The translations under genes were made by a program, and so were the position numbers. The notes beneath the pieces are model-generated. The model was not told the origin of the DNA, made no database searches, and saw nothing but the letters and a program-made list of their open reading frames with translations. Positions 1 through 64,000 of a stretch of DNA of 64,000 nucleotides are shown piece by piece. How positions within the stretch are numbered: the stretch's first letter is position 1; each line of letters begins with the position of its first letter. The stretch lies in contig OX457026.1 of the NCBI GenBank assembly GCA_949752745.1, positions 23,997,308 to 24,061,307 of the forward strand. The letters run 5' to 3'. The DNA is from Protula sp. h YS-2021 (taxonomy: Eukaryota > Annelida > Polychaeta > Sabellida > Serpulidae).

Positions 1-81
1 GGGTGCACCCTCCAAGGGTGCAGGTTTTCACACGTGTGCCTGAAGTGCTTCCGAGATCACCCCGAGCACACTCACGCCTAG
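1..81 (+). CDS. Ngaro gag-like protein, C-terminal tail (partial)
   Basis: Frame 1 is open from the window edge to a TAG at 79-81. The 26 residues hold a Cys/His cluster, CTLQGCRFSH followed by VCLKCFRDH. Such zinc-knuckle tails are common at the end of DIRS-order gag proteins and are thought to bind the element RNA. The same reading frame continues past the TAG into pol without any shift. The start is outside the window. Confidence 0.7.
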   Translation, partial: GCTLQGCRFSHVCLKCFRDHPEHTHA

Positions 82-1728
82 CAACCAGACGTCTCTAACC
101 CGCTTGCTAACAAAATCACGATCTGGGAACGATTATTGTGTTCAGATAGCGACAAATGTTTCATTCTAAACGGCATAAAGAATGGTTTCGACATCGTTAA
201 CACCAAAACCCAGTCTATTGAACCTTCCGAAGCCCCAAATAGTCGATCTGCGGAACTCACATACAGAGACTTAGTCGAAACAGAGATAAAGAAAGAACTC
301 TCCCTGGGAAGATACAAAATTGCTCTTGAAAAACCGGTAATAATCTCCCCGATATCAGCCGTGCCTAAGGACAAAGACGGTATCCGCCTCATTCATGATT
401 GTTCCAAACCGGAGGGAAACTCAGTCAACAGCTTCGCCTGCCCGGACAAGCACAAATTTACGTCTGTGGACACTGCGGTCAGCTTGACCAAGCAAGGGTC
501 ATTCATGGCCAAGGTGGACATTAAATCGGCATATAGGCACGTGCCCTTAAGCGCATTTTCACAGCAGTTTACAGGTTTGAAATGGAAATTCAAGGGCGAT
601 AAACAGCACACATTCCTGGTAGACACTAGACTCCCCTTTGGTGCGTCCCTCAGTGTCGGCATCTTTCACCGCATAACACAGAGTGTGTGCCGCATGCTTT
701 GCCGGAAAGGTATTAAGGCGGTGATCTGCTACCTTGACGACTTCTTTATCACTGCGGACACCTGCGAAGATGCCCAGTCAGCGATGGACTATCTCCTTGA
801 CACCCTCATCTCCCTCGGCTTCACCATTAATTGGAGCAAATGCGTCTACCCGACTCAGTGCCTCACGTTTCTGGGTGTGTTAATCGACACCATTAACTGC
901 AAACTCTCCATCCCCTCCGATAAACTAGAGGATACGCAAAACACCTTACGCGAATGGTCCGTTTGCGAGCACAAACGCTTTACCAAACGGGACATCCAGA
1001 GCTTGCTTGGGAAACTAAACTGGGTCGCCCGAGTAGTTCGTGTCATACGCCCAGCAATGCGCCGCCTCATCTCGCTGATGACGTCACTGCGCCGCCCCCA
1101 CTTCCGCGTCCGTATTTCCGCTGATACACGCCGCGATATCGCTATGCTAAATCGCTTATGCAGCTCATTCAACGGCACGTGCCATTTCATCCTCGAAAGG
1201 TCTTTGCCCGATCCTGCATACATCGTGACGGACAGCAGCTCTGCCGCTGCTGGAGCAGCCCTGGTCCGCGGGACCCTCGCTTTAGACTGGCTCTATTGCA
1301 ATTGGCACGTCGATGCTCCGCCCCTCGAAAAACACCACATTAATGTTAAAGAGCTGGCCGCTGTACACCTTGCCCTGAAACGCTGGAAGACCATCTATAC
1401 AGGACGGAAAGTGAGGGTATTCACCGACAATATGGTCACGCTCCATGCCCTCAATAACGGCTCTATACGGAACATTGCGGCATCGGATATTCTTATTGAT
1501 ATCATGTTAATATGTCTTAAGTATAATATAAGTATTAACGCGTCGTTCGTAAACACGCGGGAGAATAAACTAGCTGACAGCCTATCAAGATTGAGCAATT
1601 TAACGCACGCCACCTACGCATTCGCGCACGTGCCAGTATCTGACCTTCGTAATCACATGTCTCACGCCACAATGCGCTTCCTGTTTCAGGAGTGGTCAGG
1701 GAAACAGCGCTGCTGGATATGGAGGTAG
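82..1728 (+). CDS. Ngaro pol: reverse transcriptase and RNase H
   Basis: Family-typical pol sequence (WERLLCSDSDKCFILNGI, from about 124) begins upstream of any possible ATG. The first in-frame ATG is at 505, inside the RT palm. Translation therefore probably continues from gag through the TAG at 79. RT motif A is VDIKSAYR (Asp codon 517-519) and motif C is YLDD (Asp codons 736-741). RNase H shows the acidic residues in IVTDSSSAA (1231-1233), NVKELAAVH, VFTDNMV and KLADSLSRL. The protein copies element RNA into DNA and removes the RNA strand. The stop at 1726-1728 overlaps the recombinase start. No premature stop is seen. Confidence 0.9.
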   Translation, partial: QPDVSNPLANKITIWERLLCSDSDKCFILNGIKNGFDIVNTKTQSIEPSEAPNSRSAELTYRDLVETEIKKELSLGRYKIALEKPVIISPISAVPKDKDGIRLIHDCSKPEGNSVNSFACPDKHKFTSVDTAVSLTKQGSFMAKVDIKSAYRHVPLSAFSQQFTGLKWKFKGDKQHTFLVDTRLPFGASLSVGIFHRITQSVCRMLCRKGIKAVICYLDDFFITADTCEDAQSAMDYLLDTLISLGFTINWSKCVYPTQCLTFLGVLIDTINCKLSIPSDKLEDTQNTLREWSVCEHKRFTKRDIQSLLGKLNWVARVVRVIRPAMRRLISLMTSLRRPHFRVRISADTRRDIAMLNRLCSSFNGTCHFILERSLPDPAYIVTDSSSAAAGAALVRGTLALDWLYCNWHVDAPPLEKHHINVKELAAVHLALKRWKTIYTGRKVRVFTDNMVTLHALNNGSIRNIAASDILIDIMLICLKYNISINASFVNTRENKLADSLSRLSNLTHATYAFAHVPVSDLRNHMSHATMRFLFQEWSGKQRCWIWR

Positions 1729-2693
1729 AACAGCTGCGTTCGGCTGCTTATTCCGACAACACCCATGCCGCCTACTCCACCCACACCAAGGCTTTCCTCT
1801 CATTTTGCGCGTTTTTTCGCTGTCGACCTGTCCCCGCTGACACAGACACCCTGTTACGCTACGCGTGTTTCCTGGGCCGCACCCTAAAGCCTCACTCCGT
1901 CAGGTGCTACCTGTCCGCGATCCGCTTCTTACATTTGGAATACGACCACCCGAATCCGACGGAGGACAATTACCGCCTTAAGACACTACTTAAAGGTTTA
2001 GAGGCCAAACGCGGCAGCCCACCAAAGAAAAAACTCGCGTTGTCACTGGATATTCTAGCTCAATTCCTCCACGTACTGGACCTCGACCGGTCACTTGACA
2101 TGTGCTTCTGGGCGGCTTGCTTGGTTGGGTTTTTCACTTTCTTCAGGAAATCCACCCTACTCACGCGTTCACAGGATAGTCACGACTGCCGCAGAGACTT
2201 ATGCCGTCGCGACGTGACCTTCCTCGCCGACGGGGCCCTCGTTCATGTCAAACACACGAAGACCATGCGGAACTTTTGCCATCAACTGGTCGTCCCACTG
2301 CCCCGTATCCCCGACTCCCCACTTTGCCCAGTTTATGCCCTAGGTCGCCTTCTGACCACGACCAAGTCCCCTGAGGACTCCCCTTTGTTCTCATTTAGGC
2401 GCGAAGGCGCCCTGGCCACACTCTCCCATGCGATTTTCGGCGCGTTGCTCAGGCGGAACCTCCAGAGTATCGGACTGGATGACACCCAGTTCAGCGGCCA
2501 TAGCCTCCGCCGAGCTGGGGCCAGCTTCGCCCTGGCATGTGGTCTCCCCTCTGAGGTCATCAAATCACAGGGAGACTGGAAATCGGACGCCTACCTCCGA
2601 TACACGGACGTCCCTCTCGGCTTGCGCCTGGAATGCTCCCGTGTCCTTGGAAGAAATGCCGCAAAAATTCCAATCAACCCCAAGAATACTTAA
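1719..2693 (+). CDS. Ngaro tyrosine recombinase (integrase)
   Basis: The first ATG of this frame is at 1719 and overlaps the pol stop by ten bases (ATGGAGGTAG). An alternative GTG at 1692 has no special support. The N-terminal half resembles a SAM-like core-binding domain (YSDNTHAAYSTHTKAF). The catalytic domain carries the first Arg in FFRKSTLL (2145-2147), a Lys in VHVKHTKT, HSLRRAG (His-x-x-Arg) and the nucleophile Tyr in WKSDAYLRYTD. All residues of the R-K-H-R-W/H-Y set are present, so the enzyme is predicted active. It joins the circular DNA intermediate to the genome. Length is 324 residues from the ATG. Confidence 0.9.
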   Translation: MEVEQLRSAAYSDNTHAAYSTHTKAFLSFCAFFRCRPVPADTDTLLRYACFLGRTLKPHSVRCYLSAIRFLHLEYDHPNPTEDNYRLKTLLKGLEAKRGSPPKKKLALSLDILAQFLHVLDLDRSLDMCFWAACLVGFFTFFRKSTLLTRSQDSHDCRRDLCRRDVTFLADGALVHVKHTKTMRNFCHQLVVPLPRIPDSPLCPVYALGRLLTTTKSPEDSPLFSFRREGALATLSHAIFGALLRRNLQSIGLDDTQFSGHSLRRAGASFALACGLPSEVIKSQGDWKSDAYLRYTDVPLGLRLECSRVLGRNAAKIPINPKNT

Positions 2694-2723
2694 TCTACAA
2701 TACTTTTCGGTTTGGGTAGTTTG

Positions 2724-2946
2724 GGACAAAGTTATGTTCAACACCTACTTAAGGTTTTGAAATTGTTGCTATGTTTTGTTGCTATTCGCGAACTTTATGC
2801 CATTAAAGAAATGACTACCCAAACCAGTCTTTGTTTTATTTAGCAGCGTGTTAGAGACAAGAAAAAAAAAAAAAAGAGCGCGCCTAGCATAATCGAACCG
2901 TGATTTAATTGCTAATGTTACAAGGCGGGCGCCAAAGAAGTTTTAA
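2724..2946 (+). repeat. Ngaro split direct repeat B1
   Basis: This 223-bp block is repeated at 3429-3651 with a constant offset of 705 bp and no difference seen by eye, including a run of 14 A. It lies just after the recombinase stop, where Ngaro elements carry B1. Confidence 0.9.
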
Positions 2947-3428
2947 TACCATAAATAATCTGATTATTTACATTTAAAACGGGCGAGTGGCGTGTAACTC
3001 TGCCTGCCCACCTTCACAGTTAATTCTTGTCTAAACACTTGGCGTCTCCGCCGAGTGGTTGCTAATCTCACTGGTCATCTCTTGATTCTTATCTAAACAC
3101 TGGGCGTCTCTGGCAGTTTACTAGCCATCTCCTAATTGTTGTTTAAACACTGGGCGTCTTCGCCGTCGAAATATTGTTTGTTAAATGTCGCTGACCATCT
3201 GTTACTCTTGTCAGTACGGATTAATGCGTGTGTTTTAAAAAGGGGCTTCCTTTCTCTCCTTTCTCATTCGCAATCTGCAAGCGCAGCATTAACAGCTTTT
3301 AGCAGAGAAAACTACCATCGCAATCTGCAAGCGCAAAAAAACAACAGTTTTTGAAAAAGAAAAACCCGCCACCCACCCCTGTCCCCTTACATTTTAAGGT
3401 TTTTTGTCTTATTGGTAGTATGTGTAGT
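2947..3428 (+). repeat. Ngaro A2 segment between the B repeats
   Basis: In split-direct-repeat elements the segment between B1 and B2 matches the 5'-terminal A1 repeat, which here lies outside the window. It contains three spaced copies of a TCTAAACACT-GGCGTCT motif near 3030, 3095 and 3145. Boundaries are set only by the flanking B repeats. Confidence 0.6.
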
Positions 3429-3651
3429 GGACAAAGTTATGTTCAACACCTACTTAAGGTTTTGAAATTGTTGCTATGTTTTGTTGCTATTCGCGAACTT
3501 TATGCCATTAAAGAAATGACTACCCAAACCAGTCTTTGTTTTATTTAGCAGCGTGTTAGAGACAAGAAAAAAAAAAAAAAGAGCGCGCCTAGCATAATCG
3601 AACCGTGATTTAATTGCTAATGTTACAAGGCGGGCGCCAAAGAAGTTTTAA
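3429..3651 (+). repeat. Ngaro split direct repeat B2 (3' end of element)
   Basis: This is the second copy of the 223-bp B repeat and marks the 3' end of the element. Sequence after 3651 diverges from that after B1. Confidence 0.9.
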
Positions 3652-3730
3652 AGACATAGATTCGCTGAGCTTAATTACAGGATCTTATATATAATTCTAT
3701 ATTGATCAATTCACCCTTAATCTGGAGAAA

Positions 3731-4009
3731 TTTATATGGTTTCTGGACGTTTCGGCCCAAAACCAGTTCGGCCCAACCGGTTCGGCCCAACGTTAAAGAC
3801 GATTCGGCCCAGCTTTGGACGTTTTGGCCCATAGGTTTGGACGATTCGGCCCATTGTTTCCGATGACATAAATGTTAAAGGAAACTTAAAATCAAGGCTG
3901 TTCGTGCTTTTGTTTTGATTACAAAAATCCTGGCCCGAATCATCCAAATTGGGCCTAACTGGTTTTGGACCGAACCGGTTTTGGGCCGAATTGACCAAAT
4001 CCCATTTAT
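3731..4009. mobile_element. Hairpin MITE with TTCGGCCCAA repeats
   Basis: The first about 60 bases and the reverse complement of the last about 60 match imperfectly; both read TTCGGCCCAAAACC then GGTTCGG. The motif TTCGGCCCA recurs several times internally (3751-3852), as expected for subterminal repeats of a non-autonomous DNA transposon. No coding sequence. The element ends about 40 bp before the acceptor of the RCC1-like last exon. Confidence 0.6.
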
Positions 4010-4048
4010 ATATTATTATAAATCTGCATATTTACTGTTTGTTTCCAG

Positions 4049-4115
4049 GACGGCTCTGCAAGTGTCGGCAGGCGGGCAGCATACAGTTATTTTAGCCAAG
4101 AACAAGTCTTCATAA
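4049..4115 (+). CDS. RCC1-like protein, last coding exon (partial gene)
   Basis: A good 3' splice site (TTACTGTTTGTTTCCAG) ends at 4048. The exon then reads TALQVSAGGQHTVILAKNKSS and a TAA at 4113-4115. GGQHTV-(I/L)-L-x-K near a C-terminus is the end of the seventh propeller blade of RCC1, the chromatin-bound guanine exchange factor for Ran, and the short basic tail fits RCC1. Only 22 residues are in the window; the other exons must lie left of the Ngaro element. Another RCC1-repeat protein (RLD family) cannot be excluded, because the motif recurs across propeller blades. Confidence 0.75.
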
Positions 4116-7105
4116 CAGTTGCCCCTCCTGCAGCTGGAGTTTTCTTTTAGTGTGCACCATGAATTTTAGTGAGAACAGTTGAACTACTTCCATGATCTAC
4201 CCATTGGCTTTCAGATATGTTTACTTTTATTGCCTGTGAAATCCGTGCGTCCCTTTCAAAGGAGAGTTATATTTGTTATTTTCCAACAGCAGTTCATGAA
4301 TTTTGTATGATTATGGGTGGATTTCTTTTTTTAGTTGGATCAATTAATGTTCCACACCGTTCATTTTTGTTAAAAAACACTCAGTAATTAGTATTTATTT
4401 TGTGTTTGCATGATTCACTTTGCCATTCCCTGTACTCAGACGAAGCAGCTTGTTCCAATTCAAATCTTGCTCCAGAAGTTAAAGAGCGGAAATGAAAATG
4501 ATATGGTTTGCGTAAACTGCTGTGCGGATCAAGGTTGTGATTACATTGTGTTGATGATGGCCGTCTGAGTTCAAAATCAGTTTTAGTGCGCACAAATTTT
4601 ATTTTTAATGGAGTTGGTTTGTTTGAAGAACTGTCTGTTTGCATTTCAAGTGTTGTCATTGACGAGGGCAGTAAATAGGTAATATCTTAAGAAAATGACA
4701 GATAACATACTTGTCAGAGCCTTGACGGTTGGGCAAGTCAGGCGGGGAGGGGGAGGGAGGGGGAGGGGGGGGGTAATAGACCTATGTTGGTCAGAGAAGG
4801 GTGTATAAAAACGCAGAGCTTAATGTTTACTTTTGGGGGCACCAGTCCATTTGACCAGTATTTTTGCACTTTGCACTTTTTTGCAAAAAGAGTGACTCGA
4901 AGAAGTCAAACATCGCGTTCTTTCCGAAAAACTGGTATTTGTTTCACACTGAAGGCTTAGATTGTGCGGAGGGAGCTGTTTCTGGAGTTATCGAAAGCAA
5001 AAAAAAAAAAAAGAAGAAAATCTCGGGGTGAAGTGTTCACTGCGGCAAATATCTGACAAATCGAGCTTTTTGTATCTGATTCTTGCATCTAGATGTCGGT
5101 GTAAAATTCCTGATTGCACTTCACAGTTTCAAGTTTATTCAACAATGTCACTCAGCTCAGGTATGAGCCGGGCGTGTTTGGAAGCGTGTTACTAACGTGT
5201 ATTGAGAGTAGAAGGTTGTGGCAGAGGGTTGGGGGGGGGGGTGGGGGGGCGTGGCCTCCACGTCATAGAGCAACCCTTCGTAGGGTGAGCAAATCCTATA
5301 GTTCATTAGGTTTCTAGATGAATTAGATTTCATGTTTTCTTAAATTCTAAAAAAAAAATAAAAAAATAGAGATAAGCCAAATAAAATGTCATGATGTTTT
5401 GTTTAAAACACGAAACAGAAATTAGCTATAATCAGGAGTTTTAAAAATGCTGTTTCTTTTATCGTGATCAACGTTTTGCTTATAATTAGACGCCAGGTTA
5501 TAATTAATTAGTTGTTTTTATTGTAAATTAATGGCACTGTGTTGAACTTTATTTTGACTTGTCGCTGCCACACAAAAGAGATATAATAGGTGTTGAAGCG
5601 TTGTGCCCAGGGTGACACAAAACTGTGGTTTATTTTTATACAGAAGGTAAATTGTGAAAATGGCGATTTTTTTTCTGGAGAGTGTCGGCGATGAGCAAAT
5701 CCTTCATAGAATTAACATTGTAATCAAAGAGAAAAGAAGTGTTTTCACTCGGATGAGCGTGTACTGTGTTTCAAAATGGTAGTAGCTCTCAGTGAGCATT
5801 CCTTTCAATATTGGTAGTGCTTCCGTAACGTTGGTAACCAGTGCTCAAACTTGCATTTTCGCCGCTGACTGGCGACTGCTCATGTGAAAGCATTTCATAT
5901 ATTTATTCTTAAGTGTTCATTGGTCAAGTTTTTATTCTGTGTTGTTTTATGTACGCTCCATTTTGCAGCAATCAGAGACACTAGTATGTCAAACAAGGCA
6001 TGTTCTTATTCTTCAAAATCTTGTGATGCTAGTTGGAAGTCGCCAGCGGGCGTCGAAATATATCTTAGTAGTAATGAAATTCGTTTATGAAGACTAATTT
6101 GGTAATAAAATTTGAGAGCAAAGTTCGTGATTTCCGTTGTACAGCGAGTTGAATTGTATGAATAAATAAATGTGCAAAGTGAACTTGGTAAATGCTTTTG
6201 TTTCTATTGTTTATAAAGACAATTTACACAACGGTTTGTCGTTTAATAAAAACGTATTATAACAGGCATCGAGTGACAATACACTGACCGTGCAACATTG
6301 AAATCAAAATATAAGAATCGCCTGAAACATAATTTCGCATATTCTTTTTGATAAAAAAAAAGAATGGTTTCGAAGTGAAAATCAGCTGGTTCGTCTGTGG
6401 TCAACTTGTACCCAAAATGTCTGATCATGCTGTTCAAAGGCATGGGCAAGTCGTACCCAAAAAGTATTTCGTGGTTGGAAATACCTCGCTTATGTTTCTG
6501 TTCACATGATTCCTTTATTTAAGTGAAGTTCGAGGCCATTTACAATTTCAAGTACAAAATCACATACTAATCTACAAATTTCAAACACGAATTGTAACAA
6601 CTTTTTAGGTTCTACGAGGAAACGAAAAATATTACGCTATTGAATCTGATGTTTATGGAACAAAGAAAACCACAGTTTTAATGTTCATTTATTATACCGA
6701 GTGCCAGGTGTTCACTGGACCAGTGTATCAACTGTTCTGCGCTGTTTATCAGTCTAAACTTGTGTCGGAGAATATCACTTTAAAAACGTAGTTCAAACTT
6801 TGCACACTTGCTCAAAATACGAGTTTGAGATTTTAGGCGTCGAAATTCGGCCAGGCGCCCTTTCTGTGGGCGACGGGAGACAGGCTTGTTTGGATAACTT
6901 AAAATGAGTGCGAAACAAAAGGTCACTAGCTATCTTATCTGACTTAATTTTAAGCGACCTCAGTACTTATTTTGAGCCTAGGTTTTGCTTGTCGAGTGCA
7001 TGAAGCTCATACTTTGCTGAAATTTGGAGTTTGAGGGTAAGTTTGAGACTCATTATCTGTGGAGTATACAGCTGAGATTCGAGAGTAACATCTCACACAA
7101 AGAAG

Positions 7106-7141
<36 letters not shown>

Positions 7142-7480
7142 TAGTGTTTTTTTTTATCATTTTATTATCAAAGGTACAAAACCTATCTTCTTATTTGTGA
7201 GGTGTTTCTTTTCAGCAGCTCTTAGCAACTCGCAATTTTATTTTGATAAAATAATGTCAGAGCGAAATATGCCACGTTGAGTGGCGACGTCACTGTGTTG
7301 CTTTTCTAGGCATTCAATTGCCTTGCTGAAGTTTACGGTGAATCTTGAACTATATTCTCCCAAGCCCACTATACCCCTCTCCAACCTATCAGCAGCTTCT
7401 TTTAACAACTAAAAGCATATCAAGAGTTTATGGTAATTGATAAACAAGCAAGGAAATAACACAAAACAGACTGCGTTAAG
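4116..7480. other. 3' flank of the RCC1-like gene and intergenic DNA, no gene seen
   Basis: The first part is probably the RCC1-like 3' UTR. A candidate poly(A) signal AATAAATAAA lies near 6162, followed by T/G-rich sequence, but the end is not fixed. A TATA-like GTATAAAAA occurs at 4803 with no ORF behind it. Low-complexity spots are G-rich 4741-4773, G-rich 5228-5248, A-rich 5350-5367 and (TA)n 7108-7138. Confidence 0.4.
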
Positions 7481-8594
7481 TATTCTGGCATTTATTCTAC
7501 AGAGCTCTACCTTTTCGGGTAAGAAATATCACAGAAACATCAAAGCATAATTTATACGGTCTTATAATCGCACATGATTGACAAATACAAGCGGAATTCC
7601 CGCTAATGGTTGTAAAATGACGTCTGCCTTGTGACGACAAAACTGAAACCTATCTGAATAATTATCGGCTGAGAATTGAAATACAAAGTCTCAGACATGC
7701 GTTGTCAGCAAGGTTTGTACGCCCAAAGTGTCACACTGGCAGGTTTAATAAATAAGCTTCGAAAATGATCAGTGTTCCTATGGTGACAGCGGGTAGCCAT
7801 GTTCCATTGTATCAACAACTTGCAAATACTGCTGAGAAAAAAAAACATAAAAATAAATAAATAAATAATAAATTCTAAAGACAAATAGGAAAAATATCAC
7901 AGCTTTGAAAAGAAAACGTTGGCTTTTAAACCAGTAATATACAAAACAATAGACATCCCTAACAACTGATTTCCGGCGATTGTCTTCTTTGCAACTAACT
8001 CAACATCATGCATACTTTGCAATTGTCAAATCTATACCTAGACTTGTATCAAAATCTCTATTTACTCTAAAAGACTCTTTTAGTATCATATGTACATGTA
8101 TTCGTGAAATAAACACATTTTGGTTTAAATGAGTATTATATCCAAACATAAATATCACAGCGAAACTTCAGCATGTAACACAATTGGAGTCCTGCTCCTT
8201 AGAGAATATCAACACGAACCACAAACAAAACCTACTGATCACGTGATCTACACACGCCCACAATACAGTAACAGATAAATGGGATTCTTGCCCTCAAATA
8301 TTTCTAACTTTTTATACTTGTACGGAAGAGTCAATTTACAACCAGGCAAAGAATATGAAACGGAAATCCAATGCGGACGGGAGGCTGGCATTTAATATTT
8401 GAGTAGATCCAGCCCTAACACGACATTTTCGGGATTAAATACCGTCATTCAGTTACGTAAATGCGAACCCTGCGAAAAGAAGAATGCAGTTTCAAGTCTT
8501 TTTATCATCATCCTAACATACTGCCACAAATATCTATAGATTTACAAGATACGCTCCAAAAAAGTCACAATGATCTTCCCTTCTGCCAAATCTT
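7481..8594 (-). other. Probable 3' UTR of the LRR gene
   Basis: After the LRR stop (8595-8597) there is no further exon on the minus strand. A minus-strand AATAAA lies at 7491-7496, about 1.1 kb downstream. No protein homology was seen in this stretch. Confidence 0.4.
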
Positions 8595-8772
8595 TCACAA
8601 AATTATACACTGGTCGTGTGCCTTGGGTGGCGTTCGGGATTTTTTCGCCAAATAGATCGATTCGCCAATAGGTGAGTCGTTTGGGATGGCAGGCAAATCC
8701 TTCCCTGCAACATCCTGAGGACGCTTTGGTATACAATCTAAGTATTTCAGATTCGGGAGTATGTTGAAAATC
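8595..8772 (-). CDS. LRR gene last coding exon with CaaX terminus
   Basis: 178 nt after the acceptor TATTGTAG. The cap IFNILPNLKYLDCIPKRP is followed by a Pro/Lys-rich tail (LAKKSRTPPKAHDQ), CIIL and TGA. Confidence 0.85.
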
Positions 8773-11700
8773 CTACAATAGAATTCATAGACTTTTAAAA
8801 TAAAATTGTGCACAAGTACCGCGGACTCCAATACTACAAATTTCACTTTTGCTGCAACGCAGTAAAATAAATCTTACAGGAACCGCTTCGAGTACCCCCA
8901 AACCAGATTCCAAAAGGTTGATATAAGTACATTGCAGCACAGATATAACTACATTACAGCATATTACTGTGCTAAAAGCCCAACAATATCAATCATATAT
9001 ATTTTAAACATCTTATTTATATTTAGAAAATACTTCAACTACAAAGTTACTCTTCGAACTCCGCTAACTAAAGCGCCCTGGTATAAAATCGGATCAAGCG
9101 CATTTCCTGTATGTCATGTATGGGATCTTGACTCTGAAGAAAGTTAAGCAATATTCTTCTCACTCAATGCCCCGGTATTCACAAAAGTTAACTGCACACT
9201 TAACTGTACTAAAAGAAGTGAAAATCGGTTGATCTGGCTTTATCGCGGAAATGATTTTAGGTGTATTTTCTTTGTTAAGCAGGTTAAATTGATTGAAATT
9301 ACTTTCGGGTGTTCTGTTTGTCAACGGTGTAGTTAACGGAATCACTTTACCGTACTTTACCGTAACCTTTGTGAACACGGCCACTGGAATCGTCATTCTG
9401 CTCTATCTTTATTTTCAAGGATATACTCCAAATAAAAACGTTACATTCAAACTGTCAAATCAGGCAGTTTTGAAACTGTGTACACTCCCTGGTTTGACAT
9501 TTTGCCTGTAACAAATATAATGGCAGAATTTCAAACCTGCGAAACAGCAAAATAATGACACCCTTGAAAATAAGGATACAGCAGAATACAAACCCTGATT
9601 TATACAATGTTCTGTCACACACAAGACACAACAGATTGTGCAAAAAGAATCGTGAAAATCTGTACATACTTCTGTCGATATTCGACGCTAAATGCAAGTG
9701 GATTCTCTTTCAGAATGAGGTGCTCCAGAGGCGAACCCTGCAGTTTTTTCAGCCCCTCAAAATTGTGGATGGCATTTTGCGCAAGCTTCAGATAGCGTAT
9801 GCTGGGTAGCGATGGAAGAGACTGGTTATAAACCACAAGAAAACATCTCAATTAAATTGATCATAAACCAGATGTAAAAATTAACTGTACTGATACAAAA
9901 ATGGGGGTGATACACTTATGACTAGGCCCAGATTTAACTTCTGTTGATTTAATTCTGGGAAAGCACCTCTAGACTTTGGTAGAAAAATTCAGCCTTGATG
10001 TTGTTTTTAGAAATGGTCAAACGTATGTTGTTGTTTTTCTTTTTTTTTTTAGGGTTCAAAAAGTGATAAACAGACCATTTAATTGGACGCAGAGTAGCTA
10101 AACTACTCCTGTGTTTTGAACTGCACTGACAAACCTTTATCTTTGACATTTATCTTTGACATTTAACTTGGACTTTTTTGTTGTGAAATAACAAATGGAT
10201 ACTTACTGAGAAACTAAGCAAATGGTTCATGGTCAAATCCAAATACGTACATCTGTAAACAAAACATTAAAAACGGGAGTTATAAAGTGGTCTTCTGATG
10301 ATATGGACCATGTACAATGGTCGAAATTATTCTATTTAATCGATTTGTTTTACTTTAATATGACATCTGCTATTGTAATTAAAACACTTTGATTGTCATT
10401 TCCTAACAACTCTTTCAACGGTTGCTTATTTGCTTTCCACCGTTTCTGGCATGCCTTGTTACTACAACCTTGTTATTTCAACATTCACTTACTTGGGGAA
10501 CGATATGGAAGACATATCCACGAGTTCGTTATTGATGAGCACAATCTGTTCGGCGTTGGGCAGACGCTTCAGTACCCGTATGAGCTGCGCCCTCTGGTAG
10601 TCATGCTCAAGTTCTTGGAATGATAGATTCACATGCTGATAAAAAAAGGAGCGAAAGTGATACAAAATACTCACCGAAGCAACCCTAATAACTTAAGACA
10701 TCAATGCTTAACGCTTTTCAGATACACACCTTTAGTTTTCTCGATCGTCTCTCTATCAGCAACCCCTTGGACAGAAATTATCATGACCGCATGACTAAAT
10801 TCGCGGGGTGTAAATCCCAACAGAATGCCACGGAGAATCACCGATGGCTGTACAAAGCCGATCTTATGAATCACAGCCTGCCTAGTGTGGCCGCTGACAC
10901 TCCCCTCTCCTATACCAGAAACACTTATTCCGGGTTATAGACACTTCCGCTACTTCTGTATTTTTCCACCTTCGTACTTTTTCATAAACGAAACCAATCA
11001 TCAGTATTCAAATTCTCTTATTATACATCTTTTTCACGACGATGTTTCGTTTTTTTTTGTTTTAAAATGACCTGATTTTATAGACAACAGGTTATACTCA
11101 CCCGAGCGGCTTCCCAGTTCTCCTTCTCCCTCTGATACTTGGTACGCTCTTTGCCCTGGTATGTGTGGTGTATTCGCTTGTCGTTCTCATCTCTAAGACG
11201 GTAGAACAGCGCCTCTTTTTGTGGTGGCCCTGAAAAAATACGTCATAACAAATGTGAGTTGGGTCTTTAACAATATTTCAATAAATCATAATAGTTTGGT
11301 AGAACAAACTTTTTTTTATTTCCATAAAACACCTTTACCATGGGCTTAAACAATTTCCTTCTCAATTTAAAATAAACTTATGTTGATAAAAACGATGGCC
11401 ATGACAAAAAAAAAAAAAAAAAAACAAAACAAATACATATACAAGAATGTTCGTGGACATTGTGCTTGGCCGAAAAAGCAAAGACATTGCAAAGGTGAAG
11501 GGAGAAACCATCTAATTTTGACAAAATTTAGATTCGGTTGAAGGCCTCATGGGCTGTTGCTATCAAAAGTAATCGAACAGAAAAAGTGGAATATACAGTA
11601 ATTTTTTATGATACTCTTTAAGCTCTCTGTCTATTTGGCCGGTTTTTGCCGAACCGATAACAAAAATACTACAATTCCACTGAAGACCTACTCTGCCTCG

Positions 11701-13497
11701 GATCAGGGAAAGAAAGAAAGAAGTTATTGTAATACGAGCTTTCCTGTGTTTCTGCGACAAGCAGATCTATAAATATGGCCTGTTAAACCTATGAAGATAG
11801 AACATGAAAAAGTATGCCTAGAGCGGGACTTCAACCCACAACCTCTTGCTTCGCAGGCGACAACGAGAACCGTTGCTTCTATGGGAGACAGATAAATTTT
11901 GCCGTCAAAACCGATGAGGGAGACAATACCAAAATTTACTTTGAGCAGGACTGGAACTCACGACCTCTTGATTTTAAGTCCAAGGCCTAATCCACTTGAG
12001 CTATTCTGTTTTCATAATCAAGGATGGTGAAGAAACATGAAATAGGAACACGTTGCGATTTTCTGCAATTTGATTATTTTGGCCAAAACTTTGGCCAATT
12101 ATGATCAAATCCCCAAACAAACACAAGCCTGATGCAGGAATTGCAGGGGAACATTTCCTTAAAAATTTCAAGACAATCGGACTGTTACGAAGAGTGGCAT
12201 TTATCGTGTTTTCATAAATTAGGCCAATATCTTGGCAAATTCGGAAAAACAGGATTACCCCAGGGAACATTCCTGCCAAATTAAAGAAACATCGGACCAG
12301 AAATGAATGAAAAAGAAGAATTTTGAAAATTTACTTATTACACACGCACATATAATTACTTATTACACACGCACATATAACAGACGATGGAGTGAGGAGT
12401 GTAGCCCACCGACAATAGTCGTCGATGCTGAAAACAACAGAAACCATTTTCTCTACCAACAAACGTGATGTTCACAGATTGATTGATATCAGAGTATCTA
12501 ATCACGAAAGGGGGGGGGGGAATGGGGTGGGAGAGGGCATTTACCAAAGTAAGAACCGTCAGGCGGAGAACTGCCATTATTGAACAAATACTGAAAAATT
12601 ATCTCGAATTTACTTCAGTATTATAGTAAGTCTATATTTGCATGTACAACACAACATTGTTTTAACGACACTGTTTGGACAGCGGAAAATGATCGTGAAA
12701 AAAGTGCACTGATCTAACCAACATTTAGAAACTGGAAAAACCTCAACTGGGAGCAGAATACCATGCCGCAGTGTGCACAATATCGTTAAACCGATATCGC
12801 GATGATTGGCCTGCTTACCGCCTCTCACTCTGGGTGCCCTTAGTTTATCGCCAGTGACGTCAATGTGTGCCACGTCATGCCATACGGAGAAACGGAACCT
12901 ATGAGAGGGCAGCTGCCATGACAGAAAACACAAGCATACATTTTAACATGATTAGTTCTACATTCCAACACAGATAGATGGCGAGTGCTACTTGACGCCT
13001 CTCCGTGGTATTGCAGCAGTCAAGCGTAACCTAAAAGAAGAAATCTCAAAAAACATGATACTTGTCGTTATAAGGCAACATTTCCACTTATCGCGTCAGT
13101 ATCTTACATTGTGTCACAAATTTAGACTTTGCTCCGAAAGTAACTGAACAAATTTATTCCTTACAGGTTTGAGTGAGGGCAGACATAAAGCCTACTTAAT
13201 AGTTCATTTCGTTTCTCAGCACTGTCAAGATAACACAGTCACAGTTACCCTTCACACCGGCATATCCCGCCAGTTGCTTCCTTCGTGAGTATGTGTCTGA
13301 CTTACTTTAGGAAGCACGTGGTCGGAATCGTGAGAGTTGTCATCCTGCAAGGCGCCGGTCAGGAAGAGGGGGATGCTGGTGCCCGCGAAGGCCGTGCTAC
13401 TTTCACTCGCTGTGATGGTCGACGAGTGAATGGATTCACTGTGAATATCGACCAACAAACAACCACAACTGCTACATTTTGGTGACATGTTTTGCAT
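8595..13497 (-). CDS. Leucine-rich-repeat protein with C-terminal CaaX box, 310 aa, seven coding exons
   Basis: Exons (minus strand): 13306-13497, 12819-12912, 11102-11229, 10493-10635, 10207-10252, 9670-9821 and 8595-8772. All introns are GT-AG and the phases join exactly into 933 nt. Residues 1-64 are a Ser-rich leader with a Cys cluster (KCSSCGC). Residues 65-138 are charged and helical (GKERTKYQREKEN). Residues 139-265 form leucine-rich repeats, for example YLDLTMNHLLSFSSL, IRYLKLAQNAIHNFEGL and PLEHLILKENPL, closed by a capping LPNLKYLD segment. The last four residues, CIIL, form a CaaL box, the signal for geranylgeranylation. The start is the first ATG of the open frame (MQNMSPK; an ATG three codons later is also possible). 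I do not recognise a named orthologue. The role is probably a membrane-attached protein-binding scaffold, which is inference. Confidence 0.85.
9670..9821 (-). CDS. LRR gene coding exon 6
   Basis: 152 nt between ATAACCAG and the donor GTATGT. It encodes two leucine-rich repeats (SIRYLKLAQNAI and PLEHLILKENPL) and ends SVEYRQ. Confidence 0.85.
10207..10252 (-). CDS. LRR gene coding exon 5 (46 nt)
   Basis: A short exon between TTTACAG and GTAAGT, encoding CTYLDLTMNHLLSFS. Its phase joins exons 4 and 6 without a break and supplies one leucine-rich-repeat strand. Confidence 0.8.
10493..10635 (-). CDS. LRR gene coding exon 4
   Basis: 143 nt after the acceptor TTTTTATCAG. It opens HVNLSFQELEHDYQRAQL and enters the first leucine-rich repeat (LPNAEQIVLINNEL). 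The donor is GTAAGT. Confidence 0.85.
11102..11229 (-). CDS. LRR gene coding exon 3
   Basis: 128 nt after the acceptor TTTTTTCAG and before the donor GTGAGT. It encodes the charged segment PPQKEALFYRLRDEN to KENWEAAR; phase 0 at its end. Confidence 0.85.
11821..12008 (-). repeat. Two tandem tRNA-like sequences (SINE-like)
   Basis: On the minus strand 12008-11942 reads as a tRNA without acceptor stem: TAGCTCAAGTGGATTAGGC (A box), TTGGACTTAAAATCAAG (Leu-UAA-like anticodon arm) and GTCGTGAGTTCCAGTCC (B box). A second unit at 11884-11821 has TGCGAAGCA and GTTGTGGGTTGAAGTCC. Both end PyCCYGCTC. The missing variable arm and acceptor pairing argue against a working tRNA and for a tRNA-derived SINE. 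It lies in intron 2 of the LRR gene. Confidence 0.5.
12819..12912 (-). CDS. LRR gene coding exon 2
   Basis: 94 nt between the acceptor TGGCAG and the donor GTAAGC. It encodes LPSHRFRFSVWHDVAHIDV and on to RVRG, ending one base into a codon. Confidence 0.75.
13306..13497 (-). CDS. LRR gene coding exon 1
   Basis: Encodes residues 1-64 and ends CTTCCTAAA before the donor GTAAGT, phase 0. An acceptor-like CACAG lies just upstream at 13506, so a non-coding exon may precede it. Confidence 0.75.
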
Positions 13498-16010
13498 AGG
13501 AAACACTGTGTTTATATCACTTAAAACCAAAGTAACAAAATTGAGGCTCTAAACTTTGAAACTCACAGGATCATCGAGTCACCATAAGCAGCTGTGAAGC
13601 CATCACACGCATTCGATACGATATTACACCATTAAAACGTTAATAACTTGACTTTTAACTCATCTTTGAACAACACCGTTTAAATGTTGATCACAGTTGA
13701 AACAAATTAAAACGTGAATGTCGAGATAAATAGACTCCGCCACGACGACAATAGCCTACCCATTAGCATTCATTTTCTGGACTACAACAACAGTACTGGG
13801 CTACGACAATAGTACTGGGCTACAACAACAGTACTCTAGCCATTAGTAACCATATCTCTGCTATGACGACAGTGCCCTACGCATTAGCAATAATTACTGA
13901 TTTCTAATTTTCGAACAGACTGCACACCCTGCATACATCGTGTATCAGACAGACATGTATAAGGTAACACGATCCCTGAATACTTACCTTTCAGACATGA
14001 CAATATTTCCCACACAACTACCAACTCTTTGGAATCTTCAGGCTATTTCTGCATAAAATAAAAACATTAAAAATTCTTGATATGTTTATAATTAACAACC
14101 CAGAGATACTGAAGTTGAAAAATGCATTTCATATTGAAACTAGAACCGCATTTCGCAAGCGAAGTCTTCAACACTTGACAAACATTAAAAGTTAAAAATA
14201 TTTCGTTGAACGGCTTATTATTTCTTGAATAACATGAAGCTTTTTTACAAGCCGCACATTCTGTAATACAACAAAGTAGAGAGCTTATGGCGCAGCACGT
14301 TATGTCGGCTCAACGGCTATATTGATTGAACCGACCAGCACTTTTTCTCTATGCAGGCAGAGCTCGCGTAATGCCCATAAGCTGAGTTGCTTTGCTCAAC
14401 CGTTACTTTGCTTTTAAATGGGTTCTATTTATTTATTCTAAAATCAGCTGTGTTCGCATGGCGTTTTAGGCATGAAAACGAAATCGCAGAGGAAAAACGT
14501 ACATAAGTACACAGTTTTGTGGTCCTAGGACCTGTAGTGTCAGAGAAGAAGCTGAGATAAGAAAATGAATTTTTACTCTCAAATAAAAAAAAAATAGCTA
14601 AACGGCTGCCCGCACGAATTCAAATACGCCTTGACCAAGTCAAAGACTTGTCAAGTGTTAAAAATTCCAGGGTAGTGAGTTTCAGTAGACTTGATTTTGA
14701 AGTTGACAAAGTGATACAGTGGAAATTGCGACAGTATTATTGCGAAAAGTGAAATTACAAGTTTTGTTTCTTATGGTTTACTTCTAAAGTTTTTGATAGT
14801 GGTAACTGGATGCTTTTGCACTTTAGCGGGTGGTTTACAGAGAAACTGAGTGAGTAGGGAGAGGGAAATCAACCACCTTGAATTGATCTCGAATTAAGAG
14901 ATCTCAAATTAACCTCAGATTAAAAAACTCTAAATTGGTATAGAATTGAAAAATACGCTATCTTATATTAACCTCGAAATATTTCGAACGTCTCTTTTTA
15001 TCACAAAATAAATATAAAATAAATATTATTTCTACATATATGAACTAGAGAAAGTGGAACCCGGAAAATTCGGGGTCTGCGGGACCTGGCAACCGATATT
15101 TTTAAGATTGTCGTACTTATCTGGTGTTTTGTAGATATTTGTATGGATTTTGATACTTATAAAGTGCAGAATTTTGTCGAAATGCATAAATAAAATAAAT
15201 TTAAAAAATAAATAACAGCTGCAAATTATTAATATTAATATTTCCCTCACAAATGGTGAGTCTCAGTCGTTTGAATCTGAATGAATAACAATATGAAATG
15301 CTTTCGGTCTGCGAAAATGTTAACTCAAAATGTTAACTACAAAATGCTCACTGGCTAGTACTTTCAGTCTCAACTGGTTTTACTAAAACAGTTCAGCTAT
15401 TTCACTATTTTCCTGGTAGCTTGGTAAAAAAAGTAGACAACTGTTTGTTGATTAGTTTGACCAACACGATTTTTACTGAAAACGTTGAGGATATCATGAA
15501 TCTTGTGGTGTGGTCTGCGTTTTCGCACATACCTCGTATCTTTCGAATATCCTGCAAAATCGCGATGGAAACGTACGCGAGTAGCTCAGATGTCAACAAT
15601 ATCAATTGCAATTCAAGTTGAGCGATGGGTATTAGTGGTAGGGGGAGGGGGGCAGGTGATGCCTTTATTTGCCTTATCAGCGTGGCGACTAGTCCCTAAG
15701 GATTAAGGAAGTAAAGACCTCAATAGAGCGCCACAACATGCAGTGTTTTAAGACAAAAAAATGCGCTCGCCAAAATTTATTCGTATCAACCGATTATCAG
15801 AAAATATGAACTTATTACACTGAAGTCTATGGGAGTCACATAATCTGTCTTCACTATATCTAATACGATATATATATATTATATATACATATATACATTT
15901 ATTATATATCGCCATAAATATAAATATATATAAACTGTAATTTCATATGATGTATTATATACATAGTACAGTGTAGTACAATGTTCACCCCTTCTTACTA
16001 AACGGGAGGT
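13498..16010. other. Upstream region of the LRR gene and intergenic DNA, no coding gene seen
   Basis: It probably contains the LRR promoter. A candidate non-coding first exon is 14048-13988 (minus): acceptor TTTTATGCAG, donor GTAAGTA, 61 nt; its ATG does not read into the coding exon. A short minisatellite (GGGCTAC-ACAA-AGTACT) spans 13780-13850. AT-rich low complexity lies at 15868-15965. Confidence 0.3.
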
Positions 16011-16028
16011 ACGATGTCCTAGCTAGTA

Positions 16029-16107
16029 TAGGCGATTGCACAGGAAGAAGCAGCGTTGAACCCGTTCAGCACTTGGATTGGTGACCACAGTTCGGTGTAG
16101 ACTTAAA
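16029..16107 (+). repeat. 5S rRNA-like fragment
   Basis: The stretch AAGCAGCGTTGAACCC-GTTCAGCACTTGGAT-TGGTGACCA follows the order of the 3' half of animal 5S rRNA (AAGC-ACGT-GGGCC, then the TACTTGGATGGGTGACC box), and GTGTAGACTT matches the usual 3' end. The 5' third is not recognisable. It is a pseudogene or the head of a 5S-derived SINE. Confidence 0.5.
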
Positions 16108-17890
16108 TTAGTCTCAAATTAGGACTGTATTTCCTCATGTGTTTTTTTCAATCGAGTATGCACTTCAAGATTAATTTGAGAAGTCTCAAGATTTAATTTC
16201 ACATGGCAGCCCCAAATTATATGATTTCTTCCGTTTGGGATAATAGCAAATAAAGTCTTTTTCCGTTACATGCAACATTCACGAAGCGCGTGTATGTGTG
16301 TGAATTTTTAGACTTGAACTTACTTTTTCTTAGAGCCTGCTGTAAAGATCGTATATTTACGGATTATGGATTACAACTTTTTCACAGTAAAGAAGAATGA
16401 AGAAATGATGCCAAAATACACCGTTCAAATGCTGACACATGCGTCTGTGAAGAAAATCAAGAAGTTTCGCGAAAAAAAACAAAAAAGCATATTTATGGAA
16501 AAATGTGCTAAAATGTAATGCACCGGGATGAACATATTTTATACGTATTGCAATGCAATACAACAATTTCTGACTACCCGTTAGATACAGGACTCTAACT
16601 ATGTACCTGGTAGTCAGAATTAAGGATCAACTGTTCACAGCTAACAGTCCTAGATGACGCTTGCTAACTTCCTAAGACAGCAAGAGCCACAGTTCCAGCA
16701 ATACAACTTGCCACTGATGTCAATTTCGCCAATCTCAGCGCACGATACGGTTTAATTGCGTTATTTAGAAAGAGTACATCACATAAATGGCTCCATCATA
16801 AATTATGTTGCACAATTTTGGTGGTCTACTAACAATTTTGATCTGATGAAAATAGCCTTAGCTTTTTTCTTGTGGTCAGTTTTAGAAACCCTCATTATCG
16901 TCCACAAGAACAATGAATATACAACTGCAAAAAAAAAAAACACTCTTTATTCGAGTTGCCGCTGAAGTGGAAAATAATGCGCAATGATTCTTCTCCGAAA
17001 GAAATCAATATTGTTATTTCCACATGGTTATTGTTGTTTGTTTATGGTTATTGTTATGGTTATTATTGTTATTGTTATGGTTACTGTTGTTTGTTTATGG
17101 TTATTGTTATGGTTATTATTGTTATTTCCACGTGGTTATTGTTATTTCCATATGGTTATTTCAGTTGGTGGACCTGTGACCCTTTCGGTCCTGGGAAGAT
17201 ACCAGTTACATACAATAGAGGCCCTCATGCACTCCCTCTGGTGCCGGTGATAAAAAAATCTCTATTTACGAACCAGTTGTCTTGATGTTTTATTCTGAAA
17301 AGTTTGGATATTGTTTTGTAAGAATTTTGATTGTTTTTAGTTCATCTATATTGCATTTTGATGACCCTTGATGAGCCCTTTTCCAATATTCACCTTTCTG
17401 AATGGATTTTCCTACCGCCTCGAATAAGTGCACTAGGGACTCTGGTGTACTAATGTATTTAAATCGTAGAACGGGTCAGCCGGGACTAACAGCTAATGTG
17501 CTTGTTAACGTAAGAGACAGTAATTGTGAGAAATAACAGGCTTTTAATGATTTTAGTGAAACATGTCTTGAATTACTCGGAACAAATATATGATACTGGC
17601 ATAAAAAACAGCTGATCAATCTGAACAGTTCCGACAATTTTTCTCCTGATCAACTTTATGCTTTGATGATCTCTTGAACATTACACTTTCGGTTTTACAC
17701 TATTATATTGTGCGACACACTTTCATAAGTATGGTGCTAATGATATTCAGTAGTAAAATTAGTTATGTTTCAGTCTATACACGCCAAATTTTCCATACTA
17801 CCATCCTTCCCAGTTTCCAGACTGGAACTTGTACGAGTACGAGTGGAGGATGAATGGTTACAGTGGACCCAAACTGGAGAAATGAACACG
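16108..17890. other. Intergenic DNA, no gene seen
   Basis: The only structure seen is a degenerate tract of GGTTATTGTTATGG-type units at 17015-17165. Apparent short ORFs here lack any recognised motif. Confidence 0.3.
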
Positions 17891-17892
17891 AA

Positions 17893-20800
17893 TTGATTGA
17901 TTGATTTGTTTAACGACACCGGCAACCCGTTAGGGTCATATTGTGTCGGTTCTGTTGCTATAGGAAGACTCAGTTGAAACTAAAATCAATTAAAATAGAC
18001 ATAACAAGTAGTGTATATTCTAAAACCAACTAAATTCAATTTAAAACTTACTGTACAAGTGTATTTCTTTCAGAAAAGAAATAATTTTACTTGGTCCTAC
18101 CTTTGTAAAAAGGTTTTCATGGAATTCGCACTGTAGTAGCGTGAACGAATGTTCTGAAAATCTGCACAATTGAGTAGAATATGTTTTACAGTCAAACGTT
18201 CTTGACAACCAATGCATTCTGGCGGCGCATCGCCCCTCAAAAGATATCTGTGGGTAATGTATGTATGCCCGATTCGGGCTCTATGCATAACCGTTGTGTC
18301 GCGAATATTGCCAAAAGCTACCTGCTTTTGTCCAACTGTTGGTTGGATTTGTAACAGTTTGTTAGTTCTTTGTTCGTTCCACTTTTGTTGCCAAAGGTTT
18401 TTTACATAGCTTGCGATATGGGGTTTAAAGTCGGAGTATGGTATGAGAAGGTCTGATATGTTGTAGTTTAGCGCCTCTTTTGCTGCTTGGTCCGCAGCTT
18501 CATTACCCGATATGCCCACGTGGCTTGGCACCCAGCAAAACACTACGGATTTTCCTTGTTTGACTGCTCTTTCATAACGTTCTATTAGGTCTGAAATCAT
18601 CGTGTTCGACACCTGCAGATTTTCTAGCTATTGTAGGACCGATAAGGAATCGACACAGATAAGGAACTTTTTGTACCTACTAATCTTGACGATTTCCATG
18701 GCTAGTTGGAGTGCCCGAACCTCCGCGGAAAATATGGAGGAGCCATTTGGTAATCTTGTTTTCAGGGTATTTGATTTTGTAACTATTTTGAGGCAGCAAC
18801 TTTGTTATCGAGTTTAGATCCGTCCGTGTATATGAAACGATGGTGAAGGTAGGTTTCCTTTAACTCAGCAAACCTAGCTTTGAATTCTTCAGCATTTGTT
18901 GCATCTTTGGGATACTTTGTCAGAGTTTTGTCTATGGCGGGTCTTTGTATTTTCCATGTCGGGTATTTCAAAACTTTTGAGTTTGCAATTTGTTCGACTT
19001 TGATTCCAGCATTATTAAGGTGGTTACGGATTCTAGTGCCAAGGGGAAGGATAACCCTAGGGCGTGTGTTTAGGATTTCTGAATGGTCTTTTTCGAACAC
19101 TGCCTTATGGGTGGGGTTTTCTTTATTTGCGCATAGTTTAATTGCATATTGCATTGAGACTTTGATTCGTTGGATATCTAATGGTTGTTCATTTGATTGA
19201 ACCTGAAGGCCTTCCGCAGGTGACGTTCTGAAAGCGTTAAGGCAGAGGCGAAGGCCTTGGTTTTGTATTGGGTTCAACATCTTCAAGTACGAACGCCTGG
19301 CTGATCCGTAGACGATGCTACCATAATCTATTCTAGATCTTATTAATGATCTATAGAGTTTAAATTTAGTACTGGTATCTGCTCCCCAGTCTTGAGCGGA
19401 GACGACTCGTAGCAGGTTGAGTGCTTTTTGACATTTCCTCTTCACCTCTTTTATGTGGGGAATAAAATTTAGCTTCGAGTCCAGAATTAGACCAAGGAAT
19501 TTGTTTTCCTTCACTACATGTATCTTAGTGTTTGATAAGTATAAAATAGGATCATCGTGTTGCTTTCGCTTGTTGCAAAAGTGCATGGAGACTGTTTTGG
19601 TTTACGAAAATTTGAAACGATTTTGGTCAGCCCATTTTTGAAGAGAGTTTATATTTTGCTGGAGGCGACGCTCGATGAGATTCATATTCTCACCCCTTGC
19701 AGACATAGCAAAATCGTCTACAAACAGTGAGCTGTCTATTCCCTGTTTAGTTGCGCCTTTGATACTATTGATTTTGATTAGAAACAAGAGAATTGATAGA
19801 ATACAGACTTGAGGATAGCCCTCTTCTTGCTCAAAATAGTCGGAGAAGATGGAACCGAGACGGACTTTAAATCGCCTATCATTTAAAAAACCTTCAATGA
19901 ATTCTGGGAGACGACCTCGTATGCCAAGGTTGTAGAGGTCTTGCATGACCTGGTGTTTCTAAGCCGTGTCGTAAGCTTTTTCTAAATCGAAGAAAACAGT
20001 GACGACATGTTCGTTATTGATAAAACCTTCTCTAATAAATGATTCGAATCTAACCAGGTGATCTATGGTACTTCTTTCTTTTCTGAAGCCGCTTTGGATG
20101 TCAGTAAGTAGGTGATTTTTCTCTAAATACCAAATTAGTCTTGCGGCTATCATTCGCTCCAGTGTTTTGCACAATGAACTTGTCAGAGATATTGGGCGGT
20201 AATTTTGGGGATTAGTAGAATCCTTATTGGGTTTTGGAATTCGTATGATGGTGGCTTCTTTCCATATTTCAGGAAGGTTTCCTGTAGTCCAAACTTGGTT
20301 GAGTAATTCTAGGAGGACTTCAAGGGTTTCCTCAGGTAGGTGTTTTAAAACCTTCTAGTGAAGGTCATCTGGTCCGGCAGCTGAGTCATGTGAGTTATGT
20401 ATAGCGTCTTTCAACTCATTCGGAGTAAAGGTGCTATTGTACTCTTCCAAATTATTTGAGGTAAAGTCTATTGGTATTTGTTCTTTAATTTCTTTTATTT
20501 GACGGAACCCAAGAGAGTAATTTTCAGATGAAGAGTTGAACTGAAAGGTTCTACCAAAGGTATTTGCTATTTCATAGGGTTTTGTGATAGTTTGGTTGTT
20601 TGTAGTGAGGTGGTTTATGGGTTTTGAGATGATTTTACTAGATATTTTTCGAATTATCTCCCATACTTTTTTGGTTGAATTGTTTTTGTTCAATTTGGAG
20701 ATATATTCCGCCCAGGTTTGCTTTTTGCTTGCTTTGATGGTTCTGCGTGCTTCGGCACGTAGCCTTTTGTATTCAAGTTTGGTACTATTGTCCGGGCTGA

Positions 20801-21830
20801 TGTAGAATTGGTGCAGAGCTGTTTTTCGCATGGCTATTGCTTTTTTGCAATCGTCGTTAAACCAAGGTTTTTGTTGTTTTTTAGGATTTCCGGAAGTTTT
20901 AGGTATGGTTTTTTCCATGATTGCCTGGATTAGAGCCGTAAAAAATAAAATTGGGTCGTCGTCATGTGTAAACTGGTTGATTTTAATGGCCTTTTTGCAG
21001 AGTTACTGGAACAGTGACCAATCTGCTTTGTGGAATTTCCACTTTGGTATTCCTTTTTGTTGCTGTGGATCTAGTGGTTTTAATAAAATGGGGTAGTGGT
21101 CGCTGCCATAAGTGTCGTCCAAGACTTCCCATTCAAAATCTAAAAACAAATTCCTAGATGCCATTGCAAGGTCGATAGAGGTTTTTGAACCAGTGCCAGG
21201 ATGTAGGTATGTAGGAGATTTATCATTGTAAAGTGAGAGATTGTGGAAATTTAGTAGGTTTTCAATTAGTTTACCTTTGTGGTCGGTGCTTGTATTACCC
21301 CACAGGTCTCTATGTGCATTGAAGTCGCCTAAAAATAGAATAGGTTTTGGTATTTGGTTAATCAAGTCATTAAGTTCTTCTGGTTGGGGTTTGGAGGGTG
21401 GTGGTAGGTATATGTTGCAAATGGAAAAAGTTTTCTTCATCGTAACACGAACTGCAGTTGCTTGCAGGTTTGTATTTAATTTGAGTTCACTTTGAATAAC
21501 GTTGTTTCGGATTAAGGTAGTGATTCCGCCATCACTACCTTAATCCAAAAAACCAAAAATGTTATTGGCATTTTTGCTTTAGGGAGTGTAACCGGTTAAA
21601 TTTGGTGGGTAAATATCAGTACCGTATGTTTCTTGGAGGCAAAAGATGGACGGGTTATACTGCTGGCTCAGAGTTAATAGATCTATTTGGTTGGTCCAAA
21701 AACCTCTAATGTTCCAGTGAACTATTGTCATTAGGTACTGTTGACTCTAGGTCTGCTGATTGCCACTCGTGGTGGCTTGGGATGGACAGGGAGGGAGTGA
21801 AGGGAGACCTTACGCACATCTTCCGTAGCT
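17893..21830 (-). mobile_element. Nimb/I-type non-LTR retrotransposon, 5'-truncated and decayed
   Basis: Minus strand: the tail of a gag-like ORF (STVPNDNSSLEH then stop) overlaps the ORF2 start at 21731. The 3' end carries a GTTAAACAAATCAATCAATCAATT tail near 17893-17920, a tail type I associate with mollusc Nimbus/I elements. The 5' edge near 21830 is approximate. The element lies between the LRR and Atos genes. Confidence 0.8.
18097..21731 (-). pseudogene. LINE ORF2 remnant: APE endonuclease, reverse transcriptase, RNase H
   Basis: The frame starting at ATG 21731 runs to about 18783, then shifts by one for the rest. Endonuclease signals are IVHWNIRGFW, ICNIYLPP, LFLGDFNAH and GSDHYPILL. 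RT signals are SGFRKERST, TVFFDLEKAYD and SLFVDDFAM (the F-A/V-DD box); the usual GxPQG box is altered to GYPQV. RNase H signals are FIYTDGSKLD, WVPSHVGISGNEAAD and a C-terminal Cys/His segment (PPECIGCQERLTVKHILLNC). In-frame stops occur at 21579, 21540, 21000, 20355, 19959 and 19602, mostly single-base changes. No indel is evident across the first 2.9 kb, so decay is recent to moderate. Confidence 0.85.
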
Positions 21831-21840
21831 GAAAACATAT

Positions 21841-24800
21841 TCTGACTTTTCAACTATTGCACAATAATGAAACTTGAGTCAAAAGAATCGCCATATTTGC
21901 ATCTTGCTTATTTAGTGCAACCTTAATTCCACATTTTGTTGCTACGAATTATGATTTGCTGTAACCGATTTTATCTCCTCTCCCGATAAGATACTGAGTA
22001 CGAGTAGTAGCTCCAAGAAGCGGTGCGCTAAAAAGTTTCCAGGCACCGCTTCAAAGTCTCGCTATATAACGATAAGCAAGTCAACTGCGCTCGCTTTGAG
22101 GCACCCCTGTGGCTACTTTGTGCGAGATTCAACGACCCATAAGTTTTTATTGGCATTTGCCAAAGGCCCTCAAAATACAACGGTAATCATATACAACTTC
22201 TGTGTTACGCTTTCTTTAAAAGAAAATAATGCGGAAATAACCCCAAATCTCCCGCACTAATTGACATTCGTTTGTATACAGGGAGCATATTTTATTACGT
22301 GAAATAGTAACAATAATTTTTGCAGTTATCGACCATAAAAAACTTTTAAATTGATATTTCAAAAAGAACGTAAACATAAAAAGTCAAATATTGTGGGTGT
22401 ACAGAATAAATTTATACGTAATTCTACATCTATCAACTACTTAATATATATTTTACAAATAAACTATAACCTCTTTATTTAAATTTTCGGTCCCTTGACT
22501 TTGGTCACATGACATTTAAAGGCCAGAATTTAAACAAACATTTGACAGGTAGATGCGGAAGCTAACTTTTCTGCACTTTTATGAACAAATAAAAGATATA
22601 CAGCTCACTAAAAACTGTGCCTGTTTTACAAAAAGAGCATATTAGGCATGAACTTTCTGTAGATGTTTGAATAATACTAATAGGGGCTGGTATGCAAGAT
22701 TCGTGCCACAGAACATATCAAGTTGACCCCTATTACTGGAACAATGGAAGGCTTCGTAGCTCTGACAGAGAGACATACGATGTTATACAAGTCAGAGCTA
22801 CTCGGAGCTATACGAGTATTCGTAGGTGTAAGGAAGAGCTTCCTGGGAGTTGCAAGTACGCACTCTTCTCTTAGCCTTCGCATAGACAACTTCCCAACAT
22901 ACTTCAAGTTTTATTATATTCTTAAATTCTTTTGTACTTTCATTTTAATGAACAAAAATGCAATCAACTTTACAGAAAAACGAAAAAAAAATCACCTAAC
23001 TCTTTCCTTCGCGACATGTAAACAAAGTACCCGGAAGTAATGTTACTGAATAACAAAGGGATCATGTAGTTTCTCAACAATGTCTAGTTTGAGTTGTAAT
23101 TGTTTCTCTTAAAACAATTTGCAGATTAACGGAAGAATTTAATGTTTTAATTTGCGGTTATTATGTTACTGGATGACAGGCTAGCTGTCTAGCTCTTTTC
23201 TTATAAAATACATACTCAGAAAGAATTATGGAAAAATAATAACAACAACCCCTTGTAATAACAAGCCTTTATAAAGAACATTATTTCAAATTTAAGCAGT
23301 AATTTGATTGATTGATTGCACCTCACCCAACGGTTCCCCTTCCTCTCAATGGTCCCGCTAGGGGATTGTCACTGCTACAAGACACTACACTGATGAGGAC
23401 CCCTTGTGTTTTATAAACAATATTTGTGTTCATGGTTTCTTCAACTTGCCTGTGAAGCAAAATATTGTAGAATTCGACACTTAAGCAAACAATAGGATAA
23501 TCTATAACATTGTGCTTCACGCTTCTTATCCGAAATATAACCGAATATGACATGGTAAATATACAAATTTTTTGAATGATAACCTGAATTTCTGGAAATC
23601 AATATGTATAATCTGTTTTTGAATAGAAAGTAGCGAATGTCCAGAAGAGCAGCCATTTTTCTAGACTTCAACTTTTTTGGATTCCAGAGACATCTTGGAT
23701 TTTAAATATGAAAGCATATAATGCTACATTACTAACAATTACTTCCAAAATGCCCGAATGTCCTTTCTCGACATTGGTACCAGGAGTGGAGTGTTACATT
23801 TCTTGTGACACAATTTATGTTGGTTTAAATCCATTGTAAGTCTCAATAAATGAGGACGGGGTCATAGAAAGAATATGACAGTGAGGTATGTTGTAATGTT
23901 TGCATCGGTGTCAAATAAGTCTACTTTTGTGTGGAGCAGTATTATTTGGCTCCTGCCAAGGTGTGCAGCTTTTTATGACATAATCGTGCTGAAATGATTG
24001 ATTGAGAAGTGAGCGGATCCCAATTCCGTCCCAAATGGGCATCTGCCGCGTTATACTTAGGTGTGACACAATTATATCGTACTGTTTCCAATGGAATGTG
24101 TAAATTAATAAAAATAAATGCAATACCTTTAAAATAAACAGGAACACACAAATAAATTACATGGTAGACGTGAGGAGCGCGAAGAACACTGGTCATTTCT
24201 GGCTCATTGCTTGATAATCTATTGAAATAATTTATACTCCACAGCGATTGGATTAATTGGACCGGACGGGGAAGAGTTGTCATCTGTTTTGTTTTGGTTC
24301 AATTGTGACTTTGTTGTTAAAAGTGATTCATGTCTAACCACAAAAACTGTTCCTGCTGATGAGAAACTAAGACAAAGAAAATCGAGTTTGAGAGAGTGGG
24401 TTATTAAAATTGTTATGTGTGGCTAATATATATAGAGATGGGCTAAAAAGATTATATTTTATGTGAAAGTGGCAAGGACAAATTCGTCAGCTGTTCTATT
24501 GATTTGTGTTGATTCACACATAATGATCCACCTCGCCCTTCAGCACAAAGACATACGCTTATTTCCAGGGCAACCAGAAATGTTTTTGGAAAATGTATAG
24601 TTTCTTTTGCTGTATGTTAAATTTTTAAATGTTAAATATAAGGGCGTTGTGTTTAACTTCTGTTGAAATCTGCTCAAAGGGATGAGCTCCTTTTAAAACT
24701 TTCTTTTTTTGCGTTTCAGATTTAACAATATGTTTGGGTGAATTTAGGCTCTCGTAGAACATGTAAAGGCGACTGTAGTTATTTGGAATGTGGTGATAAA

Positions 24801-25664
24801 AACAATCATAAAGAACTGAAATTAGCTTAACTGTCATGTTGTGTTTTAAAATAAAACTAATTGGTTATTGGTACTATAATTTTTCTTATTTTTTTCCCGT
24901 TGCAAATCATCCATGCTGTTGGAGTAGACCATAAATTAAGATGCCGCAGTGGATAAATGTTTATGGTATATAGTTAAAACATCAGTGTATTTTCATTTCG
25001 CCTGCTTTTGCAAAGGCTGTGAAAACGAACTCCTATCTCCAGTAATGGCACTGAACAAAAAAGAAAAGCAATAACCTGGTTTTGTTTTCTCAGAGTGCCA
25101 AGATGTAATGGATTCAAATTCATACAAACAACACTAGCACCACCTGAAAAGATCTACATTGAATACAATGAAGCAAAATTCAGGTAATTAAGTTTTGTAG
25201 TAGCATTGAAACCATTAAATTTATCGGCGGATTAATTGTTCGTTTTAACTGTTACAAAATACTGAATACAAACTGACCGGGTAAAAATGAATGACATGAT
25301 AGAGAGGTTTCGCCTAAATGTAAAATTTCTCTGCACCAAAGAGCTGTTTTTTAACAACCCGTATGCTGTTTAAAAAAAGTATCAAAAATTTTAACAAATA
25401 GTTTCAAGTTTCAATTTCATTTATGTTCCGAGTATGAGTTGTTGTATCTCTTCTAATATTTTTTTGATTTTTTTGGCCTTTTCTCTTGCAGTCGAAATTT
25501 AAAATTCTTGTGCATTTTATTCGAAACACCCGAAGTGTGATTAGGCTTATAGCTTTTTCTTTTGCGTCGGACTTTTCAGAACCGCTCTCACAAAGTAAAT
25601 AGATGCTAATTGGCATTAAATTTGCATGTTATTTGTATGTTACAACCATAACTCCACGTTTCAG
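21841..25664. other. Upstream region of Atos, no coding gene seen
   Basis: It presumably includes the Atos promoter and untranslated exons, which I cannot place. A stem (GTAGCTCTGAC / GTCAGAGCTAC, 26-base loop) lies at 22756-22801. A second LINE-tail-like TTGATTGATTGATTG sits at 23303-23320. A short open stretch on the minus strand (22677-22907) resembles nothing I know. Confidence 0.3.
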
Positions 25665-25843
25665 GTGGGCGAGGTATGGGGGATTCAGATATGGATCCGT
25701 CTGAGTTGTGGTGTCAGTTGGGTTTGCTGGTGATCGAAAGCCGTCAGCCTCACGAATCAACCAAAGGTTGGAAAGAAGGGCCTCACTGTGGACACAAACA
25801 TTCGAAAAATACACACCACTGTTCACCCACAGCAAATCCATTG
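25665..25843 (+). CDS. atos: Atos first coding exon (CDS from 25676)
   Basis: The acceptor CACGTTTCAG precedes 25665. The ATG at 25676 gives MGDSDMDPSELWCQLGLLV, aligned in position to the N-terminus of vertebrate ATOS. The donor is GTCAGT; phase 0. Confidence 0.85.
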
Positions 25844-28800
25844 GTCAGTAATATATTTTGAATAATGTTGATAAGATTATGATATGAAATAATTTCGAAA
25901 CTGGTAATCGAAGAAGTAGAATTGTGTGCGACAGTATGCCTTTTAGCTGTTGTTTGATTCCTTACTTTGGGTTTACATGAAGATTAGCTAAGGATTTTAA
26001 AGTGGAGTGAAGAAGATTACCAAGAACTAAACAGGCACATGTGGCTATATAATTGCAAAATTATGCGCATGCATGGAAATGTAGCTTTATTTGTGTGATC
26101 TACAGTGTTATTTCTTAAGCTTATTTTGAAGCAGCTGTTTATTAAATTGAAACAAAATAAAACAACACTTCGTTACAGTGCAAAAGAAAAGAATCAATTT
26201 CAAGAGAGATACGCAGTCTGGGGAAGAACAATGTCCCGGTCTGCATTGAAGTTGTATTGCTTCCAGACTGTGACAAACATGACCATAAACTTGATATTTC
26301 GCATGGCATTATAAAAGGCCAGTATATTCTTTTGGAGCAGTGGAAATTCCAGGTTCTCCCAAAGAGGTATGCGAGTTCAGCTCTTCGCCCATCGGTTAAA
26401 ATAAGTTTTGGATGTAATTTAGCTTGTACATGAACAAAATTCAAAACCATATCTTCTGTATTTGGACGTGTAAGTTTTCAACAGTACAATCGCTTATAGT
26501 GTTGATGCATCATTTTTTGCCGGCGAGAGGAGAAAAGCTTCCTCCTTGACATACTTAAAAAATACCAAACTTTCATTTCCTCCGAATGGTTTTGTCTCTT
26601 AAATAAAATTCAGTAAATATCACACTGACAAAATGTTTACAAAAGCAATAGTGAACGAATTGCAAAGTCGAAACATATTCATACCAGAATCTGTACTTCT
26701 GTTGCAAATAACAATAATTAAAAAACTTGAAAAATGGGACGCATCGGGATTGATTGATGCTCTGACAAATACCCTGACACGTGGAGGCGGGAAAGACATG
26801 TTCAGTAAACTTCAAATCCAGACCACTAGAATATTTAATGATCATTATTTTTGCACTCGTTAATTTTACTTATTACAATCGTGTTGGAAAATTATTTCTT
26901 ATTTAAAACTTACCGAGTCCCAAGATTGTTTGTGATTTTTTTTTCAGAGGAGGAGAACTTTCCGTGGAAATCCCATCCTTGTTCCAGGCTGTCAAATCCT
27001 ACCTCTATTTTTCCCAGCTCAGTGCCTGGCTCAACCAAACACATGGCACAGCTCCTCGAGCAGTAGAATACAGGTATTGGCTGTAACAAATATCCGTTGT
27101 CTTATCTTAAATAAGAAATATTCTAAAACACGATAGTTAGAGTTTTCAAGAAGCACATAAAATTTTGCGTATTTCGTTTTTGTTAATTTAAAGTAACAAA
27201 AAAAAAAAAAAAAGACGAGCATGTTGGTGGTTGTTGTGACAAACTGACTGCCGTAATTAACAAAAATGACACTTTATTGAACATTTTCAAAACATTACAA
27301 TGTCAGATGAGGTCTGAACATTTCCCTTCTTTGCACAGGGTGTCACCCCCTGCAGAATTCTGTACAAGCACATTCCAAGAATCTCCAGAGCTACATCGCT
27401 TCCCTATCTGTACGCAACAGCACTATGCTATCCAAGTTACCGTCGCGGCCCTACCTCGCCAAAGCAAGCTCCTTAGTCTCTCTTGTTCGGAGTCGGCTGC
27501 CTTAGCCAATGTTGCACCCATTCAGCGGCGGCGGATATCCTCTCCGGTAGCTGAAGGCGCATGCGCGGCCCCCAGATCCAGTCCGTGCTCGAGCCTCAGT
27601 CCCAGATCTGGATCGCCGGGCCTGGCCTGCTGCTCCACATATGTTGGTCACCCGGATGTAAAATGGCGGGAAGAGGGCGGGGATTGCGTTATGGTGCAGC
27701 AGTTGTATGAACACAGGGAAATGCCACGCTCAAAGACTTTGAAAGATTTCCATAGCGATGACTCAAGTGATTGCTCTGACTGTTCAACGCTGACAACACG
27801 AGTTAAAACGTCAGCGAGTCCGTTATCTATGGGATCGCAGAGGGGTTTCCCGCCATCCCCTTCAACGCAGTCGTACGTAGAAAAAACGGCATCCCCAAAG
27901 TTCTACCTGCCGTATGTGCAACCTCCTATTGAGAGAATATCTAGTCCATCTTCCAGCAGTGATTCAAGTCAAAATGGCAATAAAGAGTCTATTTTTAGCT
28001 CTCACAGACCTTCACCACCTATAGATTACCAACCTTGCCGCGATGGCACGGATTCCCTGAGTCGTAAACTGGCCACAAAGCTGAGCTTTGAACCACTTCC
28101 GGCCTTTGAATTGGAGGCCCATGTCAGCAAATCTGTCCAAATAGAGATACCTCCAAATGTAAAACACAAATTGTCTGATAAATCCACTGATAGCTGTGGT
28201 GATAACAACACTGCCAAAGAGTTGGGAAGACTGAAGCTTGAACTGCAGACTGTGGATTTGAATTTGAAAACTGATACGCCTCCGAAAGTGGACACAAGTA
28301 ATGCAAATACAGGAAACGAATGCTCACATGGTGCTCGTGGCTATGCATCGAATTCTCAAGGGATTTCTAATGGTAGCAGTGAACCGTCTTTCACAAATGG
28401 AGCTTTACCTCAGTCACTGTCAAAACCAGCTTCTGGTGGTGCCATTCAAAACGGAGCCACGGAAAAGAATGGATTTTACAGTGCCGAAAAGGATGCTATG
28501 CGAAATCGATTCGAGGTGCCGAAAACTCCTGAAAAACCTCTCAAGTCTATCATGACCAGACATCTTCAAAATATCCAGTCAAAACAGGTAAATGCCCTCT
28601 GATGTTGTGTCCTGCTCATTGCTGGGATGTGATTTTAGTCTCGCAGGTTTAACTCGTAAGAGGTGTACCACCACATTCCTTTGCCCGTGTCTGAAGGGGC
28701 CAGTGTATCAGAACGATGACGTCATATGGGGTCGTTCCTTTTCAATTGCTAATTTGAAGACACAGCGCTGGAGAACTGTGTGTGGTCAGGACCTTCTTTA

Positions 28801-29284
28801 TTTTTTGTTTGTTTGTTGTTTTTTGTTTTGTTTTTTTTGTTTTTTTAGCGAGCGGGGAGGAGGGGATGGGGTATGTCAGTCTTGATACACAACTCGTGGC
28901 TGGCAGTAGAGTGAAGGTTAATTTCGTTTACTGAAAGTGAATGGCAACGAATTTTAAATTACGCCATCAAGTGCCCATCGACAGGGTTTAAGCCCATAAG
29001 TTATGCGGGTTTAATTTTATAGCTCCTTGTTTGCGCATGGCCATGTTTCACCAGCGATGTGGGAAAAGTGCTACTTATCGATCTGTTAACTGGGTAGTAC
29101 ATGAGTTCATTGGATTGTCTGAGGCCAGTCAATTAACCTCGTGAGCAACGACATTATGGCCAGTTTTTGGGTTAATTAAAATACATTTTTTGTCAGACGC
29201 TAAACTTATTTTGTTAAGCGAGAATGATCTCTATTTTACAACAAATTCAGTGACCATTTTTGAATGCGAAAATAAGTAAATAAA

Positions 29285-29315
<31 letters not shown>

Positions 29316-32300
29316 TAATAATAGCAAGTAATAAAAATAATGAAACCCAGAAAACTTTTAACTGCGCCAGAGTAAGTTGTGAGGAATTCCGTTTTTGTTG
29401 GCCGTCTCATGCTTAGTGCGTAAGAAGAGTATGAATCTGACGTCATCCTGGCATCAAATTGTTCGGAACAAATGCTATGAACTGTTCTAAACATAGTGAC
29501 ATTTACGAAACACCAATATGCAAATTAATGTAATGAATTGGCGTGCCTCGTTGAAGAGACCTGTTTGCATGGACTTGAAGTGCTGAATATTGATAAAGCA
29601 AGATTGATCGCTCTCCCGTCTCGCTGGTACACATGTTTAGTCGTTGGAAACTGTAGCCAAGCTTTCTGTGCGTTTTCTGCGCGTTCAGGAAAAATAAATT
29701 ATTTTTCGATGAATTTTGAGCGGGTGGAGTGATCGAAAAACCGCCTCGCAGCCTGTAGCACTGGTAGCATGAACGTCGAAGTCGATTGCGAACAGTGCGC
29801 AAGGCTAAAGATGGGAGGGGGGTGGGGGTTCAGATCAGTCGAAACGCGAGTGTGGTTTTATTTTTATTTCATGATTTTTGGTACAGATATATTCTCTTAT
29901 AAATTACATGTTTTTTGCATTCCTCTGCAAGGCTTTCTGTGTGGTAGTTAGGTTGTTATGACAATGTAAAGTGCACACTTTCAATAGTGCGTGTCGTTAA
30001 GTTTTCGATACTTTAAAAGCGGTGAGTGCGGTTGTGCGTACATACCGGACATATCTGCCATTCAGATTACTACTGTTTCCTTTGTACATAAACTGGCTAT
30101 CATGAAATAAATGAGTAAACTGCATGCAATATCAGAGAAAACTATGGTTCAGATCAATATGGTTTCACGCATTAAATTCCCATTTGCAGAAAGTGTTTAA
30201 TGCAATATTTCTTCGAGTGTTATGCTTTACACGTGCTGAACCTTGTGCGTTATGACGGAGACCAAAACACCCCCAGTTCATGTTCCAACTCTTTAACGCC
30301 TTTCATAAAGCTTTTCATTATTGCGAGTTTTTCCGGTACGTGTAAATAAGACCGTATATGAATAGCAGACGTTTATCTGTTCTTTTCACCTTGTTACTAG
30401 GGTGCTGCTGCGAAGTCACGTGTTCCGTCGGAAGAAGAGCGAATCACGTTTCGTAAAGCACTATGCAAAAGTTCAGCTGCTGTCTTCAGTCACTCTACTG
30501 GTCTACCTCTGCAATCTAGTCCCGTAAGTTTCCTTGTTTTCATCTTTCATTCATTCTTTCTTTTTTCTTATTGTTTCTTTATTTTTTCCGTCTTTGTCTG
30601 CCTGTCCCTTCCTTCCTTCCTTCCTTCCTTCCGTCCTTCCTTCCTTCCTTCCTTCCAAACTTCCTTCCTTCCTTCCTTCCTTCCTTCCTTCCTTCCAAAC
30701 TTCCTTCCAAACTTCCTTCCAAACTTCCTTCCTTCCTTCCTTCCAAACTTCCTTCCTTCCTTCCAAACTTCCTTCCAAACTTCCTTCCTTCCTTCCTTCC
30801 TTCCTTCCTTCCTTCCTTCCAAACTTCCTTCCTTCCTTCCTTCCAAACTTCCTTCCTTCCTTCCAAACTTCCTTCCAAACTTCCTTCCTTCCTTCCTTTC
30901 TTCCTTCCTTCCTTCCTTCCTTCCTTCCTTCCAAACTTCCTTCCTTCCTTCCAAACTTCCTTCCTTCCTTCCAAACTTTCTTCCTTCCTTCCTTCCTTCC
31001 TGCCAAACTTCCTTCCTTCCTTCCAAACTTCCTTCCTTCCAAACTTCCTTCCTTCCTTGGCCTGTGCCAGCAACTGTCAAATACTCTGCAGTATGCGATT
31101 CGAATATGGCACCTGCTGTGTTTTTTGAGTGAACAAATTGGTTGGATGTTCATGGCCGTTTGTTCGTCAGCTGTTTGAATAAACAAACAAGCAAGAGGAA
31201 AACAAATGAACACTGCGCACGTGAAGTGTATTGGGGATAATGGATGTTCTTTGTCGACAGTGTATAAAGATTACCCTAACAACTTCACCCAGTTGTTTAC
31301 AAGTCATGCCTGTATTAAGCTCGGCCACAGTAACACACGCATGTGGAAGACAAGAATCAATAACGTGAAATACATTTGAGGAATTGATAGGTTTGCATTG
31401 ATTCGTGAACAGATAATGTTATCTCGATCGTACGTATCACTGGGTACGCTATATGACTGGTGCGTAACCTTACCCGTGCATTTCCGTCTGCACAAACAAA
31501 GCGTTTTACGCGTTATTAAACTGCACAAAAACATTACATAAACAATCGCTACATGATTACATAGATGTAGTTGTTAACTGTTGTTGCGATCAAACGTGTA
31601 TCCTAACACTGTATTAAGGCTGGGGAAACAATAAATAGATTTTAAATAAGTAAATTCTCCAACCCTTTAAATATAACTAATATATAAATATTTCACATTT
31701 CAATGCCTTTATGGGAAAAATTTCTCAATGATTCTTCGTGATATTTGTTAAGGCTATTTATTATAAGATGTTGTGGAACTTCAGTGCAGATAAAGCGTGG
31801 CTGTTTTATTCTGTAGCCTCGGTGTCAAAACCACGACCTCAAGAACTTACAAGTAGTAAATCTGCAAAATATATAATCATTTATTCCTTGCACTGACATC
31901 GAGGCAATTTAGAGGAATAACGGGAGTGGTGGTAGGGGGGGGGGGAGGGGTGGGATTGTGTAAAAATCTGAACTGCACACATGCATGTATTTTCACCAAT
32001 AGGTGCAGAATACCGCTAGGGATTAGGAACAGTACGGCGTGTACATTTTTTTACTTTGAGCATTTGCTGTATGCCCGTGAGTGAACCGTAACCAGTCCAT
32101 TGGCCTTCCAAAAAGTTCAGTGAAATTAATTGCAAATACATTGGAATATAATCTCTGTTACAGAGGATGTTATACATGTATAACTGAAGTGACACTTTCC
32201 TTTCTCACAGATTTGTTTCACATCTTTACGCCTATTTCTTATTCACCTTTTGTTGCAAAAAGTTTTTTCTTTTCATCACGCAACCATCGCTGGCGTCGTG

Positions 32301-34138
32301 ATGTAATTAAGGCCTAATTTTAGTTAACCGCACAAGGCCCAGTTGACACAGGTCCTTGTGCTAAAGCGCTGAATGCTTCTAACAACTGTGTAATCCAGTA
32401 GGCTGTCTGCTGGGACTTTGTTTCTTAAAGTTAAGAATTTTAACGGGACCGCGTGTATTACATAAAATCTTTGCACCCGTGCAAAATGTTCACTATAAGA
32501 GCGTGTCAAGTTATCTGCAGGTGTGTGATAAAGATGGGGGATCAAGATACAGATCGACACTTTGTTTGATGAGAGAGTTACTATTTATACTGTTTTGCCC
32601 ATAGCCTGTGGGGGTTCAAGATGTTGATTAAGCTGAAGGGTAATCAGTTCTGTCATAGTCAACAGCGCAACGTTTGCGAAATGTGGTCTTTCTTTTATAG
32701 GGTAAAAGGCGAAAAATAATACAGTTTATGCGTCGTACTTTTTGTATCACGGCTGTTAATGACCAAATCTCCTTCACTGGCAAGCATCACCTGTCGTTGG
32801 TGATATTTCAGTTCCAAGGATACCTTGTCAGGTTATTTTGGTCTAGAAAACATTATGCAAATGTATCATATTGTGTATACATATAATTAGCCTGTTCGCA
32901 TTTCGATTCTGTATAGTGTAATCGCTTTTTTTAGTCTTTGGAAAGCTTGGTATGAGTAAAGTGAGACTATGTTGTTAAGTACACAGTGCCGCCGAGTTCG
33001 CTGACCGGTGAATAGCCTCAGCGTAAAGGAATGACCTGCTTTTCTTGTATGAGAGAAAACGACCCTTTGGTTTAAGAATCAAGTCATTGCAATAAGCCGG
33101 GCTACCAAGGGAAATGCAGTGTTTGAGAGGTCTTAACTTGAATGGATTTTACAGTCATTTCATTATATGTCGTGCTTTTTGTTTCGTGAAAACTCATTAA
33201 AATTTCGATATGTGAATGTTCTTCTTTAAATTGATATAGCAAAAGTACTTGATTCCAGTTGAATAACCCTAAACACCAAGAAAGCAAAGCGCAGTGACCA
33301 GTTCAGTATGTGTAAAGCTGAAAAAAATGTACAGGATGATTTGCAAAACTACAAAATTTCTAAGTGTGATAGATTTTTGTAGACCTTATGATGTCAAGTT
33401 TTGCTCAGTCAGAAAGTTCAGGACAAAATTTTACCCAGTCAGATTCCCCGTTATTACGTCATCAGGGAAAAGGACCTCCGACTGTTCTATTGTGGCGTAG
33501 TTTTTGCTGGTTCCTTTATTTTAGTGGGTGTTTACAGACGGTTTTATTTTGGTGTAATGTTTGTAGGCCCCCATCAAGCGTCTGGGGAGGACATCATTTG
33601 ACTTCGACGATAATCTCACTTGTGCCAAGGCGATTAAGAAGTAAGTCTATGACATCATTTCTTTAAAATGTATAGGTTAACAGTTCCCAGACTGGGCCCT
33701 CTTCTGTGTCTTGTGCATGGCGCATTTGTAGGTTTCAGGTCTCGACAGCGAAATAGTCTGGTTATTAATTGCAGCAGTCGATCGTTAGCATAGAGCTGTG
33801 TACATGATGGTGTCATTTCCACAAACTGAGAACAAAAGTAAAGTATAAGGAGAAAAAAAGATTAGTATTAGGTAAATGTCAATTTATAGCACAAATAAGT
33901 ACAGTGCAAGTCCCGATGTATTTATTGGGTCTCGCCAAATCTCATATCCGCTTATCTGGAAACTCGATTATCTCAAAGCAAAATTCCTGCCCCAGCGAAT
34001 TCGAGATAAGCGGGGGAGCCCAAATAAGTAAATAAATAAATAAATAGATGGTCGATGGCTGGGAGGGTGGGTGGAGAAATTCGATAGATTAGATAGATAG
34101 CTAGATAGATAGAGAGATAGAAAGCTAGATAGGGAGAC

Positions 34139-34216
<78 letters not shown>

Positions 34217-34225
34217 CGATAGATC

Positions 34226-34268
<43 letters not shown>

Positions 34269-37200
34269 GTAAGGACGCATGGGTAGATGGGGGATGGAAG
34301 GAAAGATTGATGGATGGATGGGTAGGTGGTTGGTGGGTGGATGGATGGAAAGAAGAAGGGAAAACAAAACGAGGTTGTCCTTGCTAGTTTTTGCGTTTGT
34401 GTACTATCTGCTGTTTCTATTTTCTGCTTTGAGATCATTGACAAAAAAAGTTTGCATGAATAAAGCGATGTTTATATGCATAACGAGATGTTTATCTGAA
34501 TTAAAGTTTTTAAAATAACCTGTTGTATCAATCATTCAACTTTCTAAACTGAATGGTGTGAGAGGGGTGTGTAATTCCAGGAACCTTTAAAAGTCTTCAA
34601 ATTACGCAACAGCCTGTATTTAGGGGCTTACTTGAAGCCCACATCGCTGCCAACGAAAAACAGCATTAAATGACATGACGCTGGTAATGCATCATTGTAG
34701 GGCGGCGGAAATGGCGTATTTTGAGGAACTCGTTGTTTATAGCTTAAAATGCAGTGTTTGATCTAATAGCTGAATGCAAGTTACAGAGGGGATAGAGAGA
34801 GGAAAACATTACTACAGTAAGAAGAAAAGAGTTCAAACCGGCACCGGTTTGACTCACAGCGAGTGACAAGATGGGAAGCTGAGTGTAAAGATTAGATGCA
34901 AAAACTAAATCGTTTTTTATCGCTAGGACGGAACGTCGTTGTCACCACCATTTGCAGCTGGAGTTCACAAAAATGTGGTCCTCGACTCATCAATTTTGGA
35001 AATAATGAGCACCATGGTCAATTTTCCGCAATTTTGATTGGTGGCTAGACTCTACCTTATCCTAAACGTGATTGTTTAAAAGTGCTATCATTTTCTATTC
35101 CACAGTTCTCTATCATGTGTGAATCTAGAAGAGTACAAAAGTACATCGAACGAAGAGGAAATGGAGAAGTCACGCAAGCAGCGCATGTACAGTACAAGCG
35201 CCCCTGCCTCCACCAATAGTCTACTGGGAAATTTCGAGGTTAGTTACAGGCAATTCTGGAAGGTCACAAAATTTAGGTAATTCTTAAAAACTGTGAATTC
35301 AGTTGCCTGCTTGGGGTATGCTGAGTTGGATTTTTCCGTTGTGGGAAGTTCTTGTATATTTTAAGGAAATTGAAATGTAGGAAAGTCTGAGAAAATTTGA
35401 TTGGAACTGGCCGCCAGACATGTCGATGCCACGTGACTTCGGTCCATACATTTTACTTTACACAGATCCTACCTTAAGGCAAATCTAAGCTAATCTTGTA
35501 CGAAATCAATCTAAGGTTATCAATAATAATTTACTAATTATACGCTACGGTGTTTTAAAATCTGGGGTGTAGGTGGCGACAATTTTTGTAAAAGTGGGAT
35601 GTGACAAATTATGTGCCATTTCCCAGTTACAATAAACAACTCGTATTTCAAATCATCTTCGCTGTTTCAAAACATAAATGGTTCGCCAAAAACAAAAATA
35701 AATATATAAAAAAAGTAATAAACAAAGAAAAAAAGAGAGAGAAAAAGAAACATAATCATTACGATTGTGGCATCGACTTCGTAGCATCGCCAAACGTTTC
35801 TGAAGCCTGTGTTCTGTATAACACCGCTACAGTGCTGCTGTACTCGGACTAGAATTACTTTTGTTGTTGTTCAAAATTAGACTGCATAGTGAGACTGAAC
35901 GCACAAACAGCTTTATATAGTAAATTACAATTAAAATTTCTATAGATGAACGGACCTTGGATTAATTTGTATATGTGTGTGTGTGTCTATATATATATAA
36001 CGTGTGTGTTTTTTTGAAAGTAAGTAGATAATTTTAGACATTAATCTGGTGAACTTTGTCGTGGTACAGGGCGACCTGGGCTGCGATATTTTCTTAATTA
36101 ACAAAAAAATCAGTGATCTTTTAGTGGCATTTTAACGTATTCAGCAATTTTTTTCAACTTTACGGACTTCTACACTGTTTTTAAAACAACACAAAGCCTA
36201 TTTTCTTTCGGGTGTTGTGGGAATCGTTTTTTTTTTTCAAACAAAAACAGAATTCTACGTGAAATTTTTAACTAAGAAAGAATAACTTGTCTTGCTTTAT
36301 CGGAAGCGTTCAGTTGCTGTTCTGTTACATTAGCAGTAATTGTATTATCAGTACTAATAGAACATGCACGTCAGTTTTGAGGTCAAATTTCAAATTACTA
36401 TCTTAAATTTCTTTCGAAAATTACAGCCCTGTAGTTTTCTTTGTCTTGTAAATGTAATGGGCGCTGCGGGCTGTGATTCTTGACATCTGATTGGTTGACA
36501 AGAACAGACGCGGGTTTACTGTGATTTATGTGTGTCTGAGCAGCATAAAGAGAGTGTCGGAAAATGTCGCTATTGTGAGGAAGTTATAGTGGTATTATTA
36601 GAGGCTTATTAAAAAAAAATAACAATGCAAGATTTAATGCAGCAAAAATTTGGGATAGGACTGCATGTGACGTTTTGTAAAAAAAAACAAAAAAACATCG
36701 GTTTATACTTTCATGTGCCTTGTCTAACTCATGTGCCACTGCTGTTGGGTTTGTTTTGAAACTGAAGGTTTTCTTCATTTTTGAAGATATACACGGGCTG
36801 GGGGTGAGGGGGGGGGGGGCATGGTGCGAAACACTGACTTCTTATTGCCTATACAGCTAAGATAATTCTAGCTCCTCTGCAAAGAAAACTGTTGAGCGGA
36901 ACGCAGAAACAGGAAATGTTTACAGAGACGGTCCCTTAGCGACACAGTGCAATGACCGTTGCCGGGGTGACGACAAGAGTCGTCTGCTGGCGATTGCTCA
37001 GCGCTCTACACGATGTTGTTGTTCAAGATTTTGGCCCCAAGCATCCTGTATGTAGCAAGGAACTGGGTATAAAAGTATCGATCATTCTACAAACAGCCGC
37101 TATGAAATGATGTTAATGGTACGATTAAGAAAAGTCAAACGCCAAGAGACATTGGCACGGCTGTGACTTTCTGCTTTTCTTGCCTGCAGGAAAGCCTACT

Positions 37201-39817
37201 GAATGGGCGCATCGAGCCTTGCGGGGCCGTGGAAGGCTTCTGTGTGGACATCGGCGCCAGCGGCTCGTTCTGCCCGAGTCACGTGACCCTGCCCATGACG
37301 GCTTTCTTCTTTAAGCTGTCCGAGGACAACGCGCCATCGCCCTACCTCGTGAGTATTTTTTAACGCTGCATCTTAAAAACGCCGCGTTTTTGGACATGTA
37401 AGAAAGTATTTTATTACATGATCTGGGCGTCGGACAAAAGAATGTAGGTGGTCCAAATATCGCTCAAGCGTTGTGTACTCGTGTCATATCCCGCAAAAAA
37501 CACAGAGCTTCCCAATAAGAATAGCTAAACGTAAACTTTAAACTGCCTTAATTTTGTCACAAGTTTCTTGTTGTTTCGCAAAATGAAGTTTAAATATACA
37601 AACAGAAGCAAACATATGACCTCTGTGCTAGTAAAAGTAAAAGTGAAAGAACCTGGTTAAAAAGGACGACACGGCAGTCAGATGTTAAAGTGACATGCAC
37701 TTTTCCCGGACTTTGGTTTTGTGTAATTTCGCACCGCCCTTTCGTAAAGGGAACGTTTGAATGTATTGTGTGTTTTGACAGGGTCACGTGAGCTTGGAAT
37801 CGGTGGGGAAGCGAGGCTACTCGTTTGAATGTATTGTCTATGTTTTGACAGGGTCACGTGAGCTTGGAATCGGTGGGGAAGCGAGGCTACTCGTTTGAAT
37901 GTATTGTGTATGTTTTGACAGGGTCACGTGAGCTTGGAATCGGTGGGGAAGCGAGGCTACTGGTTTGAATGTATTGTGTATGTTTTGACAGGGTCACGTG
38001 AGTTTGGAATCGGTGGGGAAGCGAGGCTACTCGTTTGAATGTATTGTGTATGTTTTGACAGGGTCACGTGAGCTTGGAATCGGTGGGGAAGCGAGGCTAC
38101 TGGTTTGAATGTAGTGTCTATGTTTTGACAGGGTCACGTGAGCTTGGAATCGGTGGGGAAGCGAGGCTACTCGTTTGAATGTATTGTCTATGTTTTGACA
38201 GGGTCACGTGAGCTTGGAATCGGTGGGGAAGCGAGGCTACTCGTTTGAATGTATTGTGTGTGTTTTGACAGGGTCACGTGAGCTTGGAATCGGTGGGGAA
38301 GCGAGGCTACTCGTTTGAATGTATTGTGTATGTTTTGACAGGGTCACGTGAGCTTGGAATCGGTGGGGAAGCGAGGCTACTCGTTTGAATGTATTGTGTA
38401 TGTTTTGACAGGGTCACGTGAGCTTGGAATCGGTGGGGAAGCGAGGCTACCACGTGCCGAGCAAAGGCACGATACAAGTGGTACGACCGCGGCTGTTATA
38501 CCCAGCTCTTTGTTGTTTTGAAAGTGTTAATGTTGTCAGTAGCCTGAATAAAAAAAAAAGAAGAAGAAAATAAAAGATAGAAAAAAGACAAATGTAGAAC
38601 TTGATTATAGCAGAAATGCTTATAAATGAACGTCATATTTCTAGAGTAATTCAATTCTCACAATTATAACTATTTAATTTTAATATAATTGTTACTGAAA
38701 TAGATATCGAAAGATATATTTCCTTGTATCATATATTTATTGTATCAATTCCAAACATAGTTTTGATTCTTTAAGTTTTCTTTCATTTCAGACATTGTTT
38801 AACCCAAATAAGACAGTCGTCAAAATGTTCGTGTTAACGTACGACCTATCGGACATGCCGCCCAGCTGCACGACGTTTCTGCGCCAGCGCACGCTCTACA
38901 GGCCCGTGCCGCACAGTGCCAGCGACACGACCGACGCACCCCACTACCTCCGATACCTCATCCACTTACGGTAAACATGCCTCATCCATTCACGTGCCCC
39001 GCTGCCCCCGATACCTCATGCACTTACGGTAAACATGCCTGATCCATTCACGTGCCCCAATACCCATGATACCTCATCCACTTACGGTAAACATGTCTCA
39101 TCCATACACGTGCCCCACTGCCCATGATACCTCATCCACTTACGGTAAACATGCCTCATCCATCCACGTGCCCCACGGCCCCCGATACCTCATCCACTTA
39201 CGGTAAACATGCCTCATCCATCCACATGCCCCGTGCCCCCGATACCTCATCCACTTACGGTAAACATGCCTCATCTATTCACGTGCCCCACTGCCCCCGA
39301 TACCTCATCCACTTGCGGTAAACATGCCTCATCCATCCACGTGCCCCACTGCCCCCGATACCTCATCCACTTCTGGTAAACATGCCTCGTTTATTCACGT
39401 GCGCACCTACCTCAGGTACCTCACCTACTCGCAGTAAACAAATGTGCGACATTTAGACGAGCGACATTTAGTTAAAATTTTCTTTTAGTTAAAATTTTCA
39501 CCATTTTCTCTTCCCATTGATTTGAAAGAAACTGATGAAGTTGTAAATGTTGTCGATGATGCTCACAATGAAAAAAAAGCATGTTTGCAGTTTCCTGATT
39601 TTTAATTATTGAATTTTGACTGATGATGAGAATTGACGGCCTTAATGTTTTGGTTTACAGGGTAGCAAGCTCGAAATCCAGGAAGCTGTACTTGCATTCC
39701 GATATTCGAATGATTTTTGCCCGCGACAAGTTCGAGTACGATTCTCGTATTGCAAATTACGAATATCGATCGCTGACTGAAGGGCCTGTCAACCCAAAGT
39801 ATTCACCAAAAAAGTGA
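25676..39817 (+). CDS. atos: Atos homolog (FAM214/ATOSA-ATOSB family), 874 aa, 11 coding exons
   Basis: Exons: 25676-25843, 26179-26366, 26948-27073, 27339-28587, 30401-30523, 33567-33640, 35106-35238, 37190-37348, 38412-38480, 38792-38970 and 39661-39817. All splice sites are GT-AG and phases join to 2625 nt. Fly Atossa is a nuclear regulator that raises mitochondrial metabolism in invading macrophages. Conserved here: SELWCQLGLLVIESR near the N-terminus; NNVPVCIEVVLLPDC; LFQAVKSYLYFSQLSAWL; a long Ser-rich linker (about 161-577); GLPLQSSPAPIKR-FDFDD (Atos conserved domain, DUF4210); STSAPASTNSLLGNFEESLLNGR; and the C-terminal domain ending NPKYSPKK. The start ATG lies 11 nt inside an exon that opens at 25665, so at least one 5' UTR exon is upstream. 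Length is within the family range. Confidence 0.95.
26179..26366 (+). CDS. atos: Atos coding exon 2
   Basis: 188 nt after CGTTACAG. It encodes NNVPVCIEVVLLPDC and YILLEQWKFQVLPK, matching the conserved N-terminal region. The donor is GTATGC. Confidence 0.9.
26948..27073 (+). CDS. atos: Atos coding exon 3
   Basis: 126 nt encoding GGELSVEIPSLFQAVKSYLY then FSQLSAWLNQTHGTAPRAVEY. This FSQLSAWL block is one of the best-conserved family signatures. The donor is GTATTG. Confidence 0.9.
27339..28587 (+). CDS. atos: Atos coding exon 4, long Ser-rich exon
   Basis: 1249 nt from the acceptor CTTCTTTGCACAG to the donor CAG|GTAAAT. The protein is mostly disordered, with acidic Ser clusters (HSDDSSDCSDCSTL, SSPSSSSDSSQNGN) and a basic end KPLKSIMTRHLQNIQSKQ. 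Activation domains lie in the comparable part of fly Atossa. Its open frame also runs 62 nt into the preceding intron and 15 nt into the following one, but splice phases favour these borders. Confidence 0.9.
29277..29323. repeat. (TAAA)n/(TAA)n microsatellite in Atos intron 4
   Basis: AAATAAATAAATAAATAA followed by AATAATAATAATAATA. A G-poor, T/G-rich tract also lies at 28800-28846. Confidence 0.8.
30401..30523 (+). CDS. atos: Atos coding exon 5
   Basis: 123 nt encoding GAAAKSRVPSEEERITFRKA to HSTGLPLQSSP. It is the start of the Atos conserved domain; the donor is GTAAGT. Confidence 0.9.
30608..31058. repeat. (TTCC)n array broken by AAAC, Atos intron 5
   Basis: About 450 bp of TTCC tetramers interrupted at irregular steps by AAAC (TTCCAAACTTCC). 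One strand is almost pure pyrimidine. Long open frames on both strands (LPSF / GRKE repeats) are artefacts of the 4-bp period. Confidence 0.95.
33567..33640 (+). CDS. atos: Atos coding exon 6
   Basis: 74 nt encoding APIKRLGRTSFDFDDNLTCA then KAIK, continuing the SSPAPIKR block across the splice. The acceptor is TGTTTGTAG and the donor GTAAGT. Confidence 0.9.
34082..34270. repeat. (GATA)n microsatellite, Atos intron 6
   Basis: Long AGATAGAT runs with a few variants (GATCGAT, AGATATAGA), flanked by GATGGATG units up to about 34350. Confidence 0.95.
35106..35238 (+). CDS. atos: Atos coding exon 7
   Basis: 133 nt encoding SLSCVNLEEYKSTSNEEEME and the family signature STSAPASTNSLLGNFE. The donor is GTTAGT. 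Confidence 0.9.
37190..37348 (+). CDS. atos: Atos coding exon 8
   Basis: 159 nt, GC-rich, encoding ESLLNGRIEPCGAVEGFCVD and IGASGSFCPSHVTLP, ending APSPYL. The donor is GTGAGT; phase 0. Confidence 0.95.
37757..38450 (+). repeat. 70-bp minisatellite containing the exon 9 acceptor and exon start, ten copies
   Basis: GGGTCACGTG recurs exactly every 70 bp at 37781, 37851, 37921, 37991, 38061, 38131, 38201, 38271, 38341 and 38411. Each unit holds TGTTTTGACAG, the exon 9 sequence for GHVSLESVGKRGY, and 31 bp of intron. Copies differ by only a few bases. Exon use of an earlier copy meets a TGA in the next unit because 70 is not a multiple of three. Confidence 0.95.
38412..38480 (+). CDS. atos: Atos coding exon 9, fed by a ten-copy acceptor array
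   Basis: 69 nt encoding GHVSLESVGKRGY then HVPSKGTIQV; the donor is GTG|GTACGA. Its first 39 nt and acceptor are the last of ten tandem copies (37757-38450). Only this copy continues into the correct exon end. Confidence 0.9.
38792..38970 (+). CDS. atos: Atos coding exon 10, followed by a donor array
   Basis: 179 nt encoding TLFNPNKTVVKMFVLTYDLS to HYLRYLIHL, phase 2. The donor TTACG|GTAAAC is the first of a tandem series of near-identical copies in the next intron. Confidence 0.95.
38952..39414 (+). repeat. 58-bp minisatellite containing the exon 10 end and donor, eight copies
   Basis: GATACCTC starts at 38952, 39010, 39068, 39126, 39184, 39241, 39299 and 39357, period 58 (once 57), with a degenerate ninth start at about 39415. 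Each unit repeats the exon end (CTCATCCACTTACG) and the donor GTAAACATG. Confidence 0.95.
39661..39817 (+). CDS. atos: Atos last coding exon
   Basis: 157 nt after TTGGTTTACAG encoding VASSKSRKLYLHSDIRMIFA to GPVNPKYSPKK and TGA. This is the conserved C-terminal end of the family. Confidence 0.95.
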
Positions 39818-41552
39818 CGTCATATCTGTGTTAGGAAGCACTTACATGCGGCTGATTGTTTTTTTTTCTGATGTTGATTTTCTTAATCCTAATCCGTGCT
39901 AAAAACCAAAAAAACAACAAAAAAAAAAAAAAAAAAAACAACACTAGATCAAAACCTAGGACTGAATAAATTTTCTAGTCTGAGTTACAGCCAATACCCT
40001 GACGAGTTTTCGGATTGTTCAGTAGTTTTTAGAAGCGTAAGATAACATAAGATACTTTTTTCCTCGTAAATTTGATAGACAGCTTAAGATATCTCCGTCT
40101 TGAGATCGCCAGTGACCACGAGTAATATCGATAACACCATGTCGTTTTTGAAGAGATCAACGTTTTTTATGGGATATTTGTAAAGCGAAGCATTGAAAAT
40201 GCGAGAAACACCATATATTTTTTAAGGTCGTTATTGAAAGGAAGACTTCCTGTTCGGTGGTTATGTCAAAAGATCTGGCATTTTCAAGGGTGGTCGCTTT
40301 GCACTTATTCTATTTACAGGATGCGAGTCATCCAAGTATTGGGTTCATAATTTATTCTTTCACATGTAGAACATTGTAATATTAGTATATGTATTATCAT
40401 TGAGTGATATTTAATCTGTGTATCGTTTAGGTTTATCTATTTATAGACTTGTGTTTGTTTGTTTGTTTGTTTGTTCAAGCTTTCATTCCAGTTGTATTAA
40501 TATATGCATGGAAGCTCCGTTGAAAAATAACAAAAACTGTTGGACCTAAAGCACATGGTGGAAGAGAAACAATCCAGTAAATCCTTCCTTTCAACCCCGT
40601 AGCCATAGTTACAAGCTGTATGCTGCACGCCGTATTTTATTCCCCACAGGGAATATATACGATCTACTGCGTGTCGGTCTGTCAGTCGGTCTGTCATCAA
40701 GAAATTGTTAACACGATAACTTAAAAACTCCTGCAGGGATTTTAATGAAACTTCGCATGTAGATTCTATGGGAACAAACACAGATCGGTAATGTAAATGG
40801 GTCAGGTTCGTCTAAGGAAAATGGACCAGCTGGATTGGAAAATTTCAGCTCTTGATTGACTATTGATGGCCGTGTTTAACTGATGGGGGGGGGGGCTGTG
40901 GGGAATATGTGGGCTATGCACACTGCTCTAGTTGGTTCAGTCACCCAGCAACAAGCTTTGTGCTACATGCCGTATTTGGTTCAGCCACCCAGTAACAAGC
41001 TTTGTGCTGTATGCTGTATCACCCATTGGTTTTTTCCTAATGATTAGAATGTTGTGTTTTATCCTATAGCGGTATCGCGGAAGTTGTTCCATTTATTTAT
41101 TTTTTTCTTTCGGTCCACAGCTTGCTATTATTTCTCAACTGGAGCAGCTCTGCTCACACTTAATTAAGAATTAAGTGTTCGTTTTGGATAAGTTTTCCTG
41201 ATTGCTAAGGCTTTTACGTAGTGTATATTCCACCAGTAAACGGTTGATACTCTAATATATTATCAGTGCACATTGTGGGGCTATTCCAGTTTATTCGAAA
41301 TAGCAATAATTAAAGATTCTGGCAATCCAGTCTGAACATTCATTAAAACCAAGTAATAAAGTTGTAACGAGAGTCCACAATCCCTAATAAGAATCATACA
41401 TTAAGATCTTCAATATGCTTGAAGTGTATGTGTGAAAGCCCGTTGGTGATTAGCAAAACTTAGGTGTAATTTTATGAAGTATCAATGTCGTGTTAATTAG
41501 TCATCAGTAGACTACTTTAGATTCTTTTAATCTTGTGAATAAAACTTCTTGA

Positions 41553-41619
<67 letters not shown>

Positions 41620-41865
41620 AGACAGGAGAGAGAGAGGGAGAGGGAGAGAGCGGGAGAGAGAGAGAATGAGAGGGAGAGAATGAGAAAGAAAGAGAAAGAG
41701 AGGGAGAGAATGAGAGAGAGAGAGAGAGAGAGCGGGAGAGAGAGAATGAGAAAGAAAGAGAGGGAGAGAATGAGAAAGAAAGAGAAAGAGAGGGAGAGAA
41801 TAAGAGAGAGAGGGGGAGAGAGAGAGCGGGAGAGAGAGGGAGAGGGAGAGAGAATGAGAGAGCGC

Positions 41866-41928
<63 letters not shown>

Positions 41929-42830
41929 AATGGTGGTAGACTTCCGTTAGATCTTCGTCTGATTGCTGTGCACTTCATTATGTGTAGGTATTAGAATAGT
42001 GATAGAGATAACCTCTTTTCCCCCGACGCAGTATACGAAATTGAGATGCAGCCTCGAAGTATCGTTGTTCACTGACAATTCAGTGTATGGACGGCCTTCC
42101 TGAAGTCATTTCAGGATTGTTATTGACTTTAAGATTTTAAAATCACGTTTAAGGTAGTACGTGTGTTAGTTAGCGAGTGTGTGCCGTTTTTGTTACCGTT
42201 GCTTGGTACGGATGCGTTTGTGATTTATGTCAAGCCTCTTGTGATTTCAAATTTAACAGGCGCCATTGAGAATAACAGTGTGACTAGAAAAAAACGTATG
42301 TTAAGACCGTCTTGAAGTGCTAAAGCCGAAACGCCAAATGTTGTTTTAGTGTAATTTTTGTGTATTATGTTTTTCGAGACGATTTGGGTAAAATCACAAC
42401 ATTTTACGTGAATTTCTCATTCTGAGTCACGAGCTGTTTTTCCATTGGTTAAGTTTATGAAAACAAGATCTAGGTTTTGGTTTTAAGAAATTCTGTCTCT
42501 TTGTACCCATACACAAATATACAACTGTAAAAGTGAGGCGCCAGCCAGAATTGCCACTCCGTTTGTCCTCACTGGTCTCCTGCCATTCGTGACGGCTAGC
42601 CCAAAATAGGTATTATCTGTTTATTAGGATTTGGGTACTATTTCTGGCGAAAGTGCCGTTTTATGTTAATTTTTGAATAATTTTGCTTGTTATCATGTCA
42701 AATGTAATGTTATTGAAGAAATATACCGTTCAGAAATTCGGTTTAATATGATTTAATTGGCTGTTCCTGCTGTTTTGCATAAATTGCGTTCAAAGAAAAA
42801 AGAATAAAACGCTTGTTCTTTTGTTTGTTA
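39818..42830 (+). other. atos: Atos 3' UTR and flank
   Basis: The nearest poly(A) signal is AATAAA at 39965-39970, about 150 nt after the stop; another good one is GAATAAAAC near 42804. A dispersed repeat at 40600-40800 holds CGATAACTTAAAAACT and GGGATTTTAATGAAAC, and two 43-bp copies of TTGGTTCAG-CACCCAG-AACAAGC lie at 40933-41020. No further coding sequence was seen. Confidence 0.4.
41557..41928. repeat. (GA)n-rich array
   Basis: Pure GA at 41557-41616 and 41871-41926, with GAGAGGGAGA/GAAAGA variants between. Open frames in it (SLSLSL or RERERE) are not genes. Confidence 0.95.
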
Positions 42831-45800
42831 AGAAATCCATTATGTACCTTATATTAGTGCGTTATTATGCCACTGTGGCCTGGTTGTTCCCAGTAAATTG
42901 TTAATCCAAATTTTAGAAAAGCGTTTTTGTTTGCATCTGTGTTCCATACTTTCATGAAGTATCATGTTAAAACATTTAACCAGTTTTTGCGTTATATTGT
43001 TGGCGTACTGTTTGTTTGTGGTTTTGTTTTCTTAAAAAAGAGTCTTTCGATTAGCCATTAATGAGGAGACATGATGACATGTTGGTACATTTTAATGATT
43101 TCTGTCCTAAAGTCCTAAATTGGTCATTTCAGAACCGATAATTTTATTGTAATTGGTAAGGAAAGCTTAAAAAGGTAAATAATAAGTAAATAATTTATGG
43201 CGTGTAATAATTATTTAACAAGGTTCACATTATACAAACCCAGAATATAGAAAATATGTAAATAATTTTGGTCACCGCAGCTGCAGAAAAAAAATTGAAA
43301 AAAAAAAAAAATTACTGGTTACTGAACTTACGATTACATTATATTAAATCCACCCTTGATGCAAAAAAATGCAATTAGCCTTTTGCCAATTTACAGGTAT
43401 GATAAAATTGGGAACGCCAAACATATAATAAATAAAATACAGGATATAGGTGTAATAAAAATTAAGCTTAAAAATATCGATTTAGTTGAAGAATGGAAAC
43501 CATTGCCTTTAGGTATTAATAATTCGTTCTTACTGTCAACGAATTGTGCATTGTTTAAGAAAATACAAATAGAAGTCGTGAAAATAAACCTGGCTCTTCG
43601 TTCATGCATTCTCAAAACTGTCGTTACAGGCTGTGAATAGTGAGCGGGTCATGTTTTTATGTTCAGCGCTGATTTAGACACTGAACAAATACGTATTAAA
43701 TTCTGGTAAGGGCATCCCGTGTTAGAAATGCATTTTTGTCATTTCGTGATATAATCGGTACGAAATGTTCATAGCCACTAATATGGTACAGTCTTAAAAT
43801 GGCAAAACTCAAGGCTATTTTTAATCCGCGTCATTTTTTTGGCTACGGGTCCATCGAAAAAAAAATCATGAATTCAAACTGTGTCTTTGAAACACTGGTA
43901 ACAGTGCATCAAACATTATGAACGACATATGTATAGCAACCATGGTACTGCAGTTTAGTTGCGGAAGAACCGTCTTGGTGCAGTCAAAATTGAGGTACCA
44001 GAATTTAGATGTTCCATTCGGAATCATCAAGTCCTGATTTTACACGTGTCTTAACAGAATTAATGGAAATTTGCAGCGCATTTCTTTTGCTCTTGTGAAG
44101 TAGAAATTAAGAGCTCTTTTATCCGAAATTTCGCGAGGAGAAACGCGATAAGAATACATGTTTGTTTGGTGATATGTGTAAAGATAACATGGCCTATGAA
44201 TTGGCAAGTATTATTTAATCCGACGTGCTTTGTGTTCCCACTTCTTTGTTTTAGAACTTAATAAAATGATTACATTACGTTTGTTGGTTGCCTGATTTCA
44301 GTTGGCTTGTTTCTGGGGGAAGCTTTTTCCTCAACAGCATCAATGTACCTACTGAGTATTTTCCAGTGAAGGTGGGGGGGGGGGGGGGGGGGGGTTGTAG
44401 GTTGTAGGTTTTCCTGTGTAGGTTGGGTTTGAAATTAAGGTTATATATATATATATCTCAAGTGAAGCACTTAATTTTGTGACACTTTGGACACTTCGGT
44501 CTCGAATATTTTGTGAAAATTTGCAGTTAGCCGCACTGGTTCCAAAAAAACTTAACTGAATCCCGAAATGCACTTACATAGGATTGCCCAAATATATGTC
44601 CACTAAAACCTGTACGGGCAAACCTGAAAACCGGCGACTTTCTTAAGATAGTTATTGGCTGTCATTCAGACTTTACACAACAAAAAGTAAATCAAGGGGT
44701 TCACTTTTCAGAAACTTAAAACGTGCTTGAATTTCCATACCATTTGCTTAAAACAGGGCTTCCGTTTTGCCAATATTTATTTTCAAAAAAATGTGTTCTG
44801 GCGTGCTGAAGAGCTTGAGCTAAAATAAATGCAAGAAAATGACTCCGCAGAATTTGAAGCAGATGATTGGTTTGTCTCTAGATCGATGAATATTGACTTG
44901 GTTCCTCATTTATACGTGGGAGATTCTGTTTGCTGAGTCCACAAGTTAGAAAAAAAAGTTATTAATGAATCATTATTCATTTCAGACTTGTATATGTGCT
45001 TTTTGTCGTTTAATTGGTTTGGTAGAATAAGCGAGAGGTATAGATCTCGTGAAGGTATGAATTCTATGGAAGAGTCGATCCCGTGAAATTATGGAAAGTG
45101 TAAAGATATGGAAAGTATGAAGTTATACAAGTGTGAAGTTATAAAAGTGTGAAGGTATGGAAAGCGTGAAATTATGGAAAATGTGAAAGTATGAGAAGTG
45201 TGAAAGTATGGAAAGTGTGAAGGTGTGGGAAGTCTATAAGTATGGATACTATAAAGTCACAGATTCCATAAAATATCACTCTGTGTGATGTTGTGGATGT
45301 GAGAAAAACGTTGATCACATGAACAAAAAGGACAAGAGTCCTGGAAAGATATAGCTCTCATAAGGGTGCGGAATCCGTGAAATCACTCCTGGGAACGTTG
45401 GGTCTCTCAAACGACTGGACCCTATAAATGATCGGGATTCTGTCCCTTTAATAGGACATGTGAAATCTTTGATCCCGCCAAAGCACCGATCCAGATTTCT
45501 GAATTTATTCCTAATGCACCTGTCGGTTCTGTCAATAATCTGTTAAGACAACGGTGGTTGAAAATAACTAGTACGGATGAAAGAACTACGACGTTTTGAC
45601 GATGCTTGTTCTGATTAGAGAGATAAAGCTTGCATGTAGGTTAGATTATGGGTCACTTTTTGAGCGAATAGGCGTTTCTAGTATTGAATAATGTTAACAG
45701 TATAGATATATTGTCATACTTATGAACGATTTTATCATAATCCAAAAATCATATGGGAACAAAAAAAGTGCTACACATCTGTAACCAGTCACGGGTTTGC

Positions 45801-46870
45801 TCAATATGAACGACTCTGTGCCTGTTTATTCTGTTCTGTTTGCTCAACATGACGGGAATAATATCCTCGGCAAGTAAAGAGACGGTTTCGACATCACGAA
45901 TAAACAGTTTGGAACGCCATAATGTATAACCTCGATCACCAATCAATACTCAACAAACTTGCCGGCAACTCTTCTACCAAACGTGTACCAGCTTGTGAAT
46001 TTTTTTATCTCGATTTTAGCCCGTTACTGTTACAGACCTTGTATATTTATTTTTATGTCATGATGAGAATACTTTCCACAGAAGATGAGATGACGGGCTT
46101 GGTGGGGGAGGGGGAGGGTTGGAATGGGCGTTTGCCACGCTTTCCTTATGAACACAATGCTGATAAAGCCGACTGTATTTTTACTGACCGCTATGTGACT
46201 AGTCATATTAATGTGCCCCCCCCCCCCCAACCGTGCTGAGCTGTTTTGAGTGTATTTGAAAAGTTAATGAAGGTCAGTACTGGATTTGGAACTGTCGTTT
46301 CTTGCAGTTGTATACATCTTGTGAACACAATTTCCCCCAAACTGATTTTGTTGAAAACCCATATGAGTGTTCATCAGAAAAAAAAAACTCCCGGAAAGAT
46401 CGGATATTGGTAAATGGCCTGGTATCATAACTAATCTGACACCTTTCCTACACCTGGAAGAGCAAAACTGACCATGTGTCTGTATACATATACCCTTCCA
46501 CACGCACAAATATCGTCATACAAAGAGATATGACCTTTGAAACTTCCCTGCAAATGCTAATTTAATGAAAAAAATTCGCCCATTTCATTTCTCTGTTTAT
46601 TCTAAGCGAGTAGAGCTGGAAGCTTCTATTTTATCACACATAAATTACACCTCTCAACTTCACAAATATACCTTAAATTTATTGCTGTATTTCATGATTA
46701 TCAAAAAAAAAAACAAAAACAAACAAAAACAAAACAAAAAACAAACAAACAAACAAACAAAAAACAAACAAAAAACTAGACCGTTTTCGCTACCCAGTAG
46801 CGAAAATTACACTTAGGGGTCACAAAAAATACAATTCTGAACTCTTAATCTCTTAAATGTTGTTTTATAG
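42831..46870. other. Intergenic DNA, no gene seen
   Basis: It holds a G run at 44374-44394, (TA)n at 44441-44457 and a degenerate 16-20-bp minisatellite (AGTATGGAAAGTGTGAA) at 45060-45250. A CA/A-rich tract lies at 46700-46775. Open frames at 43356-43640 and 45749-45946 show no family motif. Confidence 0.4.
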
Positions 46871-46871
46871 G

Positions 46872-47165
46872 CCCAAAGGGTCGAAAATAAGCACAAAAAC
46901 GTTCAATCTCTAACCGTGTTCAAGATAATGGTTTTTTCCTTTGACCATGGCCGAGGAAGTCAAGGTCACCGAGATACCTCTTCCATATCATCTTTAAGGT
47001 CCAAAAGGTCGAAGTTAAGCTCAGAGTAGCTCTATCTCTAACCGTTTTCGACATAATAGCCCAATTCCGGTTTTTGACTTTGACCATGTCCGAGGAGGTC
47101 AAGGTCACCGAGGTACCTCTTACCTATCGTCTTTTAGACCCAAAGGATCGAAAATAAGCTCAAAA
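46872..47165. repeat. Degenerate tandem repeat, about 130-140 bp, three starts
   Basis: CCAAAGGGTCGAAAATAAGC recurs with changes at about 46999 and 47139, and GTCAAGGTCACCGAG at about 46957 and 47097. No coding content. Confidence 0.7.
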
Positions 47166-47259
47166 TTGCTATATCTCTTTTTTCAGATATTATGAACATA
47201 CATGCCGTGTGTTTGACCTAACTATTTTCTGGTACGGACACATGTGTAAACATTTTAGC

Positions 47260-48480
47260 TACATTTTTTCCCCACTAACTGGTGTATGACCTCTCAATTT
47301 TGACCCTTGTTTTTGATGACCATGCTGCTTCTGTTGTTGCTGTCGCTGCTGATGACGATGATAATGGTGATGTCGTTTAAGACGGAGAGTTTCGGCACGG
47401 GCAGGCCCCTCTTCTACTAGGAAAATCAACACGTGAATTTGTTGCCCAATCTGGACGCGTCGCAAAGAAGCGGGGATCCAAAGCAACTCACTTACTCCAT
47501 CATGTCAGCTTTTCTGTGACCAGACGCAAGCCCCGCCCTTTCAGGTTGCTTTTAAGGGTTCTTTGTAGCATGTGGGCTTGGCCGTCCTTTGCTAAACCTA
47601 CTTAGCTGTATTTAAACGAGCGCGTTTAGCTCGCGCGAGTCCCCTGAGTGTACTATCAGGCTCAATACAACTGAGCTTCATCAGGAGTGAATACTCATAA
47701 CTCCACACATCGGTACGGAAGAGGTGTTAGGTATGCGAGCTTGAGAAGGAGGGCACTGCATATTCTGCGAAGGGGGTAGCGCATGAAAAGCGCTTCCATT
47801 TATCGCAGATTTTCTATTTGGAGTCCATGTTTCACAGCGATAGAGCAGAGATGATTGTGCCGCAGCCTTGTAAAAGTTGAACTTTGAGATCAGCTTAACG
47901 CCATGATTTTCCACCAGGCTTTTCATTACTGATTCTAATTTCCAGTGTGACTTCCGAATCGTGGTATATATCATGTTGAGGCTTATTGTGAGTCGAAAAT
48001 TCTAAGCAGAACCGCTGACTTTTATTTGTATGGTTTCTTGGCTATGAGTTCACAGACGTCCACGAACAGGAGTTCTCTCATCAGCACTTGTATTGTGTTG
48101 GTGCGGGGTGAGAAACGCCTCAATCTGAACACTCCACTGTTGATTTTTAGAAGTCTTTGTCGTGGAATACATACTCGCAAAATAGCAATCTGGTAGCACG
48201 GACTTCTGAGGCAGCTTCCATAGACCGTCCCTGATAATAGAATCGCTTTTCTCAAACATGCGAATATAGCATAAAACGGTTTGTTTTGTTCCTGACACAC
48301 TTCCTGGAGCTGCATGTAAGTAAAGATGATATATGTATTTTCTCGATCACTGCGAAAACCACAGTCTGAGCAGGAACAGTTTCGGTTTTCCATACGCTGC
48401 TCGAGCTAAGATCTTCCCGCAATATCGGGAGACACATGCAGATAATCCGGTGGAAGGAGAATATCGTTCGGAAAAAAGGC
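47260..48480 (-). pseudogene. Decayed non-LTR retrotransposon, RT and C-terminal remnants
   Basis: Minus strand from about 48420: SDCGFRSDRENTYIIFTYMQ and LQEVCQEQNKPFYAIFA are the RT finger and palm region of a common animal LINE lineage. A shifted frame continues with IIRDGLWKLPQK. From 47974, SSLLYRCETWTPNRKSA and RIPNTSSVPMCGVMSIHS correspond to the segment after the RT core. Several frameshifts and an apparent internal deletion that removed the catalytic DD box make it inactive. The lineage (RTE or CR1-like) is not certain. Confidence 0.65.
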
Positions 48481-48489
48481 CCCAGATAA

Positions 48490-50016
48490 GTATATAATTG
48501 TCTAAGCAATATAAATATTACAGTTATCAAATTGATACTGTAAGTACCAATAAAACTTGTTAAAAAACAACTGATGCTGTATACTCATGCCGTGTACTCA
48601 TGCTTAATTGGCAAAATTTCAAGGTCTATTTAACATAGAAATATAACTGAATTCCAAAACAAAGTAGAGGAGGAGCAAAAAGAGTAAAGTATGATATTAA
48701 ACGCAGTGGATTTAAAATAGTAAAGATACAATAATAATGCCATCCTAACGGTATATCTCTGTCATTATTTGAGCCAAAGCTTTAGATGCCCATAAAATCC
48801 TGATGCTGAAGTTTTGACTCAGTTTGAGGAAGTGGGTATTATCTTCGAATCTAATTACAATGCTACCAGTCGACAGTCAACAGACAATCCATTGATGCAT
48901 ATTCCAAGCTCAAGGAAGAATACAAGGGATTAAAACTTGATAATAAAATATAAATTTATGTTATCACTGGAAATAAATTCTTGTGAATCATTTACAGAGC
49001 CCTACCTGTTCAAACTGTCACGTTAAACTGCTTCAAAAGTCCCTGACTGAATATCAGGGTTCTACAAGCAATTCAAAACTTACAAATATCTAACCCTCAA
49101 ATTATAGACCTTATAATAAGACATCCTTGTCCTATAAGACTGGCAAGGAACTGACTTTTAACTGTTCAAAGCAATGTAGGAATTTAAAAGTAATAGGTAG
49201 AGTCACCAAAGAGACGCTAAACAATAAGTGTTCGGACTTGCTTATTCAATATTTCACTTACTGAATGCCATATTTTTTAGATACGCAAAAGATCTTGGCA
49301 GAATAGGCGATACAGTTACCCACATGCTAGGCCGTAAACTGGATATTACGCTTTGAAATCTGAATCATTAAATGTTTGAAAAACGTTATTTTTACATGTC
49401 AAACGGCATGTAATATCAGGTACGCTGACTGATTTTATGGTAACCAAAATAAGATTAGCAATTACATTTTCATGGCCTTCCATAGCATTTATAATTATAT
49501 GAAGATTATTAAAAATAAATAAACGAAAAAAGAAACTTTATAAGAAATAAGGAATATTTTTAATCGTTCCCGAAAAAAAGATTTCAGAGCAATCGTTCAT
49601 GATATGTTGATGCAATTCTCTTTAACACTTAGGATTACATTTCACGAAAGTGTCACGATTTCAGCATCTATCAGAAAAGAGAATACGATCTTGGCATATT
49701 TACCACCGAGTTCGCTGCACCTGCAACATGGCGGGCGAAGTGATAATTCTAATAAATCAGTGCAGTGAGCACCAACGAAACATGCCTTTTTATTCGTATT
49801 ATTACTGTTTACTTTTTCGCGCTAAAGTGCTACTAAATTCCGAAATACAAGTTTTCCTTATACTTTTTCTGCGTTCTCATTTCATTTGTACTGTATAAGA
49901 TCGAGGTAGAATTTCTCAGCGAAATGAATTTTACACTTGAATATACATTACTATAGTACAGGGTATATTTCATGAAGGATATAATATTGGTTAACATAAT
50001 AGAGCTCATCCTCCTT
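48490..50016. other. Intergenic DNA left of the foldback element, no gene seen
   Basis: AT-rich, with no repeat of note and no ORF with a recognised motif. It ends with CTCCTT, the left target duplication at 50011-50016. Confidence 0.4.
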
Positions 50017-50490
50017 AGTAGTATGAAAACGGGGCTTCTACTGCACTTTGTGACGTCATACTGTCTGGAAATGACGTCATAGCGTCTGGACCGGAAGTGC
50101 TGTCTAGACCGGAAGTGACGTCATCATGTCTGGACCGGAAGTCATGATAAGCGTTAGGATAGGCGCGACCATCTGTGACGTCATCATGACGTCATACTGA
50201 GATGATGCTGTCTGGAGCGAAAGCATACTGTCTGGAAGTGACGTCATCATGTCTGGAGCGGATTTCTGGCCCACTTTATGACGTCATACTGTCTGGAAGT
50301 GACGTCATCATGTCTGGAGCGGATTTCTGGCCCACTTTATGACGTCATACTGTCTGGAAGTGACGTCATAGCGTCTGGACCGGAAGTGTTGTCTGGAGCG
50401 GAAGTGACGATAAGCGTTAGGATAAGCGCGGCCATCCATGAGGTTATAATGACGTCATGATGACGTCATACTGTCTGGAGCGAAAGTCTG
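50017..50490. promoter_or_regulatory. CRE-rich terminal block of the left arm (mirror 55190-55727)
   Basis: About twelve perfect TGACGTCA palindromes lie in under 480 bp, set in repeats of CTGTCTGGA-CGGAAGTG. TGACGTCA is the known CREB/ATF binding site. Function here is inference. Confidence 0.6.
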
Positions 50491-50505
50491 GAGCGAAAGT
50501 TGTTT

Positions 50506-51436
50506 GGCTACGCCTTGTTTACGCCATAGTTACCTTAGTTACGCCTTAGTTGCGCCTTCGCTACAGTGGTTACACCTTAGTTACGCCTTAGTTACCTTAG
50601 TTACGCCTTGATTACGCCTTAGTTACTCCTTAGTTACGCCTTAGTGACGCCTTGGTTACAGTGGTTATACCTTAGTTACGCCTTAGTTACCTTAGTTACG
50701 CCTTGGTTACGCCATAGTTACCTTAGTTACGCCTTAGTTACGCCTTGGTTACAGTGGTTACACCTTAGTTACGCCTTAGTTACCTTAGTTACTCCTTAGT
50801 TACGCCTTAGTTACCTTAGTTACTCCTTAGTTACGCCTTAGTTACCTTAGTTACTCCTTAGTTACGCCTTAGTTACAGTAGTTACACCTTAGTTACGCCT
50901 TAGTTACCTTAGTTACGCCTTGGTTACGCCTTGGTTACAGTAGTTACACCTTAGTTACGCCTTAGTTACCTTAGTTACTCCTTAGTTACGCCTTAGTTAC
51001 CTTAGTTACTCCTTAGTTACGCCTTAGTTACAGTAGTTACACCTTAGTTACGCCTTAGTTACCTTAGTTACGCCTTGGTTACGCCTTGGTTACAGTAGTT
51101 ACACCTTAGTTACGCCTTAGTTACCTTAGTTACTCCTTAGTTACGCCTTAGTTACCTTAGTTACGCATTAGTTACGCCTTGGTTACAGTGGTTATACCTT
51201 AGTTACGCCTTAGTTACCTTAGTTACGCCTTGGTTACGCCTTAGTTACCTTAGTTACGCATTAGTTACGCCTTGGTTACAGTGGTTATACCTTAGTTACG
51301 CCTTAGTTACCTTAGTTACGCCTTAGTTACGCCTTAATTACCTTAGTTACGCCTTAGTTACCTTAGTTACACCTAAGTTACGCCTAAGTTGCGCCTTAGT
51401 TACATCTTGTTTGCGCCTTAGTTACCTTAGCTACGC
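50506..51436. repeat. GTTACGCCTTA satellite of the left arm (mirror 54245-55175)
   Basis: About 930 bp of 11-bp units GTTACGCCTTA alternating with GTTACCTTA, with GTTACAGTGGTTACACC spacers at intervals, giving higher-order blocks of roughly 60-130 bp. The mirror block in the right arm shows the same order. Confidence 0.9.
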
Positions 51437-51779
51437 AAAAACGAGATAACTTTTGCTGTAGTTGATCGATTTGCATGAAAATTTTACCGTTTGATTCAGT
51501 TTTATATCTAGTTTTAACATTAAGTGATCACAGGCTATTTACGCCGGTGGTTGTATGCATCATGGATTCACCTTAAAAGTTTTTAAACTTAAAAGTAAGA
51601 TAACTTTCGTTATGGTTGACCGATTTGAATGAAAATTTTACCATTGGATTCAGTTTGATATCTTAGTTTACAGTAGTTTGCATAGGTAGTTGTTGGAATG
51701 GCGCGCGCCCACCATTCAAACATGTGTTTGAATTATTTTTACGTCAAACTATTGTTCAACAAGTTGTTTAGCAATTGTA

Positions 51780-52090
51780 CAACAATTGTTCAACAAGCTG
51801 TTGTTGAACATGTTCAACATGTTGTTGAACATGTTCAACATGTTCAACATGTTCAACATGTTCAACAACATGTTCAACAAGTTGAACATGTTCAACATGT
51901 TCAACATGTTCAACAACATGTTCAACATGTTCAACATGTTCAACAACATGTTCAACAACATGTTCAACAAGTTGAACATGTTCAACTTGTTCAACATGTT
52001 GTTGCACAAGTTGAACATGTTGAACATGTTCAACATGTTGAACATGTTCAACTTGTTCAACAACATGCTGTTTAACAAATTGTTCAACAA
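51780..52090. repeat. AACATGTTC palindrome array of the left arm (mirror 53585-53915)
   Basis: Runs of a 9-bp unit TTCAACATG in both orientations, building many nested palindromes (GTTGAACATGTTCAAC). The perfect p53-type decamer GAACATGTTC occurs about six times. Open frames of HVQHV or NMFN repeats in it are artefacts. Confidence 0.9.
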
Positions 52091-52439
52091 GTTGTAGTTC
52101 AAACAAAGAAAAAACAAGACATATGTTGAATAGGTTTATTAATACATTTAAATACACTTAAATACACTTAAATACATACAGCTTAAATCTATAACAATAT
52201 TATAGCATTTATTGATTTACAAAGTCTTTATTATAATGTTTAGTCAAATAAGTCTATTTTTCTTCATCTGCTTCACTCGTTAAAATCAGCAATTTTTACA
52301 AGTTTGGCATTTTTAACGAGTTACACACCATATTTTGATTTCATCTAAGTAGCATAAAAGGAAGAGTGAGACATGCATTTCATCCATATCAAACAGCAAT
52401 AAATTCTGCTGAGTCAGTTTTTGATAAAGCATGCGCCTG

Positions 52440-52689
52440 TTCCAATGACGTTATTATGACGTCATAATGATGACGTAATAATGACGTCATAATGATGACG
52501 TCATAATGACGTCATGACGTTAAACTCCCCTAGGCATAGACAGCATGTTCAACAACATGTTCAACAACATGTTCAACAACATGTTCAACAACATGTTGAA
52601 CATGTTCAACATGTTGTTCAACAAGTTGTATATAAGGCTACGTTTAAAGGCTTTTTAATCATTTGAAAAGTGCATGTTGAACCGAAAGG
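52440..52689 (+). promoter_or_regulatory. Promoter of the foldback element's gene
   Basis: Four perfect TGACGTCA and three near-matches lie at 52444-52520. Four AACAACATGTTC units and one GAACATGTTC lie at 52545-52610. A TATA box TATATAA (52629-52635) is 55 bp before the ATG. The upstream motifs are the same two that fill the arms. Confidence 0.7.
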
Positions 52690-53427
52690 ATGTATAAATG
52701 CAACATTTGTTTAAAATCTTACAATTGGCCACAAAGTCTTAAAAGGCACTTAAAGAATGCTCACACTTCAGAAGAAGAAGAATTGGAGATAGATGTGGAA
52801 AACCCTGTAAAACCACCTATCACTGAAACTTTAGATGAGTCTTCTATGGAAAGTCAAAGCGTCAACATGACTGAAAAGAATGCACATGCTTGTACAGAAT
52901 GTGGTGCATTATACAACAGTCAAGAAGCTTTGTTCAAACATATGGAACATTGTGTTGAGGGTGATGATGACGGCAGCTCTGAAAGTGAGACAGAAACAGA
53001 CTCTGAAAGTGAGTCAGAAACAGACTCTGTTTGGTGTGATATGGTTCAAGAAGTCTACGATGAATATGATAAGAAATTTCAAGAAAAGGTTTCAGAATAT
53101 GAAGAACAAGGGCTTGAAGATGCGCGTGAAATAGCAAGTGATGACTTTCGACCCATTTATAAGCGTCGACTTAAACAACTGTTTATGAGACTATTCAAAT
53201 ATGCCCAACGTCTACAACAAAACGAACATTATGAAACCATTTTAGAAGACTTCAATTACTTTGTTGATGAAAAACATTACGAGTATTCAAAGGCATTAAA
53301 GGCGGCTATAAGAAGAAACGATGCATTCTTTGAAGAGCTTCTAGATGAGGAGGAGGAAGATGAAAGCAGTGACGAAGAAAGTGATATGGATGCCAGTGAA
53401 CAGAGTGAAGCAGATGAAGAAAAATAG
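52690..53427 (+). CDS. Zinc-finger/acidic protein of the foldback element, 245 aa
   Basis: An intronless ORF from ATG 52690 with a TATA box just upstream and AATAAA soon after the stop (about 53449). Residues 2-25 form a C2H2 finger (CNIC, 12 residues, HLKNAH). Residues 67-88 form a second, C2HC-like one (CTECGALYNSQEALFKHMEHC). An acidic Ser/Glu stretch follows (about 91-113), then a helical domain rich in Tyr/Arg/Lys (PIYKRRLKQLFMRLFKYAQR, about 154-205) and a Glu/Asp/Ser tail. The last eight codons lie in the right arm. No transposase motif is visible. It may bind the arm repeats or act as a transcription regulator; that is inference. I do not recognise the family. Confidence 0.8.
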   Translation: MYKCNICLKSYNWPQSLKRHLKNAHTSEEEELEIDVENPVKPPITETLDESSMESQSVNMTEKNAHACTECGALYNSQEALFKHMEHCVEGDDDGSSESETETDSESESETDSVWCDMVQEVYDEYDKKFQEKVSEYEEQGLEDAREIASDDFRPIYKRRLKQLFMRLFKYAQRLQQNEHYETILEDFNYFVDEKHYEYSKALKAAIRRNDAFFEELLDEEEEDESSDEESDMDASEQSEADEEK

Positions 53428-55727
53428 ACTTATTTGACTAAACATTATAATAAAGACTTTGTAAATCAATAAATGCTATAATATTGTTATAGATTTAAGC
53501 TGTATGTATTTAAGTGTATTTAAGTGTATTTAAATGTATTAATAAACCTATTCAACATATGTCTTGTTTTTTCTTTGTTTGAACTACAACTTGTTGAACA
53601 ATTTGTTAAACAGCATGTTGTTGAACAAGTTGAACATGTTCAACATGTTGAACATGTTCAACATGTTCAACTTGTGCAACAACATGTTGAACAAGTTGAA
53701 CATGTTCAACTTGTTGAACATGTTGTTGAACATGTTGTTGAACATGTTGAACATGTTGAACATGTTGTTGAACATGTTGAACATGTTGAACATGTTCAAC
53801 TTGTTGAACATGTTGTTGAACATGTTGAACATGTTGAACATGTTGAACATGTTCAACAACATGTTGAACATGTTCAACAACAGCTTGTTGAACAATTGTT
53901 GTACAATTGCTAAACAACTTGTTGAACAATAGTTTGACGTAAAAATAATTCAAACACATGTTTGAATGGTGGGCGCGCGCCATTCCAACAACTACCTATG
54001 CACAAACTACTGTAAACTAAGATATCAAACTGAATCCAATGGTAAAATTTTCATTCAAATCGGTCAACCATAACGAAAGTTATCTTACTTTTAAGTTTAA
54101 AAACTTTTAAGGTGAATCCATGATGCATACAACCACCGGCGTAAATAGCCTGTGATCACTTAATGTTAAAACTAGATATAAAACTGAATCAAACGGTAAA
54201 ATTTTCATGCAAATCGATCAACTACAGCAAAAGTTATCTCGTTTTTGCGTAGCTAAGGTAACTAAGGCGCAAACAAGATGTAACTAAGGCGCAACTTAGG
54301 CGTAACTTAGGTGTAACTAAGGTAACTAAGGCGTAACTAAGGTAATTAAGGCGTAACTAAGGCGTAACTAAGGTAACTAAGGCGTAACTAAGGTATAACC
54401 ACTGTAACCAAGGCGTAACTAATGCGTAACTAAGGTAACTAAGGCGTAACCAAGGCGTAACTAAGGTAACTAAGGCGTAACTAAGGTATAACCACTGTAA
54501 CCAAGGCGTAACTAATGCGTAACTAAGGTAACTAAGGCGTAACTAAGGAGTAACTAAGGTAACTAAGGCGTAACTAAGGTGTAACTACTGTAACCAAGGC
54601 GTAACCAAGGCGTAACTAAGGTAACTAAGGCGTAACTAAGGTGTAACTACTGTAACTAAGGCGTAACTAAGGAGTAACTAAGGTAACTAAGGCGTAACTA
54701 AGGAGTAACTAAGGTAACTAAGGCGTAACTAAGGTGTAACTACTGTAACCAAGGCGTAACCAAGGCGTAACTAAGGTAACTAAGGCGTAACTAAGGTGTA
54801 ACTACTGTAACTAAGGCGTAACTAAGGAGTAACTAAGGTAACTAAGGCGTAACTAAGGAGTAACTAAGGTAACTAAGGCGTAACTAAGGAGTAACTAAGG
54901 TAACTAAGGCGTAACTAAGGTGTAACCACTGTAACCAAGGCGTAACTAAGGCGTAACTAAGGTAACTATGGCGTAACCAAGGCGTAACTAAGGTAACTAA
55001 GGCGTAACTAAGGTATAACCACTGTAACCAAGGCGTCACTAAGGCGTAACTAAGGAGTAACTAAGGCGTAATCAAGGCGTAACTAAGGTAACTAAGGCGT
55101 AACTAAGGTGTAACCACTGTAGCGAAGGCGCAACTAAGGCGTAACTAAGGTAACTATGGCGTAAACAAGGCGTAGCCAAACAACTTTCGCTCCAGACTTT
55201 CGCTCCAGACAGTATGACGTCATCATGACGTCATTATAACCTCATGGATGGCCGCGCTTATCCTAACGCTTATCGTCACTTCCGCTCCAGACAACACTTC
55301 CGGTCCAGACGCTATGACGTCACTTCCAGACAGTATGACGTCATAAAGTGGGCCAGAAATCCGCTCCAGACATGATGACGTCACTTCCAGACAGTATGAC
55401 GTCATAAAGTGGGCCAGAAATCCGCTCCAGACATGATGACGTCACTTCCAGACAGTATGACGTCATAAAGTGGGGCAGAAATCCGCTCCAGACATGATGA
55501 CGTCACTTCCAGACAGTATGCTTTCGCTCCAGACAGCATCATCTCAGTATGACGTCATGATGACGTCACAGATGGTCGCGCCTATCCTAACGCTTATCAT
55601 GACTTCCGGTCCAGACATGATGACGTCACTTCCGGTCTAGACAGCACTTCCGGTCCAGACGCTATGACGTCATTTCCAGACAGTATGACGTCACAAAGTG
55701 CAGTAGAAGCCCCGTTTTCATACTACT
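53403..55727 (-). repeat. Right inverted arm (2325 bp)
   Basis: Reverse complement of the left arm. The main difference is one extra copy (three against two) of a 61-bp unit near 55341-55463. Deduced translations of 51698-52075 and 53606-53983 are identical over 125 residues, showing how close the arms are. The arm begins inside the ORF, 25 bases before its end. Confidence 0.95.
53449..53454 (+). terminator. Poly(A) signal of the element gene
   Basis: AATAAA about 22 nt after the stop codon, with a second AATAAA near 53468. An inverted copy lies in the left arm. Confidence 0.6.
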
Positions 55728-56247
55728 CTCCTTTATGTTAAGGATTTACAGTTCCGGTACTGATTAGAACTGTATCTCACTTCAGACCTATATTCTATAT
55801 ATTTAGGTAGGTACTCAAAATAAGTCAACTGTGGTGCTGTTGAAATGTTTTATATTCGTGAATTTGAATATTTCGTTGCTGAGAAACTGGTGGTAGATAA
55901 AATAATTGTATGCGTCAATCGACTATTAACCCAGTGTATTAAAACGCTCTCAATCAAATATCTGCACACATGTTTGAAGAAATAACATATTCGCAGCTCT
56001 ATGTGTTGCATGCTTTCATCATATCCATGCAACGGGCCTGTTTCACGGCCACAAGGCGTGAAACGGGCCCGTTTCATGGGTACGAGGCATGAAGATAGCC
56101 TTTCCAATCTAAGCTGTGCTTTTAACCTTTCTATGCAGAAATTGTTTCCGCATGCCTATAAATTTGAAAAAAGAAACCTTTTGAAGAAAATTGTACTACT
56201 CCCCCATTAAAAAATAGAACACTTTGCATTATAATTAAAATCGAAAC

Positions 56248-56640
56248 AACATCTGCACGGGTGGGAGGTATGAAACAGGCCCGTTGCATGGTCAGAGGGC
56301 ATGCAGAGAGCCTTTCCAATGAAAAGCTCAGAAAGAAACATTGGAAACAACATCTGCATGGGTGGGAGGTATGAAACGGGCCCGTTGCATGGTCAGAGGG
56401 CATGCAGAGAGCCTTTCCAATGTAAAGCTCAAAAAGAAACATTAGAAACAACATCTGCATGGGTGGGAGGTATGAAACGGGCCCGTTGCATGGTCAGAGG
56501 GCATGCAGAGAGCCTTTCCAATGTAAAGCTCAAAAAGAAACATTGGAAACAACATCTGCATGGGTGGGAGGTATGAAACGGGCCCGTTGCATGGTCAGAG
56601 GGCATGCAGAGAGCCTTTCCAATGTAAAGCTTGTAGGGCT
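56248..56640. repeat. 101-bp tandem repeat, four copies
   Basis: TGAAAC(A/G)GGCCCGTTGCATGG recurs at 56271, 56372, 56473 and 56574. Units are almost identical and contain GGGCATGCAGAGAGCC and AACAACATCTGCA. Confidence 0.9.
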
Positions 56641-57989
56641 GTTTTCACTGTTTTCACAACGTAGGGCTGTTTTCACTCCCAATCCCGTGCCAATACCCTT
56701 TCCCGAAATCTGCTGGTAGAAAACACCATAATAAACACAAATTTTCTCGGAAAGGATATCGGCATGGGATTCAGCGTGCATACACCACGTTCAAAAAAAA
56801 TAAATAAAAAAGGGGTCTATAAATCATTGATTTATACCCTCTTTGAATTTTAAGGGGGGCTCATAAGTGAGCTCGAACCATGTGACTATGAGTTCTCTGC
56901 TTAAAAAATGGAGAACTTGTACGTTTGGGGAGGTGTCCGTCTGCCCGTTTGCCCACGTCTGCCGTGGTGTTGGCGTTATGTATGCGTGGAGAGGGAGAAA
57001 GCAAAAAAAGTTGCCGTCTGGGTTAAAATACCCGTGAGACTTAATGAAACGCTAACTCTGTCATTGGTGATGGCATATGTGTGGTTCGTTTGTCCGACTG
57101 ACCCTTTACCATGGAATCTGCCGTGGTGTGTGTGTGTGGATAGAGAGTAAGAAAAAAGAGTTGTTGCCTGCCTTGGTGTTATGTGTGTTTGTGGAGAGAG
57201 AAAGCCAAAAGAATAGTTGTTGCCGTGATGCGTGGAGAAAGAGTTAGAAAAAAGGGCCCGTCTGGGTTAAAAATACCTGTAAGGCTTAATGAAACGCTAA
57301 CTCTGCCGTGTACGCTGGTATATGTGTGTGGAGAGAGAGAGAGGAAAAAAATGACTGCCCATTTGTCCAGCAGTCCGTTTGTCCGGCTGTCCGTTTGTCC
57401 GGCTACCCGTTTGTCCGACTGACCCCTTACCAATCTGCCGTGATGTGTGTGTGGAGCGAGAAAGCAAAAAAAAAGAGTTGTTGCTTGTATACATAGAGTG
57501 GCTATCCTCGCAGTGTACGCCTGCGGTGAGGCTGGCCCCGGGGGGGGGGGCCTAAAGGTCGATTGGCGGGGGGGGGGGGGGTTGACCCCGGAGTTGTTGC
57601 CTTTATATGCCGTGTTGTGATGCGTTTGTGGAGACAGAGAGCTCTCTGGGTTAAAAATAGCTAGGCTTAATGAAACTCTGTCATTGGTTGCTCATTTTAG
57701 TTGATTTTACGATGATGGCCCGGTTGATCCTTTTTTTACGGACGCCCATTTGCCCCGGCTGCCCATTTGTCTAGCTGCCCATTTAACCGTCTGAATGGCT
57801 ACCACTATCGATATAACGTCATTATGACGTTCATATCACGCTCATATGACGCCACTGTTTTACTATCCCCTTGGGGGTTCTAAAACAATGACGTCACTGT
57901 TTTAGAAATCCTATTCTATATATTTTAGAAACCCCATTATATATGTTTTAGAAACCCCATTATTCAACTACTACAGTGTTCTAGAACAC

Positions 57990-58115
57990 CAATGGGTGTT
58001 TTGGAACAATGTTCTAGAACACCCATGAGTGTTTTTGGAACACCCATGGGTGTTCAAGAACTCTGTTCCAAAACACCCATTGGTGTTCTGGAACAAATGG
58101 GCGTTCTGGAACACT
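57990..58115. repeat. Cluster of GTGTTCTAGAACACCCATGG palindromes
   Basis: The words GGAACA, ACACCCAT and GGGTGTTC alternate on both strands, forming several overlapping hairpins, for example GAACACCCATGGGTGTTC. Confidence 0.7.
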
Positions 58116-58911
58116 GTTCCAAACGCATTTCCATAATAGTGCTATGGAGATTTGAAAACTTTGGCCTTGAATTTAACCTCGAAGATAAAGGTCAAGGTCA
58201 ACCATTTTCCAGATTTTTCCGGTTCCTGTCGACCTCCATATGTATGGCAAGTTGCGTTTTTCTAGCTCAAACCGTCTCGTCGGAGATGTGTGAAAACCGA
58301 TTTGGTTTTAAAAGAGAAAAAAATAGAAGAAAAAAAAACAGGTTGGAAGATGAATAGGTAATTCACCCACATTTGCTACAGAAGATAGCCAAGTGGGAAT
58401 GGCACAACATCTAAACAACAAATAAGCAACTTCGGATGTTGGATTTCTCTCCTCATTATTATTTTTTATTTTGTATAATGGTTTTTTTTTCTTGTTCTTG
58501 TTGTTGTTCTTCTTCTTCCTACTTATCCCATTTTAATCCCTCCCCCTCCTGCCTAAATAATTTTGTGTGTCATGTCCTCCCTCTCTCGCGGTACGGTTCG
58601 TATAAAGCGGTACGGTTCGTATTATAAAGGGAGAACAAGTAAAAAAATAAGAGTGGTTTGGAAACAATGAAAGCATGGAAAGGCTATTTGCATGCGACTT
58701 ATGCGTGCATTTTGCCTTTCCATGAAACGGGCCTGTTGCATGCCAGGGTTAATGCACGACACAACGTTTGCATGCTACACTATGAACAGCATGTACTACA
58801 ACCCGGAAAGTTTCACTTTAGTGTCATGGGCTTGACTCATCGTGACGAGAGGAGAGGCTTTGTGACGAAACATTTATTGTTTTGTGCCCAGCGGCAACGA
58901 GACGGCGTCAC

Positions 58912-60276
58912 CGTCTGCTCGGGACCTCAGTACCAACAGTGGTAATGAGGTCCCGAAGAGGCACTGAGGACCCGGTGGCACTGAGGAACAGAATTTGTTT
59001 TTGCTTCAGATTAGATTGTTTTAAGCTGAAAGACCAAACATCAATGCTTACTTTGAGAAAAAAATTAAAGTGGTGGTACTGAGGACCTGCTGGTGGCACT
59101 GAGGACCAGGTGGTGGTACTGAGGCCCCTAACTTGAAATTGCATTTTAAACGTTCGATTACGTTATTTGCAACGAGAGTAAGTCATCAGAACACTGCGGG
59201 CACTCATATTTTTCAAGAAAAAATGCAAGTGGTGTCACTGAAGCCCCCCCCCCTCCCCCGGGGTGGGGGTTGGGGGTCTGTTTATGTGAGGACATCATTA
59301 AAATAGAACTATATGAATTATTATAACAATATAAATATGTTTTATTTGGGGGCCAAAACGGCTAATTGTGACGAGTATTTTGTGAAAGTATACTCAAAAA
59401 GTAGAAAAGTGCCTCCTGTATCCCGCGTATATTTGAATGTGTATAGCAATGACGATAAAAATTAGGTTAAGCGTACAGAATAGTTAGAATCTACACGTTT
59501 CTAAACGCAATGAAGTTGTGCGACGAAATGATGCTGTGAGTCCACTGTCCCCTCAAAAAGTAATATAGGCTCAGCTGATTAACACTTGACAAGCCTTTGG
59601 CTTGCAAGAGTTAAATGAATTTGTGCGAGCAAAATTCGTCCTTTTTTTTTTTCTTCTTGACACTTTTTCCGAGTTTTTGTGTCTTCTTCTCCTCTGACAC
59701 TATAGGCCCTACGACCATGAAACTTGGGACTTATGAAGAGCTTGATCTGAACATGTGCATGTCACTTTTTATTTTCGTCTTTGATTTCGTTTTCTTTGTT
59801 AAAACGCCATGTGAAAAGAGTGTATTTTTTGCAAGTCAATGCGTAGCATTTAACCCAAATCACACACAGTTGCACAGTAAGCTTTGTGCGAGCTCTCACT
59901 GCGTAAATAGCTAACACGGCGTATGCTAGATCAGTCAATAACACCTTAAGTCAACAGAAACCAAACACTACTCGACTTATAAGACATATTCAAGCTGTGT
60001 TGTTTGCAATAGTTTATTCAAGAAATAACCCATTGAAGGAAGTATTTTTGCGTTTTAATTTTTGTCAAGTGTTTAACATTTCGCTAGCGAAGTGAGGTTC
60101 TAGTTATCTTTGATCTTGCGGCGACAACATAACTTGCAGTGATTTTAAGACACAATTAAAGATGGGGGAAGGGGCAGGGAGTTCATATGAAAAATTTGTC
60201 GAGTCCTCAGTGCCACCGGGTCCTCAGTGCCACTTCGGGACTTCAGTGGCACTAGTACTGAGGTCCTGAGCAGACG
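58912..60276. mobile_element. Inverted-repeat element of about 1.4 kb, non-coding
   Basis: 58912-58988 and the reverse complement of 60203-60276 share CGTCTGCTC, GGACCTCAGTAC, GTCCCGAAG and GGCACTGAGGACCCGGTGGC. Further GGTGGTACTGAGGACC copies lie at 59070-59130. No ORF of interest and no clear target duplication. The dispersed repeat at 59577-60107 lies inside it. Confidence 0.5.
59577..60107. repeat. Dispersed repeat, copy 1
   Basis: It starts ATTAACACTTGACAAGCC and ends CATTTCGCTAGCGAA-GAGGTTCTAG, and matches 63127-63532 over most of its length. The second copy lacks about 100 bp near the end. Confidence 0.75.
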
Positions 60277-61559
60277 ACAACCTTTGCCGGTGGCAACAGA
60301 CCATATAGGGCGAAATGCAGTACAACGAGAACCAATTTCTCAAAGCAAAAGATTAATCATTTGACTAGAAAATAATATTTTAAAAATCACTTTCTTCCTT
60401 CGAGTAGAATTTTATAACTTTTCAGTGTGATTTTGGTCTGATTTTAATCTACAGACAAGGCCATGTTTTGTTCATATCCGAAAGCTTTCTAAGCTACGTT
60501 TTCGCCAGTTCGAGCCCTGTCAAGAAAAACATAGCATTGCAACTAACTCTATTTAACGGCATCCCTCTCCCTCACCAATGCGTAACTGAAATTGATAATT
60601 TGTATAACGCTCAGTGTATTTAAAATGACTAGGTAAGATTTTGCATCCAAACGTCATTCTTTTAAAACCAACACAAACATTTCTGCACGCTCAACGTTGT
60701 AGTATATGCAAATAAAGCACACATCATTTATGTAATGCACAGTGTGGCTATTAGCACATGGGAGAGGTTTGTATGCAAATGTTGTTGCAAACATTACGCG
60801 TTGGTTTTAGAGTTAAAATACGTCTTATAAGCATTTCCGCTTACCGAATCATGCGAATTCAATTAACTATGGGAATCGAAAATCAACAATTGTAAATATT
60901 TAACTGTGACGTATTAGTATAGTATTATAGATTTCAACCATGCCACTGCTGTATAACTGCATTAATTTTTATTCAGTACACTTCACTATGATAAAATGAC
61001 ATTCTATTTGCAGCAACAACACTACCTCAAAAATGTATTTAAAATCATTAATATTAACATTTTTATAACATATTTACATTAAATATAAAATAACTGATAT
61101 ATATCTATACATATTCTTAATATTGCAAATTTTCTGTCAAAGCGTTGTACAAGCTTATTGCTTTTCCTTGCTCCCTTTTCTGAAAATTTTCATTTAATTG
61201 TAATCTTTGTATTTAATCATTCTGTTTGATGGTTTGTATCATGATATGCAGAAAATAAATTTGAACTGAATTGAAAAAAAAAACCCCGCCAGATATAGAA
61301 GGCATTCTATCTCTTACAGGCTATCAATAGCACTCGGCAAATTTTGCTACTCCTCTTTTCATGCTGGCCCTAGGACCGCAAAATTTTGCACATATGTAGC
61401 ATTTGATTTGAAGTTGTGCACCTTTCTTTTTGTTATCGCCTTTTTTTTATTTTCATGATCAAAATGCGAAGCAAAAGCAGAATTTATTTATTACATAGTT
61501 GTTTTTATTATTCCCAAGTTTTAATTTCGCTGTCTGTAGCGAACTCAGTCTTGTTCTAT

Positions 61560-61653
<94 letters not shown>

Positions 61654-63126
61654 GGATTAAATTGTAAGGATGTTGACAAGAAACCAGGAGTTAAAACTTG
61701 CACAGGATGTTATTTATTTGCCCTTATTTGATATTTTTTGCACTTAACAAACATTTTACAATGTATCACAATACATACACTTTATAATATATTTCAAAAG
61801 GTCTTATTTAAGAACATAGGCTGTTCATTTCATTCTATACTTTAAATATTTATTTCATGAAATTACAGATTTGTAAATATGTTGTGTCAGTTAAAATGAA
61901 TTAATGTCCTTAAGAGACAATATAGCTTGTATTAGTTCAGCGCCGTTGCGAAGGCATTGCTAATATTTAACGAAATTCTGTCGGCACCCACAAACAAAAC
62001 ACTCAGAGCTTCAGAGATAGGAAACATTTGTAGGCATTTCCTTTATATATTGTGATTTATAAAATGATCAGGGTAATTTTTAAATTAAAAACAGGTTGTA
62101 CATTGATAAATGGGCAGCCCATTTATAAATGGACAGCCTGTTTTCAATTTACTTTACATTGACAATGTTTTAATTGGTCAGAATAGTTTTTAAGTTTATT
62201 GACGCGTTTATCACAATTTTTCACTGTTGTGAAAGTGCTTTTCCTTTTTATTGAAAAATGCTCGAAATAATTTTTTCAGATTTATTGGATAAATCACTTG
62301 AAGCTATCCTGTTTCTACACAAAAAGAAAGAAATAAATAAAAGAAAAGCAAACAACACTTGTTTCGACAAGTCACTCTCTGAAAGACACTCTTTGAAACT
62401 GCTTGTCACAAGTTCAGTATTGAAATTAAAAACTTTTTATTCATTTATGTTGTACTTAAAATGTGAAAAGTGATAAGCGTTAAGATTGATGCAACACATA
62501 CTACTTGGGGCAGAATAATTTCAGTTAGACACATCATCAGTTTAAGCACAGCGTATCTGTGCGACCCGCAGTTAAATGTTACCTTTTTTGTAATTGCAAT
62601 TACATTACATGAGGTTGAATTTATTGCAGTTTTACGATGTATGCAGGCATTAAATATCGGGTAGCTTTCAATCGAGCTCAGCTGCTCATTTGTTTGTTGT
62701 TTGCAGTTGGTGTAACACACTAATCCATCAATAACGGGAGAAGCTGCATGAAACGTTCTCAGTAGAATAACATGACAAGATATCTGTACAAGATATCTGT
62801 AAACATTACTGAGCACATTAAATATATGTAAAACGAGAACCTATCTCGCAAATTATTAGCGAAATGAACACTTGGCAATTAAAATGAACATAAAGTGAAA
62901 AGAAAGGAAAAATACCGTGTCTTTGCGTATTTATTTAATCTTGAAAACAACCCTTAATAATGAAAAAATATTGATAGTTTTTAGCAATGCCCCAAAGCCT
63001 CTGCAGTGCTTACAGCAAGAGGCCTTCTGTGTTATGTAACTGCAACAGCGCACATTAAGCTTTTGCTTTGTGCTTAGTGTTTACTATGCAGGCAGTAAAG
63101 GCAGCAAAAAACTCTCTTTGCGTATT
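60277..63126. other. Intergenic DNA, no gene seen
   Basis: AT-rich. It contains the (CT)n tract at 61564-61651 and an imperfect hairpin at 62090-62150 (AAAACAGG-TGT-CATT-ATAAATGGGC and its complement). The last 460 bp of the window (63533-64000) likewise show no gene. Confidence 0.35.
61564..61651. repeat. (CT)n microsatellite
   Basis: An uninterrupted TCTC run of about 88 bp. Confidence 0.98.
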
Positions 63127-63532
63127 AATTAACACTTGACAAGCCTTTGGCTTGCAAGGGTTATATGAATTTGTGCGGGCAGCCGTTTTTTTTTCTTCTT
63201 GACAGTTTTCCGATTTTTTGTGTCTTCTTCTTCTCTGACACTATGGGCCCATGAAGAGCTTGACCTGAACATCTGCATGTCGCTTTTTATTTTCGTCTTC
63301 GATTTCGTTTTCTCTGTGTTAACACGCCATGTGAAAAGAGTGTATATTTTGCAAGTGAAAGCGTAGCATTCAACCCACATCACAGAACACACATTTGCGT
63401 AGTGAGCTTTGTGCGCGCTCTCACTGTGCAAATAGACAGCACGGCGTATGCCTGATCAGTCAATAAAACCTTAAGTCAACAAAAACCAAACACTACAAAC
63501 ATTTCGCTAGCGAAAAGAGGTTCTAGTTTGAC
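63127..63532. repeat. Dispersed repeat, copy 2
   Basis: Same ends and internal order as 59577-60107, with clear divergence. A 37-bp sequence (CTTAATAATGAAAAAATATT core) occurs both just after it (63533-63569) and at 62941-62977. Confidence 0.75.
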
Positions 63533-64000
63533 CTTGAAAACAAGCTTAATAATGAAAAAATATTGATAGAACTCGTTTAGATCAAGTTCTATATTATTCC
63601 CAAGTTTGGTGCCAATCGGAACAGTAGTTTCTGACAAGTTGTGATGACAAAATCACGGGCTAAATCACGGGCGACTGTAAAGGAAAAAACGCGAAAATCA
63701 CCCTGCCTTAATACCAAAGCATACATAAGTCTTCGCAAGACTTCGACTTGCCAAATGTTAATAAAATGTAGGAAAATGACTTTGTAATAGGTACCGAAAG
63801 ATTTTCCCAACACTGCTTTTTAAAACTATTCTGACTAATTTAGAAACTGTCCGTAATTAAAAGCGGTTTGTCAGTTTTTAAACTGGCAGACCATTTTTAA
63901 TCTTAAAATGTGTTCTGACCATTTTATAAATTGATCAACTGAGAATTAAAAACTCGGCTTCAACATAAACGCTACGTCTACGCTCGATACTTTGTTTTCT

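What the first reader, a model, noticed from the sequence alone, without database searches (positions are those of the whole stretch)
50011..55733. Foldback transposon with 2.3-kb arms, 6-bp target duplication and Polinton-type ends
Seen: exact inverted ends AGTAGTATG...CATACTACT, CTCCTT on both sides, arms of 2262 and 2325 bp, a core of 1124 bp and a single gene. Known: Polintons/Mavericks make 6-bp duplications and have AG...CT ends. Inference: a non-autonomous Polinton-class element that lost the whole replication and capsid set but kept one regulatory-type gene and grew very long satellite arms. I know of no described family with this plan.
Basis: partly seen in the sequence, partly recalled or inferred. 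Interest (0 to 1): 0.92.

Follow-up and report, generated by a model that had tools for sequence, protein, structure and literature searches.

The report
Foldback element with Maverick-type ends
A 5.7-kb mobile element carries one zinc-finger gene between two almost identical 2.3-kb inverted arms and ends like the virus-like Maverick/Polinton transposons, so it is probably a passenger that moves with their machinery, but the host genome could not be searched for other copies or a helper.

Summary
Its ends, AGTAGT...ACTACT, are the commonest published end motif of vertebrate Mavericks, which also make 6-bp duplications; IS3EU/GingerRoot, also 6-bp, has mostly TA..TA ends. No polymerase, integrase or capsid gene is seen, so it is not an autonomous Polinton; I read it as a passenger mobilised by one. 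New here: the right arm begins inside codon 238 of the gene, so the left arm holds an orphan copy of the gene's 3' end, pointing to arm growth by copying one end onto the other; and two motifs of the arms (TGACGTCA, AACATGTT) recur clustered upstream of the gene. The gene has five distant relatives; its helical part matches no Pfam family above cut-off. Decisive tests (copies, empty sites, a full-length partner) could not be run: the genome search did not complete in 13 tries.

The parts
50011..50016 (.). left target-site duplication CTCCTT
50017..50022 (+). left end motif AGTAGT = (AGT)2
   Evidence: matches the Maverick end motif in PMC8097293
50017..52278 (+). left inverted arm, 2,262 bp
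   Evidence: 0 mismatches with the right arm over 2,262 aligned positions
50051..50468 (+). outer block of the left arm: 12 copies of TGACGTCA, 4 of CCGGAAGT, 61-bp tandem units
50509..51425 (+). 31-bp tandem array, 29.5 copies
51802..52067 (+). array with 21 copies of AACATGTT
52254..52278 (-). orphan copy in the left arm of the last 25 bp of the gene, stop codon included (its 3' region lies further out)
   Evidence: 53403-53430 equals the reverse complement of 52251-52278
52279..53402 (+). core, 1,124 bp, between the arms
52457..52514 (+). four TGACGTCA upstream of the gene
   Evidence: at most 1 in any of 20,000 random 411-bp blocks outside the element
52554..52615 (+). six AACATGTT upstream of the gene
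   Evidence: none in the window outside the element
52629..52635 (+). TATA-box-like TATATAA, 61 bp upstream of the ATG
52690..53427 (+). ORF without interruption, 245 aa: two C2H2 zinc fingers, acidic linker, conserved helical domain, acidic tail
53403..55727 (-). right inverted arm, 2,325 bp; begins inside codon 238 of the ORF
53449..53454 (+). AATAAA polyadenylation-type signal, 22 bp after the stop codon (others at 53468 and 53541)
53619..53882 (-). AACATGTT array of the right arm
54258..55174 (-). 31-bp tandem array of the right arm
55722..55727 (-). right end motif ACTACT = (ACT)2
55728..55733 (.). right target-site duplication CTCCTT

Best explanation
It is a recently inserted, non-autonomous mobile element of the Polinton/Maverick mobilisation type. 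Shown: exact ends (AGT)2...(ACT)2, a 6-bp target duplication, no mismatch between the aligned 2.3-kb arms, one open gene with a TATA-like box and polyadenylation-type signals, and none of the Polinton enzymes. Inferred: a full-length Polinton elsewhere in the host genome supplies a protein-primed DNA polymerase, which starts at the repeated AGT triplets by a jumping-back step like that of adenovirus (3'-GTAGTA ends), and an integrase that joins the linear copy to a staggered 6-bp target. The arms grew inwards because one end was copied onto the other: the right arm takes in the last 25 bp of the gene, its polyadenylation region and the satellite arrays, and the left arm holds the orphan copy, so copying ran most likely from right to left; tandem slippage then lengthened the arrays. 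The C2H2 protein most likely binds a motif that the arms share with its own promoter (TGACGTCA or AACATGTT) and acts as the element's own regulator or end-binding factor; that step is the least certain.
For: Ends and 6-bp duplication as in 5'-(AGT)2//(ACT)2-3' Mavericks (against PMC8097293); a set six-base end has a chance of about 1 in 4,096, or 2 in 4,096 for the two common Maverick motifs, and AGTAGT is not frequent in the window (14 hits, 16 for its complement). IS3EU ends are TA..TA, GingerRoot ends mostly so, and Ginger ends TGTNR with 4-bp duplications. Repeated triplets at a protein-primed end and jumping-back in adenovirus: PMC4974454. Arm copying: arm boundary inside codon 238. Recent insertion: 0 mismatches between arms, open frame. 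Shared motifs: TGACGTCA 12 in the left outer arm, 4 upstream of the gene, 6 in the other 58 kb; AACATGTT 21, 6 and 0; 0 of 20,000 random blocks reach the upstream counts. Gene family: four relatives aligned at 49, 51, 39 and 23% identity, a fifth by profile, hhalign 98.5%, same start MY-C in P0001 and P0003.
Against: One locus only; no other copy of the ends or the gene in the window, and the genome could not be searched. No polymerase or integrase is encoded, and no partner is known. The motif comparison is with vertebrate Mavericks; I saw no ends of invertebrate ones. Arms exceed the 46-1,447 bp given for intact vertebrate Mavericks. Identical arms may also come from conversion rather than youth. 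Motif copies are tandem duplicates and not independent. Nothing links the gene family to Polintons: no relative in viral contigs.
Confidence: 0.7

Rival explanations
1. A cut-and-paste DNA transposon derivative of another or undescribed class that makes 6-bp duplications, resembling Galileo or Foldback in its arms, whose AGTAGT ends are coincidence.
For: Long, internally repetitive arms are known from Foldback and Galileo; Galileo is a P-superfamily element with 7-bp duplications whose arms grow by tandem units and by recruiting further sequence (PMC3573991 passages). IS3EU/GingerRoot also make 6-bp duplications.
Against: IS3EU ends are TA..TA and GingerRoot ends TA..TA or TG..CA; Galileo duplications are 7 bp. 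A chance match to a named six-base end is about 1 in 4,096.
Confidence: 0.17
2. The 245-aa protein is itself the mobility factor (a new kind of end-binding or priming protein), so the element is autonomous or nearly so.
For: It is the only gene, open, with TATA-like and polyadenylation-type signals and conserved in distant relatives.
Against: Pfam finds only C2H2 fingers above cut-off; Foldseek finds nothing at E 0.001 or better in viral or solved structures, though the model is weak, pLDDT 63.7. No catalytic signature is recognised.
Confidence: 0.05
3. A local inverted duplication or an assembly artefact, not a mobile element.
For: Only one locus is known, and arms without mismatches are what palindromic artefacts show.
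Against: Flush 6-bp duplication, 2-kb flanks without similarity to each other, an end motif known from Mavericks, and a 61-bp and a 2-bp difference between the arms, which argue against one read folded back on itself.
Confidence: 0.04

Closest known systems
Maverick/Polinton (vertebrate Mavericks, PMC8097293; section 7 and passages seen)
   Same: 6-bp target duplication; ends 5'-(AGT)2//(ACT)2-3'; terminal inverted repeats
   Different: 5.7 kb instead of 12.7-24.6 kb; arms 2.3 kb instead of 46-1,447 bp; none of the polymerase, integrase, ATPase, protease or capsid genes
Galileo / Foldback of Drosophila (PMC3573991; passages seen)
   Same: very long arms with internal tandem repeats; unequal unit number in the two arms; arms extended by recruiting further sequence
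   Different: Galileo has a P-superfamily transposase and 7-bp duplications
Tlr elements of Tetrahymena (PMC4028283, PMC10120064, PMC5182062; passages seen; tandem repeats in their arms are recalled, from no call)
   Same: Polinton-related; once proposed as non-autonomous Polinton derivatives
   Different: 15-20 kb class of virus-like elements with a capsid gene
Transpovirons (PMC3671162; passages seen)
   Same: small linear DNA with few genes, a zinc-ribbon gene among them, associated with a larger partner
   Different: 6-8 genes, plasmids associated with giant viruses, not chromosomal insertions of this kind
IS3EU/GingerRoot (PMC10045372; passages seen)
   Same: 6-bp target duplication
   Different: TA..TA (GingerRoot occasionally TG..CA) ends

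Membership tests
Polinton/Maverick | 6-bp target-site duplication | tested here: met
   CTCCTT on both sides; feature from PMC8097293
Polinton/Maverick | conserved end motif (AGT)2//(ACT)2 or (AG)3//(CT)3 | tested here: met
   AGTAGT...ACTACT; motif, vertebrate elements
Polinton/Maverick | terminal inverted repeats | tested here: met
   longer than the 46-1,447 bp given for intact vertebrate Mavericks
Polinton/Maverick | protein-primed DNA polymerase, integrase, ATPase, protease and capsid genes | tested here: not met
   only one ORF of 130 aa or more in the element, a C2H2 protein; hence not filed as a Polinton, only as Polinton-type in mobilisation
Polinton/Maverick, non-autonomous derivative | terminal sequence shared with a full-length element of the same genome | not tested
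   The genome search gave no answer in 13 tries; the end 27-mer and 20-mer have 0 hits in viral contigs, a collection that may leave out this genome
IS3EU/GingerRoot | TA..TA (GingerRoot occasionally TG..CA) ends | tested here: not met
   ends are AG..CT; feature
Galileo (P superfamily) | 7-bp duplication and P-type transposase | tested here: not met
   6 bp; no transposase found by Pfam in the only gene; feature
Ginger1/Ginger2 | TGTNR ends and 4-bp duplication (5 bp in TDD-4 and TDD-5) | tested here: not met
Foldback-type element (structural class) | very long, internally repetitive inverted arms around a small core | tested here: met

The most novel reading that the evidence does not exclude
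A chromosomal satellite of Polintons: a minimal element that uses a Polinton's polymerase and integrase through (AGT)2 ends, but keeps a DNA-binding protein of its own whose target motifs fill its 2.3-kb arms and its promoter, so that the arms work as binding arrays (for feedback, origin enhancement or competition with the helper). The C2H2/helical family would then mark a class of such satellites.
Probability: 0.2. Interest if true: 0.85.

Novelty: new variant of a known kind. Interest (0 to 1): 0.62.

Why it matters
Polintons are placed at the core of the evolution of several groups of eukaryotic DNA viruses (PMC6431247, passage). A 5.7-kb element with only the ends and one gene would show how little their machinery needs in cis (six terminal bases plus arms), explain how foldback arms can arise outside cut-and-paste families, and be a natural probe of protein-primed mobilisation in eukaryotes. 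The orphan gene end in the left arm shows that, and in which direction, an arm was copied.

Tried and rejected
Rejected: IS3EU/GingerRoot, Ginger and Galileo as the class, by ends or duplication length. Local duplication or artefact, by the flush duplication and arm differences. RNA features: no Rfam family at gathering score in the window; no tRNA.

Led nowhere: viral contigs with the ends, two arm repeats and the gene family (0 hits; 460, 113, 600 and 2 pattern matches, none confirmed; all 8 scans used); bacterial and archaeal contigs (323 pattern matches, none confirmed); phage records (no match); a structure model of low confidence and fold searches without a hit at E 0.001 or better; solved structures by profile (76 matches, 60 shown, nearly all zinc-finger proteins); PHROGs for 4 of 6 family proteins (a family of unknown function on residues 1-35 of the window protein, 7.9e-6; weaker hits for P0003, among them an FmdB-like regulator at 0.0036; none for P0004 and P0005; not pursued); a third protein search with P0004 found only itself. 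In one search only the 7,986 candidates sharing most words were scored, and P0001, a row of the query alignment, was not listed; P0002-P0004 are rows of the query too, so only P0005 is new there. The readings TGACGTCA = CRE/ATF site, CCGGAAGT = ETS site and GAACATGTTC = p53-type half-site are recalled and untested; the loose half-site pattern has 6 hits in the left arm array, 1 upstream of the gene and 19 in the rest of the window and was not pursued.

[quoted passage not shown] none holds any of six phrasings of non-autonomous or miniature Polinton/Maverick; 2 hold Polinton, non-autonomous, terminal inverted repeat and 6-bp; 7 hold foldback, transposon and Polinton, of which I saw passages of two; 72 hold at least 4 of 5 broader terms, of which 20 were listed and I saw passages of three. 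So absence from print is only weakly supported. In all I saw passages of ten papers and one whole section of one; none was read whole.
Full report
What is there. The finding is correct to the base. A 5,711-bp insertion, 50017-55727, is flanked by CTCCTT on both sides. Its two arms, 2,262 and 2,325 bp, are inverted copies with 0 mismatches over 2,262 aligned positions; they differ only by one 61-bp tandem unit and 2 bp, both extra in the right arm. The terminal 22 bases occur twice in the window, at these two ends, where 100 shuffles give none. In the window this is the only inverted pair found with a flush, non-palindromic 6-bp duplication (controls and other lengths are told under the observation check). 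A blastn of left arm plus core (E 0.01, low-complexity filter on) and a tblastn of the gene and its relatives (E 1) found no other copy in the remaining 58 kb.

Anatomy. From the end inwards the left arm has an outer block with 12 TGACGTCA sites, 4 CCGGAAGT and 61-bp units; a 31-bp array of 29.5 copies; about 320 bp outside the arrays; an array with 21 AACATGTT; and the region of the gene's 3' end; the right arm mirrors it. The core holds a 411-bp upstream region with four TGACGTCA, then six AACATGTT, then TATATAA, 61 bp before the start codon of a 245-aa ORF; AATAAA follows 22 bp after the stop. The order from outside to inside, TGACGTCA then AACATGTT, is the same in arm and promoter. Outside the element the window has 6 TGACGTCA and no AACATGTT, and none of 20,000 random 411-bp blocks reaches the upstream counts; copies in a tandem array are not independent, so this states clustering, not a probability.

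How the arms grew. The right arm starts at 53403, inside codon 238 of the ORF. The left arm therefore carries, in reverse, the last 25 bp of the gene with its stop codon and the polyadenylation region, for which no gene is present on that side. The simplest reading is that one end, with the piece of gene next to it, was copied onto the other, from right to left. This is inference from the anatomy, but it does not depend on the class of the element. Recruitment of further sequence into arms, and unequal tandem units in the two arms, are described for Galileo (PMC3573991, passages).

Which class. Intact vertebrate Mavericks have 6-bp duplications, and the commonest Maverick ends are 5'-(AGT)2//(ACT)2-3' (PMC8097293, passages and section 7). 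The element has exactly these. Of the classes I could check in print, IS3EU has 6-bp duplications but TA..TA ends, GingerRoot likewise with occasional TG..CA (PMC10045372, passages); Ginger has TGTNR ends and 4-bp duplications (PMC2836005, passages); Galileo has 7-bp duplications. Dada, recalled as another class with 6-7 bp duplications, was not checked. Repeated triplets at the ends are what a protein-primed system uses: adenovirus starts on the inner of two 3'-GTA triplets and jumps back (PMC4974454, passages). That Polintons do this at (AGT)2 is my inference.

What it lacks. No polymerase, integrase or capsid gene is seen in the element: the only ORF of 130 aa or more is the C2H2 gene, and every other ORF of 60 aa or more within it translates repeats or overlaps the gene. 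By the defining gene set it is not a Polinton; by its ends it should be a substrate of one. A non-autonomous derivative of Polintons was once proposed for Tlr elements and then doubted (PMC4028283, passage), so the idea is not new; searches for six phrasings of it found no paper (the library holds open-licence papers only).

The gene. Two C2H2 fingers (Pfam 1.3e-8), acidic stretches and a conserved helical C-terminal domain; the five relatives too match only zinc-finger families above Pfam's cut-offs, or none. The relatives are P0001 (46% over 89%), P0002 (60% over 42%), P0003 (34% over 96%) and P0004 (18% over 62%), and P0005 by profile. P0001 and P0003 start at the same MY-C as the window protein, which suggests that the ORF is complete. 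The profile of the window protein with P0001-P0003 matches that of P0004 and P0005 at 98.5% probability over 158 columns, the helical domain included; part of the match is acidic sequence. The contigs are short (longest 871-3,554 bp) and unnamed, so hosts and neighbours are unknown. The structure model was weak (pLDDT 63.7; residues 121-160 best) and fold searches gave nothing at E 0.001 or better. Zinc-finger or zinc-ribbon genes are known in virophages and some Polintons (PMC3671162, passages), but no homology to this family was shown.

What could not be done. The decisive tests need the host genome. The host is not identified; the window holds retroelement genes and looks like an animal genome, but that is an impression.

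Verdict. A real, probably young foldback element with Maverick-type ends and one conserved gene: a new variant of a known kind. Polinton-type mobilisation is likely (0.7); the regulator role of the gene is a guess worth testing.

Noticed in passing
window 136-2693 (+): Reverse transcriptase/RNase H ORF (RVT_1, 2.5e-20) overlapped by an ORF with a weak phage-integrase SAM-like match (4.8e-4, below cut-off): looks like a DIRS/Ngaro-type retroelement with a tyrosine recombinase (type name recalled).
   Followed up: partly
window 18097-21440 (-): Pieces that look like a LINE-type element; one ORF (21003-21440) matches Exo_endo_phos_2 (7e-24), two other ORFs given to Pfam had no match.
   Followed up: partly
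window 37754-38450: Ten copies of a 70-bp tandem repeat at 97% match.
   Followed up: no
window 56243-56631: 3.9 copies of a 101-bp tandem repeat, 97% match, about 500 bp to the right of the element; no similarity to its arms was found.
   Followed up: partly
window 27277-28602 (+): 441-aa Ser/Pro-rich ORF without Pfam match, possibly a host exon.
   Followed up: no
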